From IMG/VR virus record IMGVR_UViG_3300035660_000017, positions 1-49,189 of that record: a stretch of DNA of 49,189 nucleotides; one strand, 5' to 3'. The position numbers were made by a program, and so were the translations under genes. Position 1 is the stretch's first letter, and the number at the start of each line of letters is the position of its first letter. Shown here piece by piece: positions 1-49,189 of this stretch. The stretch comes from a virus. The notes below the pieces were generated by a model. The model was given only the letters and a program-made list of their open reading frames with translations, did not search any database and had not been told where the DNA came from.

Positions 1-130
1 GGAAAATTCAAAATCAAAATCATTAAAATCAATTTCAAATCCCTCACCTAGTTGTGCATATGAACCTTGATTAACGCCATCTCCACTGGAAAATTCAAAA
101 TCAAAATCATTAAAATCAATTTCAAATCCC
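1..130. repeat. Direct repeat, 43 bp copies at 87-bp spacing
   Basis: Bases 1-43 and 88-130 are identical, and the period of 87 bp equals 29 codons. The repeat lies in frame in the partial gene on the minus strand and encodes the acidic unit GFEIDFNDFDFEF. Only two copies are visible because the window ends, and more may lie to the left. Confidence 0.85.
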
Positions 131-144
131 AATGTTTCTGCCAT
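1..144 (-). CDS. Partial acidic repeat-bearing protein (N-terminus only)
   Basis: A reading frame starts at an ATG at 144 and runs off the left edge, so only the first 48 residues are visible. It begins MAETLGFEIDFNDFDFEF. The GFEIDFNDFDFEF unit recurs 29 residues later, separated by a Ser/Gly/Asn-rich linker. The protein is strongly acidic and aromatic (D, E and F alternate) with no recognised domain. It begins 3 bp after the stop of the 463-aa gene upstream on the minus strand, so it is probably the last visible member of the fibre-gene run 4242-1. A virion appendage or a repeat-containing assembly protein is possible. The function is not known. Confidence 0.6.
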   Translation of the reverse strand, partial: MAETLGFEIDFNDFDFEFSSGDGVNQGSYAQLGEGFEIDFNDFDFEFS

Positions 145-147
145 AAT

Positions 148-1539
148 TTAAACCAATGATTCTGTGTGTAAAATTAAATGGTTAGCACTTGATGACCCGT
201 TGGCATTATTTAATTTTAGATATTCTTTAGTATTAATTAATCTCCAATCAAGCATCTGAGCCATTGATCCAAAAGTAAAAAATATGTTTTTTACTTTTCC
301 GTAAAATCTATTCATAGATGTTAAGGAATTTATATTATTAACATATTCCGATATTACTGGTTTCATACAGGCATACAATCCATTATCATCTGGAGATAAT
401 CTATTACTAGTCCATGGAGAAAATGTAACAAAATAAATCTCGATATATATTGAGTTTCCTGAATTTTGTGGGCAAAACTGATACGTATTAGTAGGATCTG
501 AAACATACGGAATTTGATCACAATAATATGACGTATTGGTTGTCGATCCGGTACAATAAAACCTGTGCGGATACGCTCCTATGATTGCTCCTATAGTCAT
601 ATTATTCCACAACTGTGTCAGTGTTATTGTATCTAAGCCATTATCTTTTGCTTTAATTTTTACATAATTGACATAGTTTCTATTGTTAAAATCATATATA
701 TAATAATAATTTCCAACAGTAAATAATGATGCTTCTCCTGTATCCAATTGAACTACCACGTCAGTTCCAAGTGATATGTTGCCTTGTACGTTTCCAATAA
801 TTCCTGGTGCTTCTACAAATTTAGTTATCCCTTCCCATTCATCAATAACTGTATATGTCCAATCGGTAGAAATTCTTGATGATATAGCCATACATTCATC
901 GCCGCCACGGAAATCATAAGCAAAAGAACCGGAGTCAACTGTATTGATTCTGAGAATAGACCAAAAACCCCTAGGAGTTTTATTTGTGTCATCCCAAGAT
1001 AAATAAGACCAAATTCTAATGTATCCAGAATCACTGGAAAAATAATTTATTTTTAAAATTTTAGAAACCTCATTTACAGTAGCGGGTACTGTCGGGGCAA
1101 CTATAATATAAGGACCCTGAAGTATAAGTGTATGAGTTCCCGCAGGAAAACTGGTTAAATTTATTGGCGTAGTGCCAAGAGTTGTCGCCCCGCTTTGTGT
1201 CGTATGCAACGTAAATGTATCTTTATCAATTTTCTTAACATAATAAGTATTACCTGATGATATACCACCGATTGGTGTTGCGCTGCAAGTATAAACTACT
1301 CCCTCAGATGTATAAAACTCATGATCGACGGAGGTTAAAACTTCCGTACCGGTATCAACGGCTGTGATTGTTTTATCTACCGGGAGCGTACTTCTATCAA
1401 GAAGAATTTTCCAATTAGGACCACCGGCAGCCGCATTTTTAACAACCCAGGTTTTAAATTTTGCACAAAATCCATCAACATCAACATCGGCAAAACCTCT
1501 TCCAATACATGCGCCAGACTCAATTTGAAAAATTGCCAT
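148..1539 (-). CDS. Putative tail fibre/appendage protein (463 aa)
   Basis: The protein is 463 aa long with no signal peptide or membrane segment, and it is rich in Thr, Ser, Gly, Asn and Tyr as virion fibre proteins often are. Residues of about 60-140 (DHEFYTSEGVVYTC, then SGNTYYVKKIDKDTFTLHTT) resemble a small beta-rich unit common in phage tail-fibre and adhesin proteins. The rest has no recognised domain. The gene lies 3 bp downstream of the 899-aa fibre gene and just before the partial repeat gene, all on one strand. The start is the ATG at 1539, preceded by the leader GGGATTAAATT. The fibre assignment rests on composition and neighbours. Confidence 0.55.
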   Translation of the reverse strand: MAIFQIESGACIGRGFADVDVDGFCAKFKTWVVKNAAAGGPNWKILLDRSTLPVDKTITAVDTGTEVLTSVDHEFYTSEGVVYTCSATPIGGISSGNTYYVKKIDKDTFTLHTTQSGATTLGTTPINLTSFPAGTHTLILQGPYIIVAPTVPATVNEVSKILKINYFSSDSGYIRIWSYLSWDDTNKTPRGFWSILRINTVDSGSFAYDFRGGDECMAISSRISTDWTYTVIDEWEGITKFVEAPGIIGNVQGNISLGTDVVVQLDTGEASLFTVGNYYYIYDFNNRNYVNYVKIKAKDNGLDTITLTQLWNNMTIGAIIGAYPHRFYCTGSTTNTSYYCDQIPYVSDPTNTYQFCPQNSGNSIYIEIYFVTFSPWTSNRLSPDDNGLYACMKPVISEYVNNINSLTSMNRFYGKVKNIFFTFGSMAQMLDWRLINTKEYLKLNNANGSSSANHLILHTESLV

Positions 1540-1542
1540 AAT

Positions 1543-4242
1543 TTAATCCCTTGCTAGTCCAATTGTGACACTTAATCCGTAAGGGGGTAATATGCTGTGT
1601 ACAGATTTGACGTCAATAAAAAGCAAATCCCCTGTTTGAACATATTTATTTGATAAATCTACCACCCCATTGATGGAAAAATAATCTGTTGTTATGTTAC
1701 AAGTAGAACTAAGCATATTAATATCAACGCTTGATCTATTTTTTCTTACTTGTACACTTGTCATACCCCCAACACCTTTTACAAATACTCTTGCGATTAC
1801 TCCCGTTAAATAATAACCATTAAATTCGACAGGAATAACGAATCCGGTTATACCATCGGAAATCAAAACAATATCACTTGTGTCAAAAATATGAAAACAA
1901 ACTCCAGAATTAGTGGTTATAACATTATTTCCAGACAATAATCCTGCCGCATCATTTTTTACAAATCCACCGGCTCCAGCCATACCGGGTATTTTTACAT
2001 ATCCTAAAGCTGCAACTGCATAACATAATAAAGTATTAGTATCGACGCCAGAAGCATCCGACAAATTCAATTTCCATTTACTTAAATAATTAGGTTCGCC
2101 ATTACTTGCACAAGAAAATTCATGGTATCCTAAAGTACAAGGGGTTCCATCGGCAAAATAACCCTTACCATAAATTCTTGATTCACGTTTATCTTCGGCA
2201 TCGGAAGCTATTGTGTTGGTCATATAAAAATATGGTGCTGGTGCATTATAATAAATGTATTCACTGCCTGTATTATAATTTACTTTTAATAAATCTGATG
2301 TTGTCTGACCATTTACGGAAAAATAACCGGAAATCTTATTCAGATTAACAGTAATACCAGTATAATTAGCCGATAATATATTATAAAAGGAAATCACATT
2401 TCCAGCGGTTCCTGATATCGCTGTATAAAAATCATGACCACCTGCCGTTTGCTTATAAACAGATGCAAATGAACTAGCTTTATACTTCCATTCTGTTGCT
2501 CCTGTTTGAATTGCATTTACAGCTAAATCTAAATGATTTGCATAATTACTAATTGATGATGCCGAGGAACTTCCATAAAATTCTAGTATCGAATTTACAC
2601 TTACGTTCCATGTGGAATCAGGCGTACAATTTATTCCTAATTTGCCAGTATTAAATCTGAATGCCGTATCCGCGTCAAAATCCAAATACCCATCATTCTT
2701 AGAACTGATATAAAGTGCTGTATCTCTGAATTGGAATTGACTTGTAGTGGGTATTTGTAAATTACTCGACGCTTCGGTTATAACGCTATCAGCCAATCCA
2801 ATTGCCGCGAACTTTGCCAACTTCCCCGCAGTCCCCAGGTTTCCCAAATCACCGTTTACAACATTGTTATTACCCGACAACAATCCGTTCGCCGCGTTCT
2901 TGACAAACCCACCCGCGCCTGCCATACCGGGAATCAATATCAGTCCTGTTGTCCCTAACGTAAATGCGGTCAATATAGGTATTTGCGCATTCGTGCTGTT
3001 GCTCACATATAGTCGCCACTGTGATGTGTAATCGGGATTGCCCTCGCCCTGGTAAGAGAACTCATGGTATCCCAACGTGTGCCCCGTTCCCTCGGAATTG
3101 AATCCCATGCCATAAATACGGGATTCTCTTCCTCCGGGCACGTCCTCGCTTACCGTATTTATCAACTTTACATACGGTTCAAGTCCTCTGGCTGTATATG
3201 TGGCTATGTTAGCATCAAAAGTAAAGTTGTCTATCCAAGTAACCGCCGTACCTACTGTTCCAGTTCCTCCATACGCAAAATATAAACTACCTGCCCTTAA
3301 ATGTACCTTGTGAGCAACACTACTTGAACTATTAAAAACCCAACCGGTATCTGGATCAGCGCCGGTTTGGGTAGCCCCCTTTACTAGTCTCCAACAATCT
3401 AACAAATTAGTCAAACTTACGTTTCCGATTAATCCGTATAATTCCATCACGGTAAGCGAACTATGCCAGGCAGATGGAGTACAGTTAATTCCGAGTTTGC
3501 CTACAATACCTACACCGGATACATTAAAATTTCCTGTTTGTTGCGTTCCTGGAGTTGATGCTTGTAATTTAACATATGAATAAGGTAAATCGGTTTCCTG
3601 AATAGGGCCAAAACCAAAAGTAGTAGCACCGGTTGCTCTCAATACATTACCAGTTGTTAAACCACTTGCCGTATGTAATGGACCATCTATTTTATGTGCA
3701 GTAGGAATAAATGAAAACGTGCTCCATACCGATCCATCAAATTTATACCAGACGTCTTCGTCTTTTACCCATGTGGCGAATCCTTCTATGGGAGTAATTT
3801 CATAATATATAATCGAAGGATCAACCTCAGTACATTCATAAATTCTATTTATGACCCATCCATTTGCCGTAGCAGTAGAGATATAGCGTTTTTTGATAAC
3901 GGGATTTGCCGGCAAGCCTGTCGTTGGGTTGTATCTACTTTCTACGGGCTGCTGCCATACGCTTTCATAATCATATTCCAAACGTTTCCATCTACCGGTA
4001 TCCGGATTGGAATTTGGCTTAATAACATAAAAATTATCATCTGCAGCATCTGAATCGGGATCAAAATAATATTTACCATCACCGCTATCCCCTACGGTAA
4101 TCTGTCCCTTTGTAAGAACGAGATTATCTTCGTTTCTTTGTTCCGGGGTAAGTTGTGGCAGGGTAATTTTAAGATGGCGCAATTGTTCTACATTATCTAA
4201 AACGACGACGCCCATGAAATAAGGTTGATCAAAAATGCGCAT
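1543..4242 (-). CDS. Modular tail fibre protein with an internal duplication (899 aa)
   Basis: This large protein has a clear internal duplication. A module with GKLGINCTP, ESRIYG, TLGYHEFS and the signature PGMAGAGGFVKN followed by GLLSGNN occurs twice, at roughly residues 240-520 and 580-815. The N-terminal 100 residues resemble the head region of phage fibre proteins. The last 120 residues form a separate beta-rich domain ending in IGLARD, likely a receptor-binding or trimer-tip domain. The second module copy read from the right (about 2750-3180) is clearly richer in G+C than its neighbours, which hints at mosaic exchange. It is the first gene of the leftward fibre run and diverges from the gene at 4320. 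The fibre role is inferred from architecture. Confidence 0.65.
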   Translation of the reverse strand: MRIFDQPYFMGVVVLDNVEQLRHLKITLPQLTPEQRNEDNLVLTKGQITVGDSGDGKYYFDPDSDAADDNFYVIKPNSNPDTGRWKRLEYDYESVWQQPVESRYNPTTGLPANPVIKKRYISTATANGWVINRIYECTEVDPSIIYYEITPIEGFATWVKDEDVWYKFDGSVWSTFSFIPTAHKIDGPLHTASGLTTGNVLRATGATTFGFGPIQETDLPYSYVKLQASTPGTQQTGNFNVSGVGIVGKLGINCTPSAWHSSLTVMELYGLIGNVSLTNLLDCWRLVKGATQTGADPDTGWVFNSSSSVAHKVHLRAGSLYFAYGGTGTVGTAVTWIDNFTFDANIATYTARGLEPYVKLINTVSEDVPGGRESRIYGMGFNSEGTGHTLGYHEFSYQGEGNPDYTSQWRLYVSNSTNAQIPILTAFTLGTTGLILIPGMAGAGGFVKNAANGLLSGNNNVVNGDLGNLGTAGKLAKFAAIGLADSVITEASSNLQIPTTSQFQFRDTALYISSKNDGYLDFDADTAFRFNTGKLGINCTPDSTWNVSVNSILEFYGSSSASSISNYANHLDLAVNAIQTGATEWKYKASSFASVYKQTAGGHDFYTAISGTAGNVISFYNILSANYTGITVNLNKISGYFSVNGQTTSDLLKVNYNTGSEYIYYNAPAPYFYMTNTIASDAEDKRESRIYGKGYFADGTPCTLGYHEFSCASNGEPNYLSKWKLNLSDASGVDTNTLLCYAVAALGYVKIPGMAGAGGFVKNDAAGLLSGNNVITTNSGVCFHIFDTSDIVLISDGITGFVIPVEFNGYYLTGVIARVFVKGVGGMTSVQVRKNRSSVDINMLSSTCNITTDYFSINGVVDLSNKYVQTGDLLFIDVKSVHSILPPYGLSVTIGLARD

Positions 4243-4319
4243 ATTAATAATATATATTAATTAAACAGGTTGTTTTAATAAAAAATATGTAATAACCATT
4301 ATAGGAAAGGTAGGTTTTT

Positions 4320-4685
4320 ATGCTTGTAACTAATATTATTATTATTATTATTTTATTTTTATGTATTTATTTTTTAATTAAAACAGTTAAATCTTCACGT
4401 CAAGATTTTAAGTATTTAAATGAAGATTATGCCATAGTCAGGGGAGATTTGGAAGAATGGAAAAAAAGATGCAACGCCCTCGAAGACTCCGTAGAACATG
4501 GTTTTGGAATCAAAGTAAGAAATGAGGTCACAAAAATTGATTGTGAATTTTCAAAACTGGAAATGGTAATGATCATCGCCGGTATTGAAAAATTGATTAA
4601 AGATTCAAAACACATAGATGATACAGAAATTTATATTAATTTTTTTAAAAAATTAAACATACAACTTGAAATGATGGAGGAATGA
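4320..4685 (+). CDS. Small single-pass membrane protein with coiled-coil region
   Basis: The protein is 121 aa. Residues 4-22 are almost purely Ile, Leu and Phe, forming one N-terminal membrane anchor. A charged helical region follows (YLNEDYAIVRGDLEEWKKRC), so the rest probably lies in the cytoplasm. An AGGAAAGGTAGG stretch stands upstream of the ATG. It is the first gene of the rightward block and ends 4 bp before the nuclease fusion gene, so the two are likely cotranscribed. No family is recognised. A role in anchoring or in altering the host membrane is possible but not shown. Confidence 0.65.
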   Translation: MLVTNIIIIIILFLCIYFLIKTVKSSRQDFKYLNEDYAIVRGDLEEWKKRCNALEDSVEHGFGIKVRNEVTKIDCEFSKLEMVMIIAGIEKLIKDSKHIDDTEIYINFFKKLNIQLEMMEE

Positions 4686-4689
4686 AAGA

Positions 4690-6693
4690 ATGGCAATTAC
4701 ATATGACCATGTCTATGTAGATGTAGAAACTACCGGATTGGATCCAAGGGTTGATGAGGTTATTGAGGTTACCGCAATTGAATACAATCTCTCTGGAGAA
4801 GTCGGTAAATTAATTACTTATATGTGCCGACCGATGTCCGGGCATGTTCCTAAAAAGGTTACCGATATTAATGGTATTACTTATGATATGGTTAAGGAAA
4901 AGCCATATTATTTAAAAGATAGCATCAGGGATGAGGTGGCGAAATTTATTGCACGAAGAACGTTGGTTGGACATAATATCAACTCGTTCGATATTAAATT
5001 TTTAAAAATTAAACCGTTAAAAACAATCGACACCTTAACGATTTCAAAAGAATTATTCCCCCGATCACGTCATAGTTTGGGTTTGATGTGCGAAAAACTT
5101 AATATTAAATTTGATAAAAAAGAAGCGCATAGGGCCGAATATGATGTTAGAAAAGGAGTTGAATTACATTTGAAACTAAATAAAATCTTAATCGATAAAA
5201 GTAAAAAAGAAGAAAATCTTCCAATTTTTTCTACGGAAAAAGAACAAATTGAAGAATCGATTAAAATTAAAAAAATCGGAGTTATACCGACCGAAGAAGA
5301 TAAACAGTTTTTTTATACACAATCATATTCATATTCAAGAATCAAGACGTTTCATGAATGTCCGTTTAAATGGTATATGTTGTATATAAAAAAGGTGAAA
5401 GAGCCGGAACGCGATTATCTTGTTGTCGGAAATGCTTGTCATAAAATAGCTGAAGAGGCCGGCAGATGGTGTTACAAAGAAACCATTGTCAATAAAATAA
5501 TTTCTTATAAAGGACGAGATTTAACGTTTGATCCGCATATAATATTCGACGATCCATCTAAAATATCAGAATATTTTCCTGGTTGTAATGGATTATATGA
5601 TCTTGTTCATAAATTAGATAGCTCGATTACCGATTATGAAAAAGTGTCGATGCCCGATCGGGAAACTTATGATAAAATTACCAATTCCATCATAGCCAGA
5701 TTAAGTATTACCGATATCAATATTATTGGCGAGATTAAGTATATAATGAATTGGTTTTATATTAAACGTAATTTTTCAATTTCAATGAATGGCGTATTAA
5801 TAATGGAAAAAAAATTAGCGTTTGATAAAGACTGGAATATCATAAATGATTTTTTTGCCAATAATGTATTCTTTCGTGGTATTATCGACGTCATTAAATA
5901 TGATCATAAAGTTGTAGTCATTATTGATTATAAAACTTCCAGGACTATGATAAAGGAAGAAGAATTGGAAAATGATATGCAATTAAAAATGTATGTCATG
6001 ATGGTTTATCATTTTCTTCCTCGCAATAGTTATACAAAAATTATAATTAAAATTGATTATATTCGTTTCTGTAAAGAAATTGTTTATGAAATCGGTGACG
6101 TTGAAAAATATGTTAATGAGGCGAAACAATGGGTTAAAGATTCAATTAAACTCATTGAAACCCATATTATCAATAAAGATGGAACTGCATTCCAGCCAAA
6201 ACGAAATGAGCATTGTGGAACATGTTTTCTTGGCGAAGATGGTATTTGTCCGTTATTCAATAAAAAGTTCATTAACGATATCGGCGATCCGTTTAATTTT
6301 ATGATTAGATCGGCAGAGGACTGTGTAGCGGCTTATAAAAAAGCAGAAGTATTGGGCGCTGAATATGCCAATCTAATAAAAAAGTGTAAAGAATTTGTTA
6401 AAACAAGCGATCTTCCGATTATCATTGATGAAAATGCGCGTCTTGGATTTTATACAAAATCAGGAATTGATATATCCGCCGAAAAATTTGTTTTACTTAT
6501 GTTAGGAAAAAATTTTAAATTGAGCGATTTTATAAAAGCATTCGGCGTGACCAAAACAAGTCTGGAAAAAATCCAGAAAATATTAAAAATTACTTTGAGC
6601 GATGCCGAGATAGAATCTATTGGTGAAAAAACTAATAGAATAGAATTTAAAGCATTGACTCAGGAAGAAATTAACAAATATATAAATATATGA
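4690..6693 (+). CDS. DnaQ-like exonuclease fused to Cas4/AddB-like PD-(D/E)XK nuclease
   Basis: Two nuclease modules lie in one 667-aa chain. Residues 1-170 are a DEDDh 3'-5' exonuclease: D11 and E13 in DVETTG, D101 in NINSFD, and H147/D152 in HRAEYD. Residues of about 210-530 are a RecB-type nuclease: a SYSRIKTFHECPFKWY entry motif, D400 in GIID, D413 and K415 in IIDYKTS, and Q431. Four cysteines (C224, C509, C512, C520) are placed as in the 4Fe-4S ring of Cas4 and AddB. All catalytic residues are present, so both sites are probably active. The ATG at 4690 follows GGAGGA. Processing of DNA ends in replication or recombination, next to the SNF2 helicase, is the likely role; this is inference from the families. 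Confidence 0.85.
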   Translation: MAITYDHVYVDVETTGLDPRVDEVIEVTAIEYNLSGEVGKLITYMCRPMSGHVPKKVTDINGITYDMVKEKPYYLKDSIRDEVAKFIARRTLVGHNINSFDIKFLKIKPLKTIDTLTISKELFPRSRHSLGLMCEKLNIKFDKKEAHRAEYDVRKGVELHLKLNKILIDKSKKEENLPIFSTEKEQIEESIKIKKIGVIPTEEDKQFFYTQSYSYSRIKTFHECPFKWYMLYIKKVKEPERDYLVVGNACHKIAEEAGRWCYKETIVNKIISYKGRDLTFDPHIIFDDPSKISEYFPGCNGLYDLVHKLDSSITDYEKVSMPDRETYDKITNSIIARLSITDINIIGEIKYIMNWFYIKRNFSISMNGVLIMEKKLAFDKDWNIINDFFANNVFFRGIIDVIKYDHKVVVIIDYKTSRTMIKEEELENDMQLKMYVMMVYHFLPRNSYTKIIIKIDYIRFCKEIVYEIGDVEKYVNEAKQWVKDSIKLIETHIINKDGTAFQPKRNEHCGTCFLGEDGICPLFNKKFINDIGDPFNFMIRSAEDCVAAYKKAEVLGAEYANLIKKCKEFVKTSDLPIIIDENARLGFYTKSGIDISAEKFVLLMLGKNFKLSDFIKAFGVTKTSLEKIQKILKITLSDAEIESIGEKTNRIEFKALTQEEINKYINI

Positions 6694-6863
6694 GAACGAT
6701 AAATATTTTTATTTTATTATTCATAATTTTTTTTTTCACAATATCTGCCCCGTTATATGCCGTCTTAAGTATTTTTAAACTTCCTGAAGCATTTTTAAAT
6801 TCTTTATATATCGGCATTGGATGTGGTTTATTTATGGCAATTTATTTTTCAAGGAAATTATGA
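6690..6863 (+). CDS. Small two-helix membrane protein (57 aa)
   Basis: A short frame starts at an ATG at 6690 that overlaps the TGA of the nuclease gene. It ends with a TGA that overlaps the ATG of the next gene at 6860. These 4-bp overlaps on both sides argue for translational coupling and a real gene. The product starts MRTINIFILLFIIFFFTI and has a second hydrophobic stretch around FLNSLYIGIGCGLFMAIYF, so two membrane helices are likely, ending in SRKL. No family is recognised. Confidence 0.55.
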   Translation: MRTINIFILLFIIFFFTISAPLYAVLSIFKLPEAFLNSLYIGIGCGLFMAIYFSRKL

Positions 6864-7330
6864 AGTATAAAGAATACGCCAAAACATATCATGAAATTGT
6901 AGATACTACCCGAGTCTTAAACATAAAAAAAAGAAATCTTGAAGAGTTGATAAATGAATTAAAAGAAGATGGAAAATACGGACTGGAATTTACTAGTCAT
7001 GGATTTTCCCAAATCGCGGAAAAACTTGAAGATCTTGCGGGGGATAACCAAATGATTTATAATGATGTTATAAGGCCAGATTCTCCGCAAGATGCATTGA
7101 TAATTCCGTCAAATCTTAAATCATTTGTTATTAGTTTATTATCAATGGCTCTTGAAGAGGGTAATGTCGTAGAAAAGGATTCACGAACAAAAGGTAAAGA
7201 ATTTCACTATATAACTGTTATTAAAAAATGGTTAATAAACAAAAAGGTGATTGAATTTACCTGTATTGTAGAGAATAACTGTATTAAAACGGGGTATTTT
7301 AATTATGTTGATTTTACCGGGGAAAAATAA
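6860..7330 (+). CDS. Hypothetical protein preceding the helicase (156 aa)
   Basis: The start is placed at the ATG at 6860 (MKYKEYAKTYHEIVDTTR), which follows AAGGAAATT and overlaps the stop of the small membrane gene. A longer frame from 6821 would add 13 residues already used by that gene. The protein is mixed alpha/beta, soluble and about 156 aa, with no recognised motif. Its end overlaps the helicase start by 26 bp, so the two are translated from one message and may work together. Confidence 0.65.
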   Translation: MKYKEYAKTYHEIVDTTRVLNIKKRNLEELINELKEDGKYGLEFTSHGFSQIAEKLEDLAGDNQMIYNDVIRPDSPQDALIIPSNLKSFVISLLSMALEEGNVVEKDSRTKGKEFHYITVIKKWLINKKVIEFTCIVENNCIKTGYFNYVDFTGEK

Positions 7331-9071
7331 GGATGAATTAATTGTTGCGTGTAACGATCGTGATAAACTCGCCATAATTCAAGCTGTTACCGATGGAAGA
7401 AAAGTACGCGGAAACAATCAAATCATTATTCATAAAAAAGCTGCAGTTAATCTTATACGGATGTTTAACGATATTCAATATCAAGATACTCAATTGATAG
7501 TTAAACATGCGTGTGAATTATATACCGTAAGAATTGATAATATGAAAATGATAAAAAAATCCGACGGAACGAAATTTAATTATGATTATAAAGGAATTTA
7601 TCCTGAAGTAATGAGACATCAGAAAATAATGTACAATGCGATTATGTATACTGATTGCTGTGCGCTTCTCGCTGATCCCGGAACGTGTAAAACAGGTCCG
7701 TACATTTGGGCGATCGATCGGCGTATTAAAGATGGGAAAATAAAAAGATGTCTTATTATTACGCTTTCTTCTTTAAAAGAAAATGTATTACGGGAAATTT
7801 CCATTCAAGCACCTCATTTAAAGGCGGTTGCTATTTATGGTAAAGCAATAGCCGATAAAATAATTAATAAAAAATATAAAATTAAAAAATATAATCAGGA
7901 TTATGACGTTTATATAGCGAACTATGAAAGTATGTTTGGCCTTGTCGAGATTTTTGATAATGATTTTTTCGATATGGTTATCTGTGATGAGGCTCATAGA
8001 ATAGGATCTCCGCAGGCACGACAGACAAAATCAATTATTGATAAATTTGAAAATGTCAAATATAAATACATCATATCGGGAACGTTAAATGCCAATAATT
8101 TAATGTCATTTTTTATGCCATTCAGATTTTTAGGCGCGGATACGATACCAGTGTCTAATTATAATGCTTATCGCGCCCAGCATATGTTTACCGTTGATCC
8201 TGACGGAGGATATGTGTGGAAGCCGAGAAGCGAAAATGATATTCAATATACTTCAAAAATTATCGGACTCATTTCGCTTTCTTTTAAAAAAGAAGAATGC
8301 ATCGATCTTCCCCCTTTGATTCGGGAATATATGTATTGTACCATGTGTGGAGAACAACGAAAAGTGTATGAAGACTTAAAGAATGAATTTCTGGCGATTA
8401 TTGATGATATGTGTAAAAAGTGTGATCGTTTTAATAATTGCAATATGCAATGCCAGGGAGAATTAACGGCAAAAAATGCCCTGGTATTAACCAGAAAATT
8501 ACAACAAGTCGCTTCCGGATATTATATCAATACCCGATTTTTGATTAATGAAGATGGCAGCGAAATTGATATGAGGAATATTATTTATTTTGAATATAAT
8601 GCTAAATTGCAATTACTTCTTGAAGTTATGAGAACCATTCCGGATGGGAGAAAAACGATTATATGGAGTTATTCCATCCCCGCTTTGGAAATTATTAAAA
8701 AAAACGTAGAAATTGAGTTTGGAGACGAATCATGCCTTACCTGTTATGGGAACCAAGACGCTTTTAAGCAAATTAATATATTTAGGGAAAATGAAAAAAT
8801 TAACTGGTTGATAGGAAATCCTGCCAAAATGGGTTCCGGTCACAATATTCAGTTTTCAAATTTTCAAATATTTTTTGATAATTCGTTTTCATATATCATG
8901 AAAGACCAGGCGGAAAGCAGGCAATATCGCCAGGGACAAAAAGAAAAAGTGACTGTAATTGAATTAATAACCAGGGATACTATAGACGAAAGGGTGGTTA
9001 GGGTTATCGATGATAAAAAGGATTTGTCTTTAACATTATCGCAGTGGGCCCAGGTATTTAGAAGGGAATAA
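7305..9071 (+). CDS. SNF2-type DNA helicase/ATPase
   Basis: The 588-aa protein has both lobes of an SF2/SNF2 motor. Motif I is LLADPGTCKTG (residues 121-131), motif II is the DEAH box at 228-231, and motif III is ISGT at 257-260. Motif VI lies near the C-terminus (QAESRQYRQGQ), preceded by GSGHNIQ. A cysteine cluster lies between the lobes (C345, C348, C370, C373, C379, C383) and probably binds zinc. The phosphate loop has Cys where most family members have Gly before Lys-Thr, while the Lys and Thr are kept. Such helicases in phages move or remodel DNA during replication, repair or transcription. The gene overlaps its upstream neighbour by 26 bp. Confidence 0.87.
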   Translation: MLILPGKNKDELIVACNDRDKLAIIQAVTDGRKVRGNNQIIIHKKAAVNLIRMFNDIQYQDTQLIVKHACELYTVRIDNMKMIKKSDGTKFNYDYKGIYPEVMRHQKIMYNAIMYTDCCALLADPGTCKTGPYIWAIDRRIKDGKIKRCLIITLSSLKENVLREISIQAPHLKAVAIYGKAIADKIINKKYKIKKYNQDYDVYIANYESMFGLVEIFDNDFFDMVICDEAHRIGSPQARQTKSIIDKFENVKYKYIISGTLNANNLMSFFMPFRFLGADTIPVSNYNAYRAQHMFTVDPDGGYVWKPRSENDIQYTSKIIGLISLSFKKEECIDLPPLIREYMYCTMCGEQRKVYEDLKNEFLAIIDDMCKKCDRFNNCNMQCQGELTAKNALVLTRKLQQVASGYYINTRFLINEDGSEIDMRNIIYFEYNAKLQLLLEVMRTIPDGRKTIIWSYSIPALEIIKKNVEIEFGDESCLTCYGNQDAFKQINIFRENEKINWLIGNPAKMGSGHNIQFSNFQIFFDNSFSYIMKDQAESRQYRQGQKEKVTVIELITRDTIDERVVRVIDDKKDLSLTLSQWAQVFRRE

Positions 9072-9075
9072 GATA

Positions 9076-9252
9076 ATGAAAAAATTTATTATTCTATTGT
9101 TATTAATTACATCATGCGGATATAGAATTGTTATAACCGAATCACCAAAATACACATATGATAATTGTAGGATCATAAAAATAAAACAATATAAAAAATT
9201 GGGAGTTACTTATTATAAAATATTGATTAAAGAGGAAAGGTGTGAAAAATAA
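9076..9252 (+). CDS. Small lipoprotein (58 aa)
   Basis: A short frame 4 bp after the helicase starts MKKFIILLLLITSCGY: two Lys, a hydrophobic stretch, then a lipobox-like ITSC. Signal peptidase II cleavage before Cys14 would give a lipid-anchored protein of about 45 residues with a basic C-terminal half. The frame overlaps the next gene, which starts at a GTG at 9242. Phage lipoproteins of this size include outer spanins and superinfection-exclusion proteins, but no inner-spanin partner is seen nearby, so the role is open. Confidence 0.6.
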   Translation: MKKFIILLLLITSCGYRIVITESPKYTYDNCRIIKIKQYKKLGVTYYKILIKEERCEK

Positions 9253-9511
9253 AAAAATTTATTTTGTTGAATATCAAAAAATGAATAAAAATAAAAAATG
9301 GTCAAATATAAAATCTTTAAATATTTTATCAGAAAATGATAAAAGTGTTATTAATAAATTTAAATTATATTTTGCTCCTGGAGAATATCAAATATCTATT
9401 CATATAAATGAACTTGCAAATAGATCTGGAATAATATTTGAGAATATAAAAAGTGGTGGTATACTATGCTTGACCGGTACCGGCATTAATGAAAGAATAA
9501 TAGTAAAATGA
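9242..9511 (+). CDS. Hypothetical protein (89 aa)
   Basis: The frame uses a GTG start at 9242, with GAGGAAAGG just upstream as ribosome binding site, and overlaps the lipoprotein gene. The product is basic and Lys/Asn-rich at the N-terminus (MKNKKIYFVEYQKMNKNKKW). The C-terminal half looks like a small beta structure ending in Gly/Ile-rich strands. No family is recognised. Its position in the rightward operon is the only clue to its role. Confidence 0.55.
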   Translation: MKNKKIYFVEYQKMNKNKKWSNIKSLNILSENDKSVINKFKLYFAPGEYQISIHINELANRSGIIFENIKSGGILCLTGTGINERIIVK

Positions 9512-9521
9512 AAGAAAAATT

Positions 9522-9710
9522 ATGGCATTAAAAAGGGTTTGTGATTTTTGTAATAAACAAATTATTAATATAGAAAAAACCATTTTTATATATAAAAAAA
9601 AGAAATTCAGAGTTGCCATTCTTAAAATTAATATTCAAAATGGTTTACGTTGGAGAGAAGCTGATATATGTGAAAAGTGTTTTAATAAACATGTAAAAGG
9701 AAGATTATGA
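9522..9710 (+). CDS. Small zinc-ribbon-like protein (62 aa)
   Basis: The 62-aa protein has a CxxC pair near each end: CDFC at residues 7-10 and CEKC around residue 50. This is the spacing of a small zinc ribbon or knuckle. The central part is basic, which suits nucleic-acid or protein binding. The TGA stop overlaps the ATG of the next gene (9707), so the two are coupled. The specific role is not known. Confidence 0.6.
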   Translation: MALKRVCDFCNKQIINIEKTIFIYKKKKFRVAILKINIQNGLRWREADICEKCFNKHVKGRL

Positions 9711-10153
9711 TAAAAAATTATACTTCTACAGTGTCAATAGCTAAATCGGTTCAACATATCGAAGAACGTTTAATGAAACATGGTGCCAAGCAGATTCTTA
9801 AAATTTGTGAAAATCAAAAATTAATCGGAATAGCGTTTAGCGTGGATGTTAATGGAAAAGAAATTCCATTTAAACTTCCAGCCAGAATCGATAGGGTTGA
9901 GCAACAATTATACAGTTTTGTTAAAAGACCGCGGCCTGATACGAAAAATAGAATTGCAGAACAAGCCGGGCGATCGGCATGGAAACTGTTGGCTGATTGG
10001 GTCGATATACAAATGTCGTTAATCGAACTCGATCAGGTTGAATTGGTTGAAGTATTCATGCCTTATATTTATGACGATTTTAATAAGCAAACATTTTTCG
10101 AAAAAATGAAAAATAGCGGATTTACGTTATTAGAAGATCGGCGTACAAAATAA
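9707..10153 (+). CDS. Conserved phage-type hypothetical protein (148 aa)
   Basis: This soluble 148-aa protein starts in a 4-bp overlap with the zinc-ribbon gene. Features seen are SVQHIEERLMKHGAKQIL at the N-terminus, a central IPFKLPARID segment, and the helix AEQAGRSAWKLLADWVDIQM. I recall proteins with this layout as common hypothetical proteins in phage replication regions, with no known activity. The context (helicase before, HTH and VRR-NUC after) fits a helper in DNA metabolism, which is inference only. Confidence 0.6.
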   Translation: MIKNYTSTVSIAKSVQHIEERLMKHGAKQILKICENQKLIGIAFSVDVNGKEIPFKLPARIDRVEQQLYSFVKRPRPDTKNRIAEQAGRSAWKLLADWVDIQMSLIELDQVELVEVFMPYIYDDFNKQTFFEKMKNSGFTLLEDRRTK

Positions 10154-10155
10154 TT

Positions 10156-10470
10156 ATGAGGATCACAAAAGATCAATTTATAAAAATGATAGAAAATTTT
10201 TCTTCAGACGTCGAGATGGGCCAGTTTTTTCATAAAAGCAGACAATGGTCATGGAGAAAAAGAAAAAAATTTAAAATATTTTTTGGTATTGAGAAAAAAA
10301 AGAGAAACAAATCAATTATAGAATTATACGATAATAATATTCGTATGAAAGAAATAGGAAAGCAGTTTTTCTTGTCAAAATCTCAAGTTTATAGAATAGT
10401 AAAGAAGGTCAAAGATGCTAGAAAAAGACTTGCAGGCGAAAATCTTGAAATTCCTGGAATCAAGGAATGA
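10156..10470 (+). CDS. Small helix-turn-helix protein (104 aa)
   Basis: The protein is very basic. Residues of about 55-85 (IIELYDNNIRMKEIGKQFFL then SKSQVYRIVKK) fit a helix-turn-helix of the resolvase/homeodomain-like type, with the recognition helix at SKSQVYRIV. It is probably DNA-binding. The gene's last 56 bp overlap the VRR-NUC gene in a different frame, so the two are tightly coupled. It could guide or regulate that nuclease, or act as a small transcription factor. Confidence 0.6.
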   Translation: MRITKDQFIKMIENFSSDVEMGQFFHKSRQWSWRKRKKFKIFFGIEKKKRNKSIIELYDNNIRMKEIGKQFFLSKSQVYRIVKKVKDARKRLAGENLEIPGIKE

Positions 10471-10702
10471 AGTATTTTCGTTTAAAATTAAACAAGCCAA
10501 TAGAATTGGAATTCCTGATATTTTTTTTACTACCGTAAAAACCGGTCCATGGTTTGTGGAAATTAAACTGGAAAACGAGAAACCATTGATCCATCAATAT
10601 GCAATAATAGATAAATTAAATAAATGTGGAATGCGGGCAACATGGATATCCGGATGGGATGGGTGGATTGCTTTTGTTAAAAAAATCGGTTTATTGGAAT
10701 AA
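10415..10702 (+). CDS. VRR-NUC family nuclease
   Basis: The 95-aa protein spans a whole VRR-NUC domain, the usual size of stand-alone phage members. Visible motifs are E3 and the N-terminal helix, GIPDIFF with D35, FVEIK with E49 and K51, and Q61 in HQYAIIDKL. These form the PD-(D/E)XK-type metal site of a family linked to cutting branched DNA such as Holliday junctions. The ATG at 10415 follows AGAAGG, although it lies inside the end of the HTH gene. It probably resolves branched phage DNA together with the nuclease fusion and helicase upstream. Confidence 0.85.
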   Translation: MLEKDLQAKILKFLESRNEVFSFKIKQANRIGIPDIFFTTVKTGPWFVEIKLENEKPLIHQYAIIDKLNKCGMRATWISGWDGWIAFVKKIGLLE

Positions 10703-10723
10703 CAATGATATAGGAGGAAAATT

Positions 10724-12328
10724 ATGAATGATGATTTTGCGCCTTATATCATTATAGAACAATGGATGACAGATGCTTTTCCGGATTTGGAGTATATCCA
10801 TTATCCAATAGCTAATAATATGGTTGTTATAATTAATGATAATGGGTGGGAAAAAATTGTTGATAAATCTGATATAGAAAAATGTGTTCTATTTGATTCT
10901 AATATTGAAGGAGTAAAAGTTGGAGTTACTTCATTGTGGGCTAATACTACATTGTTGGAATCTATTGTAACAGAAAATGTTAGATTATCACCAACGTATT
11001 CTGATATTTTTACTTGTATTATATCAAATAATATAAGTATTAAACAAAGAATAGAGATCTTACAATCAGAAGACAAGCCAAAAGAAGAGTTTATTTTACC
11101 AATTGAAAAAAACCCTTTATTTCTTAGTCCTTATTTAACTTTTGGAGAAGACGAGGTATTTATTGATACTTGTTGTAATGTCGAAGATCTTGAAATTCCA
11201 TTATTACAATTTTCAAGAAAGTTAAAGAGAAAGATTATTGTGTTATATACATATAATTATAAAATAAATGATTTTGATGTATTTAATTCTGCATTCAAAA
11301 TTTTTATAATTAGTGAACACAACAGAGATTTTGTACCAGTACAAATAAATGGCGGTGCAATTTCATGTCTTGGATTTTTAACCAATTCTATTTATATTCC
11401 AAAACAAATGGATAAAAATACTTCGCCATACATAAAATATGATGTAATATTAAAGGATTCATTTACTAATGTAATCTTTAGTATCGGTAATAATGATGAA
11501 ATGTATATCGTTATTCCGGGAGCTTCTGCTTTAGTTACTTTTATAAAAGAAATATGTAAAAGGTATAAATCTTCTGAAAATTTTGAAGAATTGGATAAAA
11601 TGTATTATGAAAAATATTTAAAAGAGAATAAAAAAAACTATATCAACATGGCAAAACAATCATCCATTCAAATAAAAAATGAATTGGTGGTAAAAGCGCA
11701 GTCGCTTCAAAATGAATATGAGATATTGTTAAACAGTGTTTTGGAAAAAGCGAAAATGTTTAATGTAGTTCAAACTCAAATTAAGTATTTCGATCAACAA
11801 AGGTTTGATGAAGAACAGGAAAAAAAATTTTCAGAAAATTATGATATGACTGAAGCATTAGACCGTGTTCATTCGATAATAATTAATCCAAACGGTATTG
11901 TTACTGTGAACACGAAAGAAATTTATGTAAAAGACGAACGCACCGGTAAATGGCATGAAATAGGAAAATTTTCAATTGTCATAGGTATGATTTCACAAAA
12001 TTATGATATTCGTACAACTGTGAGAATTAGAAATATTAAATATGGAGATTTGATTGCTGGTTATCAGGCGCCGCATGTCTTTAGTAATTGTTTAATGTGT
12101 CATGGCAATATAGAAGCAAGTATTGCCGATGCGTATAAAAATAAAAATCTATATGAATTGGTTTTATTAATCATACAATTTTTACAACATGCCAATACCG
12201 GGGATAGGGCGGGTGAGAATATCGACAAATGGCCTGAAGTGCCAGAAGATGTTGTGAAAGGGTTTCATAAAGTAGAAATTAAAAAAATAGATATTCCAAT
12301 TTTTATCAAAAAGGAGGAAAAGTCTTGA
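10724..12328 (+). CDS. E2-like (ubiquitin-conjugating fold) protein 1, long form
   Basis: The 534-aa protein starts at an ATG after AGGAGG. The first 300 residues are not recognised. Residues of about 290-375 are a charged helical/coiled-coil stretch. Residues of about 380-505 look like an E2-type fold: strands around HEIGKFSIVIGM and TTVRIRNI, then YQAPHVFSNCLMCHGN, and DRAGENIDKWPEVP after a helix. C459, in the MCHGN segment, lines up exactly with C274 of the next gene's product, inside a shared YQAPHV(F/Y)xNxxxC(H/F)G motif, and is the likely thioester cysteine. The motif recalls the Pro-rich stretch and Cys of E2 enzymes and of E2-like proteins in bacterial Ubl operons. The assignment is inferred from motif, alignment to its neighbour and operon context. 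Confidence 0.6.
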   Translation: MNDDFAPYIIIEQWMTDAFPDLEYIHYPIANNMVVIINDNGWEKIVDKSDIEKCVLFDSNIEGVKVGVTSLWANTTLLESIVTENVRLSPTYSDIFTCIISNNISIKQRIEILQSEDKPKEEFILPIEKNPLFLSPYLTFGEDEVFIDTCCNVEDLEIPLLQFSRKLKRKIIVLYTYNYKINDFDVFNSAFKIFIISEHNRDFVPVQINGGAISCLGFLTNSIYIPKQMDKNTSPYIKYDVILKDSFTNVIFSIGNNDEMYIVIPGASALVTFIKEICKRYKSSENFEELDKMYYEKYLKENKKNYINMAKQSSIQIKNELVVKAQSLQNEYEILLNSVLEKAKMFNVVQTQIKYFDQQRFDEEQEKKFSENYDMTEALDRVHSIIINPNGIVTVNTKEIYVKDERTGKWHEIGKFSIVIGMISQNYDIRTTVRIRNIKYGDLIAGYQAPHVFSNCLMCHGNIEASIADAYKNKNLYELVLLIIQFLQHANTGDRAGENIDKWPEVPEDVVKGFHKVEIKKIDIPIFIKKEEKS

Positions 12329-13299
12329 AAATAATAATAAGACCTAGAGTTTTTGAATGGTATCCGAAACTTTTATTTTATGGTTTTGTTCCGGATGAAT
12401 TTTTTACATCCGGTGGTCGTATATCAAGATCGATAGATGACATTGTTGTTTTTCAACATGAATCTGAAGAACAATTAAGAAGAATTTTAAATAATGATTC
12501 GATTTTTAATGAGCTAATTGTAACTACAATTGATGACGGTTTTGTAGTTAATTTGCCACCAGCTAATCTTGTAGAAACGACAAGTCCCGTAACAGACGCT
12601 GATATCGTACCGGGATTTGATGAAACGGAAGATGAAGATAATAGAATTATTGAAGTTAACCCTGATTATAGACTTCCTAAAAAAGAGGAAGAAAGCAATT
12701 ATGCTATAAAAATAGCACAATGTTTAAATAATTCCACTACATCTGAAGCAAGAGATTTAACGTCATTAATGGATCGATTTCATACATTAACAAATGAATT
12801 AATTAAAATTAAAAGATTAATTGATTCAAAAGGTAAAGTGCTTGATTGTGATCCTGATGTTAAAAAGATCATAGAATCGATAATATATTTAAAAAAACAT
12901 CCGAAAATTGATGATGTTTTTCTTTCCCCAGAGTTCAATATTAATATCGTCACAAAAGTTATAAAAGTAGAAGTTGAACATGTTATACGAATTTTGGGAA
13001 AGATGCTTATTATCCTTCCGTTGAAATTGTTCGTAGGGAGTAACCCCAATTTAAGTGGTATAAGAATTATTAATTTAACTCATATCATTTCTTATAATAG
13101 CACTCTGTATCAGGCTCCGCATGTTTATGAAAATGAGGGGTCTTGTTTTGGCGGAGCAACTTGTGATTTAATTATAAATGCAATTGCAGCCCGCGACGTA
13201 ACTTTAACATTTTCGGCAATTTTACAGTTCTTAGAACTGCCGAATATTGAAGATGAAGCAGGCGAATGTGCGTTACTTTTGCCGGAGGCAAATAAATGA
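12325..13299 (+). CDS. E2-like protein 2, short form
   Basis: The 324-aa protein uses a TTG start at 12325, overlapping the stop of protein 1, with AAGGAGG 7 bp upstream. Residues 1-80 are a beta-rich unit, 84-125 an acidic linker and 125-190 helical. Residues of about 195-315 share the C-terminal domain of protein 1: LGKMLIILPLKLF, GIRIINLTHI, LYQAPHVYENEGSCFGG with C274, then QFLELPNIEDEAGE. Conservation of the Cys, the APHV stretch and the AGE motif between two otherwise different proteins points to a common catalytic core. The stop overlaps the start of the JAMM gene by 4 bp. Two E2-like genes in tandem suggest either two transfer steps or one active and one adaptor copy. Confidence 0.6.
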   Translation: MKIIIRPRVFEWYPKLLFYGFVPDEFFTSGGRISRSIDDIVVFQHESEEQLRRILNNDSIFNELIVTTIDDGFVVNLPPANLVETTSPVTDADIVPGFDETEDEDNRIIEVNPDYRLPKKEEESNYAIKIAQCLNNSTTSEARDLTSLMDRFHTLTNELIKIKRLIDSKGKVLDCDPDVKKIIESIIYLKKHPKIDDVFLSPEFNINIVTKVIKVEVEHVIRILGKMLIILPLKLFVGSNPNLSGIRIINLTHIISYNSTLYQAPHVYENEGSCFGGATCDLIINAIAARDVTLTFSAILQFLELPNIEDEAGECALLLPEANK

Positions 13300-14144
13300 A
13301 ATTACGAGTAATGAATACTAATATAGTATTCGCCCCTAAAATTATTATTGACCAAAAAGCAAAAGAGTGGATGAAAGCCATTGTCGATCTTCATGAAACT
13401 GAAGTTGGATTTTATGCATTGTCTACGATGAGGGATGACAATACCTTTTTTATTAGCGACGTGTATTACCCGAAACACAATATCGCTAATTTGGGACATT
13501 GCGAAATAGCAGATAGTGGTCAATCCGATTTCATGAGATTGCTTATAAGTCAAGGTAGAGAAGACGATGTTGGTAAGATTAAAGTATGGGGCCATTCTCA
13601 TGTTGATATGGGAATAAGCCCAAGTAAAGATGACCATGATCAAGCCATGGAATCGGCACGAGACAATAAGGATTATTTTATCAGATTAATCACAAATAAG
13701 AAACATCAGATAGGCGTTTCTTTTTATGACTATAAAAAAAATCTGATTTATGATGAAGTAGGTTGGGAAATAGAAGTATCAAATGCCGAATCAATTTATG
13801 AAACCAAGGTAAATCAGATAATAAATATTATTACAGCAAATCAAAATTATACACAGGCGATAAAAGAAATTCGTCTGGTATTGGATAATAATGTTTTTTA
13901 TCAAGAGGCATGTGAATATATAAAATTAAAAAAAGAAGAAAACATGCCACAGCCTACATTTAATGGACAAACAAATTTGTTTGCGCATTCATATGATTTC
14001 GGTTTTAAAAATGATCAAAGATTTTTTTCAAAAAAAAACAAAACAAGTTTTACGCCATTTTTCGAAAGAGATCCCGTCGATCAGATGGGATTAGAAAACC
14101 TATTGGATGAAGATAGTTATTACGGAAAGGGGTTTTACGAATAA
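13296..14144 (+). CDS. JAMM/MPN+ (JAB) metallopeptidase
   Basis: The N-terminal 150 residues form a JAB/MPN domain with an intact zinc motif: E36 in ETEVGFY, and H-x-H-x7-S-x2-D as H100, H102, S110 and D113 (in GHSHVDMGISPSKDD). In this family the site cleaves the isopeptide or peptide bond after the last Gly of a ubiquitin-like protein. The remaining 130 residues are an unrecognised helical extension ending in an acidic tail. The start overlaps the stop of the E2-like gene in an ATGA, after a GGAGG, and the gene end overlaps the E1-like gene by 1 bp. The likely job is to trim the tandem Ubl precursor and/or to remove the tag from targets. Confidence 0.85.
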   Translation: MKLRVMNTNIVFAPKIIIDQKAKEWMKAIVDLHETEVGFYALSTMRDDNTFFISDVYYPKHNIANLGHCEIADSGQSDFMRLLISQGREDDVGKIKVWGHSHVDMGISPSKDDHDQAMESARDNKDYFIRLITNKKHQIGVSFYDYKKNLIYDEVGWEIEVSNAESIYETKVNQIINIITANQNYTQAIKEIRLVLDNNVFYQEACEYIKLKKEENMPQPTFNGQTNLFAHSYDFGFKNDQRFFSKKNKTSFTPFFERDPVDQMGLENLLDEDSYYGKGFYE

Positions 14145-14872
14145 TGGATTACAATCGTCAAAACAAATTATTGAATGTTGCAAAAATAGGTAAAAAAAGT
14201 ATCACTTTAATAGGAGCCGGGGCTGTTGGATCACACGTTGCCTTGTTATTGACCCAAATGGGATGGGGCGATCAAAGCAGTGACCAAGGAGTTATTAACG
14301 TATTTGACTTTGATAAAGTCGAAGAGCATAATCTGGCAAATCAGATATATGATCCGTCTCATGTCGGAAAATTCAAGGTTGATGCTCTTAATGAGGCAAT
14401 TAAGAAAAAGTGTGGTTTCGGAATTAATACTTTTAATGAAAAAGTAATTAATCAAACCGCGAACGTTCAATCTACCTATGTTTTTCTTATGGTGGATACC
14501 ATGGCAGGCAGAAAAGAAATTTTTGATAACTGCCTGCGTTATAGTTTCGATACCCAGTTGGTAATCGAGACTCGAATGGGGTTAGATGAAGGTCGAATTT
14601 ATGCATTCAATCCCGCAAATAGGGAGCATTTACGTGAGTGGGAATTTTCCTTGTATTCAGATCAAGAGGCCGAATTATCATTATGCGGGACCAGTATGGC
14701 TATAGCGATGACCGCTTGGTATATTGCAAGTCTTGCAGTTTCCAGAGTAATTCAGCATTTTAATGATAAAAAAGATTTATGGAATGAATTTCACTTTTGT
14801 TTATGTCCCGAATCATATTATTATAGAAGGTTTAGTGAAAAACCTTTTATGTTACAACAATTTAATTCATAA
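14144..14872 (+). CDS. E1-like (ThiF/MoeB/UBA superfamily) adenylating enzyme
   Basis: The 242-aa protein has the E1-type Rossmann core: GAGAVGS at 24-30, D55/D57 in VFDFDKVEEHNLANQ, K76 in VGKFKVDAL, and D118 in MVDT. C181 in LSLCGTS is a good candidate for the cysteine that accepts the activated Ubl. The usual N-x-x-R-Q motif is seen as HNLANQ, so the Arg is replaced. Such enzymes adenylate the C-terminus of a ubiquitin-like protein and pass it to an E1 or E2 cysteine. The gene lies between the JAMM peptidase (1-bp overlap) and the Ubl (12-bp gap), which supports conjugation over cofactor synthesis. Confidence 0.85.
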   Translation: MDYNRQNKLLNVAKIGKKSITLIGAGAVGSHVALLLTQMGWGDQSSDQGVINVFDFDKVEEHNLANQIYDPSHVGKFKVDALNEAIKKKCGFGINTFNEKVINQTANVQSTYVFLMVDTMAGRKEIFDNCLRYSFDTQLVIETRMGLDEGRIYAFNPANREHLREWEFSLYSDQEAELSLCGTSMAIAMTAWYIASLAVSRVIQHFNDKKDLWNEFHFCLCPESYYYRRFSEKPFMLQQFNS

Positions 14873-14884
14873 GGAGTAATAAAG

Positions 14885-15340
14885 ATGATTCTGGTAAAAT
14901 TGATGAAGTTGGGAATTCCGGTTGTTGAATACAGCATGGAAGATGGAGCAACCGTTTCCGATTTATTTGAAACGGCTGATGAGGAGTTCAAGGGAACAGT
15001 AACCATTCTTGACCGTCCCGTAGATGAAGACACGGTTCTTCGTGATGGTGACCGGGTTTTCGTATCGGCCAAAGTAAAAGGCAGCACCCCTCTTGAGGTA
15101 AAACTCTTGAGGGTCGGCGGCGCTACAACCAAAACCTATGTAGTGGAATCTGGGACAAGTCTCGGGGATTTCATTAATGGGTTGGAAGACAAGGATGATT
15201 ACATAGACGCAAGCGGTAATCACAAGTGGACCTACACCGATGTTGTGGGCGTCGTATTGAGCCTTGGATATACATTCTCTGGCACTCCGGAACAGGTAAT
15301 ACGCATTCTCCTGTCCAAAAAGACCAAGGGAAGCAGGTAA
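14885..15340 (+). CDS. Tandem ubiquitin-like (beta-grasp) protein, likely modifier precursor
   Basis: The 151-aa protein reads as two related beta-grasp units. Unit 1 (about 1-67) has VKLMKLG, then SMEDGATVSDLFE, then the MoaD/ThiS-like DTVLRDGDRVFVSAKVKGS. Unit 2 (about 68-151) has VKLLRVGG, then VVESGTSLGDFIN, and ends LLSKKTKGSR. Both units end in K-x-K-G-S, with Gly at 66 and 149. Cutting after these Gly residues by the adjacent JAMM enzyme would free a C-terminal Gly for the E1-like enzyme. No Gly-Gly end is present, so maturation differs from ubiquitin. The gene follows AAGGAG, is richer in G+C (about 45-55% in parts) than its neighbours, and is the last gene before a terminator. Fold and role are inferred. 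Confidence 0.7.
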   Translation: MILVKLMKLGIPVVEYSMEDGATVSDLFETADEEFKGTVTILDRPVDEDTVLRDGDRVFVSAKVKGSTPLEVKLLRVGGATTKTYVVESGTSLGDFINGLEDKDDYIDASGNHKWTYTDVVGVVLSLGYTFSGTPEQVIRILLSKKTKGSR

Positions 15341-15362
15341 ACCTCAAAAAAAGGAGTTTCAA

Positions 15363-15536
15363 ATGGTACAGGATGCTATGTATCAGCTAATTTTTAACCT
15401 GATGTTATTCCTTTTTGATAGGGGGCCGAAAGGCTCCCTTTTTAGCTATCAAATGCCAGCTGTTGGAGATCGCGGGGGCAATTGCTCTGGTAAAGATTGT
15501 GATTGTGATTCAATAGGTTCGGTTTCTACAACCTGA
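15363..15536 (+). CDS. Possible small protein after the Ubl gene (57 aa)
   Basis: A frame starting MVQDAMYQLIFNLMLFLF follows a very good ribosome binding site (AAAAAAAGGAGTTTCAA before the ATG), the same type of leader used before the genes at 46726 and 49156. The N-terminal part is hydrophobic. However, the frame runs across the terminator hairpin and into the antisense end of the portal-like gene, so most transcripts may end inside it. It could be a leftover gene start, a leader peptide, or chance. The protein itself shows no known motif. Confidence 0.25.
   Translation: MVQDAMYQLIFNLMLFLFDRGPKGSLFSYQMPAVGDRGGNCSGKDCDCDSIGSVSTT
15421..15443 (+). terminator. Rho-independent terminator of the rightward block
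   Basis: GGGGGCC pairs with GGCTCCC (one G-T pair) around a GAAA loop, followed directly by five T. It lies 80 bp after the Ubl stop and just before the end of the leftward portal-like gene, so it ends transcription of the block 4320-15340. The opposite strand lacks a T-run after the hairpin, so it is probably one-directional. Confidence 0.85.
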
Positions 15537-17482
15537 TCTTGCTCTGTTGTAACCGGTTGTTGTGTTTCTGGATCTATTGGTACTATCTGCGGAATTCCTG
15601 CTAATAAATCAGCTTCTATCATTTGTAATTCTTTGAGATTTTTATAGACTTCTTGATAAGTATGTGGCATTGATTTGCTCATAATAAACATTCTTAATGT
15701 AAATTCTTCACGACTAAGACGGGATAGCGTGGCAAATCTTTGTGTAAGCATCATTATGATTTGCTGAACAGTAAATTGTTGAACTCCACCCATTTCCTCA
15801 CTAAGTTTTGATCCATCTTCCTGTGTTTTATTAATCGACGATTTATTATGGCGTTCTCTGGATTCCTGTTCGGCGGAATACATTTTATTATTGAATTCAA
15901 CCTGAGCATCGGCGTTGAATCTCTGTTGTATTATACCCGCTTTACCACCTGCCGATGCCTCGCCTTCCAATTCTTCAATTCTTAATTCAATCGATTGACT
16001 CGTTTCTTCCATTATATTTTTAAACTCAGTTTCCGGATCCATATCCAGTTCTTGTATTGCCGTCGTTCTTGATACGACGCGCTGTGATGGTGTTCCGGAA
16101 GAAGCCTGCAGGAGCATACCTTTTCTTTGTATATCATCAGCCATTTTGAATGGCGACATTTTAATATCGATTTCAGGAATATTAAAATAAATCGCCAAAT
16201 GATTTTTTACCCAATCTATCAATTCATGCATACTGGTTCGATGATTGATAAATCTATTTTCAACAATTCTGAGAGAAACATTGCTCCCCGACCATGATGC
16301 GCCACCCCTTATAATTTCAGGTATTACGCCCATGCCGGTAATAATTCCATCTTCGGTCTGTTTTATTTCAGGAGTAGTCATTAATAATCTGGCTTCTCCG
16401 CTGAAGGTCTGAAAACCAACCGGTAACGGCATGATGGATATATGGTTAGGATCTACCTTCCATTTTCTAAGCTCTTCTTCAATTTTCTGTCTCCAACTGG
16501 TTAAATTAATAGTGGCATGGGGAGAAACATCACCTGTTCCCTGTGGAAATATAATTCTCAATGGAACGATATGATCGAGCGAAATCATTTCGTTTCCCTT
16601 TTTCAGAATTTTAAGATGAAACACGTCTTTTAAAACAGGCAATACCGTCGGAATCCCCCATCCACGTTCAGATGGATAAAAGTATTGCGGTCCGGGTTGT
16701 TTAAAATAAAAAACATTATCATTTTTTAATTTTAATTGTTTGTTCTGTTTTACAGCGTCTAAAATTTCAATACGCAAGGAGTTGACTATATCAAGATCGC
16801 CCTTTTTAACAGCCTCTACGAGAAACGGGGGTATCTGATAATAAAAAAAATGTTCATTTGTTATATTATTATATTTAATTTCAATAAACAGAAGATCCCA
16901 TAAAATAATACTTAATTTATCTGTTTCTTTAGTCTGCATGTCGCTGATTTCAAAATCGGTTAATGATCCACAGGATGAGCATTTTCCTTTATATATATAA
17001 TTTTTATATTCAAGATCAGTCTCTGATTCGACAGTATTTATAGTGTTACATTTTTTACATGTTAATAATCTCTTAAATGGAAAATGTATGGAAATAAGGC
17101 TGGATCCATATGCATGATAATCCATTCCTATTTGATGCATGACTTTGATGAATTTTAATTTTTTCTCAAAAATATCTTTCCATTTATCAACCGTTTTATC
17201 GCCTTCGATAAATGATTTTTTTTGATCGGTAAATTTGAGCGAAGTAATGGGGTATTCGGACATTCGTGCAATACATTGATATACAAGCGGATCAGAAAGA
17301 ATACTGGAGGCTATAAACCGGAACATACCTTTAATTGTTTTAGGTATGAATGTATTGGTCATATCTAGGAACGGGGAATCGTATTTAATAGACGATCGGG
17401 TGAAAGAAACTTTAGTTTCCCCACCGCCCCCTGGGACACCACTCGGACTCAATACGTTTCCAGCTAAGCCTTCTGCTGCCAT
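15449..17482 (-). CDS. Putative portal protein
   Basis: The protein is 677 aa. The order of features fits a large-phage portal: a central wing/stem region with FHLKILKKGNEMISLDHIVP and GFQTFSGEARLLMTTPEIKQ, then GMGVIPEIIRGGASWSGSNV, followed by helices and a Gln/Pro-rich tail (residues of about 630-677). An insertion at about 145-190 has two CxxC pairs (CKKCN and CSSCG) and is probably a zinc ribbon. In the virion, a portal is the ring through which DNA is packaged and to which the tail joins. ATG at 17482 follows AAGGGA. The gene is the last of the leftward virion block. The portal assignment comes from these patterns and is not proven. Confidence 0.6.
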   Translation of the reverse strand: MAAEGLAGNVLSPSGVPGGGGETKVSFTRSSIKYDSPFLDMTNTFIPKTIKGMFRFIASSILSDPLVYQCIARMSEYPITSLKFTDQKKSFIEGDKTVDKWKDIFEKKLKFIKVMHQIGMDYHAYGSSLISIHFPFKRLLTCKKCNTINTVESETDLEYKNYIYKGKCSSCGSLTDFEISDMQTKETDKLSIILWDLLFIEIKYNNITNEHFFYYQIPPFLVEAVKKGDLDIVNSLRIEILDAVKQNKQLKLKNDNVFYFKQPGPQYFYPSERGWGIPTVLPVLKDVFHLKILKKGNEMISLDHIVPLRIIFPQGTGDVSPHATINLTSWRQKIEEELRKWKVDPNHISIMPLPVGFQTFSGEARLLMTTPEIKQTEDGIITGMGVIPEIIRGGASWSGSNVSLRIVENRFINHRTSMHELIDWVKNHLAIYFNIPEIDIKMSPFKMADDIQRKGMLLQASSGTPSQRVVSRTTAIQELDMDPETEFKNIMEETSQSIELRIEELEGEASAGGKAGIIQQRFNADAQVEFNNKMYSAEQESRERHNKSSINKTQEDGSKLSEEMGGVQQFTVQQIIMMLTQRFATLSRLSREEFTLRMFIMSKSMPHTYQEVYKNLKELQMIEADLLAGIPQIVPIDPETQQPVTTEQDQVVETEPIESQSQSLPEQLPPRSPTAGI

Positions 17483-17501
17483 TATAATCCCTTACCAGAC
17501 G

Positions 17502-17756
17502 CTATCTTAAACCACTTGTTAATTTTTTACGTATTTCAGAAAAGTGTTTGAAGGTTTGCTCAATATCTTTAAGATTGCGCTTAGAAAATTGCACATTATT
17601 AATAACACGCTTTAAGGTGTCTCGATTCGCTGAACCAATCATTGTATGCAAAGGACCATTCACTTTACCGCTAGACCTGAGTATTTGAACAATCTTACTA
17701 TTACTCAACGCAACCTTCTCAAGTTCACCCTTTAATGCATTCCCAATCTTAACCAT
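17502..17756 (-). CDS. Small basic hypothetical protein (84 aa)
   Basis: The protein is 84 aa, Lys/Arg-rich and mostly helical (LKGELEKVALSNSKIVQIL, then RNLKDIEQTFKHFSEIRKKL). It lies 19 bp before the portal-like gene and just downstream of iscB. Before the iscB insertion it would have followed the 245-aa gene directly, so it belongs to the virion block. A minor head or assembly protein is possible. No family is recognised. Confidence 0.6.
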   Translation of the reverse strand: MVKIGNALKGELEKVALSNSKIVQILRSSGKVNGPLHTMIGSANRDTLKRVINNVQFSKRNLKDIEQTFKHFSEIRKKLTSGLR

Positions 17757-17777
17757 AATTTATCTCTGCTTTGATCG

Positions 17778-18944
17778 TTATGTTAAATAAATTGAACCTG
17801 TATGAAATATAGTGGTAATTTTTTTTATTCCAAAATTTCCATCACTACAACAAACAGTTTTTCCATATGTTGAACACCCTTTAACAATATGTATTTTTCT
17901 TTTTATAAATACAAAATCACCAGGCTGTATTGAATATCTTTGTTTACGGATAGATGGCTTAAAACCCTTTCTATTCAACTGCAAAACCCTATTATTTCTA
18001 TGTTTCTGCTTAAATATAATTGGAGCCACTTTTCTCTGTTCGTTTCCACCAGCTATTACAAAAGCATCGTTATAATGGCTTTTTTCTAACCTCAAAATAT
18101 TTCTTTTAACAAAAGTCTCATTTCCATAAATTAACTTACAATTTGATAAAATATTTCTGAATTTATTCCTTATTATACTCATAAATGTTGCATCTTTGTA
18201 AACCTTATTCTTTTTTAACACATCATACAACTTGTTCTTATGCAATTTCTTATGACATCTCTCATGCAACAAAGCCAAATTCTTCTCCCGGTCTATTCCA
18301 CCGTTACTCCTCGATATAATGTGGTGAATATGAAAACTGTTACCTTTTGAAAACTCTTTACCGCATAACTGACATCTTCCCTGCTCCCGGAACATTAAAA
18401 AACTTCTCATGTTTTGATATTCAAACAACGATCCTTGTTGATATTGTATTCCTGCTATATCTGGATTCTCTATTTTCTGAATATCAAAATTACCTACTTC
18501 AATTACAACATTCTTAATTGGTAATAGTTTTTTTAGCTTGTTAATCAAGGTTATGTGGGTGTTGAATCTTCTCTGTGTTGAAGGTGGTAAATAACCAATA
18601 GCTGTTTTTCTATTGTTAAATCTTGGCTTTCTATACCACAATCTACTCCTTCTACCCCTTCGATACATTCTCTTTTCTATAAGTCTCTCAGATGTCCTTT
18701 GATCCAAAAGAAGCGTTCCTGCTACTATTTCTTTTTTATCAGTTATTGCTGAAAAACCTATATTCTTAAAACCGCTGTCTATTCCCAAAGAACAATCTTG
18801 AACCTGATTCTCACACTCAAAATTCAATTTAATAACAAATGGATTCTGCTTTACAACATGCGCTTTTCCTCCTTCTAAAAGATGCCTTGCCTTTGTACTT
18901 GTGCATGGCATTAAAGGTTTTCCATTAATTGACAATACAAACAC
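17778..18944 (-). CDS. iscB: IscB RNA-guided endonuclease (RuvC-HNH)
   Basis: All IscB parts are present. Residue numbers count from the upstream ATG at 19118. They are the PLMP domain (NGKPLMPCTSTKARHLL, about 65-80), RuvC-I D114 in LGIDSGFK, an Arg-rich bridge helix (about 149-166), RuvC-II E207 in VVIEVGN, an HNH domain with C249/C252, H265/H266, N280 and H289, and RuvC-III H348/D351 in SHYNDAF. Both nuclease sites look intact. I place the start at the GTG at 18944 (388 aa), directly before the PLMP domain. The longer frame from the ATG at 19118 adds 58 residues with no IscB similarity, over DNA full of hairpins. No tnpA is nearby. It probably cuts DNA matching an omega-RNA guide and promotes homing of the element. 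Confidence 0.88.
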   Translation of the reverse strand: MFVLSINGKPLMPCTSTKARHLLEGGKAHVVKQNPFVIKLNFECENQVQDCSLGIDSGFKNIGFSAITDKKEIVAGTLLLDQRTSERLIEKRMYRRGRRSRLWYRKPRFNNRKTAIGYLPPSTQRRFNTHITLINKLKKLLPIKNVVIEVGNFDIQKIENPDIAGIQYQQGSLFEYQNMRSFLMFREQGRCQLCGKEFSKGNSFHIHHIISRSNGGIDREKNLALLHERCHKKLHKNKLYDVLKKNKVYKDATFMSIIRNKFRNILSNCKLIYGNETFVKRNILRLEKSHYNDAFVIAGGNEQRKVAPIIFKQKHRNNRVLQLNRKGFKPSIRKQRYSIQPGDFVFIKRKIHIVKGCSTYGKTVCCSDGNFGIKKITTIFHTGSIYLT

Positions 18945-19194
18945 AATGCTTTTAAAGCCGGGTGCTTGTTCCCGTTGATCCACTTCGAGATTGTTTAAAG
19001 TCCGTACTTTATCCTGTACACTGACTCTTTCAAGTCTGTTTAATACAGGATTTACAGAGCAAGGAACTAGTGGAGTATTCCTTGGTGTGTTCTTAAACTT
19101 TACTTTAAACTGCTGCATAGATAAACAACCTAAGCCCTCTAATCAACTCTTACGTTGAATCTCACGATTCAAGCTCCGGCCCTTGTGGCCGGAG
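18945..19194 (-). ncRNA. Candidate omega-RNA (HEARO-type) upstream of iscB
   Basis: The 250 bases before the GTG start hold a chain of inverted repeats. They are 18948-18958 (GCTTTTAAAGC), 18959-18974 (CGGG/CCCG), 18997-19010 (AAAGT/ACTTT) and 19013-19049 (CCTGTA/TACAGG with an inner GACT/AGTC). Further out are 19060-19084 (CAAGGAA/TTCCTTG), 19155-19172 (TTGAATC/GATTCAA) and 19174-19194 (CTCCGGCC/GGCCGGAG). An alternative pair, 19143-19158 (TCAAC/GTTGA), competes with one of these. Omega-RNAs of IscB lie exactly here, are of this length, and carry the guide at their 5' end. The 5' boundary is uncertain, and the last one or two hairpins may belong to the flanking gene. Confidence 0.65.
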
Positions 19195-19906
19195 TAGTTG
19201 ACGCTGAAAGTTCTGTTCTTAAAAGTCTTTTTGCTTGTATACTTACCATATTATCCTCAATATCATTTTTGTAATTCCCGGTTATGAATTCCGCGAACCT
19301 CTTATAAATCGCCGGCCACTCATCTGACATTGAAACCATCTTCCTCATTTCTAAGGCAATCAATGCCGCTAAAGAAGGGGGAGGGCAATAAATGCCTTCC
19401 TGATAAAATATAATACAAATATACTTCTCGACATCTATACTGAATTCACCGTTTCGATCCGGACGAATGTGGTTCATGGTTTTTACGCACTTAATAACAT
19501 CACCTGGTGAAGGAGACCTTAATAGTTCAAAGTCCGCTATAGAGCCTCCAAATGCGTTACAGAGTTGATTGAATTCGAACCAATCGAAAAATGCCGCGTC
19601 ATTACGGCATAGGTGTCTGATTGCCAAAACCTTATCTCTGTTTACGTCTTCCAGGGCAAGTCCATAATCCGTCCAGAGTTTATGAAATATAGTTTCTATT
19701 TCCCACTCCCACCAATCCTGACCAAATTCTTTATTTAAAAAATCATAAATATCGATGGTTGATGATGCTTCATCATTAAGCAAGGTGTTTATCTTGGTAA
19801 TATTAACGATAGGTTTAGGTCGCTCCAGTTGTTTCTGGATCGTTTCAATAAGTGATTGATCACCAAGAAGATGGGCATCGTATAGTTGTTCAGACAATTT
19901 TTTCAT
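19169..19906 (-). CDS. Conserved phage hypothetical protein (245 aa)
   Basis: The protein is soluble, acidic and about 245 aa. It is rich in Trp and aromatic residues in one stretch (FGQDWWEWEIETIFHKLW) and otherwise helical. The end (LRTELSASTTPATRAGA) is encoded by a G+C-rich hairpin that may form part of the omega-RNA region. Its TGA at 19169-19171 lies in the TTGAATC hairpin, so the IscB element abuts or overlaps the gene's 3' end. It sits in the virion block between a 221-aa gene and the portal-like gene; a head or neck role is a guess. Confidence 0.6.
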   Translation of the reverse strand: MKKLSEQLYDAHLLGDQSLIETIQKQLERPKPIVNITKINTLLNDEASSTIDIYDFLNKEFGQDWWEWEIETIFHKLWTDYGLALEDVNRDKVLAIRHLCRNDAAFFDWFEFNQLCNAFGGSIADFELLRSPSPGDVIKCVKTMNHIRPDRNGEFSIDVEKYICIIFYQEGIYCPPPSLAALIALEMRKMVSMSDEWPAIYKRFAEFITGNYKNDIEDNMVSIQAKRLLRTELSASTTPATRAGA

Positions 19907-19940
19907 TTGTAAAAAGCCGTTTTCAACATTTCGTTCTTTA

Positions 19941-20606
19941 TTACAACAGTTTACCTTTGAATAAAACTTGATCGATCGGTTTTAATTCCTGAAAAGCCTT
20001 CACAGGATTGTCGCTATACGATTTAGAAAATTTTTCACCGAATATAGACGCGACCTTCTCCATCTTAACCTTCTTACATGCCACCTTCCTAAGATCAAGC
20101 GAAGACACTTTAATATGTTCGGATATCCGCTCCTCGGAAGGATCGAATCCAAAAACAGTAAGAACCGGATCCGGTATTTCTTTGTCATACCCAGACTGCA
20201 GGTTCGCCAGTTTATCGAATTCAAGTAAGGCATGTAGAACTACAAGTCCAGGAAAGTTGTCAGTGGCCAATGATGCTATCTTATCAAGCATCTTGATTGC
20301 ATCGACACCGACCACGGTAGTCTTCATTGGATGGCATGCAACTTTCCGAAACTCAATCCCCTTCTTAAAAAAGTCAGAGATATTTGCCTTTAGATTCGCA
20401 ACCTTAGCATAATTAGAAACGATCTGATTGTCGATGACGACATTAAGATCGTTCGCTCTCTTTTCGAGATTGGTTGCAAAAGTAATTCGATCCTGAACAT
20501 CAAATCTTTCAAGAAATTTTACAAAATAAGCCGCAGCCAATTTGACATGTTCAGCCGTCTCTATCGGATAACGTTCACGTATACAATAATGCATTTTTTG
20601 CTCCAT
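19941..20606 (-). CDS. Hypothetical virion-block protein (221 aa)
   Basis: The 221-aa protein is mainly helical, with a repeated pattern of Lys-Val-Ala (FRKVACHP, LRKVACKK, MEKVASIF) at about 105, 175 and 185. No catalytic motif or membrane segment is seen. It ends 34 bp before the 245-aa gene and starts 2 bp after the 295-aa gene, so it is cotranscribed with virion genes. The function is not recognised. Confidence 0.6.
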   Translation of the reverse strand: MEQKMHYCIRERYPIETAEHVKLAAAYFVKFLERFDVQDRITFATNLEKRANDLNVVIDNQIVSNYAKVANLKANISDFFKKGIEFRKVACHPMKTTVVGVDAIKMLDKIASLATDNFPGLVVLHALLEFDKLANLQSGYDKEIPDPVLTVFGFDPSEERISEHIKVSSLDLRKVACKKVKMEKVASIFGEKFSKSYSDNPVKAFQELKPIDQVLFKGKLL

Positions 20607-20608
20607 TT

Positions 20609-21496
20609 TTATGTACTCGAAATTAAGATACCCTTTTTAAAAACCATTTCACCGGACGTATCGTTTGGTTTTACATAAGTAATTGTTATGTCTATCCCGG
20701 ACTGTTCGACAGCGCCTGTTATAACAGAAAGCTCGGAATCAGCCCCAAGAGTTAATTTACTATCCTTTCCCGATACGGTCGCCACTCCTTTTATATCTAA
20801 TGCATCATAAATGGTCGTTTGTGTCTTGAATACCGAATCTAAAACCGATTCAATACCGTCTGTTCTCATTCTATTAACATTAAGAGCAGGCGCGAATCCA
20901 CGAAGCGTTGTAGGAGTTACACTGGATATTTTTCCATCATTATCTAAAACAACGGTACCCAATAAAACCGAATAATCATTTGGGGCCGAAGCCGTATAAA
21001 CTGAAATTACGTCATCGACAATACTTTGTATCGCATCACCGGCAGCGGCAGCTTTATCATCGTAAACTATTTCGGTCTCACCTTCAATATTAATGAGCGT
21101 TATTTTTTTACCTTCAGGATTTAATAAAGATTCCCGGAATTCAGCCATATCATGGTTTGCATAAATGTATTTTGTCCCTGGGCCATAAACACTTTTTGTA
21201 ATATCTTTATTAAAAATTATAATGTTTCCTGACGGGGTAAACGCTAATCCGCTTGAAACACTGATTGAAGATTTTGTTTTTTCAGATAATACCATTCCGC
21301 GTAAAACCCGCCCTTCGTCAGAATCGCCAACGACACCTCGAACGACACGGCGAACATTTTCCATCATTGCGGATTGAATCGACCATTTGGTAATATCTAC
21401 AAAATCCCCTGTTCCATATGACGGGGAAGGGTAATCGGTTCCCAGGATTTCATGTATACGTTCTTTAATACCAATCTTTACATTAACCCTTCTCAT
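20609..21496 (-). CDS. Putative tail/baseplate structural protein (295 aa)
   Basis: Residues of about 70-95 (SSISVSSGLAFTPSGNIIIF) resemble a beta-rich unit found at the start of phage tail and baseplate-associated proteins. The rest is beta-rich, ending in a strand pair rich in Gly and Thr. The gene overlaps its upstream neighbour by 14 bp and lies downstream of the large appendage genes. I assign a structural role from composition and context. A connector between tail and fibre is one possibility. Confidence 0.5.
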   Translation of the reverse strand: MRRVNVKIGIKERIHEILGTDYPSPSYGTGDFVDITKWSIQSAMMENVRRVVRGVVGDSDEGRVLRGMVLSEKTKSSISVSSGLAFTPSGNIIIFNKDITKSVYGPGTKYIYANHDMAEFRESLLNPEGKKITLINIEGETEIVYDDKAAAAGDAIQSIVDDVISVYTASAPNDYSVLLGTVVLDNDGKISSVTPTTLRGFAPALNVNRMRTDGIESVLDSVFKTQTTIYDALDIKGVATVSGKDSKLTLGADSELSVITGAVEQSGIDITITYVKPNDTSGEMVFKKGILISST

Positions 21497-21815
21497 TCAA
21501 TAACTCCTGTGGAGAATCCGGTGGAGGATTTATGTTTTTTGTTTCGGATACATATTTTGCGGCCCATTCTTTTTGTTTATTTTTATCAATAAATTTTTCA
21601 GCCACCCCAACAAGGGCCTCAATAGCTCCAATGGTTTTTTGAAATTCTTTATTAAGTTTTTCAATTGCCGTATACGCATCCTTTAAAGCTGCGTCGATAT
21701 TACTTGCCTGTCGATCGTACATCATTAATTTTTCAAAAATACTTTTTGATTCGTCTGGTTGTTCGTCAACGTGCCGTGATAAATACGCGATCGCCAATCT
21801 TGTTTCTTTTTCCAT
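21483..21815 (-). CDS. Small coiled-coil protein (110 aa)
   Basis: A helical protein with heptad-like spacing (FEKLMMYDRQASNIDAAL, then AYTAIEKLNKEFQKTIGAIE) and a Pro-rich tail. I place the start at the ATG at 21815 after AAGGTG. A frame from the GTG at 21824 would add three residues. The 3' end overlaps the next gene by 14 bp. It may be a short helical connector or chaperone of a tail protein. No family is recognised. Confidence 0.6.
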   Translation of the reverse strand: MEKETRLAIAYLSRHVDEQPDESKSIFEKLMMYDRQASNIDAALKDAYTAIEKLNKEFQKTIGAIEALVGVAEKFIDKNKQKEWAAKYVSETKNINPPPDSPQELLNEKG

Positions 21816-21828
21816 AAACATCACCTTT

Positions 21829-22896
21829 CTAAACTAGTTGATAACGGTAATAATAATTATATAATTCAGAATTACCATCTTGTGCATAAATGTTTTCTGC
21901 GACGGTAAATCTTTCATTGTTCGAATCATCAATATCAAATATATTTTGAAAAATTCCATCATACAATAATACTTTTTCAATAATTTGTGGAGGATTATTA
22001 ATCGTAGAACTAAGATATCGTGAAGACCTCCACCGTTCAAGAATAATATTACTTCCGTCCGTTCCCAGAACAATACCAAACCATTTATCACTATCGACTA
22101 GTCTTAATTCAAGTATATCTCCTATTGATATTTTAGCGGTCATTTCATTATAAATGTCGCTTGATCCCGTTATAATAACAATATCCTGACTTGTTATGGG
22201 ATCAAATTCAATATCAGCACTTTGCGTCGAACCGATATAAAATTTTGGTAATGACGGTACCAGTGAAAAATAATCGATCGGTACAAGAATTCTTGAATCC
22301 TTTTTAAAACGAATGCCTGGAACGCCAGCCCATCGAATACGTTTATATTGAGAACTTACGGATGTTAATGGGGCAAAATATTCAATATCAAATCGAGTGG
22401 TTGTAATTCTCGAATCTTCACTGAAATTAAAAAATTTTGCTATGTTCAATAATTCGTTTTCAGAATCAACTATGCCCGAAATATCAACGTCGTATATTGG
22501 AAATATATTTCCAAATTGAAATATATCGATAAATTCAGGTTCGATTTGAAGAAAACATTTAAAATTGTTTAATTTTTCAATATTTAACAGTCCGGTAAAC
22601 GACGTCAACGTCGTTATATAATTTTCTTCATTCGGTTTATAACACTGAATTTTTGACTTATCCACTATATGATATGTTCGAGTTATTCGTATGCCGGATT
22701 CATAAATATCATATGTACCATCCGGCAATGGCGAACTGATAAAATAACCATTGTCATCTGATTTTATCGAATCAACAATAACAGAACCGGTTGTAGGATT
22801 TGATGTTTTAATAACTATTTGAGCATTGCGCAAAATGTTGCCGGCACTATCCGTAATATAGCCTTGAATTGATTTAGATCGAAGATTTGATCCCAT
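21829..22896 (-). CDS. Structural protein with N-terminal CarboxypepD_reg/CnaB-like domain
   Basis: The first 85 residues fit a small beta-sandwich of the carboxypeptidase-regulatory/CnaB type: IQGYITDSAGNILRNAQIVI, then DDNGYFISSPLPDGTYDIYE. This unit is common in surface and tail proteins and is usually a spacer or binding domain. The remaining 270 residues are beta-rich without a known match. The gene follows the 1078-aa gene by 16 bp in the leftward virion block, so a tail appendage part is likely. Confidence 0.6.
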   Translation of the reverse strand: MGSNLRSKSIQGYITDSAGNILRNAQIVIKTSNPTTGSVIVDSIKSDDNGYFISSPLPDGTYDIYESGIRITRTYHIVDKSKIQCYKPNEENYITTLTSFTGLLNIEKLNNFKCFLQIEPEFIDIFQFGNIFPIYDVDISGIVDSENELLNIAKFFNFSEDSRITTTRFDIEYFAPLTSVSSQYKRIRWAGVPGIRFKKDSRILVPIDYFSLVPSLPKFYIGSTQSADIEFDPITSQDIVIITGSSDIYNEMTAKISIGDILELRLVDSDKWFGIVLGTDGSNIILERWRSSRYLSSTINNPPQIIEKVLLYDGIFQNIFDIDDSNNERFTVAENIYAQDGNSELYNYYYRYQLV

Positions 22897-22912
22897 AATA
22901 GTAATATACCAT

Positions 22913-25900
22913 TTATTTGGAAACTAATTTAAAATAAGTTATGCCAAACTTTTTAATATCTTCTTGGATATTATTTTTATTATAAAGAAACGCTTGATCA
23001 TTTAACCATGGATAATTTCCATTTGGCCAATTATCTAATGTTCTTTTTCCTACATATTGCATAGTAGTTCCATCTGCAGGATATTCTTTTTTTCGAACTA
23101 CTCTAATTCTAAACAGACAATGTTGTTCTAAATCATCAATGTCCAGATATTTAATAATATAATTATTATTATATTTTATGGAGCTAAATATTTCAAAATT
23201 TTGATTTTTACTAATCATATATCTTGCTTCTCCGATATTTAATTGCGATATATAAGTATTCGTCGGAGTATTGGCAAGATCAATAACTATTGTATCATTA
23301 ATAAATAATTCATTATCAAGCGTGGCTTTGTCTTTTTTTACATATAATTTAATAAATGAATATTGAGAAAGATAATCATATGTTTCCGCGTAAATAATAT
23401 GATATGAAGTGTTGCTATAATTATTGGTAAGAACACCATTTGTCAAACTATTAATAACATCATCAGAAAGTTCAATATCAAACCGTGCATTATAAAAATC
23501 AGCATTCGCCACGACAAAAGAAGTTATTTCACCGACTTTTTCTTCGGTAATTGTTCCTGCCACGATAAAAAGATTGTTATGTATTATTTTATCAACAATT
23601 TTTTCGGTATCGGTGGAAATGGTATTAAGAGATTTCCAATTATTGGTTTTCCATGTTTCGATAACGATATCCGATTTATAATTATCGTCGATCATGTATG
23701 CAAAACCTGAAAAATAAGAATAAAGCCATTTCTTTTTATCTGGAACGCCATTGAAATCTTTATGGTTAAATTCTTGAAATAATGTTGATAAATCAATATC
23801 AGTAATATAAGAAGGGTTTTCCCGATCGATATAAGAAGAATATTTATCTCCGAATTTCCATACCTTGTTATCAATTAAAAAATTTAATCTGATATCATAT
23901 TCTTTACTATCAAACTCTACGATATAAGTACCAAATTTTTCAAATTCTTCTTGCTGCGGTCTTATAAGACTTAAAAAGCGATATGGTCTTTCATGATATA
24001 TTAAATGAGCAGGATATTCAAATCCATCATATTCAATTTCGGAATAATCCGATTGAATTACGTTTAAAATACCAAATGTAAATGATTTATCCCCATAATA
24101 TATATATCGATCATTATTTGCGTCATATACTGTTTCTTCGTACAATCTGTGGGATCCGGCTTTTATATAATTTTGTTTACAATAAATCTGAGTTTTTTTA
24201 TATCCTCCGGTAAAATCCATTATAATACGTTCGGAAACCGAACCTGGGCAAAATGGAAATTCTACGTTATAAACCACGAGATGATTTCCGTCTTTTGCGC
24301 GTATGGTTTTAAAAGAATCATTTTTTTGAAGAATTTTAATATACCCGTTGATTCCGGGTAATTTTAACATTGGACGGAATAACTCATATTCCTGAACATC
24401 GTTATAATTTGGATAATTTAATAACCGCGACACGCTGTTTGGTATAGGAATATGATTAGGGTCATCCGGTAAGTATGATGATTCGGGATGATAGTTACTA
24501 CAATAAAGTTTAATGAATTCCGATATCGATCCATTATTTAAAACATCAAAACCATAACCCATTCCGGAAACGGTCATTTTATTATCAGTATATAAACCGG
24601 TATCCGCAAGATCGGTAATCCAAAATAATTTTCTCACACCAGTACCGACAACACCACCGATTAAATCATCAAGACATGCATCTTGTCTTCTTAAAATATT
24701 TGAAAAATTATTATAAAATCCGGTTCCATGAATAAATAAATTGGTATCCGGGCTTCGTATGGTTACTGTGTGAATAATATCGGTATTATATTCATGTTCG
24801 TTTAATTTACTATCAAGCTCTTTAATAAAAGAATAAGGAGCCTTGATTTCGAGAAACATGGTCGGATTTTCATAAAACGTTTCGGCATTTTCAAATTTTA
24901 TTGGTTTTCTATCTTCATTTACAAAACTAAATTCAATAATTTGTCCATCCGATAATGGCTTAACCATCATATATGGTTGGGTCATAACGATTGCAGAATG
25001 CCGCCTATTACGTTCGGTATCGATATCGATTCCCTCAAGCATTATATTACTTAAATTATCAGGATCCATCGTTTGTATTGAATATAAATTTTCATTATCC
25101 CGAATCATATATTTACAAATACTAAATGAAATCCTTGATTGATCATCATATTCTTTAAGATGAATCCCGGGGTGGCGTATTAATTTTATGGTATCATAAA
25201 GTATATCAGACCATGCTCTGGCATATATTTTTTTAGGTATGACACGGCCGCAATCTTTAATTTCTGGATAAAATGAAATAATATTACTGGAATCATCTGG
25301 TGGATGCCTAAATGGATATGTATTACTCCAATCCGATGAATTTATAAATGTTAAAAATGGATTGTGCGGATCATAATCATTAGTACCGCAAACAATTTCA
25401 TCATATTCATATTTAAAATTTTTTAATTGAGTAATTTCTTGTTTATCGATTATAATTTTATAATCTATCAACATTTTAATATCATTAGGATAGGAGAAAA
25501 AATAATTCCTAATATTATCCCCGGTTATACCACAAAATAAATTTTTAAATGCCGGAATATTAATTTTAAAATAGTCATCGGATAGGGTATGCGATACTAT
25601 ATATTCATATCCCCAGATATATTTATTATATCCAACATAAGACGCTTTATCGAGATTACATTTAAAGCCTAGCGCTTTATAAACAGGAAGCCTTCCAAGC
25701 CAATGATTAACGGTCAATACGTGGTCAATATCATTACCTGGTTCGTATGATTCCGTTATTAAATCGGATTTATCTAAAAATTGAATTAAATCATATTCTG
25801 AATAATTTTGTGATATACTACGATATTGTTTCGTCGTTAATTCAAAAGTATGGGGTGAATATTGTTCCCTAACCGCATCTGCAAAAAATGGAAATTGATT

Positions 25901-26149
25901 TGATAGCTCGGTAACGTCTTTGTATTCCTGATACATTATACTTTTATCACTAAAAAAAGAAACATAACAGGTATGTTTATTAATAAATGTATTATTGTTA
26001 TGTTTGAATAAAAAATCAGCTAACCATGAATATTTCTCAGAAGAAAATCCATATGATAACCCAGCAGCTATCGGCTTGCTTAGATTATTAAAATTACTGA
26101 TAATCGAATGATAATATGATGAACGTTTTGGATTTATAAGTTTTAACAC
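22913..26149 (-). CDS. Large hypothetical virion protein (1078 aa)
   Basis: The 1078-aa protein is rich in Tyr, Asp, Asn and Ile and contains no membrane segment or recognised enzyme motif. It starts with a GTG at 26149 inside the end of the 1599-aa gene (7-bp overlap), so the two are coupled. Size and position next to two beta-helix proteins suggest a tail or baseplate appendage. Residues 1-120 (FFSDKSIMYQEYKDVTEL) and the long central part show no repeats. The role is unknown. Confidence 0.6.
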   Translation of the reverse strand: MLKLINPKRSSYYHSIISNFNNLSKPIAAGLSYGFSSEKYSWLADFLFKHNNNTFINKHTCYVSFFSDKSIMYQEYKDVTELSNQFPFFADAVREQYSPHTFELTTKQYRSISQNYSEYDLIQFLDKSDLITESYEPGNDIDHVLTVNHWLGRLPVYKALGFKCNLDKASYVGYNKYIWGYEYIVSHTLSDDYFKINIPAFKNLFCGITGDNIRNYFFSYPNDIKMLIDYKIIIDKQEITQLKNFKYEYDEIVCGTNDYDPHNPFLTFINSSDWSNTYPFRHPPDDSSNIISFYPEIKDCGRVIPKKIYARAWSDILYDTIKLIRHPGIHLKEYDDQSRISFSICKYMIRDNENLYSIQTMDPDNLSNIMLEGIDIDTERNRRHSAIVMTQPYMMVKPLSDGQIIEFSFVNEDRKPIKFENAETFYENPTMFLEIKAPYSFIKELDSKLNEHEYNTDIIHTVTIRSPDTNLFIHGTGFYNNFSNILRRQDACLDDLIGGVVGTGVRKLFWITDLADTGLYTDNKMTVSGMGYGFDVLNNGSISEFIKLYCSNYHPESSYLPDDPNHIPIPNSVSRLLNYPNYNDVQEYELFRPMLKLPGINGYIKILQKNDSFKTIRAKDGNHLVVYNVEFPFCPGSVSERIIMDFTGGYKKTQIYCKQNYIKAGSHRLYEETVYDANNDRYIYYGDKSFTFGILNVIQSDYSEIEYDGFEYPAHLIYHERPYRFLSLIRPQQEEFEKFGTYIVEFDSKEYDIRLNFLIDNKVWKFGDKYSSYIDRENPSYITDIDLSTLFQEFNHKDFNGVPDKKKWLYSYFSGFAYMIDDNYKSDIVIETWKTNNWKSLNTISTDTEKIVDKIIHNNLFIVAGTITEEKVGEITSFVVANADFYNARFDIELSDDVINSLTNGVLTNNYSNTSYHIIYAETYDYLSQYSFIKLYVKKDKATLDNELFINDTIVIDLANTPTNTYISQLNIGEARYMISKNQNFEIFSSIKYNNNYIIKYLDIDDLEQHCLFRIRVVRKKEYPADGTTMQYVGKRTLDNWPNGNYPWLNDQAFLYNKNNIQEDIKKFGITYFKLVSK

Positions 26150-29100
26150 ATCATCACCGCGCTTCCGCCAAATTTAACATTATTAATGATATTACTTTTT
26201 CCTTTATCATAAGTATTATTTATATAAATAATTAAAAGATTTTGGATGTCATCAAAATAAAATTCATATCTTCCGTCATTAAAGATCGAATTAAGCAATC
26301 CGCCGATATATTTATCCGTTTTAAATAATATAATCGATCGTGTTCCCGAATCAAAATAGGCGGTTACCTGATATATGATCTTATTTGGCTTATCAGATAA
26401 ATAAGAATAATCTTTTCTGAATTCTTTTAATCTAATTACTACCTTCGATTCCCGACAAAATTCATATCTGTGTATTATTTCCAGATCCCTATAAACTTTT
26501 GTTCTGGTTTTAAAATTTTGATCAAAGACAGAAAATTTATCCTGAAAAATAGTCTCTATGTCATCTGATTTTATAATCATGTTATTTACTAATAATTCAT
26601 AGGGGCCGATATCGACAATTCCTGATATATAAATCCTTGGATTACCGATAATATCAAATTGTTCAGTAACATATGAGTTATCGCCGGCATCATATATAGG
26701 AGACGATTTTTTACATAGAAAAGACCGCTCCATAAGATAAAGAACATCAAACAATCTTTCTGTTAATGTAACATATTTAAATTCAGGATCGATGCTTTCA
26801 AGAGAATCAATTGCTGTTTGTACAAAAACAAATGGATAATCGCTAAAATTATAAGTCAAATTATTTTTAATAATATCATTATTATTAGGAGACGTCTGAA
26901 ACTTTAACGTATCATTATAATAAGATATTATTTTGGTATTAATACAGGTATTCGGGTCGTCTGATTTAAGAGATAACTGCATGGTATCTACATTTGAGGT
27001 ATTCCGATATATTAATAATGAATTAATCGTTTCTATTACGCCTTCTTCTATTATTGCATCATTATTTATCTGTACGATACAATTGACAAATCTGAGTTTA
27101 TGAACATCATTAATAAGATAATCCTGCGAAACATCATAAGTACTGAAAATTTTTAAATTTTTAAATTCAACAATACTTTGATTTGAATCATTATCAATAA
27201 GAGGCCCTTGATACGCTAACGTACTTGGACCTCGTTTTATTTCCCGTGGAAATGTCGCAATAGTAACGGTTCTGGACTCTCTATCATAAAGTGTAAACGT
27301 TCCAGCAAAAGTCTCGCCGCCCTGGGCGTATATGATTAAATTATCGACTAATTTTAAATTACCATTTTGGGATTCATGTTTCAGGAATTCATTTAATGAA
27401 TATCGCGGATTCCCACTATAATATTCATTGGTATTAAATTGAACCAATGGATTAACGTCGGTTAAAAAATTAGCTTCCGGATTCCCATCATCTCCTATTT
27501 TTCTTAAATATAAAATCATTGTTCCTGGAATTGTTCCGTTAAAAGCATTAACGTTAAAAAATATTTCTCCGACGTTTAAATCTCCGAAACCGGTAATATC
27601 AAGCGATTCAAAGGCTCCGATATCCCATTTAAGCAATTCCCTTAATGATCCGAAAATATCATCAACAAATAGGCGACTTATATCAGCCGCATTATCGACG
27701 GCATAAAAGTCTTCATATTCATCAAGATAATAATTCCCTTCCCATCTATTTAAAAATTTAATTTGTCGATCTTCTGATATAATATTGTTTCTAAAATAAA
27801 AATTTCCTTTTCTGTTTGAGTATTCGCATGCCACATTTCTTAATTCGGAATATTGGAATAAATTATTTCTAACATAGGCTGTTGTCGTATATTTATAATC
27901 GCTTTTATAAAAACGAAGGGCCTGTCTGCATCGTGAAATGGTATTATTTAAAATAAAAACACTCGACCAGTCCCTTTCATCATAAATATTATTAGAATAA
28001 TCGTTCATGTTTCCTGTATTGATCCCGTATCCGGAACATTCATAAATTAAATTATTAATAATATAATTTTCTTTCGTGAAATCGATTCTTAATCCAATAT
28101 TTTTAATAATATTATACCAAACGCATACTCCTCCTGAATTAAGAATCGTAACGCCATTCATTATTTGCATTCCGGATATTTCCGAGCATTCACATCCGGT
28201 TAATATAATTGAATTTATTGCAGCGCCAATGCCAAGCATACCATTATGTTTTTGTGATTTATTACATTCCGTTTGTTCATTTTTAGGAGCAAAAATTTGC
28301 ACAAAATGATCGACGTCGGCATTTACGTTTGTTAATGAAAGATCGCTATTTAATATATTATCATCAAAATACACAATACCAAATCGTACTTTACCAACTA
28401 TTAAATCTGAAAAGCGAAGAATAATATCGTTTGATAAAGAAATGTTTGGTATATAAATTTTACTAACCACTCCATGATTTCTATCGGTTAATGAATACCC
28501 ATACATGTCGCATACGATCCAATGTCGAAGAGATAGTTTTCGTGTAAGAATACAACTTAATGGAAATGGATTATTATTATCGACTACTTCGCATCCAACG
28601 GCAAGTTTATTATTTACTTGATCTTCTGAAAAAATAATTAAGCTATAATGCTCAAATGTTTTAACTTGGTAGGTTACTATACTACTTGATTTTTTTGTTT
28701 TAAGATCGGTATTATACGAGCTTATTCCTATATTTACAAGACATGGAATATATTCTAATGCGCCAATATCCCAAACACGATCTCGTATCCAGTTCGTCGC
28801 ATCAATTGAAAATTTTTCAATTAATGAAAATCCCGTTCCACGCATTGATATACTATCATTTTTCGGACGATAATTACGAAGAGGGTATTCTGATTGATAA
28901 TCAACATATTCAAATGGAACAAAACTCATGCATTTATTTCTATAACCAGCTGATGAATCACTGGAAAGGCAATATTGAATATTTTCATTATTAAAAAATG
29001 AACATCGGGTCGAAATGTTATTAATTAGATCATCAGTTGGTTTATTATAAAAACCAATAACATCACATTCATCAACAGTATTATTATAAACATAATCTTT

Positions 29101-30942
29101 TCCGGAACAGATTATTCCATATTGCCCCATTCCATATATGACATTATTAATAAAAGAATTGTTTTCATTGGATCCGACATTAAGATATGTATTGGTATCT
29201 GCAATGCCCCATATTTTAATGTATCCTATTCCATGCATCGCGGATGATTTGATTTTAAAATTACAATCCGCAGATATATTAATATAATCATCATTGACAT
29301 AATTCCATTTATTATTATAAAAATAATATAATGAAATTCTTTTTTCATAATATGATGATTTTAGAAAAATACCATCTGGATATAACAAACCACCTCTTAT
29401 AATTCTAAATTTATATTCTTGGCCGTATTTATGATTTCTTAAAACTGTTTTAGTATTAAAAATAAGTGAAGTCAAGTTAAAAGTCATTTCAGCAACAATA
29501 TTGGCGTCGTCACAGATTGTCATTTTTACATATCCGCTTGATTGAGAAATTACTGAAAATTCAAAATCAAAATCACCCGAATATTCAACAGCAGCTGGCA
29601 ATATAGATTCATAAGCTGCGCTAATATTACTTTTTCTATAAATGATATCATTGTCGCCATATTTTTTAATTAACCAATTATTAACTATGTCCGGTCCCCA
29701 TATCACAGGATCGATACCATCTGAGAAATCACTTTTTATAGCCGAATCAATATGGCCGTCATTTTTTGATACAATGCCATTTCCAGCATCAAATATAATA
29801 TTATTTTGAATTTTAACATTATGACAATTATTAAGAGTTGCACAACTCGAATTATCATCGACAGTCATTATTATGCCATCAATTACGGTATTATCAACAA
29901 AAATATTTATACTACCTTCATTGATAAAATTTGCATTTTCCGGATCAGCACAATGAATTTGTGGTATATTACATTCGTCGGTAAGATTTCTTGGAGTAAA
30001 AATTTTTATATAACAATCAATATCAGTATCAAAATTTCTAATAAAGAAACCAAGTTGACTGCGCACCTCACCTTTATAAACAGTAACATTAAGGCGATAT
30101 CTAACCGTTCGAAGATTAAATCCAGTAATATCATTAATCGGACTTATGCCATTAAATAAATTATAAAGTGAATTATACGCATATTTAATACTAATAACAT
30201 CAGTTGTCCCAAGATCGGAAACTGATTCTCCGAGATTTGTTTTGACAAGCCACTTTGAATCATTGATTTTTTTATAAATATAACACGCGCTACCTCTATA
30301 ATATATTACACAACCAATTCCAATAAAATCATTAGTTTGTGGAGCTGAAAAGGTAGCAATATCATTATTAATTCTTATTGTTACGTTTGATCCGGTTAAT
30401 AAATTGCTCTCATCTGTTCCGACTGAAAAATATAAATCTTTAATTTGTACATCAGGTATTGAATCGGCGCCAACACTTAAAGCATCTATTTTTTCAGAAT
30501 CTATATCGATATCGACGTCAACCAGATCAAATCCACGATTAAGAGTATTATAATAATCTCTTTTAATGTGATAATCAAAAACATTTGATGTTGTATCGCT
30601 GGCATAAGTAAAATCTTCAAAGTTCAAGCTATCAATACATCCGGTAGGAACAACAAAGGTTCCTATTCGAAAATAAAAATCCTCTCCAGGAACCGAGTCC
30701 GGCGGAATTAAAATATCACTAGGCTCCCCAGCGACATATACAACCTTGGTTGGCGTAATAAAAATGGCGTCGGCGCGATCATATGTTTCATCCGCTGCAT
30801 CAACAGCCATTATCGATTCACCATAATTAATCTCAATATTATTAAGACGCCCAATGCCAACTGATGAATTAATATTCATATAACCAGGCACGGGGCTTAT
30901 TAATAAACCGGAAATTATTCCATCTTGAATATATTCGCTCAA
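26143..30942 (-). CDS. Giant beta-helix appendage protein (1599 aa)
   Basis: The 1599-aa protein shows right-handed beta-helix signs: runs such as NCHNVKIQNNIIFDAGNGIV and SGYGINTGNMNDYSNNIYDE, and DIGAFE/DIGALE-type endings (VWDIGALEYIP, WDIGAFES, DIGPYEL) after helix blocks. A small beta unit with F(S/I)xxQxNxxxxxGxxV, then xxWxV, occurs at about 190 and 760 and again in the 1242-aa neighbour. The N-terminal 120 residues look like a virion-attachment part. The start is a TTG at 30942 with a weak ribosome site, so it may rely on coupling to the gene before it. Such proteins act as tailspikes or adhesins; no catalytic pair for polysaccharide cleavage can be assigned by eye. Confidence 0.6.
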   Translation of the reverse strand: MSEYIQDGIISGLLISPVPGYMNINSSVGIGRLNNIEINYGESIMAVDAADETYDRADAIFITPTKVVYVAGEPSDILIPPDSVPGEDFYFRIGTFVVPTGCIDSLNFEDFTYASDTTSNVFDYHIKRDYYNTLNRGFDLVDVDIDIDSEKIDALSVGADSIPDVQIKDLYFSVGTDESNLLTGSNVTIRINNDIATFSAPQTNDFIGIGCVIYYRGSACYIYKKINDSKWLVKTNLGESVSDLGTTDVISIKYAYNSLYNLFNGISPINDITGFNLRTVRYRLNVTVYKGEVRSQLGFFIRNFDTDIDCYIKIFTPRNLTDECNIPQIHCADPENANFINEGSINIFVDNTVIDGIIMTVDDNSSCATLNNCHNVKIQNNIIFDAGNGIVSKNDGHIDSAIKSDFSDGIDPVIWGPDIVNNWLIKKYGDNDIIYRKSNISAAYESILPAAVEYSGDFDFEFSVISQSSGYVKMTICDDANIVAEMTFNLTSLIFNTKTVLRNHKYGQEYKFRIIRGGLLYPDGIFLKSSYYEKRISLYYFYNNKWNYVNDDYINISADCNFKIKSSAMHGIGYIKIWGIADTNTYLNVGSNENNSFINNVIYGMGQYGIICSGKDYVYNNTVDECDVIGFYNKPTDDLINNISTRCSFFNNENIQYCLSSDSSAGYRNKCMSFVPFEYVDYQSEYPLRNYRPKNDSISMRGTGFSLIEKFSIDATNWIRDRVWDIGALEYIPCLVNIGISSYNTDLKTKKSSSIVTYQVKTFEHYSLIIFSEDQVNNKLAVGCEVVDNNNPFPLSCILTRKLSLRHWIVCDMYGYSLTDRNHGVVSKIYIPNISLSNDIILRFSDLIVGKVRFGIVYFDDNILNSDLSLTNVNADVDHFVQIFAPKNEQTECNKSQKHNGMLGIGAAINSIILTGCECSEISGMQIMNGVTILNSGGVCVWYNIIKNIGLRIDFTKENYIINNLIYECSGYGINTGNMNDYSNNIYDERDWSSVFILNNTISRCRQALRFYKSDYKYTTTAYVRNNLFQYSELRNVACEYSNRKGNFYFRNNIISEDRQIKFLNRWEGNYYLDEYEDFYAVDNAADISRLFVDDIFGSLRELLKWDIGAFESLDITGFGDLNVGEIFFNVNAFNGTIPGTMILYLRKIGDDGNPEANFLTDVNPLVQFNTNEYYSGNPRYSLNEFLKHESQNGNLKLVDNLIIYAQGGETFAGTFTLYDRESRTVTIATFPREIKRGPSTLAYQGPLIDNDSNQSIVEFKNLKIFSTYDVSQDYLINDVHKLRFVNCIVQINNDAIIEEGVIETINSLLIYRNTSNVDTMQLSLKSDDPNTCINTKIISYYNDTLKFQTSPNNNDIIKNNLTYNFSDYPFVFVQTAIDSLESIDPEFKYVTLTERLFDVLYLMERSFLCKKSSPIYDAGDNSYVTEQFDIIGNPRIYISGIVDIGPYELLVNNMIIKSDDIETIFQDKFSVFDQNFKTRTKVYRDLEIIHRYEFCRESKVVIRLKEFRKDYSYLSDKPNKIIYQVTAYFDSGTRSIILFKTDKYIGGLLNSIFNDGRYEFYFDDIQNLLIIYINNTYDKGKSNIINNVKFGGSAVMMC

Positions 30943-30954
30943 AATTAAGCCATT

Positions 30955-33900
30955 CTATAAAAATTGTTCAACAACACAATTAATAAATTGACCAACACCA
31001 TGAAAATTCTCAATAGAAGCCAATGATCCAATACAATTAATAATTTCATCATTAACATCATGGGAATTATAACTATAATTACCCGTATCCACACAGGTGT
31101 TATTATATGATTCACTTTCATCCAAATCAATTCCGGAAATGGTCTGGTGATATACTATATTACTGATTGCCGTATTTCCGGATTTTAAATCAATTCCAAT
31201 ATTTCCTCCAGCGATAATATTACATTTAATCAAACAATTATCATATGTATTTCCAATAGATATAGCCGGAGACGTATTTGTAATTTTATTTAAAACAAAT
31301 CCTTCAAGAATAATATACGAATTATCCAACTGAATCGTATCCTTATAATTAAAAACAACGCCACCATAATATCCATGATGGCGTTGTCTAACCATACATT
31401 CGGTAAAAACATTATAAGGAGTTGCTAATTTTAATTTATAAACACTATTAGTAATCCAATTAATTATATAAATAGAATCTTCAAATTCCGAATCATCTTT
31501 ATAAAACCAAATTATGACATTGGTCTCGTTTAATGCAAGATTTCTAAAACCAAGAAGCGTTTCAAGATCATTAACTCCGCTACCATTAATACTTGACGTT
31601 GAATTAAATACTCTTTTAATTTCAGTAATATCTTGTGGTGTTGTAACATCAGCAGGTAATTCACCCTCAGCCGTGAGAACAAGCCATATAAAATCAGTTC
31701 CCTTTTCGGACAGATAAACCGTAGTAGCATTAAATGTGACCTTATCACCAATTCCTATTTTTGAACTCATTGAGGATCCAATAAATGTCGCAATACCATT
31801 TTTAATAATAATTTGAAGAGAAGTATTATTTAGATTTGAATCATCATTACCTAATGAAAAATTTGCCATTTTACCATTTCTTAAAGGATTATAATTAAGA
31901 AAACCATTATTCCACCTGTCCAATCTGTCATAACCGGTTGCGTCATAATTAAAAGAAAAATTTGGATCGGCTTCAAGATTTATTGAATTTGTTTTTAACG
32001 ATTCATAAAGAGTAATATCTATATCGATTTCGTAAGGAAAATAATTACTATATCCAATAAATTTATTTAATGTATCATCGTTTCCAATACAGCAATCGGC
32101 TGTTATATGCGGGGACTTGGGACTTCTATTAATATATGCATCAGATATGCATTTATTAACTATATTGTTCTTTAAAGAACAGCGATTATAAAACCTATTA
32201 ATCGGATGGGAATCAATTACAATTCCTTGGTAACAATTAAAAATAGTATTATTATATATGTTCAAATAATTGTTTTTATTTCCGGAATTGCCTATAAGAA
32301 AATTGTCCGCTTCTGATATTTTTTTATCAAAACCAGTTGGTTTGACGTCGCTTAAATATGACAATACGCCCCATGGCTCGCCATAAACTTTAGCAGTATC
32401 GATAAGTTGACTTAATGTAATTGGATCCCCCTCATTACATATTATTTCAACCCTTTCCGGCAACCATCTGATTTCCGGATATAAAAGACCGCCAAAATAA
32501 GGCCAAAAACATACTTCATAATCTGAATTCTTATCAGTATGGTCAATAGTTTCTATAATTAAATCTTCGAATCGCGCGGTTGTCGATCTGCCGATGTTTT
32601 CTTTAAATTCAATCCCAATTCCATTACAATCATAAACAAAATTATTAATAACAGAATTACTGTCTTCTCCATTATTAGAATCAAACGTAATGCCATTCTT
32701 TTTGCAATCACGGATAATATTATTTTTTATCAAAAACCCGACCTCTTCTCCATAAATACCGTATTGCCCCCCTCTTATCTGCAGACCATCTATTATAGTG
32801 TATGGACACATTATTCGAATTGATTTTTCACCGCCGTCTTCACCATAATGAATAAATAAATTTTCATCCCATTTTCCATTATGCCTTCTATTAGCAGGGG
32901 TTTGAATTGTTACAAATCTTGTTATATCGGTATCAAAATCAATATCTATACATTTTGTGGATTTGCCCTCGGAACAGTTGATGATAATTTTGACGTCATC
33001 TGCTATCGGATTAATAACAGAAAGATCATCTATAGCTGAAAATAAATCAGAATGAGAAAAATAAATATGATCTATCGTATACTCGGTAACCCCGTCTCCA
33101 CTAATAGGATCACCTTCTGAATTAATTGCTTCCCAAATATCATTATCTATTTTTCTTTTTAAATAATATCTGTTTATTCCGATATAAACAACACAACCCG
33201 GACACAGGTATTCGCTCAATTGATCTTCTGAAAACGTTATTATACCTATTGAGGATATCGTACACGTTGCAGGGCCTTCTAATAAGTCAATGTCTAAAGA
33301 ACCGATTGAATATATAACTTCTTGTACTTCATGATATGCGCCAATACAATAAGTATTATCAAATAAATTACCGAAAATATCAATATTATTATATAATGAA
33401 ACGGCAATTCCGGTTTTAACATAATCGAAAAATCCAAATAAAACCCGAAGATTATCAGTAGCCGTATTTAAAAATTCAACAACTACTTCAGATAAATTCC
33501 CTTGATCGCTTCCTGCCGTGCCATCACTTGTAATGCAATTAAAAACAGGAGAGAGCCCGATTGCATTATCGTTTAAACACGTTGAACCGCCCTTCATCAA
33601 ATTATTTTTAATTTCAAGTTGTAAGGATTTATATTCGATAGACGTATCACAATTATTAAAAGTATTATTATATAAATGACATTGAATGGAAGTGGTTATC
33701 ATACAATTGATACCAATAGTATTTCCATTGAAATAATTATTGGATATATAAGCCTTTTCAATTGTTTCAATTGAAAATAATACCCCGTTATCCCATGCCC
33801 CTGTTATTATATTACATGTCGCCGATCCTCCAAGCGCAACGTTGATTGCCGACCCGCCCGATCCTGTTTTTTTAAATATTAATCCCTGTATATGAACATT

Positions 33901-34683
33901 GGAAGTAATAAAAATCGTTCCTCCCATAATATAACCGGACGTCGAATCTCCTTGATGCCTTTGAACTTTATTACAATCGGTTTTTATATTTATTGGAGTA
34001 TAAATAGTTATCGTATTGTCTTTAGAAAGCGTCCAATCTGTAGATATTGCTATACTACCTGAATTATCATCCATTTCATAACAACATATTCTCAACGAAC
34101 TGGATATTGAAATTAAATTTTTAGTACCCAGCTTATTACCAACTCCGGAAAGCGCACTTACAATAGAATGAAAACTTTTATCAATTTTTACTACAGTTAA
34201 ATTAACGCTATAACTATCGGGAATACATCCACTGCCATCATGAACTAACCAAATAGAGCAAGTCAATTTATTATTAATAACGACGTCAAAATTTGAATTT
34301 CCATCATTTAAAGTAACAACATCGCCAATCCCAAAATAGGGATGTGTCTGTGGTATATCGAATTTTAAAATACCATTTTTAATCATTGCCTTTGGCATTG
34401 TATTATTAATATCTTTTGTAATATACGAATCATCCGATTCCGCGGCAACGCCAATTGAAAATGTAATGATGTCATAAACCGGTTTGATTCCATGTGATGA
34501 TAACCCCGAGCGGCCGGCTATATTTGAATATGAATGAGTAAATCCGGCGGCTACGTCTTCTATCGTAAACGGACCATACGTATACCACCATCCGTCGGTC
34601 ATCGCCTCAAGATAACCGCTGACGTTACCGTCGGTAAACCAACCCCCGGTCTGAGTTGTTAAATAATTTCCTGGAAGGATCAT
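30955..34683 (-). CDS. Giant beta-helix appendage protein (1242 aa), related to its neighbour
   Basis: This 1242-aa protein is a relative of the 1599-aa protein. It carries the same small beta unit at about 100-150 (FGIGDVVTLNDG then SIWLVHDG), 485 and 985, each followed by a beta-helix stretch such as IKNNIIRDCKKNGITFDSNN or ISNNYFNGNTIGINC. The alternation of a sandwich unit and a beta-helix gives a long rod. It starts in an ATGA overlap with the 187-aa gene. A tail spike or long fibre that binds or degrades a surface polymer is the likely role, inferred from the fold type. Confidence 0.6.
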   Translation of the reverse strand: MILPGNYLTTQTGGWFTDGNVSGYLEAMTDGWWYTYGPFTIEDVAAGFTHSYSNIAGRSGLSSHGIKPVYDIITFSIGVAAESDDSYITKDINNTMPKAMIKNGILKFDIPQTHPYFGIGDVVTLNDGNSNFDVVINNKLTCSIWLVHDGSGCIPDSYSVNLTVVKIDKSFHSIVSALSGVGNKLGTKNLISISSSLRICCYEMDDNSGSIAISTDWTLSKDNTITIYTPINIKTDCNKVQRHQGDSTSGYIMGGTIFITSNVHIQGLIFKKTGSGGSAINVALGGSATCNIITGAWDNGVLFSIETIEKAYISNNYFNGNTIGINCMITTSIQCHLYNNTFNNCDTSIEYKSLQLEIKNNLMKGGSTCLNDNAIGLSPVFNCITSDGTAGSDQGNLSEVVVEFLNTATDNLRVLFGFFDYVKTGIAVSLYNNIDIFGNLFDNTYCIGAYHEVQEVIYSIGSLDIDLLEGPATCTISSIGIITFSEDQLSEYLCPGCVVYIGINRYYLKRKIDNDIWEAINSEGDPISGDGVTEYTIDHIYFSHSDLFSAIDDLSVINPIADDVKIIINCSEGKSTKCIDIDFDTDITRFVTIQTPANRRHNGKWDENLFIHYGEDGGEKSIRIMCPYTIIDGLQIRGGQYGIYGEEVGFLIKNNIIRDCKKNGITFDSNNGEDSNSVINNFVYDCNGIGIEFKENIGRSTTARFEDLIIETIDHTDKNSDYEVCFWPYFGGLLYPEIRWLPERVEIICNEGDPITLSQLIDTAKVYGEPWGVLSYLSDVKPTGFDKKISEADNFLIGNSGNKNNYLNIYNNTIFNCYQGIVIDSHPINRFYNRCSLKNNIVNKCISDAYINRSPKSPHITADCCIGNDDTLNKFIGYSNYFPYEIDIDITLYESLKTNSINLEADPNFSFNYDATGYDRLDRWNNGFLNYNPLRNGKMANFSLGNDDSNLNNTSLQIIIKNGIATFIGSSMSSKIGIGDKVTFNATTVYLSEKGTDFIWLVLTAEGELPADVTTPQDITEIKRVFNSTSSINGSGVNDLETLLGFRNLALNETNVIIWFYKDDSEFEDSIYIINWITNSVYKLKLATPYNVFTECMVRQRHHGYYGGVVFNYKDTIQLDNSYIILEGFVLNKITNTSPAISIGNTYDNCLIKCNIIAGGNIGIDLKSGNTAISNIVYHQTISGIDLDESESYNNTCVDTGNYSYNSHDVNDEIINCIGSLASIENFHGVGQFINCVVEQFL

Positions 34684-35243
34684 GACTCTTCAACTACCAT
34701 GTATCTGTGAACGGCGCCCCTATGGGTTACCCTGCTCGGATGGGTGGCATATACTTCCCCAACGCCGCCCTCAAAAGCCGAAGCAATATATAATGCATGA
34801 TTAATATCGCCAATATAACCGTCTTCATACCATATAAATGAAGCGGTTCCGTCTGATATTACAATTTCATATGGCAATGAAAATAACGTATTTTCAAGAT
34901 CGTCATGGTAAACGGTAAATTCAAGAATTTTAAAATCACGCATACCAGCCGATGCAGGAATATATTCCGATACTTTACCAACAAATTTATGTTTATCAAT
35001 TAAAATTCCAACATCGGTTAAGTCTACCGTCCAATGATCCACTTCGGAATGATACGTCATCACAATATTTGAAACGGAAGAATTCGAATTGGTCATTAAA
35101 TCCCAGAGATTGATATCAATCTGAACGGTTTCAATAGACAATTCCCTTCCAATCTCTTTTTGATCGGAATCCCTTATAACATTATATCCATCAAAGATCA
35201 TGACCGTATCGTTGAATGGGTTTATGATTTGAGCGTTTACCAT
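34680..35243 (-). CDS. Hypothetical tail-region protein (187 aa)
   Basis: The 187-aa protein is soluble and beta-rich. It starts MVNAQIINPFNDTVMIFDGY and has a central VDHWTVDLTDVGILIDKHKF segment. The ATG at 35243 follows TAAGGAATTTTAAT. Its stop overlaps the start of the 1242-aa appendage gene, so the two may form an adaptor and spike pair. No family is recognised. Confidence 0.55.
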   Translation of the reverse strand: MVNAQIINPFNDTVMIFDGYNVIRDSDQKEIGRELSIETVQIDINLWDLMTNSNSSVSNIVMTYHSEVDHWTVDLTDVGILIDKHKFVGKVSEYIPASAGMRDFKILEFTVYHDDLENTLFSLPYEIVISDGTASFIWYEDGYIGDINHALYIASAFEGGVGEVYATHPSRVTHRGAVHRYMVVEES

Positions 35244-35257
35244 ATTAAAATTCCTTA

Positions 35258-36478
35258 TTATTTTATAATATAAGATATAGAAAACGATGGTAATATTAAT
35301 AATTTAGTAGATGCCAATATTATATTACTTAAATTAACCAACCAAATACCCACACCTTCACCATTTGCATATGGCGGAGATATAAGGCATGGTGTTATAT
35401 TATTATCATTAATAAAATTAAAACTTTTAAAAATTCCCGGCCATGTTACAATATTATTATCTATCAATATTTCTTCAATATCAATTGGTATCCAAATATT
35501 TAATGCAGTAATTGAAAAACCAGTTGAATTTGTAAATGATATATTATTGGACGCACCAGAACGATAGACATCTAAAGTTACCATTTTTCCACATTTAATA
35601 ATATCTACTTTAATATTAACATCTAAAGTATCAAGACTAGCTACGGCGTCTTTTCCAATCCATTCTTTATAATCTTCAAGAAAATTCTCAAATAAATCAC
35701 CCGGGCCCTGTGCTCCAATATGTATTCCTTCAAATAATGGAGCGTCACCTGTTCCGATATTTTGATCCAAAGATTGTAAATAAGTCCAGTTATCCACCGT
35801 AATTTCAGAAGTGTCAATATGCGTTAATTGTCCAGCCTCATTGGTCGTTAGGGTGCCGAGGGTTATCCATGGTTCTTTAATCATTTCATATTCCGTGAAA
35901 TGATCAAGAAGAACATATACCCATGTAAATAAATCCCTTAAAGATTGGGATGCATCATTATCATCATTAGCAAACGCATCTCCAAGATAAGACGTTGTCC
36001 CATAAGCCGTATTCCATTTTGTAATACCTAATAAGGCTGATGGTGATTCTAATTTAACGGTAGGATCAAGTTCCGATGATCCGCCAACAATAAACTTATC
36101 AAGCATGTAATTCTTTTTTGTATTAGTATTAAGTTCAACCCTTACCGCACCAGCCTTATCTTTAATTTTAAATTCAACGCCAACGCCCGCCCGCTGAGCA
36201 AATAGTGAAAAATCAGTACCAGGACCACCGCCGGATGCTTCATTGCGTAATCCCAGCCAATAAGCGGCATGGACATTATTTGCCTGGACGGATGCAATTC
36301 TATGATTCGATCCAATGACAAAGTTTTCACCATCGATGCTTCCCGTTCCGGTAGACCCTGAATGGGGAACCCTTAAATAATCCGTATATAAACCGTCTAT
36401 CCAGTTTATAGTTCCGCCAAAAATTTTATCACCGGATATTGACTTATCAAGCATATCTCTTCTAACTGTAGTAAGCAT
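35258..36478 (-). CDS. Putative tail fibre protein (406 aa)
   Basis: The N-terminal half reads like a fibre protein: RRDMLDKSISGDKIFGGTIN, a beta-rich FVIGSNHRIASVQANNVHAA, and KIKDKAGAVRVELNTNT. Later there is TYLQSLDQNIGTGDAPLFEG, a type of repeat seen in phage fibre shafts (TGDAPxF). The last 130 residues are a beta-rich end domain. The ATG at 36478 follows AGAGG. The gene lies between the small 131-aa gene and the 187-aa gene. The fibre role is from these patterns. Confidence 0.6.
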   Translation of the reverse strand: MLTTVRRDMLDKSISGDKIFGGTINWIDGLYTDYLRVPHSGSTGTGSIDGENFVIGSNHRIASVQANNVHAAYWLGLRNEASGGGPGTDFSLFAQRAGVGVEFKIKDKAGAVRVELNTNTKKNYMLDKFIVGGSSELDPTVKLESPSALLGITKWNTAYGTTSYLGDAFANDDNDASQSLRDLFTWVYVLLDHFTEYEMIKEPWITLGTLTTNEAGQLTHIDTSEITVDNWTYLQSLDQNIGTGDAPLFEGIHIGAQGPGDLFENFLEDYKEWIGKDAVASLDTLDVNIKVDIIKCGKMVTLDVYRSGASNNISFTNSTGFSITALNIWIPIDIEEILIDNNIVTWPGIFKSFNFINDNNITPCLISPPYANGEGVGIWLVNLSNIILASTKLLILPSFSISYIIK

Positions 36479-36486
36479 AGGGCCTC

Positions 36487-36882
36487 TTATTTAATTGAAA
36501 AAAACAATTTGGTCAATGTTACTATTGAACCTTGCGGCCAAATTAATCTATTGAATTTGATATCGCTATTTGATCCATAAGTTCCGACACTGCCTTCAAC
36601 GGCATTTATTAATGCATTATTTATAGCGCCGGTAATTTTAAAATGGTCTACGGTACCTGTATTTTCAACAGAACTTTTTAATGAATTAGAACTATTATAT
36701 GAAAAAATATATTTTTCGAGATCAGCACCGGATCCCTGCGAAACGTTATCATATAATATTCTACACAAAACAGTATTATCCTGGGAATAAAAATAAATAA
36801 ATTTTGGAACGTTTGATGGGTCCAATAAGGAATCCGCCATTTTACCAAGCATTTGCATTTTTAATTCTAAATTGATATTCAT
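36487..36882 (-). CDS. Small hypothetical tail-region protein (131 aa)
   Basis: I place the start at the ATG at 36882 (MNINLELKMQMLGKMADSLL), 4 bp after the stop of the 716-aa gene. A longer frame from a GTG at 36957 would overlap that gene by 71 bp. The protein has a helical N-terminus and a beta-rich rest. Its 3' end lies 8 bp before the fibre gene. The role is unknown, and the ribosome site at the chosen start is weak. Confidence 0.55.
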   Translation of the reverse strand: MNINLELKMQMLGKMADSLLDPSNVPKFIYFYSQDNTVLCRILYDNVSQGSGADLEKYIFSYNSSNSLKSSVENTGTVDHFKITGAINNALINAVEGSVGTYGSNSDIKFNRLIWPQGSIVTLTKLFFSIK

Positions 36883-36886
36883 ATCT

Positions 36887-39037
36887 TTAAATATAATACT
36901 TTGTTTGAGATTGTTCGCTCGGAAAATATTTTCCAAATTCGGCGCCCGGTATAGCACTAATCATTTCAAGAAGATCCGCGTCAAGATTTATTCCGCTTTG
37001 TCTTCTAAAATAATTAAACTCTTCCCATCCGCTGAATTTTTTCATTGAAACATTGCGGGCTATAATATCGAATTTTTCCAGTTTATCATCAGTGTCATAA
37101 ATAGTATCGATTGGGGCGTCAAGATATGCTTTATAATAAACGCCGGATTCAAGCAATAGATAAAGAAATTTATGTGTCGGCCACAATAAATGAACATATC
37201 CTGCGTTTACATTTTCATGAACAAATGGAATATAATCATTATATTGTGATCCGCAAATAATCAGAGTAGCAATTTCACTATCCTGAATCACATCTAATAC
37301 ATGATAAATACCATCTATTTCCGATCCATAAACAAGGATTTCCGGATATCTGTTTTTTGCATGCATTATATCAATCATATGTTCCAGATATCCTATTTTA
37401 TTACTATTAAAATAACCCATACGTTGATCGCTGTATACGGAAATACTTTCTTGATAAAAACTAATAATCTTATTTTTATTTACCAGTTTTAAATATAATA
37501 AATCACCAATCGACAATCCTGAAGAATCTTCCAACCTAATAATACCATTAAGACGATCGACTACTTCAAGAATTTTTACATGACCAATCGATTCATTCAT
37601 CATTTCACAGCCCTCGGCCGCAAAAGGACTGAGTTTATTTATTATATCTAAAGTAATATTATTACCATCAATAACGGTTATTTTATAACCATATGATTCA
37701 TACAATCCTATTACTTTACATTTTTCAGGAGAAATCGGAAGGCCATAATAAACGTTTAAAGCCTTTTCCATGTCATCAAGATTTTGATTAAATTTCATCA
37801 AACCATGAATTGCGGCTTTTCCGGATATATTATTATAATTATATTCTTTCCATCGATTAATATCGACCAACGCTCCATACATTTCATACATATAATCTTC
37901 AATAATAGGAGTCGTTTTACAATAGAACGTATCCTCTATTTCAATATCGTTAAATAATTCAAGCGTATTATTATAAAATATAAAATCCTGATCTTTAATA
38001 AGCGTTATGCCATCTTCCGATTTATCGATATAATTACTGATTTCAAGAATATCGACAACATTTTCATCTATTTTATAAACTTTTGCATTTGTTAAATAAA
38101 AATTAAATGGGTTGTTTTCGAGGTAAGCAAGGCTTCCATTGATTTTTATCATATATTTTAATTTATCATAAGTATAATATCCATTATCTTCCGTTCCATT
38201 GAACGAATTATACCCCTCATACCAATTCCATGTTTTTATTTCAGGCGGATAAAATCTTTCGTTTGCTTCTTCAAATTCAATAAATTCCGGAAGTTCACTG
38301 AAGATATAAGCATTATTTGGATATGTATCGATAGCATAATTTAAAATAGGAACATTCGGTTGTGTGCTTTTACTATATAATTTTCCCCATTTACCGGTTT
38401 TTGAATTTGCCAGTGTAATAATATCATTAACGGTATCGCCAGGATCAACAATAATTTCAATACCGTCATCATGCCACGTTACTTCGGATATGGTCCCTTG
38501 TTGAATAAATATTTTAAAATCAGAAGCGTCCATTTGCGCTTTAATTCCGAATTTACCGATATCGTCTTGTGTAATTTTATTAATTGTCGAATTTATTTCT
38601 ATAGAACAGGATGTTTCTTCCGGCTCTTCGGAGGACATAAGCAGATTTATTTTAAAATATTTATTACCTATGACAATATACTGGTTTTCCCCAATCGATC
38701 TGATACGATAATAATCTTCAGGGGTAATTTCTATAAAATCATAAAACAGCCCATTGATCGGTTCCAAAACGACGGTTCCAAGAGGTTTTATTATATTATT
38801 CGAATTAATATCAGTAGGATCGAGATCGGTTGGCTTTGAATATAATGGACCAATTTTTATATCATAATAATCCGTAATATCATGTTGATTAATTAAGGCA
38901 GTAACATTTACGAATCTCCCTACCTTAACGATAAGATCGGATGACATTTTACCAAGGCCATTCCAGAAATTTTCCCAAATGTCAACATCTTTATCGGATA
39001 GATAATTCCAGAAAGTAGATAAATAATTCCAGAACAC
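36887..39037 (-). CDS. Putative baseplate/tail protein (716 aa)
   Basis: The 716-aa protein starts with a GTG at 39037 after AAGGAG. The N-terminal part (DKDVDIWENFWNGLGKMSSD) is Trp-rich. The rest is mixed and beta-rich, with no membrane segment. It is placed 8 bp after the baseplate J-like gene, so a baseplate wedge or a fibre connector is likely. A central stretch of about 330-420 includes FNFYLTNAKVYKIDENVVDI and YEMYGALVDINRWKEYNY. No family is firmly recognised. Confidence 0.5.
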   Translation of the reverse strand: MFWNYLSTFWNYLSDKDVDIWENFWNGLGKMSSDLIVKVGRFVNVTALINQHDITDYYDIKIGPLYSKPTDLDPTDINSNNIIKPLGTVVLEPINGLFYDFIEITPEDYYRIRSIGENQYIVIGNKYFKINLLMSSEEPEETSCSIEINSTINKITQDDIGKFGIKAQMDASDFKIFIQQGTISEVTWHDDGIEIIVDPGDTVNDIITLANSKTGKWGKLYSKSTQPNVPILNYAIDTYPNNAYIFSELPEFIEFEEANERFYPPEIKTWNWYEGYNSFNGTEDNGYYTYDKLKYMIKINGSLAYLENNPFNFYLTNAKVYKIDENVVDILEISNYIDKSEDGITLIKDQDFIFYNNTLELFNDIEIEDTFYCKTTPIIEDYMYEMYGALVDINRWKEYNYNNISGKAAIHGLMKFNQNLDDMEKALNVYYGLPISPEKCKVIGLYESYGYKITVIDGNNITLDIINKLSPFAAEGCEMMNESIGHVKILEVVDRLNGIIRLEDSSGLSIGDLLYLKLVNKNKIISFYQESISVYSDQRMGYFNSNKIGYLEHMIDIMHAKNRYPEILVYGSEIDGIYHVLDVIQDSEIATLIICGSQYNDYIPFVHENVNAGYVHLLWPTHKFLYLLLESGVYYKAYLDAPIDTIYDTDDKLEKFDIIARNVSMKKFSGWEEFNYFRRQSGINLDADLLEMISAIPGAEFGKYFPSEQSQTKYYI

Positions 39038-39045
39038 GCGGCTCC

Positions 39046-41979
39046 TTACAATTTTTGAACTGATAGACTGTCTATGTTAAAAAAATCAATATCACGTATT
39101 TTAAGCGTATCATTAAATGTTCCGGCAATCTCTTCACCATTATCGTCAAATCTACGATATGATATTTCAATAGGAGTTTTTATGTTATTTACCAAATTAT
39201 TATTATAAAAATATGAAATCATATTATTAATTGAAAATGTACCGTCAATATTCTGATCTACATATTTTTTAATTTCATCCGCTATTTCATTAATTGTTTT
39301 TGATCCAGTAAAATAAAAAGTAAAGCTGAGAAAACACGGAAATTTATGTTTTATTAAAACGCTTCCGTATACCGTATCTTGAAAAAATTGTTGAATAATT
39401 GAAATTTCAGGATAAAGAATATATTCAACATTAATAATCGTTGCAGTAGAATTATTTAACACTATTCTTTTCTTTTCCAGATATGATCCAACGATATTCG
39501 GATCCGGATCTATAATGGTGTAATCTGAATCGGAAAGAACCTCGCCATTTAATGTAACCGACAATATTTTAAAAACTGGACCATCGATTTCAAAATAAGA
39601 ACCGCTAGTGGCCACGGATACGACAATCGATTTATACTCTTCAATATTTTTAATGGTCGAAACGTATAAATCAGATTTTGTATTTGAATGATAAGTATCG
39701 ACATTATCACTTTGTAATTTTAAATATTCAACCCTTAAAAGGGAATAAATATCATCATTGATATTTCCATTATACCGGATACTTGCCTGAGATCTTCCTG
39801 AAGCAGCGATAAGAAAATAAACATAATTCTCATTTACACGATAGCGGTTAAGGTTTCCCAATCTATGACTCAATAAACCGGTAACCGAAGTTTTTGATCC
39901 ATCCGGATTGGTCATTCCACTCAGTTCAGACCATCCACCACGAGTAAGCTCGGAATTAACTGGAGAAGAAACAAATTGTGCTTCTTTATCCCATATAAAA
40001 GCCTGGTATCCATCATTTAAACCATTATTTAACGATCCCCGACCATACGATCTTAAAAAGGCAATCACCGGATCTTCAAGATCTTTAACATACAAAGCAA
40101 ACAACGCTATTGCGCGCGCGGGATTAATATCAAACGCTTTTAATCCGATTACTTTCCATATATCGGTCTTTTTCGGTGATTTGGTATCAAGAGATACTTT
40201 CATCATTGTTCCATACCTGGTCGATGCCACCGCAAGGATCCCTCCGCGACTTTTATCGGAAAAAATCGATAATATTTTTCCAGGAAGTTGAAAATGAAGT
40301 TCGTTTTCCAACTCATCAGGATCATTAAATATTTTGGCGCTGGTTTTATTTAAATATAAAGTAATTCGTAAATCATCATATAAAATAAATTCAAATTCAT
40401 ATTCAATTCCTGGCTGAATTCTGAAATGGCGTTCCGCGAGAGCGCCCATTCCTGTAATTGAAACATGGTCAATGATATCCTGATCCGTCGCAAATACCTG
40501 AGCAGTTCCATATTTTTCAGAATGAGCCATATATACAACGCCATTTAAAGTGGTTTCATCATAACCTTTGGTAACCATAATACCAAATCCTATACCGGTA
40601 TAGCCATCAACTATATAATTATTAACTCCACCTAACATAATCTGTAATTTACTGTCTTTATTTTCATCAGTAAACGCCGGCCAGATGAATGAGCCGGTTA
40701 ATTTTATTCCAGTTCTTTTTAATATATCTTTACCGGCAACGATCGGGTTTGTACATCCTCCGGCAAGATTAATGGTATCATTTAAAAAATTTAAAACATC
40801 AGTTGACGATATTCCGCTTAAAAGATTAGCAAACCCACCATTTTTAGAACCATTCGTTCCATATTTCCAATTCTCATTTGGAACCTGTATTGCCGTAAAT
40901 CCAATATTTTCATTTAAAATATTAAATAAATCCGAAGTCTTAACCTCCATATACCTTTTATAATCATTAAAATATAACCCCCGATACATATCATTATCCG
41001 ACTCCTGATCCAGTGGAAAACCATAGAATGCCGCATCGCTTGCCTGTATATTTGGACTATCTGGATTAAATACGGTTGTAGATGGATCAATGGTTAAAGG
41101 TATCGGATACACAGAATAAGATGAATGTGGACCCCAATAGGTGTCTGATTGAAAACTACCAGGATTTGGCGGGAAAATTCCCCAATAAGCTATGTGCTTT
41201 ACAATTCCATCACCAGTAAGTTTTCCCAAATAATCGGCTTTTCTAATCTGTTTTGACAAATCGGTTGCCGTTACCAAATCACGTACCATATATTGGTCGC
41301 CTGCACCAGCGGCATATATAGAATCAATATTCGTAAATACTGATTTTAAAATATTAAACAGACTCCGTTTATTTACTAAACTTCTATCATTAAGGGAATA
41401 TCTAAGCCTAGAATAATATTGATCGTTATTTTCATGAATGGATCCACCGACTGTATCTTCCGGATTGGTTGCAAATTTATAAACAAAATCAATATTTGTT
41501 AATTGAGAAATGGTATTTTTCTCTGCGACATATTCATTCCCAGGACTGACGGCAATAATATAAATATCGATACAATACAATGCCGATGAATCATCGGAAT
41601 TTTTAAATGAATTTTTACTTATAAATGACGGTATTGACGCTTTATATTGTAATCCACCGTTTGACACTGCCCGAAAATTTTCCGTTATTGTTAAATTTTT
41701 TTTCTCATCAAAATAAACACGAACATATGTCGAGACTAAAGAACCGGCTATTCTTTCATTAAAAAATTTATTACCAAAAAAATCAAGCTCTTCTTCGCTC
41801 ATGTTTTTATATTCATCGATATTATTAATTTTTCGTTGTTCCACTAAGGAATTATAAAAATCCCTCATTAAAAGAGCGGAAGGTTTAACCGCAAGATCGT
41901 CAAGTACCGTTCCTTTTCTTCCGCTTGATTTTGAATATTCCGCCCATTTTTTGCGTATAAAAGCGTAAAAATCAAACAT
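39046..41979 (-). CDS. Baseplate J-like protein (977 aa)
   Basis: The region of about 90-240 carries the baseplate J (gp6-type) pattern: IAVSPGNEYVAEKNTISQLT, then a GGSIHENNDQYYSRLRYSL stretch and NIDSIYAAGAGDQYMVRDLV. In contractile-tail phages this protein forms the baseplate ring that links the wedges. The protein is longer than usual because of a large central insertion of about 280-720 that resembles a lectin or sugar-binding beta-sandwich (FGIMVTKGYDETTLNGVVYM). It follows the gp25-like gene by 5 bp, the usual gp25-gp6 order. The start ATG at 41979 has AAAGGA upstream. Confidence 0.75.
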   Translation of the reverse strand: MFDFYAFIRKKWAEYSKSSGRKGTVLDDLAVKPSALLMRDFYNSLVEQRKINNIDEYKNMSEEELDFFGNKFFNERIAGSLVSTYVRVYFDEKKNLTITENFRAVSNGGLQYKASIPSFISKNSFKNSDDSSALYCIDIYIIAVSPGNEYVAEKNTISQLTNIDFVYKFATNPEDTVGGSIHENNDQYYSRLRYSLNDRSLVNKRSLFNILKSVFTNIDSIYAAGAGDQYMVRDLVTATDLSKQIRKADYLGKLTGDGIVKHIAYWGIFPPNPGSFQSDTYWGPHSSYSVYPIPLTIDPSTTVFNPDSPNIQASDAAFYGFPLDQESDNDMYRGLYFNDYKRYMEVKTSDLFNILNENIGFTAIQVPNENWKYGTNGSKNGGFANLLSGISSTDVLNFLNDTINLAGGCTNPIVAGKDILKRTGIKLTGSFIWPAFTDENKDSKLQIMLGGVNNYIVDGYTGIGFGIMVTKGYDETTLNGVVYMAHSEKYGTAQVFATDQDIIDHVSITGMGALAERHFRIQPGIEYEFEFILYDDLRITLYLNKTSAKIFNDPDELENELHFQLPGKILSIFSDKSRGGILAVASTRYGTMMKVSLDTKSPKKTDIWKVIGLKAFDINPARAIALFALYVKDLEDPVIAFLRSYGRGSLNNGLNDGYQAFIWDKEAQFVSSPVNSELTRGGWSELSGMTNPDGSKTSVTGLLSHRLGNLNRYRVNENYVYFLIAASGRSQASIRYNGNINDDIYSLLRVEYLKLQSDNVDTYHSNTKSDLYVSTIKNIEEYKSIVVSVATSGSYFEIDGPVFKILSVTLNGEVLSDSDYTIIDPDPNIVGSYLEKKRIVLNNSTATIINVEYILYPEISIIQQFFQDTVYGSVLIKHKFPCFLSFTFYFTGSKTINEIADEIKKYVDQNIDGTFSINNMISYFYNNNLVNNIKTPIEISYRRFDDNGEEIAGTFNDTLKIRDIDFFNIDSLSVQKL

Positions 41980-41984
41980 GATTT

Positions 41985-42431
41985 TTATCCTTTTTTAATA
42001 ATAGGAAGACGCCATATTAAATCCGTATAAGCCTCGACTTCTATCGGATAAATCCGTATAGTGGCATAAACGGTATAATTAATAATATCAACACTGACAA
42101 GTTCAGCTTTTTCAATTTTTTCCGTTTTGGGAGTAAATTCGGTCTCATCGCTCTGCATACTTTTAACGGTTTCATTGATGGTAATAATCAGAGCCGCGGA
42201 AAGACTTTGGGAGTCTAAAAATACATTTTGTTTATTAATAATCTTTTCCGCATCGCCGCCGTATGAATCGATAATGACTTCTTTATTATAAACAAATTGA
42301 CGTTTCTTTGTTAAAAAAGTGATTTCAAATATATTCAAAAGAAGCCTATTTCCATAAACTTCTTGGGGGTTATCGCCAATGGTAACCGAGAAATCTTGTG
42401 TTAAATCAGTAATAAGATCAATATCGCTCAT
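41985..42431 (-). CDS. gp25-like baseplate wedge protein (148 aa)
   Basis: The protein is 148 aa, the usual size for gp25/GPW proteins. It has an N-terminal DLTQDFSVTIGDNPQEVYGN region, a LLLNIFEITFLTKKRQFVYN helix-strand, and a C-terminal VYATIRIYPIE strand. Its location directly before a baseplate J-like gene is the standard context. The characteristic ExR lysozyme-like signature is not obvious, so the assignment leans on context. No clear ribosome site is seen at the ATG at 42431. Confidence 0.55.
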   Translation of the reverse strand: MSDIDLITDLTQDFSVTIGDNPQEVYGNRLLLNIFEITFLTKKRQFVYNKEVIIDSYGGDAEKIINKQNVFLDSQSLSAALIITINETVKSMQSDETEFTPKTEKIEKAELVSVDIINYTVYATIRIYPIEVEAYTDLIWRLPIIKKG

Positions 42432-42437
42432 AGTATA

Positions 42438-42467
42438 AATATAATATTAATTCACATTAATTATATT
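42438..42467. repeat. Imperfect palindrome between the gp25-like gene and tnpB
   Basis: The ATTAAT arms (42446-42451 and 42456-42461) surround a TCAC loop. After a two-base bulge, AATATA at 42438-42443 pairs with TATATT at 42462-42467. It lies 26 bp upstream of tnpB, where the left-end hairpin of an IS200/IS605-type element would be. It could also be a regulatory site for the gp25-like gene, because it is A+T-rich. Confidence 0.35.
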
Positions 42468-42492
42468 ATTTTATAGAAGAATGTGATTATTT

Positions 42493-43635
42493 ATGATACA
42501 AAAGAAATCCTACAAATTCCGCATTTATCCCAATAATGCCCAAAAAGTCTTACTATCTAAAACTTTCGGATGTGTTCGATATATCTGGAATCAATTTGTA
42601 GAATCATTCAATAAAAAAGAAAATCCTAAATCTACTACTATTTTTAGAAAAGAAATAGAATGGTTAAAAGAAGTATCTTCTGCGGCTATTCAACAAAAAG
42701 AAATTGATTTTAAAGAATTTAAAAATCAGTTTTTCTCTAAAAAGAGAAAGAAAAAAATAGGAAAGCCTTCTTTTAAAAAGAAATTTGAAAAACAATCTTA
42801 TCGATTACCTAATCAGAAATTTATCTTAAAAAATAATAAGATCAGACTTGAAAAGATAGGATGGATAAAAATCATTCTTGATCGAGAAATTCCTTCTTGT
42901 AAATTTTTATCAGTTACTATTTCAAAAGATAAAGTTGGAGATTATTATGCCTCAATCTTAGTTGAAGAGAATGTCCAAGAACTACCTAAAACAAATAAAA
43001 TAGTAGGAATAGATTTAGGAATACAAGATCTTATTACTACTTCAGATGGATTACAGATAAAAATGTTTGATGAAAGTGAGAACCAAGCTAAAATTAAGCA
43101 TTTATCCGGACATCTATCAAGGAAGAAAATAGGATCTTTGAGATTTAATAAGACAAAGATTAAGATAGCTAAAATCTATCGTAAAATAGCAAGAAAGAGA
43201 GAATGGTTACATCATAATATTTCTTCTTATCTTGTAAAAAATTATGATAAGATTATAATAGAAGATCTTAATATTTCCGGAATGATGAAAAACCATAATT
43301 TAGCAGGATCTATTCAAAAACAGGGATGGTTTACTTTAGGAAAACAGATTGATTATAAGTCAAGATGGTATGGTAGAAAATTAACTAAGATAAATCGATT
43401 TTATCCTTCTTCTAAATTGTGTTCATTATGTGGTAGAATAAAAAAAGATCTAAAATTGTCAGAAAGATTTTATATTTGTAAATGTGGAAACAATATTAAT
43501 AGAGACTTAAATGCATCTCTAAATATTCTATCTTCAGGAGTTACTGAAGATTATCGATCATTGATGGAAAGTAAGACTTTTAATAATCAGGAGACATTAA
43601 AAGCAATTCCAGATGAAATGATTAACTTTTTATAA
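42493..43635 (+). CDS. tnpB: TnpB RNA-guided endonuclease
   Basis: The 380-aa protein has all TnpB parts: an N-terminal HTH-like region (KSYKFRIYPNNAQKVLL), RuvC-I D174 in GIDLGIQDL, RuvC-II E257 in IIIEDLNISGM, and a zinc ribbon with C310, C313, C329 and C331. RuvC-III D338 lies in NRDLNASLNI. No catalytic residue is missing. In this family the nuclease uses an RNA read from the element's right end to cut matching DNA, the ancestor activity of Cas12. Here it is a sole gene on the plus strand inside the leftward virion block, without tnpA. It probably works as a homing-type selfish element in the phage population. Confidence 0.9.
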   Translation: MIQKKSYKFRIYPNNAQKVLLSKTFGCVRYIWNQFVESFNKKENPKSTTIFRKEIEWLKEVSSAAIQQKEIDFKEFKNQFFSKKRKKKIGKPSFKKKFEKQSYRLPNQKFILKNNKIRLEKIGWIKIILDREIPSCKFLSVTISKDKVGDYYASILVEENVQELPKTNKIVGIDLGIQDLITTSDGLQIKMFDESENQAKIKHLSGHLSRKKIGSLRFNKTKIKIAKIYRKIARKREWLHHNISSYLVKNYDKIIIEDLNISGMMKNHNLAGSIQKQGWFTLGKQIDYKSRWYGRKLTKINRFYPSSKLCSLCGRIKKDLKLSERFYICKCGNNINRDLNASLNILSSGVTEDYRSLMESKTFNNQETLKAIPDEMINFL

Positions 43636-43660
43636 ATTTTTGTAGAAAGTGTAACTATAA
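43530..43660 (+). ncRNA. Candidate omega-RNA/reRNA at the 3' end of tnpB
   Basis: ATCTTCAG (43530-43537) and CTGAAGAT (43544-43551) form a perfect 8-bp hairpin with a 6-base loop inside the last 35 codons of tnpB. A tail runs through the stop codon to the start of the next gene. In TnpB systems the guide RNA overlaps the gene's 3' end, with the guide taken from the DNA just past the right end. Here the guide would be read from the 3' end of the 655-aa gene (antisense). The exact 3' boundary is unknown. Confidence 0.55.
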
Positions 43661-45628
43661 CTAATCCGGTGGAGTAATAAAACTTTTTTCATCAATCAAA
43701 TTTTGAACACTGAAATTCTGAGCATATTTTCTAGCGCCCATTCTATCAAATAGTTTTTCTTCCGTATCCTGAATGTATTCATTATTATATTGAGGAATGG
43801 AAACATCTTCCATAGACATGACAAATGTTTCGGCCACAGCCGGATCGCCATAAAGATCTTTATAATATTTACTACAATTTTTTAAAGTGGGTATTGATTC
43901 GTTGAATTTTCCGGCCCTAGTATTGGATATGATATTTTCAATTATATTTGCAACACTAAGGCCCTTTGCAAAAATATCTAATAAACCGGCGCTTGATAAC
44001 ATTCTTGTTAAATCACCGGCTTCTGATGTTTTATACGGCTGGTACGACTCGAGAACGTTTTTAACATAATTGTTATGATTAAAAAGTTGCCTGAATCGTG
44101 ATTCCATCGTAGTAATTATGTTATATGCATTTTCTTTATCGGACATTACGGTCGTAATTAAAGTAAAAGCATCCGCTATTAATTGGATATAAGGAGGCGT
44201 AGCCGAATATAATACATCAACAGTCCATACCCCAATCTTGGTATCCCAATCCGGTATATTATACAATTTATGAATAAATTCATCAAATTCCTGATTTGAG
44301 CTTTGTAAAACATCATCCGCATTTATCATATCGATAAGGCTTTGAGTAATGGTAGCGTGGAGCGTTTCATCGGCGATCCCGATGGTAGTATGACCAAGAA
44401 TTATTTTTGACGCCATTTCAAAATTAGAATCTTTCACGGTAATTTTAGAAAACATATCCCTGGTAACTTCCAACAAGGTACTTGCCGAATCAAGCGGGCC
44501 GATTAATGTCGCACCAGCGGCATTTCCAGATCCTTTTAATATAGAAACTATCTCATTAATCAAATTTTTTATTAAATTCCTGATGTTATATATTGTGTTA
44601 CATAAATTATGATATTCAATATATTGTTCGTAAGCATTTTTCATATTTTCATATACATTACTGATTTCATCTCCCAGCAGCTTAATATCGAAGGAAAATT
44701 CCGATGCTATTCCACCAACCGCTTTTGCATAAGAACTTAAATTAACCGATGCGCTAGCGTTTGTTTCCAGTTCGGCTACATTCAATTTTTCTTTCCATTC
44801 GGTCTGTAAACCAGTGTTATAAGCATCATATTTATTTTTAATTATTTCTGTTTGAGTAATGCTTAATTTATCTGAAAATTGATTATTATACCAATGTTTA
44901 AGATCGGATGTTTTTGCTATATATATTTTATCAATCGCGGCTTTTTTCTCTTGAAAGACAAGATAACGTTCTTCTTCAACACGTTTAGTAACTTCTCCGA
45001 TATCATCAATCAACGAATAGGGTTTTGTTATTTCATAAGCCTGCTGAATATTAAAATGAATTTTTTTATATGTCGATTCATTAAAAAAAGCATTATCGGC
45101 TCCAAGATCCCTTATCATATCGGCCAATAGATTGATCGCATTATTAAGATATGGAATAGCGTCTTTTATCTGTTTATAATATTCAGCATTTGATATTCTA
45201 AGAGCCCATTTCCCCAATATACCCATGACAATAGAAATACTTTTTTGAGCGCGGAATAAATAATAACGTTCATCATTGATAGCTTTTAAAGCGGCTTCAT
45301 GTGGAATAGCAACCAGGGAAAATATTGCAGTTGGAAACGATAATAATATTTTTAAAATCTGAGAAAGAATGGCTTCTACAAATGTTGACGCTATTCTTGA
45401 TATTGGTCCAATCAATGATTCGGCGACCGACGCCGCAAGGGATCCTATAGCCGATACGGCTTCAGCGCCTATAATATCGAGAAGGCTTATAAAACCAAAT
45501 TTTTTTTTAGCCCTTTCACCGGCATAGGTATTAACCCGTAATCTATTCTCTTCAATTTTTTTAAGAATGGTATAAATTTTATTATGAAGAGTTAAAAGAA
45601 TTTCACATGCTTGTCTCGGAGGAGCCAT
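43661..45628 (-). CDS. Large helical virion-block protein (655 aa)
   Basis: The 655-aa protein is mostly helical. Residues of about 45-115 are hydrophobic (ISLLDIIGAEAVSAIGSLAA, then LKILLSFPTAIFSLVAI). Residues 210-265 are a charged coiled coil, and the rest is helical with no enzyme motif. The ATG at 45628 follows AGAAAGGAAC, preceded by an A+T-rich TATATAAT that may be part of a promoter. It is the first gene of the leftward virion block and diverges from the accessory module. It may be a tail or tape-measure-like or membrane-interacting protein, which is a guess from composition. tnpB sits at its 3' end. Confidence 0.5.
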   Translation of the reverse strand: MAPPRQACEILLTLHNKIYTILKKIEENRLRVNTYAGERAKKKFGFISLLDIIGAEAVSAIGSLAASVAESLIGPISRIASTFVEAILSQILKILLSFPTAIFSLVAIPHEAALKAINDERYYLFRAQKSISIVMGILGKWALRISNAEYYKQIKDAIPYLNNAINLLADMIRDLGADNAFFNESTYKKIHFNIQQAYEITKPYSLIDDIGEVTKRVEEERYLVFQEKKAAIDKIYIAKTSDLKHWYNNQFSDKLSITQTEIIKNKYDAYNTGLQTEWKEKLNVAELETNASASVNLSSYAKAVGGIASEFSFDIKLLGDEISNVYENMKNAYEQYIEYHNLCNTIYNIRNLIKNLINEIVSILKGSGNAAGATLIGPLDSASTLLEVTRDMFSKITVKDSNFEMASKIILGHTTIGIADETLHATITQSLIDMINADDVLQSSNQEFDEFIHKLYNIPDWDTKIGVWTVDVLYSATPPYIQLIADAFTLITTVMSDKENAYNIITTMESRFRQLFNHNNYVKNVLESYQPYKTSEAGDLTRMLSSAGLLDIFAKGLSVANIIENIISNTRAGKFNESIPTLKNCSKYYKDLYGDPAVAETFVMSMEDVSIPQYNNEYIQDTEEKLFDRMGARKYAQNFSVQNLIDEKSFITPPD

Positions 45629-45655
45629 TATTGTTCCTTTCTATTATATAAATAT

Positions 45656-45684
45656 AGTTAAAAAATCATAAAATCTGGTATAAT
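45656..45684 (+). promoter_or_regulatory. Promoter of the accessory module
   Basis: TATAAT at 45679-45684 is preceded by TGG (extended -10 element), with a weak -35-like GTTAAA 16 bp upstream. It is 30 bp before the ATG at 45715, which has AGGAGGA upstream. The site lies in the 86-bp gap between divergent genes, where a rightward promoter is needed. Confidence 0.6.
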
Positions 45685-45714
45685 AATAATGAACAAACTC
45701 AATAGGAGGATATA

Positions 45715-46068
45715 ATGAAAATTTTAAATAAAGAAAATTTCGACTGGGCAATAGAAACGGCCATTCGAAATAATAAATTAGAAGATATCGGATTCTATAC
45801 CTTATCTGATTCTCGTGCATTGCAGTCAAGCGAACACTCTCCGCTGTGGCGTTGCGAGTTGATCTTGACAGATCGATGCAATTTCAAGTGTCCGTATTGT
45901 CGTGGACTACGGAATGATATTTTGGGGGAAATGCCTTACGAAAACGCGTTGTCAATAGTTAATCAGTGGATTAATGAAGGGTTGCAAAATGTTCGATTTT
46001 CTGGTGGGGAACCAACTTTTATGGAAGGAAAATGTCATGATAAAATGGAAAAATCTTCAAAAGGGTGA
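45715..46068 (+). pseudogene. Truncated radical-SAM protein (N-terminal part only)
   Basis: The first 100 residues are a good radical-SAM start: RCELILTDRCNFKCPYCRG with the CxxxCxxC cluster (C55, C59, C62) and the SAM-binding GGEP at 97-100. After GGEPT the frame changes character (MEGKCHDKMEKSSKG) and stops at 117 aa, about one third of a normal radical-SAM enzyme. The last residues overlap the start of the next gene (ATG at 46037). The missing strands and C-terminal domain make normal activity unlikely. A deletion or replacement by the next gene is the likely cause. It has a strong AGGAGGA site and its own promoter, so it is expressed. Confidence 0.65.
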
Positions 46069-46423
46069 TATGAAAATTATTCATGAAATAGCAATTCGTG
46101 CCAATGGATTAACGAAAGTGTCAATAAAAGAATATGACATGGACATCGCGGCATGTCATATATCCGGCAATCCATTAAATTTGGAGGGATTGCTTTTGGC
46201 GGATGATTATAATTTTTTCCATGATGTTTGGGGAATTCATGAAAATATAGACAAGGAAACAGGGGTGTTAAAAAATTTGTTTTATCCAAGATATTCAAAC
46301 AACGCATGTCCCAAAAAACGTGCATTTGGATATTGCTTCAATCTATTTGATGACTGCCCCAATTGTCCGGAACCGTATTTTTCCGCTTGTCGGAATGTTA
46401 AAGAGCAGGAAAATGTGGTATAA
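46037..46423 (+). CDS. Small DUF6874-like protein (128 aa)
   Basis: I choose the ATG at 46037 (MIKWKNLQKGDMKIIHEIAI) after GAAGGAAA; the frame from 45974 would start inside the radical-SAM gene. Residues of about 35-90 (KEYDMDIAACHISGNPLNLE, then LLADDYNFFHDVWGIHENID) match my memory of the phage DUF6874 family. The C-terminal third has a cysteine cluster (ACPKKRAFGYC, DDCPNCPEPYFSACR) that may bind zinc or Fe-S. The role is unknown, and the stop overlaps the next small gene. Confidence 0.6.
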   Translation: MIKWKNLQKGDMKIIHEIAIRANGLTKVSIKEYDMDIAACHISGNPLNLEGLLLADDYNFFHDVWGIHENIDKETGVLKNLFYPRYSNNACPKKRAFGYCFNLFDDCPNCPEPYFSACRNVKEQENVV

Positions 46424-46673
46424 CAAATATGTAATAATTAATCTTTCTAAGGTTGCCATGCCACACATAAACAACGGCCTGGACGCAGGATTAGGGCAGT
46501 GTGTGGCACAAGCAACCGCATTAGCAGTAGAAATTCAAAAATATATACTTAAGCACAGTTGGTCGAAATTTTCCCTGGCTATTATTGGAAACCAGAACAC
46601 AGGAAAACATCGACGAGCGTTGGAGGCATTGTCCGGAACAAGGGGAACCAGCCTTATCAACTACGTGTATTGA
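46413..46673 (+). CDS. Small hypothetical protein (86 aa)
   Basis: The start is placed at the ATG at 46413 (MWYNKYVIINLSKVAMPHIN), after CAGGAAA and overlapping the previous stop. A longer frame from 46320 is antisense-like and unlikely. The protein is alpha/beta with HINNGLDAGLGQCVAQATAL and a possible GNQNTGKH turn. The G+C content of this stretch is higher than that of the genes around it. No family is firmly recognised. Confidence 0.5.
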   Translation: MWYNKYVIINLSKVAMPHINNGLDAGLGQCVAQATALAVEIQKYILKHSWSKFSLAIIGNQNTGKHRRALEALSGTRGTSLINYVY

Positions 46674-46725
46674 GAATTTCTACTGTATTTTTATAATTAA
46701 TAAAATAAGGAAAAAAAGGAGTTTT

Positions 46726-47889
46726 ATGATAACAAAATTAACAAAAAAGCAAGAATTAAAAATCCCTGAATATTTCGAGAAGTGGAATAAAATAGCATTT
46801 GACAATAAAGCTATTGATAGGAAAAAAGCAAAAATGTTATTGAAAAAATATTTAGGTTTTGCTGATATAAAACCAGAAATATTTTTGTTTTTGGATTCTC
46901 CAATGACATGTGAATTAGCGATTAATATATTGAAAAATATAGGAGATTCGCAGTTGGATTTGCAGTTGGATTCGCAGTTGGATTCGCAGTTGTGTTCGCA
47001 GTTGTATTCGCAGTTGTATTCGCAGTTGGATTCGCAGTTGTGTTCGCAGTTGTATTCGCAGTTGGATTCGCAGTTGTATTCGCAGTTGCATTTGCAATTG
47101 TGTTCACAGTTGCATTCGCAGTTGCATTTGCAGTTGGATTTGAAAAAAAAAAAATATTATAGCTTGGAATGGTTTTATCAAAGTGGGAATATTTGTTCTG
47201 GGTATTGTTGTTTTTATGATTATTTAGGTTCTGAGTTAATATCTTTAGACAAAAAAACTAATGTTGTATTTGATATTTTTAAAAATATAACAAAAGAGTT
47301 ACATTTTTTCTTTGTTTTCGAAAAAATTGTGTTTATTTCAGAAAAGCCTAAGTATATAAAATATAATAGTAATAATCAATTACATTGTGAGAGCGGTCCA
47401 TCTGTAGAGTATGGTGATGGGTATAGTATGTACAATTTAAATGGTGTTTTAGTAAATAGAAATATAGTAGAAACATCATTTGATAGATTGGATGCAAGAC
47501 TTTTATTGTCAGAGAGAAATGCAGAAGTCCGCAGGGAAATTGTAAGAAAAATAGGCATAGAGCGTATATGTAAAGATTTGGGAGCACAGGTAATTGAAAA
47601 GGGAACAGATCAAATTGGTCAGCCATGTGAATTATTAAAGTTGGATATAGGAGATGGGAATAAGAGGCCATATTTGAAAATGATAAATCCGTCTATTGGA
47701 ACATATCATATAGAAGGAGTTCCGCCCGGTTGTGATACAATTGAGAAAGCATTTAATAGTAGAAAGCCGAAAGTAATAAGAGATATACCTATTAATGATA
47801 AAGGTAAAAATTGGTATCAACAAGGTGATGTTTATATATGGCCGAAAAATGTAAAAAGTTTAAAAAAAAATCCTAAAATATTAACATAA
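46726..47889 (+). CDS. DUF6745-like protein with QLxS tandem repeats (387 aa)
   Basis: I place the start at the ATG at 46726 after AAAAAAGGAG; the longer frame from 46585 lies over the previous gene. Residues of about 76-139 are sixteen QLxS/QLxL units. The remaining part has LHCESGPSVEYGDGYSMYNL, then LLLSERNAEVRREIVRKIG and GTYHIEGVPP, which I recall as the DUF6745 family pattern, usually of unknown function. The repeat separates a helical N-terminal part from the conserved domain and may act as a rod or beta-solenoid. The next gene (47900) often accompanies this family. The role is unknown. Confidence 0.65.
   Translation: MITKLTKKQELKIPEYFEKWNKIAFDNKAIDRKKAKMLLKKYLGFADIKPEIFLFLDSPMTCELAINILKNIGDSQLDLQLDSQLDSQLCSQLYSQLYSQLDSQLCSQLYSQLDSQLYSQLHLQLCSQLHSQLHLQLDLKKKKYYSLEWFYQSGNICSGYCCFYDYLGSELISLDKKTNVVFDIFKNITKELHFFFVFEKIVFISEKPKYIKYNSNNQLHCESGPSVEYGDGYSMYNLNGVLVNRNIVETSFDRLDARLLLSERNAEVRREIVRKIGIERICKDLGAQVIEKGTDQIGQPCELLKLDIGDGNKRPYLKMINPSIGTYHIEGVPPGCDTIEKAFNSRKPKVIRDIPINDKGKNWYQQGDVYIWPKNVKSLKKNPKILT
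46951..47142 (+). repeat. Tandem 12-bp repeat, sixteen units
   Basis: The unit CAGTTGNNTTCG is repeated 16 times without a break, keeping frame and giving Gln-Leu-x-Ser (or Leu) where x is Asp, Cys, Tyr or His. The variable codon differs between units (GGA, TGT, TAT, GCA start), and a few units have TTG in place of TCG. Such an array is prone to slipping, so copy number may vary between relatives. Confidence 0.9.
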
Positions 47890-47899
47890 AGGAGTTGTT

Positions 47900-48142
47900 A
47901 TGAAAAAGAAATTAGATCGTCCGGTATTGGCAGAGGGAGAAATGACGGGACATGCCCATATGTTGGATGGTGAAGTTGATGTTTATGATATCGATATGAT
48001 AAGGGAGTTTACTTTGAAAGATGAAACAAGGTTGGTTCATGAGGAGCATGAAACAATAGAGATCCCTCCCGGTGAATACCAGTCGGATACCGCTGTTGAA
48101 TACGATCATTTTGCCGAAGAGGCAAAAAAGGTTCGAGATTAA
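47900..48142 (+). CDS. Small conserved protein associated with DUF6745 genes (80 aa)
   Basis: The 80-aa protein has a strong AAAGGAG site before the ATG. Motifs are LAEGEMTGHAHMLDGEVDVY, then RLVHEEHETIEIPPGEY, with two His-rich spots (GHAH and HEEH) that could bind metal in a cupin-like beta-barrel. I recall this small protein as a usual neighbour of DUF6745 genes in phages and bacteria, without known function. The gene ends 2 bp before the TTG-started next gene. Confidence 0.6.
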   Translation: MKKKLDRPVLAEGEMTGHAHMLDGEVDVYDIDMIREFTLKDETRLVHEEHETIEIPPGEYQSDTAVEYDHFAEEAKKVRD

Positions 48143-48144
48143 AA

Positions 48145-49143
48145 TTGAGAAAAACTCATTATGAAGCAGCAAGGGAATATCTTAAAGATATCGGTTATGA
48201 TATTCCCGAGCTTACACGAAAGACAAGGATATCATATCCTGAAAAAATTACTTTTGCCGAATTTCAAATCTTAATACTAGCAGAAATATCTTCATTAAAA
48301 TTATTAAGCGATATTCAATTTGCCTATTATAGCAATCTTTTTTTTCATTTGTGTCAATTAAAAAGAAATGAAGAAAAGATTTTTTATATAACAAAAGACC
48401 TATCAGTTAAACTGGCTGATACTAATTTGAATATTTCATCAAGATTTCTGAAATCGCCATTTTCTGAAATCTATGTTCAAATTGAACGCGGATTATTTGA
48501 AATCATTGATGCGGATGATTTAACAAAGGTCGCTGTAGATGGATTTTATGTATTTTTTAACAACCAGGAAATTCGTATAATGGTTGTTGGAATACTTGAA
48601 TCAACGGAACTGATTCCATTTAATGATAGCGTATTTTACTTTCGGTTTGATTTACCGGAAGGAAAATTACATGATATAGTGGAAAGGCAAATGGAAATGG
48701 CATCGCCTCAAGAATTAAAAGCGACAAAGGGCGATATTAATCAACATAAATTAAAAGAATTAACTTTTTTTATTTTTAATGTCTTATTATATATAACCAG
48801 TAAAGACCCCGATATTATTAATATGCTACCCGAAAAAGTGGATATTAGTAATAAAAAATCTAAAAAGAAAATAAAAAAAGCTATTCAAAAAAACAATAAA
48901 ACGTCTTCATTGCCTTATATTCTTGTAGGCAAAAAAATAAAATCGGAAGAAGTAAACGCCGTTGCCAATGCCGGTGGTATCGTTCATTGGAAATTAGAAA
49001 AACGTATTTATGTCGAAGGTTATTGGAGAATACAATGGTATGGAAGTAAAGATGATAAATACGCCAAACACATTTTTATTGAACCATATTATAAAGGGCC
49101 GGAATTAGCGGAATTAATCAACAAAAAATATAAAGTCATTTAA
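48145..49143 (+). CDS. Putative AcrVA2-like protein (332 aa)
   Basis: The frame begins with a TTG at 48145, shortly after the previous stop. Three patterns match what I recall of AcrVA2, an anti-Cas12a protein of similar length (322 aa): a central SEIYVQIERGLFEI followed by VAVDGFYVFF, a helix FFIFNVLLYITSKDPDI near LLPYLLWLCVAEPDI of AcrVA2, and a C-terminal VEGYWRIQWYG with a following strand in place of RRGHWHGYW. AcrVA2 acts by lowering Cas12a production in the host. The similarity is weak and from memory, so treat it as a hypothesis. A basic Lys-rich segment lies at about 232-252. Confidence 0.45.
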   Translation: MRKTHYEAAREYLKDIGYDIPELTRKTRISYPEKITFAEFQILILAEISSLKLLSDIQFAYYSNLFFHLCQLKRNEEKIFYITKDLSVKLADTNLNISSRFLKSPFSEIYVQIERGLFEIIDADDLTKVAVDGFYVFFNNQEIRIMVVGILESTELIPFNDSVFYFRFDLPEGKLHDIVERQMEMASPQELKATKGDINQHKLKELTFFIFNVLLYITSKDPDIINMLPEKVDISNKKSKKKIKKAIQKNNKTSSLPYILVGKKIKSEEVNAVANAGGIVHWKLEKRIYVEGYWRIQWYGSKDDKYAKHIFIEPYYKGPELAELINKKYKVI

Positions 49144-49155
49144 AAAGGAGTTTCT

Positions 49156-49189
49156 ATGGAAAGGAAAAATCTCATCAATCTATTAAAAG
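49156..49189 (+). CDS. Partial CDS at the right edge (N-terminus)
   Basis: An ATG at 49156 follows AAAAAGGAGTTTCT, the strong ribosome site type seen elsewhere in this block. It begins MERKNLINLLK before the window ends, so only 11 residues are visible and no function can be given. Confidence 0.6.
   Translation, partial: MERKNLINLLK

Follow-up and report, generated by a model that had tools for sequence, protein, structure and literature searches.

A predicted ubiquitin-like conjugation cassette in a phage genome and its relatives in other phages

Gene content of the locus

The window analysed here is a whole stretch of 49,189 nucleotides, positions 1 to 49,189 of IMG/VR record IMGVR_UViG_3300035660_000017. 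Between positions 10724 and 15340 of its + strand lies a tightly packed cassette of five genes (Table 1). All five reading frames of the first-pass annotation are open at these coordinates, and the junctions are those it gave, overlaps of 4 bp, 4 bp and 1 bp and then a 12-bp gap. Its naming of the parts as two E2-like proteins, a JAMM peptidase, an E1-like enzyme and a tandem ubiquitin-like (Ubl) protein is supported as well. The E1 assignment is certain, the JAMM product is a predicted peptidase by its full motif, and for the predicted folds of the E2s and of the first Ubl unit, support comes from AlphaFold models and from profile searches. With E1, E2, Ubl and JAMM encoded together, the locus has the composition of a general Ubl conjugation cassette. 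A GGAGG or AGGAG precedes the first, second, third and fifth reading frames, and the fourth has a weaker site.

The claim that this is a phage genome is upheld by a virus record with a helicase, an exonuclease and a partial baseplate-wedge match. Furthermore, the window shares 16,972 identical bases with a virus contig of 80,022 bp.

Table 1. Features of the cassette and its surroundings in the window
Feature	Position	Strand	Basis
SNF2-type helicase	7305-9071	+	phrog_62 helicase, 1.2e-89
HTH-like protein	10156-10470	+	below Pfam cut-offs
VRR-NUC nuclease	10415-10702	+	Pfam VRR-NUC, 23.9 bits (cut-off 23.8)
E2-like protein A, 534 aa	10724..12328	+	ORF, residues, hhalign
E2-like protein B, 324 aa, TTG start	12325..13299	+	AlphaFold, Foldseek, VIA-align, hhalign
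JAMM/JAB metalloprotease, 282 aa	13296..14144	+	motif
E1-like adenylating enzyme, 242 aa	14144..14872	+	Pfam ThiF, family profile
Tandem ubiquitin-like protein, 151 aa	14885..15340	+	AlphaFold, Foldseek, profile
Terminator-like hairpin then T run	15420..15439	+	3' of cassette and a 57-aa ORF
Converging gene, 677 aa	15449..17482	-	conserved in relatives

Upstream, a block on the same strand (7305..10702) holds the helicase, the HTH-like gene and the nuclease among small ORFs. Downstream, the hairpin may end the transcription unit; the window has 4 terminator-like sites against 3.7 expected in shuffles, and what speaks for this one is its position only. The converging gene recurs next to the cassette in two close relatives, at 44% and 42% identity, and was not found in the contig of a third. 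Its product matched no PHROG or Pfam family at E up to 0.001. A portal identity was considered for it and dropped, as no library supports it.

Among the best 25 of 152 families, taken with no control set, genes for helicase, polymerase, SSB, primase and exonuclease make up most of the flanking genes of related loci that fall in named families. This survey took in 125 of 150 listed ORFs (192 in all) and two window genes; it dropped the other 25, namely most minus-strand ORFs and ORFs resembling E2, Ubl or cassette parts, and one protein may count in two families (RT/polymerase, two helicases). In crAss001, the cassette lies between the primase and uracil-DNA glycosylase genes. No E3 was recognised by Pfam among the proteins scanned.

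E1-like enzyme and JAMM peptidase

The E1-like product matches Pfam ThiF at E 2.3e-21. Its family profile matches PaaA (8e-14) and UBA5 (2e-13), and also E1, ThiF, BubCD and Cap2 structures. The key residues GAGAVGS, D57, N63, Q67, K78, D118 and C181 are present. The first-pass annotation had described an intact core of GAGAVGS, D57, K76 and C181, of which all stands except the lysine: the one conserved in the family is K78, found in 119 of 120 aligned rows with a gap in the remaining row. Cys181 is invariant in all 120 rows, a number in which the window figures both as itself and as L001, and the scan patterns for E1 took in D57 and D118 and left out C181.

Against three NCBIfam ThiF models the product stays below the equivalog cut-offs, with 58.9 bits where 159 are required, 48.3 where 275.25 are and 43.9 where 152.2 are, the first of these being the best NCBIfam match. 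The best matches in the defence libraries are PADLOC E1-E2 models (2.7e-13). A related phage E1 found no match in a plasmid collection at E up to 1e-5.

As for the JAMM product, the motif reported earlier (H100-x-H102, S110, D113) is intact, and E36 is also present. These residues place it in JAMM/MPN+ (E, H-x-H-x(7)-S-x-x-D). Each of the E, H, H, S and D is invariant in 120 of 120 aligned rows, again with the window counted twice; the scan pattern included H100-H102 for one set of loci only. Pfam Prok-JAB scores 13.3 bits, under its cut-off of 25.

E2-like proteins

E2-like protein A has an N-terminal region of about 370 residues and unassigned fold, followed by an E2-type domain (QAPHVF..LMCHG) with H451 and C459. 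In protein B, a helical, low-confidence N-terminal region precedes an E2-type domain at about residues 176-324 (QAPHVY..GSCFGG) with H266 and C274.

For protein B, an E2 fold had been expected, and an E2-like model was obtained. AlphaFold block means are 89-98 across residues 181-320. The best three Foldseek matches are UbcH7, an RWD domain and UbcH7~Ub, all weak (E 0.066-0.18, rmsd 5.8-7.0). VIA-align rows are E2/RWD with Z 6.4-7.4, values under 8 that can reflect just a common arrangement. The product thus has a predicted E2/UBC fold with His and catalytic Cys, at weak to middling fold scores.

The B-type domain also matches the single phage E2s (hhalign E 8e-20). The A-type domain, from four phages, matches them at Prob 99.8 and E 2e-30, and the B-type domain at E 2e-13. 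Protein A alone has no Pfam match at E up to 1. By profile it appears homologous to protein B and to other E2s of phages, its H451 and C459 falling in the same columns as their His and Cys; its E2 fold is putative.

Searched against the PDB at E up to 10, the phage E2-domain profile retrieved 33 sequences, 31 of them named ubiquitin-conjugating enzymes and two "L3A2-1", each match individually weak (best E 0.36). A full-length alignment was set aside: the best 60 of its 175 matches were mostly coiled-coil and unrelated chains, and it was the domain alone that gave E2s. Among 35 E2 domains, Pfam UQ_con matched a single one (E 0.011). By tblastn, protein B found no match in phage records, and the only match in a single-sequence scan of viruses was the same phage.

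The Cys is aligned in 76 of 77 E2-profile ORFs; one E2 copy, in locus L125, has Cys changed to Val. H, C and G are invariant in alignments of 35 and 70 members, sets partly chosen by the PH...C.G motif, with one member of the smaller set added by hand. When the gene adjoining JAMM was counted without choice by motif, the strict [HP]H...C.G was found in 88 of 119 loci. It was missing beside JAMM in 27 (some with SH...C.G), and the other four had no ORF of 150 aa there. A motif control on other long ORFs (36 of 262) was discarded, being inflated by E2-like genes that the profile missed and not a clean background.

Tandem ubiquitin-like protein and tails

A beta-grasp fold had been expected in the last product, and its first half is a confident beta-grasp in the model. 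Unit 1 (residues 1-67) ends in K-V-K-G-S; unit 2 (about 70-150) ends in K-T-K-G-S and then R. AlphaFold block means are 93-98 over residues 1-60, and unit 2 is of low confidence. The protein thus has the predicted fold of a beta-grasp modifier with K-G-S in both units in place of a C-terminal Gly-Gly.

The best Foldseek matches are ISG15 and linear di-ubiquitin, at a whole-chain TM of about 0.35 and a whole-chain rmsd of about 10-15 in most top rows; one unit alone superposes well. Profile matches include SAMP2 (7e-8) and PF1061 (3e-7). The window's own Ubl has no Pfam match at E up to 0.01. In a set of 20 Ubl proteins, Pfam found ThiS in 5 and SAMP2 in 3, and there was no BilA match at E up to 0.01. 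One of these 20 matches PADLOC PD-Lambda-2_A (1.3e-7).

Most family Ubl ends are K-G-N/S/A or (D/N)-N-A, not Gly-Gly. The tail tally has 108 units, weak matches included. Scoring by regular expression, with a few tails misread (e.g. V-K-G-G-R), put a Gly after the KG-like tail in 4 of 57 units.

Some phage Ubls consist of two or three head-to-tail units with a common tail. Read by eye, the last tail residue is the same across all units in each of 9 multi-Ubl proteins, and the residue past the last tail differs from that past the first, or is absent. In four of them (L090, L127, L020, L108) the units are alike overall, which makes sameness of tail less telling. More informative are the five whose units have diverged (the window, L087/L088, L122, L007 and L008), where the second units of L007 and L008, both missed by the profile, were set by eye.

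Distribution in other phages

The cassette is widespread in other phages, a family and not an oddity. E1 and JAMM occur jointly in 158 of 164 fetched loci, 119 of them distinct. Of 80 loci retrieved through E1, 78 contain JAMM, and of 79 further ones retrieved through JAMM, 75 contain E1. Among the distinct loci, the Ubl profile matches in 97 and the E2 profile in 67, with neither matching in 17. Such joint presence of E1 and JAMM, with Ubl in most loci and an E2 match in many, places the cassette beyond chance, as does the ThiF match of its E1.

The divergence of E1 is correlated with that of JAMM (r 0.80 across the 119 distinct loci; maximum under permutation 0.10). Judged by co-occurrence and correlated divergence, the two genes appear to be inherited together. 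The layout E2-E2-JAMM-E1-Ubl-Ubl marks a small subclade.

In the cultured phages crAss001, DAC15 and Flavobacterium phage Fpv3, at least E1 and JAMM are present and adjoining. The E2 profile found nothing at E up to 0.1 in these three and reached E 0.025 only in cr111_1; the Ubl profile had no match in any of the four. Because the profiles are weak or silent there, the E2 and Ubl of the named phages, including the E2-like and Ubl-like genes of crAss001, are readings by eye. Database labels on such genes are "thiamine biosynthesis protein", "metalloprotease" and "hypothetical protein", and the human-gut crAss phage probably carries a similar kit under unrelated gene labels. Finally, Xanthomonas phage PhiXhv-12 has an E1 and an E2-profile match (1.2e-9), with no JAMM match within the 10.6 kb fetched.

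Proposed function and alternatives

We propose that the cassette is a phage-encoded, reversible ubiquitin-like conjugation system, with a probability of roughly two in three. Its gene content, intact catalytic residues, E1 homology, computed E2 and Ubl folds and conservation as a unit are established; the catalytic steps, cleavage sites, timing and targets given here are what we infer. The JAMM peptidase would first cleave the tandem protein behind the K-G-S of each unit and so set free two related modifiers whose tails are not diglycine. E1 would adenylate the Ubl C-terminus and hold the modifier on Cys181, from which it would move to Cys459 of protein A or Cys274 of protein B. The charged E2 would then join it to amines of target proteins, and JAMM would also strip it off them. 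The system may act early, on host or replication proteins and to the benefit of the phage, because the cassette ends a same-strand helicase and nuclease block and its relatives lie among replication genes. The first-pass annotation had suggested changes to host proteins, a block of host Ubl-based defence or changes to the virion as possible roles; the surroundings speak for early action. Against this proposal stand the JAMM, E2 and Ubl products, which are below Pfam cut-offs or lack a match, and tails ending in Ser or Asn, which offer no free diglycine. Also against it are the weak Foldseek and VIA-align scores of protein B, the low confidence of the second Ubl unit and the poor whole-chain superposition, the lack of a recognised E3 among the proteins scanned, the 17 of 119 loci matched by neither the E2 nor the Ubl profile, and the limited scope of the flanking-gene survey.

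The four kinds of component shared with Bil (Ubl, E2, peptidase, E1) would also suit a device for superinfection exclusion or defence, a phage-borne Bil-like system tagging structural proteins of rival phages or host-borne elements. This is unlikely, as the five products match no BilA, BilB or BilC profile at E up to 1 and BilD at only 18 bits, and so do not rank as Bil homologues. The position among replication genes, in the phages viewed closely and in the neighbour survey, points instead to a core role.

That same position argues against a late role in modifying the virion or the assembly proteins of the phage itself, which we consider quite unlikely. The conserved gene of unassigned function that converges on the cassette in two relatives would fit it, as would the Ubl and JAB of lambda-type tail assembly in the available text of PMC1779556. 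However, the cassette shares its strand and block with replication genes, its crAss001 counterpart has the neighbours given above, and gp75-79 did not come up in a term search of the crAss001 structural atlas (main text).

A sulfur-carrier relay of ThiS/MoaD/CysO type, for a sulfur-containing metabolite or modified nucleoside, is implied by the label "thiamine biosynthesis protein". It agrees with a ThiF model as best NCBIfam match of E1, with the resemblance of the Ubl to SAMP/ThiS/MoaD and with JAB and ThiS/MoaD-like carriers known from sulfur assimilation clusters (PMC1779556, available text). We set it aside as the main explanation, and regard it as very improbable, because E2-type genes with His and Cys stand beside many E1-JAMM pairs (88 of 119 by strict motif, 67 of 119 by profile), the ThiF score of E1 is low, most Ubl tails are not Gly-Gly and no rhodanese match was found in ten proteins scanned. 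Lastly, phages often carry antagonists of host defence, and a decoy set of inactive mimics jamming host Ubl-based defence would be one of a common sort, but it is scarcely credible here, with an E1 catalytic Cys and JAMM ligands kept invariant that a binding decoy would not need, and with loss of the E2 Cys possible but rare.

Our preferred reading, a conjugation system, can be widened into one that we entertain as possible rather than probable: a phage-specific system, ranging from crAss-like phages to the subclade of the window, with Asn/Ser/Ala-ended modifiers made partly as polyubiquitin-like precursors, coupled to a reverse transcriptase in one branch, and serving as a core tool of host takeover and not as bacterial defence. 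E1 and E2 would then activate and transfer a non-glycine carboxyl end. Trypsin would then turn the adducts into peptides with K-(G-S) or K-(G-N) remnants, which would escape Gly-Gly proteomics.

Bacterial ubiquitin-like conjugation is known mainly as an anti-phage weapon. A full set that looks catalytically intact by sequence, placed in phage replication blocks and kept in many phages, would reverse that picture, with protein tagging as a possible means by which phages direct infection. The question is testable in cultured phages, since crAss001, DAC15 and Fpv3 each carry E1 and JAMM. Whether ubiquitin-type chemistry requires glycine at the very end could be probed with the Asn/Ser/Ala tails, and precursors of two or three units offer a simple parallel to polyubiquitin.

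Comparison with known systems

Against the profiles compared (NCBIfam and defence libraries), the first-pass statement of a layout unlike any known one stands. No description of the phage cassette was found in the literature searched, which was largely without subscription papers, and an earlier description is possible.

The Bil gene set consists of Ubl, E2, peptidase and E1 as separate proteins, with a tandem Ubl, and in all of this the cassette is alike. It differs by its extra E2, its place in a phage replication block and its being on the opposite side of the conflict. According to a sentence in a citing paper, Ubl tagging serves bacteria as a weapon against the assembly of phages. In the case of the PRTRC cassette, carried by plasmids and mobile elements, which we take to be row 6d of Iyer 2006, the likeness lies in having Ubl, E2, JAB and E1 in one operon and a conserved glycine at the Ubl end (PMC1779556). 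The available text describes the row 6d E2 as lacking the classical His (PMC1779556), whereas His is present in both E2s of the window. Against PRTRC_ThiF, E1 reaches 43.4 of 144.75 bits, and the other four products match no PRTRC model.

Row 6e operons share the tandem Ubls, JAB and E1. As the available text has it, they hold one to three tandem Ubls, compared there to polyubiquitin, usually a JAB-E1 fusion and an inactive RWD-like E2 (PMC1779556). In contrast, JAMM and E1 are separate in the window and both E2s keep Cys; no Zn-finger partner was recognised among the proteins scanned. CBASS Cap2 and Cap3 use E1, E2 and JAB chemistry too. The window differs in having E1 and E2 as separate genes and a dedicated Ubl, and the ten proteins scanned include no CD-NTase, beside which the Cap2 E1-E2 fusion would stand.

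A phage-encoded Ubl with a JAB is also seen in lambda tail assembly, as TAPI (Ubl) and TAPK (JAB-NlpC); the available text describes no E1 or E2 there, and the location is that of tail assembly (PMC1779556). Finally, ISG15, linear di-ubiquitin and the polyubiquitin precursor resemble the last product in having two Ubl units per chain and a repeated tail, whereas the tail in the window is K-G-S and not R-G-G, the units have diverged and their arrangement does not superpose.

Cassette and its place in the window

The first-pass annotation had read positions 10724-15340 as a complete ubiquitin-like (Ubl) conjugation cassette in a phage, and all five claimed ORFs are open and intact, with ribosome-binding sites and tight spacing. 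They form the 3' end of a plus-strand block that includes an exonuclease, an SNF2-type helicase and a small VRR-NUC nuclease. The source record is a virus contig, with 16,972 bases identical to a virus contig of 80,022 bp. An RRXRR-HNH endonuclease and a transposase also lie within this phage genome.

Coordinates of the cassette and of other features (L handles, viral or genome loci gathered for family comparison)
Feature	Location	Remark
E2-like protein A	window 10724-12328	
E2-like protein B	window 12325-13299	
JAMM	window 13296-14144	
E1	window 14144-14872	
Tandem Ubl	window 14885-15340	
Terminator-like hairpin	window 15420-15439	After cassette; count of such sites no more than chance
Converging 677-aa gene	window 15449-17482 (-)	
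RRXRR-HNH endonuclease	window 17778-19118	Pfam 1.6e-56
Transposase	window 42493-43635	phrog_506 1.4e-103
Reverse transcriptase	L003:6888-8225	
Reverse transcriptase	L079:7004-8152	
Reverse transcriptase	L126:7624-8799	
Second E2-like protein	L125:4533-5894	Catalytic Cys to Val
Three-unit Ubl	L090:2264-2896	Virus contig
Ubl with extended tail	L143:4383-4664	
Ubl-like N-terminus	L002:2785-3420	By eye
Ubl-like N-terminus	L004:2613-3482	By eye
Ubl-like N-terminus	L182:1259-1936	crAss001 Gp79; by eye

E1, JAMM and E2-like proteins

The window E1 matches Pfam ThiF (2.3e-21), and a profile of 12 phage E1 proteins matches structures of PaaA, UBA5, ThiF, ubiquitin E1, BubCD and Cap2. Cys181, Asp118 and Arg144 are each found in all 120 aligned rows (the window and 119 distinct loci), and the nucleotide-site residues are nearly invariant. 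From the E1 core first proposed, Cys181 stands and K76 does not, the conserved lysine being K78. In Pfam, the window JAMM reached only a sub-cut-off score (13.3 of 25 bits). The proposed motif of H100, H102, S110 and D113 was borne out, each of these residues, and E36, occurring in 120/120 rows. JAMM and E1 divergence is correlated (r 0.80; maximum over 500 permutations, 0.10).

Neither window E2-like protein had a Pfam match. When a profile built from 35 E2-like domains of phages was searched against PDB at E up to 10, it found 33 sequences: 31 named ubiquitin-conjugating enzymes and two "L3A2-1" entries. These matches are individually weak (best 0.36), and some alignments cover the domain's entire first half. 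For the 12325 product, AlphaFold gave a confident C-terminal domain from a 25-sequence alignment (residues 181-320, block means 89 to 98). For this model, Foldseek places UbcH7, an RWD domain and UbcH7~Ub in the first three ranks (E 0.066-0.18), with unrelated proteins from rank 4 onward (E 0.59 and above); VIA-align returned E2/RWD chains, judging by titles, at Z 6.4-7.4, where values below 8 may reflect no more than a shared arrangement. Compared by hhalign, the 10724 domain aligns its His and Cys with single phage E2s (E 2e-30) and with the B type (2e-13), and on these profile alignments is homologous to both. For the 12325 product, the expected E2 fold is seen in an E2/RWD-like model with weak to middling scores; for the 10724 product, it is predicted from profile homology.

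The Cys is retained in 76 of the 77 ORFs detected by the E2 profile. The sole exception is the second E2-like protein of L125, possibly a UEV-like inactive partner.

Ubiquitin-like protein

The profile built from 20 Ubl proteins of phages matches SAMP2 (7.2e-8) and PF1061 (3.3e-7), with MoaD- and ThiS-type structures at 0.02-0.06. The beta-grasp expected for the 14885 product is confidently modelled by AlphaFold in unit 1 (block means 93-98 at residues 1-60), and unit 2 is of low confidence. The top Foldseek hits are ISG15, linear di-ubiquitin, tetra-ubiquitin and the OASL tandem Ubl (E about 2e-3). The two-unit arrangement of these structures is not matched, since whole-chain TM is near 0.35 and most rows have an rmsd of about 10-15; a single SUMO2 superposes at 2.6.

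Both window units end in K-G-S (residues 65-67 and 148-150), with R151 after the second. Among 108 distinct matched units, 57 carry a tail of K/R-G-X type (with Asn at X in 38, Ala in 6, Gly in 4 and others in few), and about 30 of the other 51 end in (D/N/A)-N-A. Nine multi-unit proteins were read by eye, and the last tail residue is uniform among the units of each: N in L090, L127, L122 and L087/L088, G in L020, A in L108, L007 and L008, and S in the window. The residues after the last unit differ from those after the first, or are absent. A shared tail is expected in L090, L127, L020 and L108 because their units are alike overall; in the other five the units have diverged. This pattern would be expected if both units were processed and used, and the mature Ubl would end at X, or X would be the first residue past the cut.

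L090 carries three near-identical head-to-tail units, each with K-G-N, resembling a polyubiquitin precursor. In L143, a lysine/proline-rich tail follows K-G-N. The Ubl-like N-terminal stretches of three longer proteins end in K-x-K/R-S-G (L182 and L002) or Q-V-K-S-G (L004) and, read by eye, resemble ubiquitin-extension fusions.

Family and gene orders

Viral loci were collected through the E1 alignment (80, of 222 relatives) and the JAMM alignment (80, of 118 relatives). E1 and JAMM occur together in 158/164 loci (159 with the window counted): 78/80 E1-fetched, 75/79 additional JAMM-fetched, and the remainder from other searches. In terms of E1 sequence 119 loci are distinct; the record from which the window comes and three phage records are counted among them. 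With U for Ubl and J for JAMM, their orders are U-J-E1 (33), U-E2-J-E1 (30), J-E1 (17), U-E1-J-E2 (11), E2-J-E1-U (10), E2-J-E1 (6), E2-E2-J-E1-U (5) and rarer forms (7). Profiles detect E2 in 67, Ubl in 97 and both in 62; many U-J-E1 loci have a PH...CLG gene undetected by the E2 profile. All 72 E2 matches and 100/102 Ubl matches lie on the JAMM strand within 3.5 kb of JAMM; the loci reach about 17 kb at the longest, and most are shorter than 13 kb.

The window's gene order is scored in 5/119 loci. Of the E2-E2 loci, L030 has a marginal second E2 call (E 9e-4) and L125 one that lacks the Cys, so that the layout with tandem Ubl marks a small subclade made up of the window, L007, L008 and L088. 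L087, cut at its end, groups with L088, their Ubl protein being identical. L007 and L008 share the converging gene with the window (identities of 44 and 42%); a search of the L088 contig did not find it.

Searching phage records by tblastn with the window E1 gave 79 (29 Flavobacterium, 29 Bacteroides, 11 uncultured, and others). Profiles confirm E1 and JAMM (HSH...S..D) in crAss001, DAC15, Fpv3, cr111_1 and faecal clone MT835544. The crAss001 order is Gp79 (Ubl-like), Gp78 (E2-like), Gp77 (JAMM, labelled "metalloprotease domain") and Gp76 (E1, labelled "thiamine biosynthesis"). By eye, Gp79 has a Ubl-like N-terminus, a long extension and K-K-I-K-S-G-A, and Gp78 has HSHV...CTG; the Ubl and E2 profiles give these readings no support. 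PhiXhv-12 has E1 and an E2-profile match, with no JAMM within the stretch fetched.

Of the 17 loci that genome contigs gave, 16 come from MAGs; the other belongs to Allochromatium humboldtianum DSM 21881, a cultured isolate. There, E1-JAMM-E2 adjoins phage-type DNA polymerase, exonuclease, primase and anti-restriction genes, and profile search found no Ubl; this locus is a possible prophage model.

Neighbouring genes

The neighbour survey, which had no control set, covered 127 proteins, of which 125 came from 192 candidates and two were genes of the window, leaving out most minus-strand ORFs and those resembling E2, Ubl or cassette parts. Among the top 25 of 152 PHROG families, the commonest named are reverse transcriptase and polymerase (11 each, for the most part the same proteins), then helicases (7 and 7), SSB, DNA polymerase, exonuclease and primase, and further phosphatase, RNA ligase, a CRISPR-associated family, protease and a nicotinamide enzyme.

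In 47/119 loci, the strand that carries E1 also encodes, 3' of it, a reverse transcriptase with YTR[YF][AC]DD and mostly also QGxPxSP. By rough Ubl tail class, it accompanies 32/34 loci with an N-A type tail and 8/50 with K-G type tails alone. The window yielded no such reverse transcriptase. To our knowledge, no Ubl cassette has been tied to reverse transcriptase.

Proposed function and comparison with known systems

We propose, at odds of roughly two in three, that the cassette is a putative reversible Ubl conjugation system acting early. Conjugation chemistry as such is predicted with clearly greater assurance. The rival explanations are that it serves superinfection exclusion, modifies the virion, carries sulfur or acts as a decoy.

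In the sections of Iyer 2006 available to us (PMC1779556), the operons described as combining these parts are bacterial, the lambda TAPI/TAPK pair is covered as well, and no phage set joins E1 to E2. Searching the accessible text by term found no ubiquitin, ThiF or JAB in two crAss-like phage papers, and no Ubl, JAB, E2-like or ThiF in a jumbo-phage review. The window cassette differs from Bil, falling outside it in the PADLOC test, and from PRTRC and ThiF, falling outside both in the NCBIfam tests.
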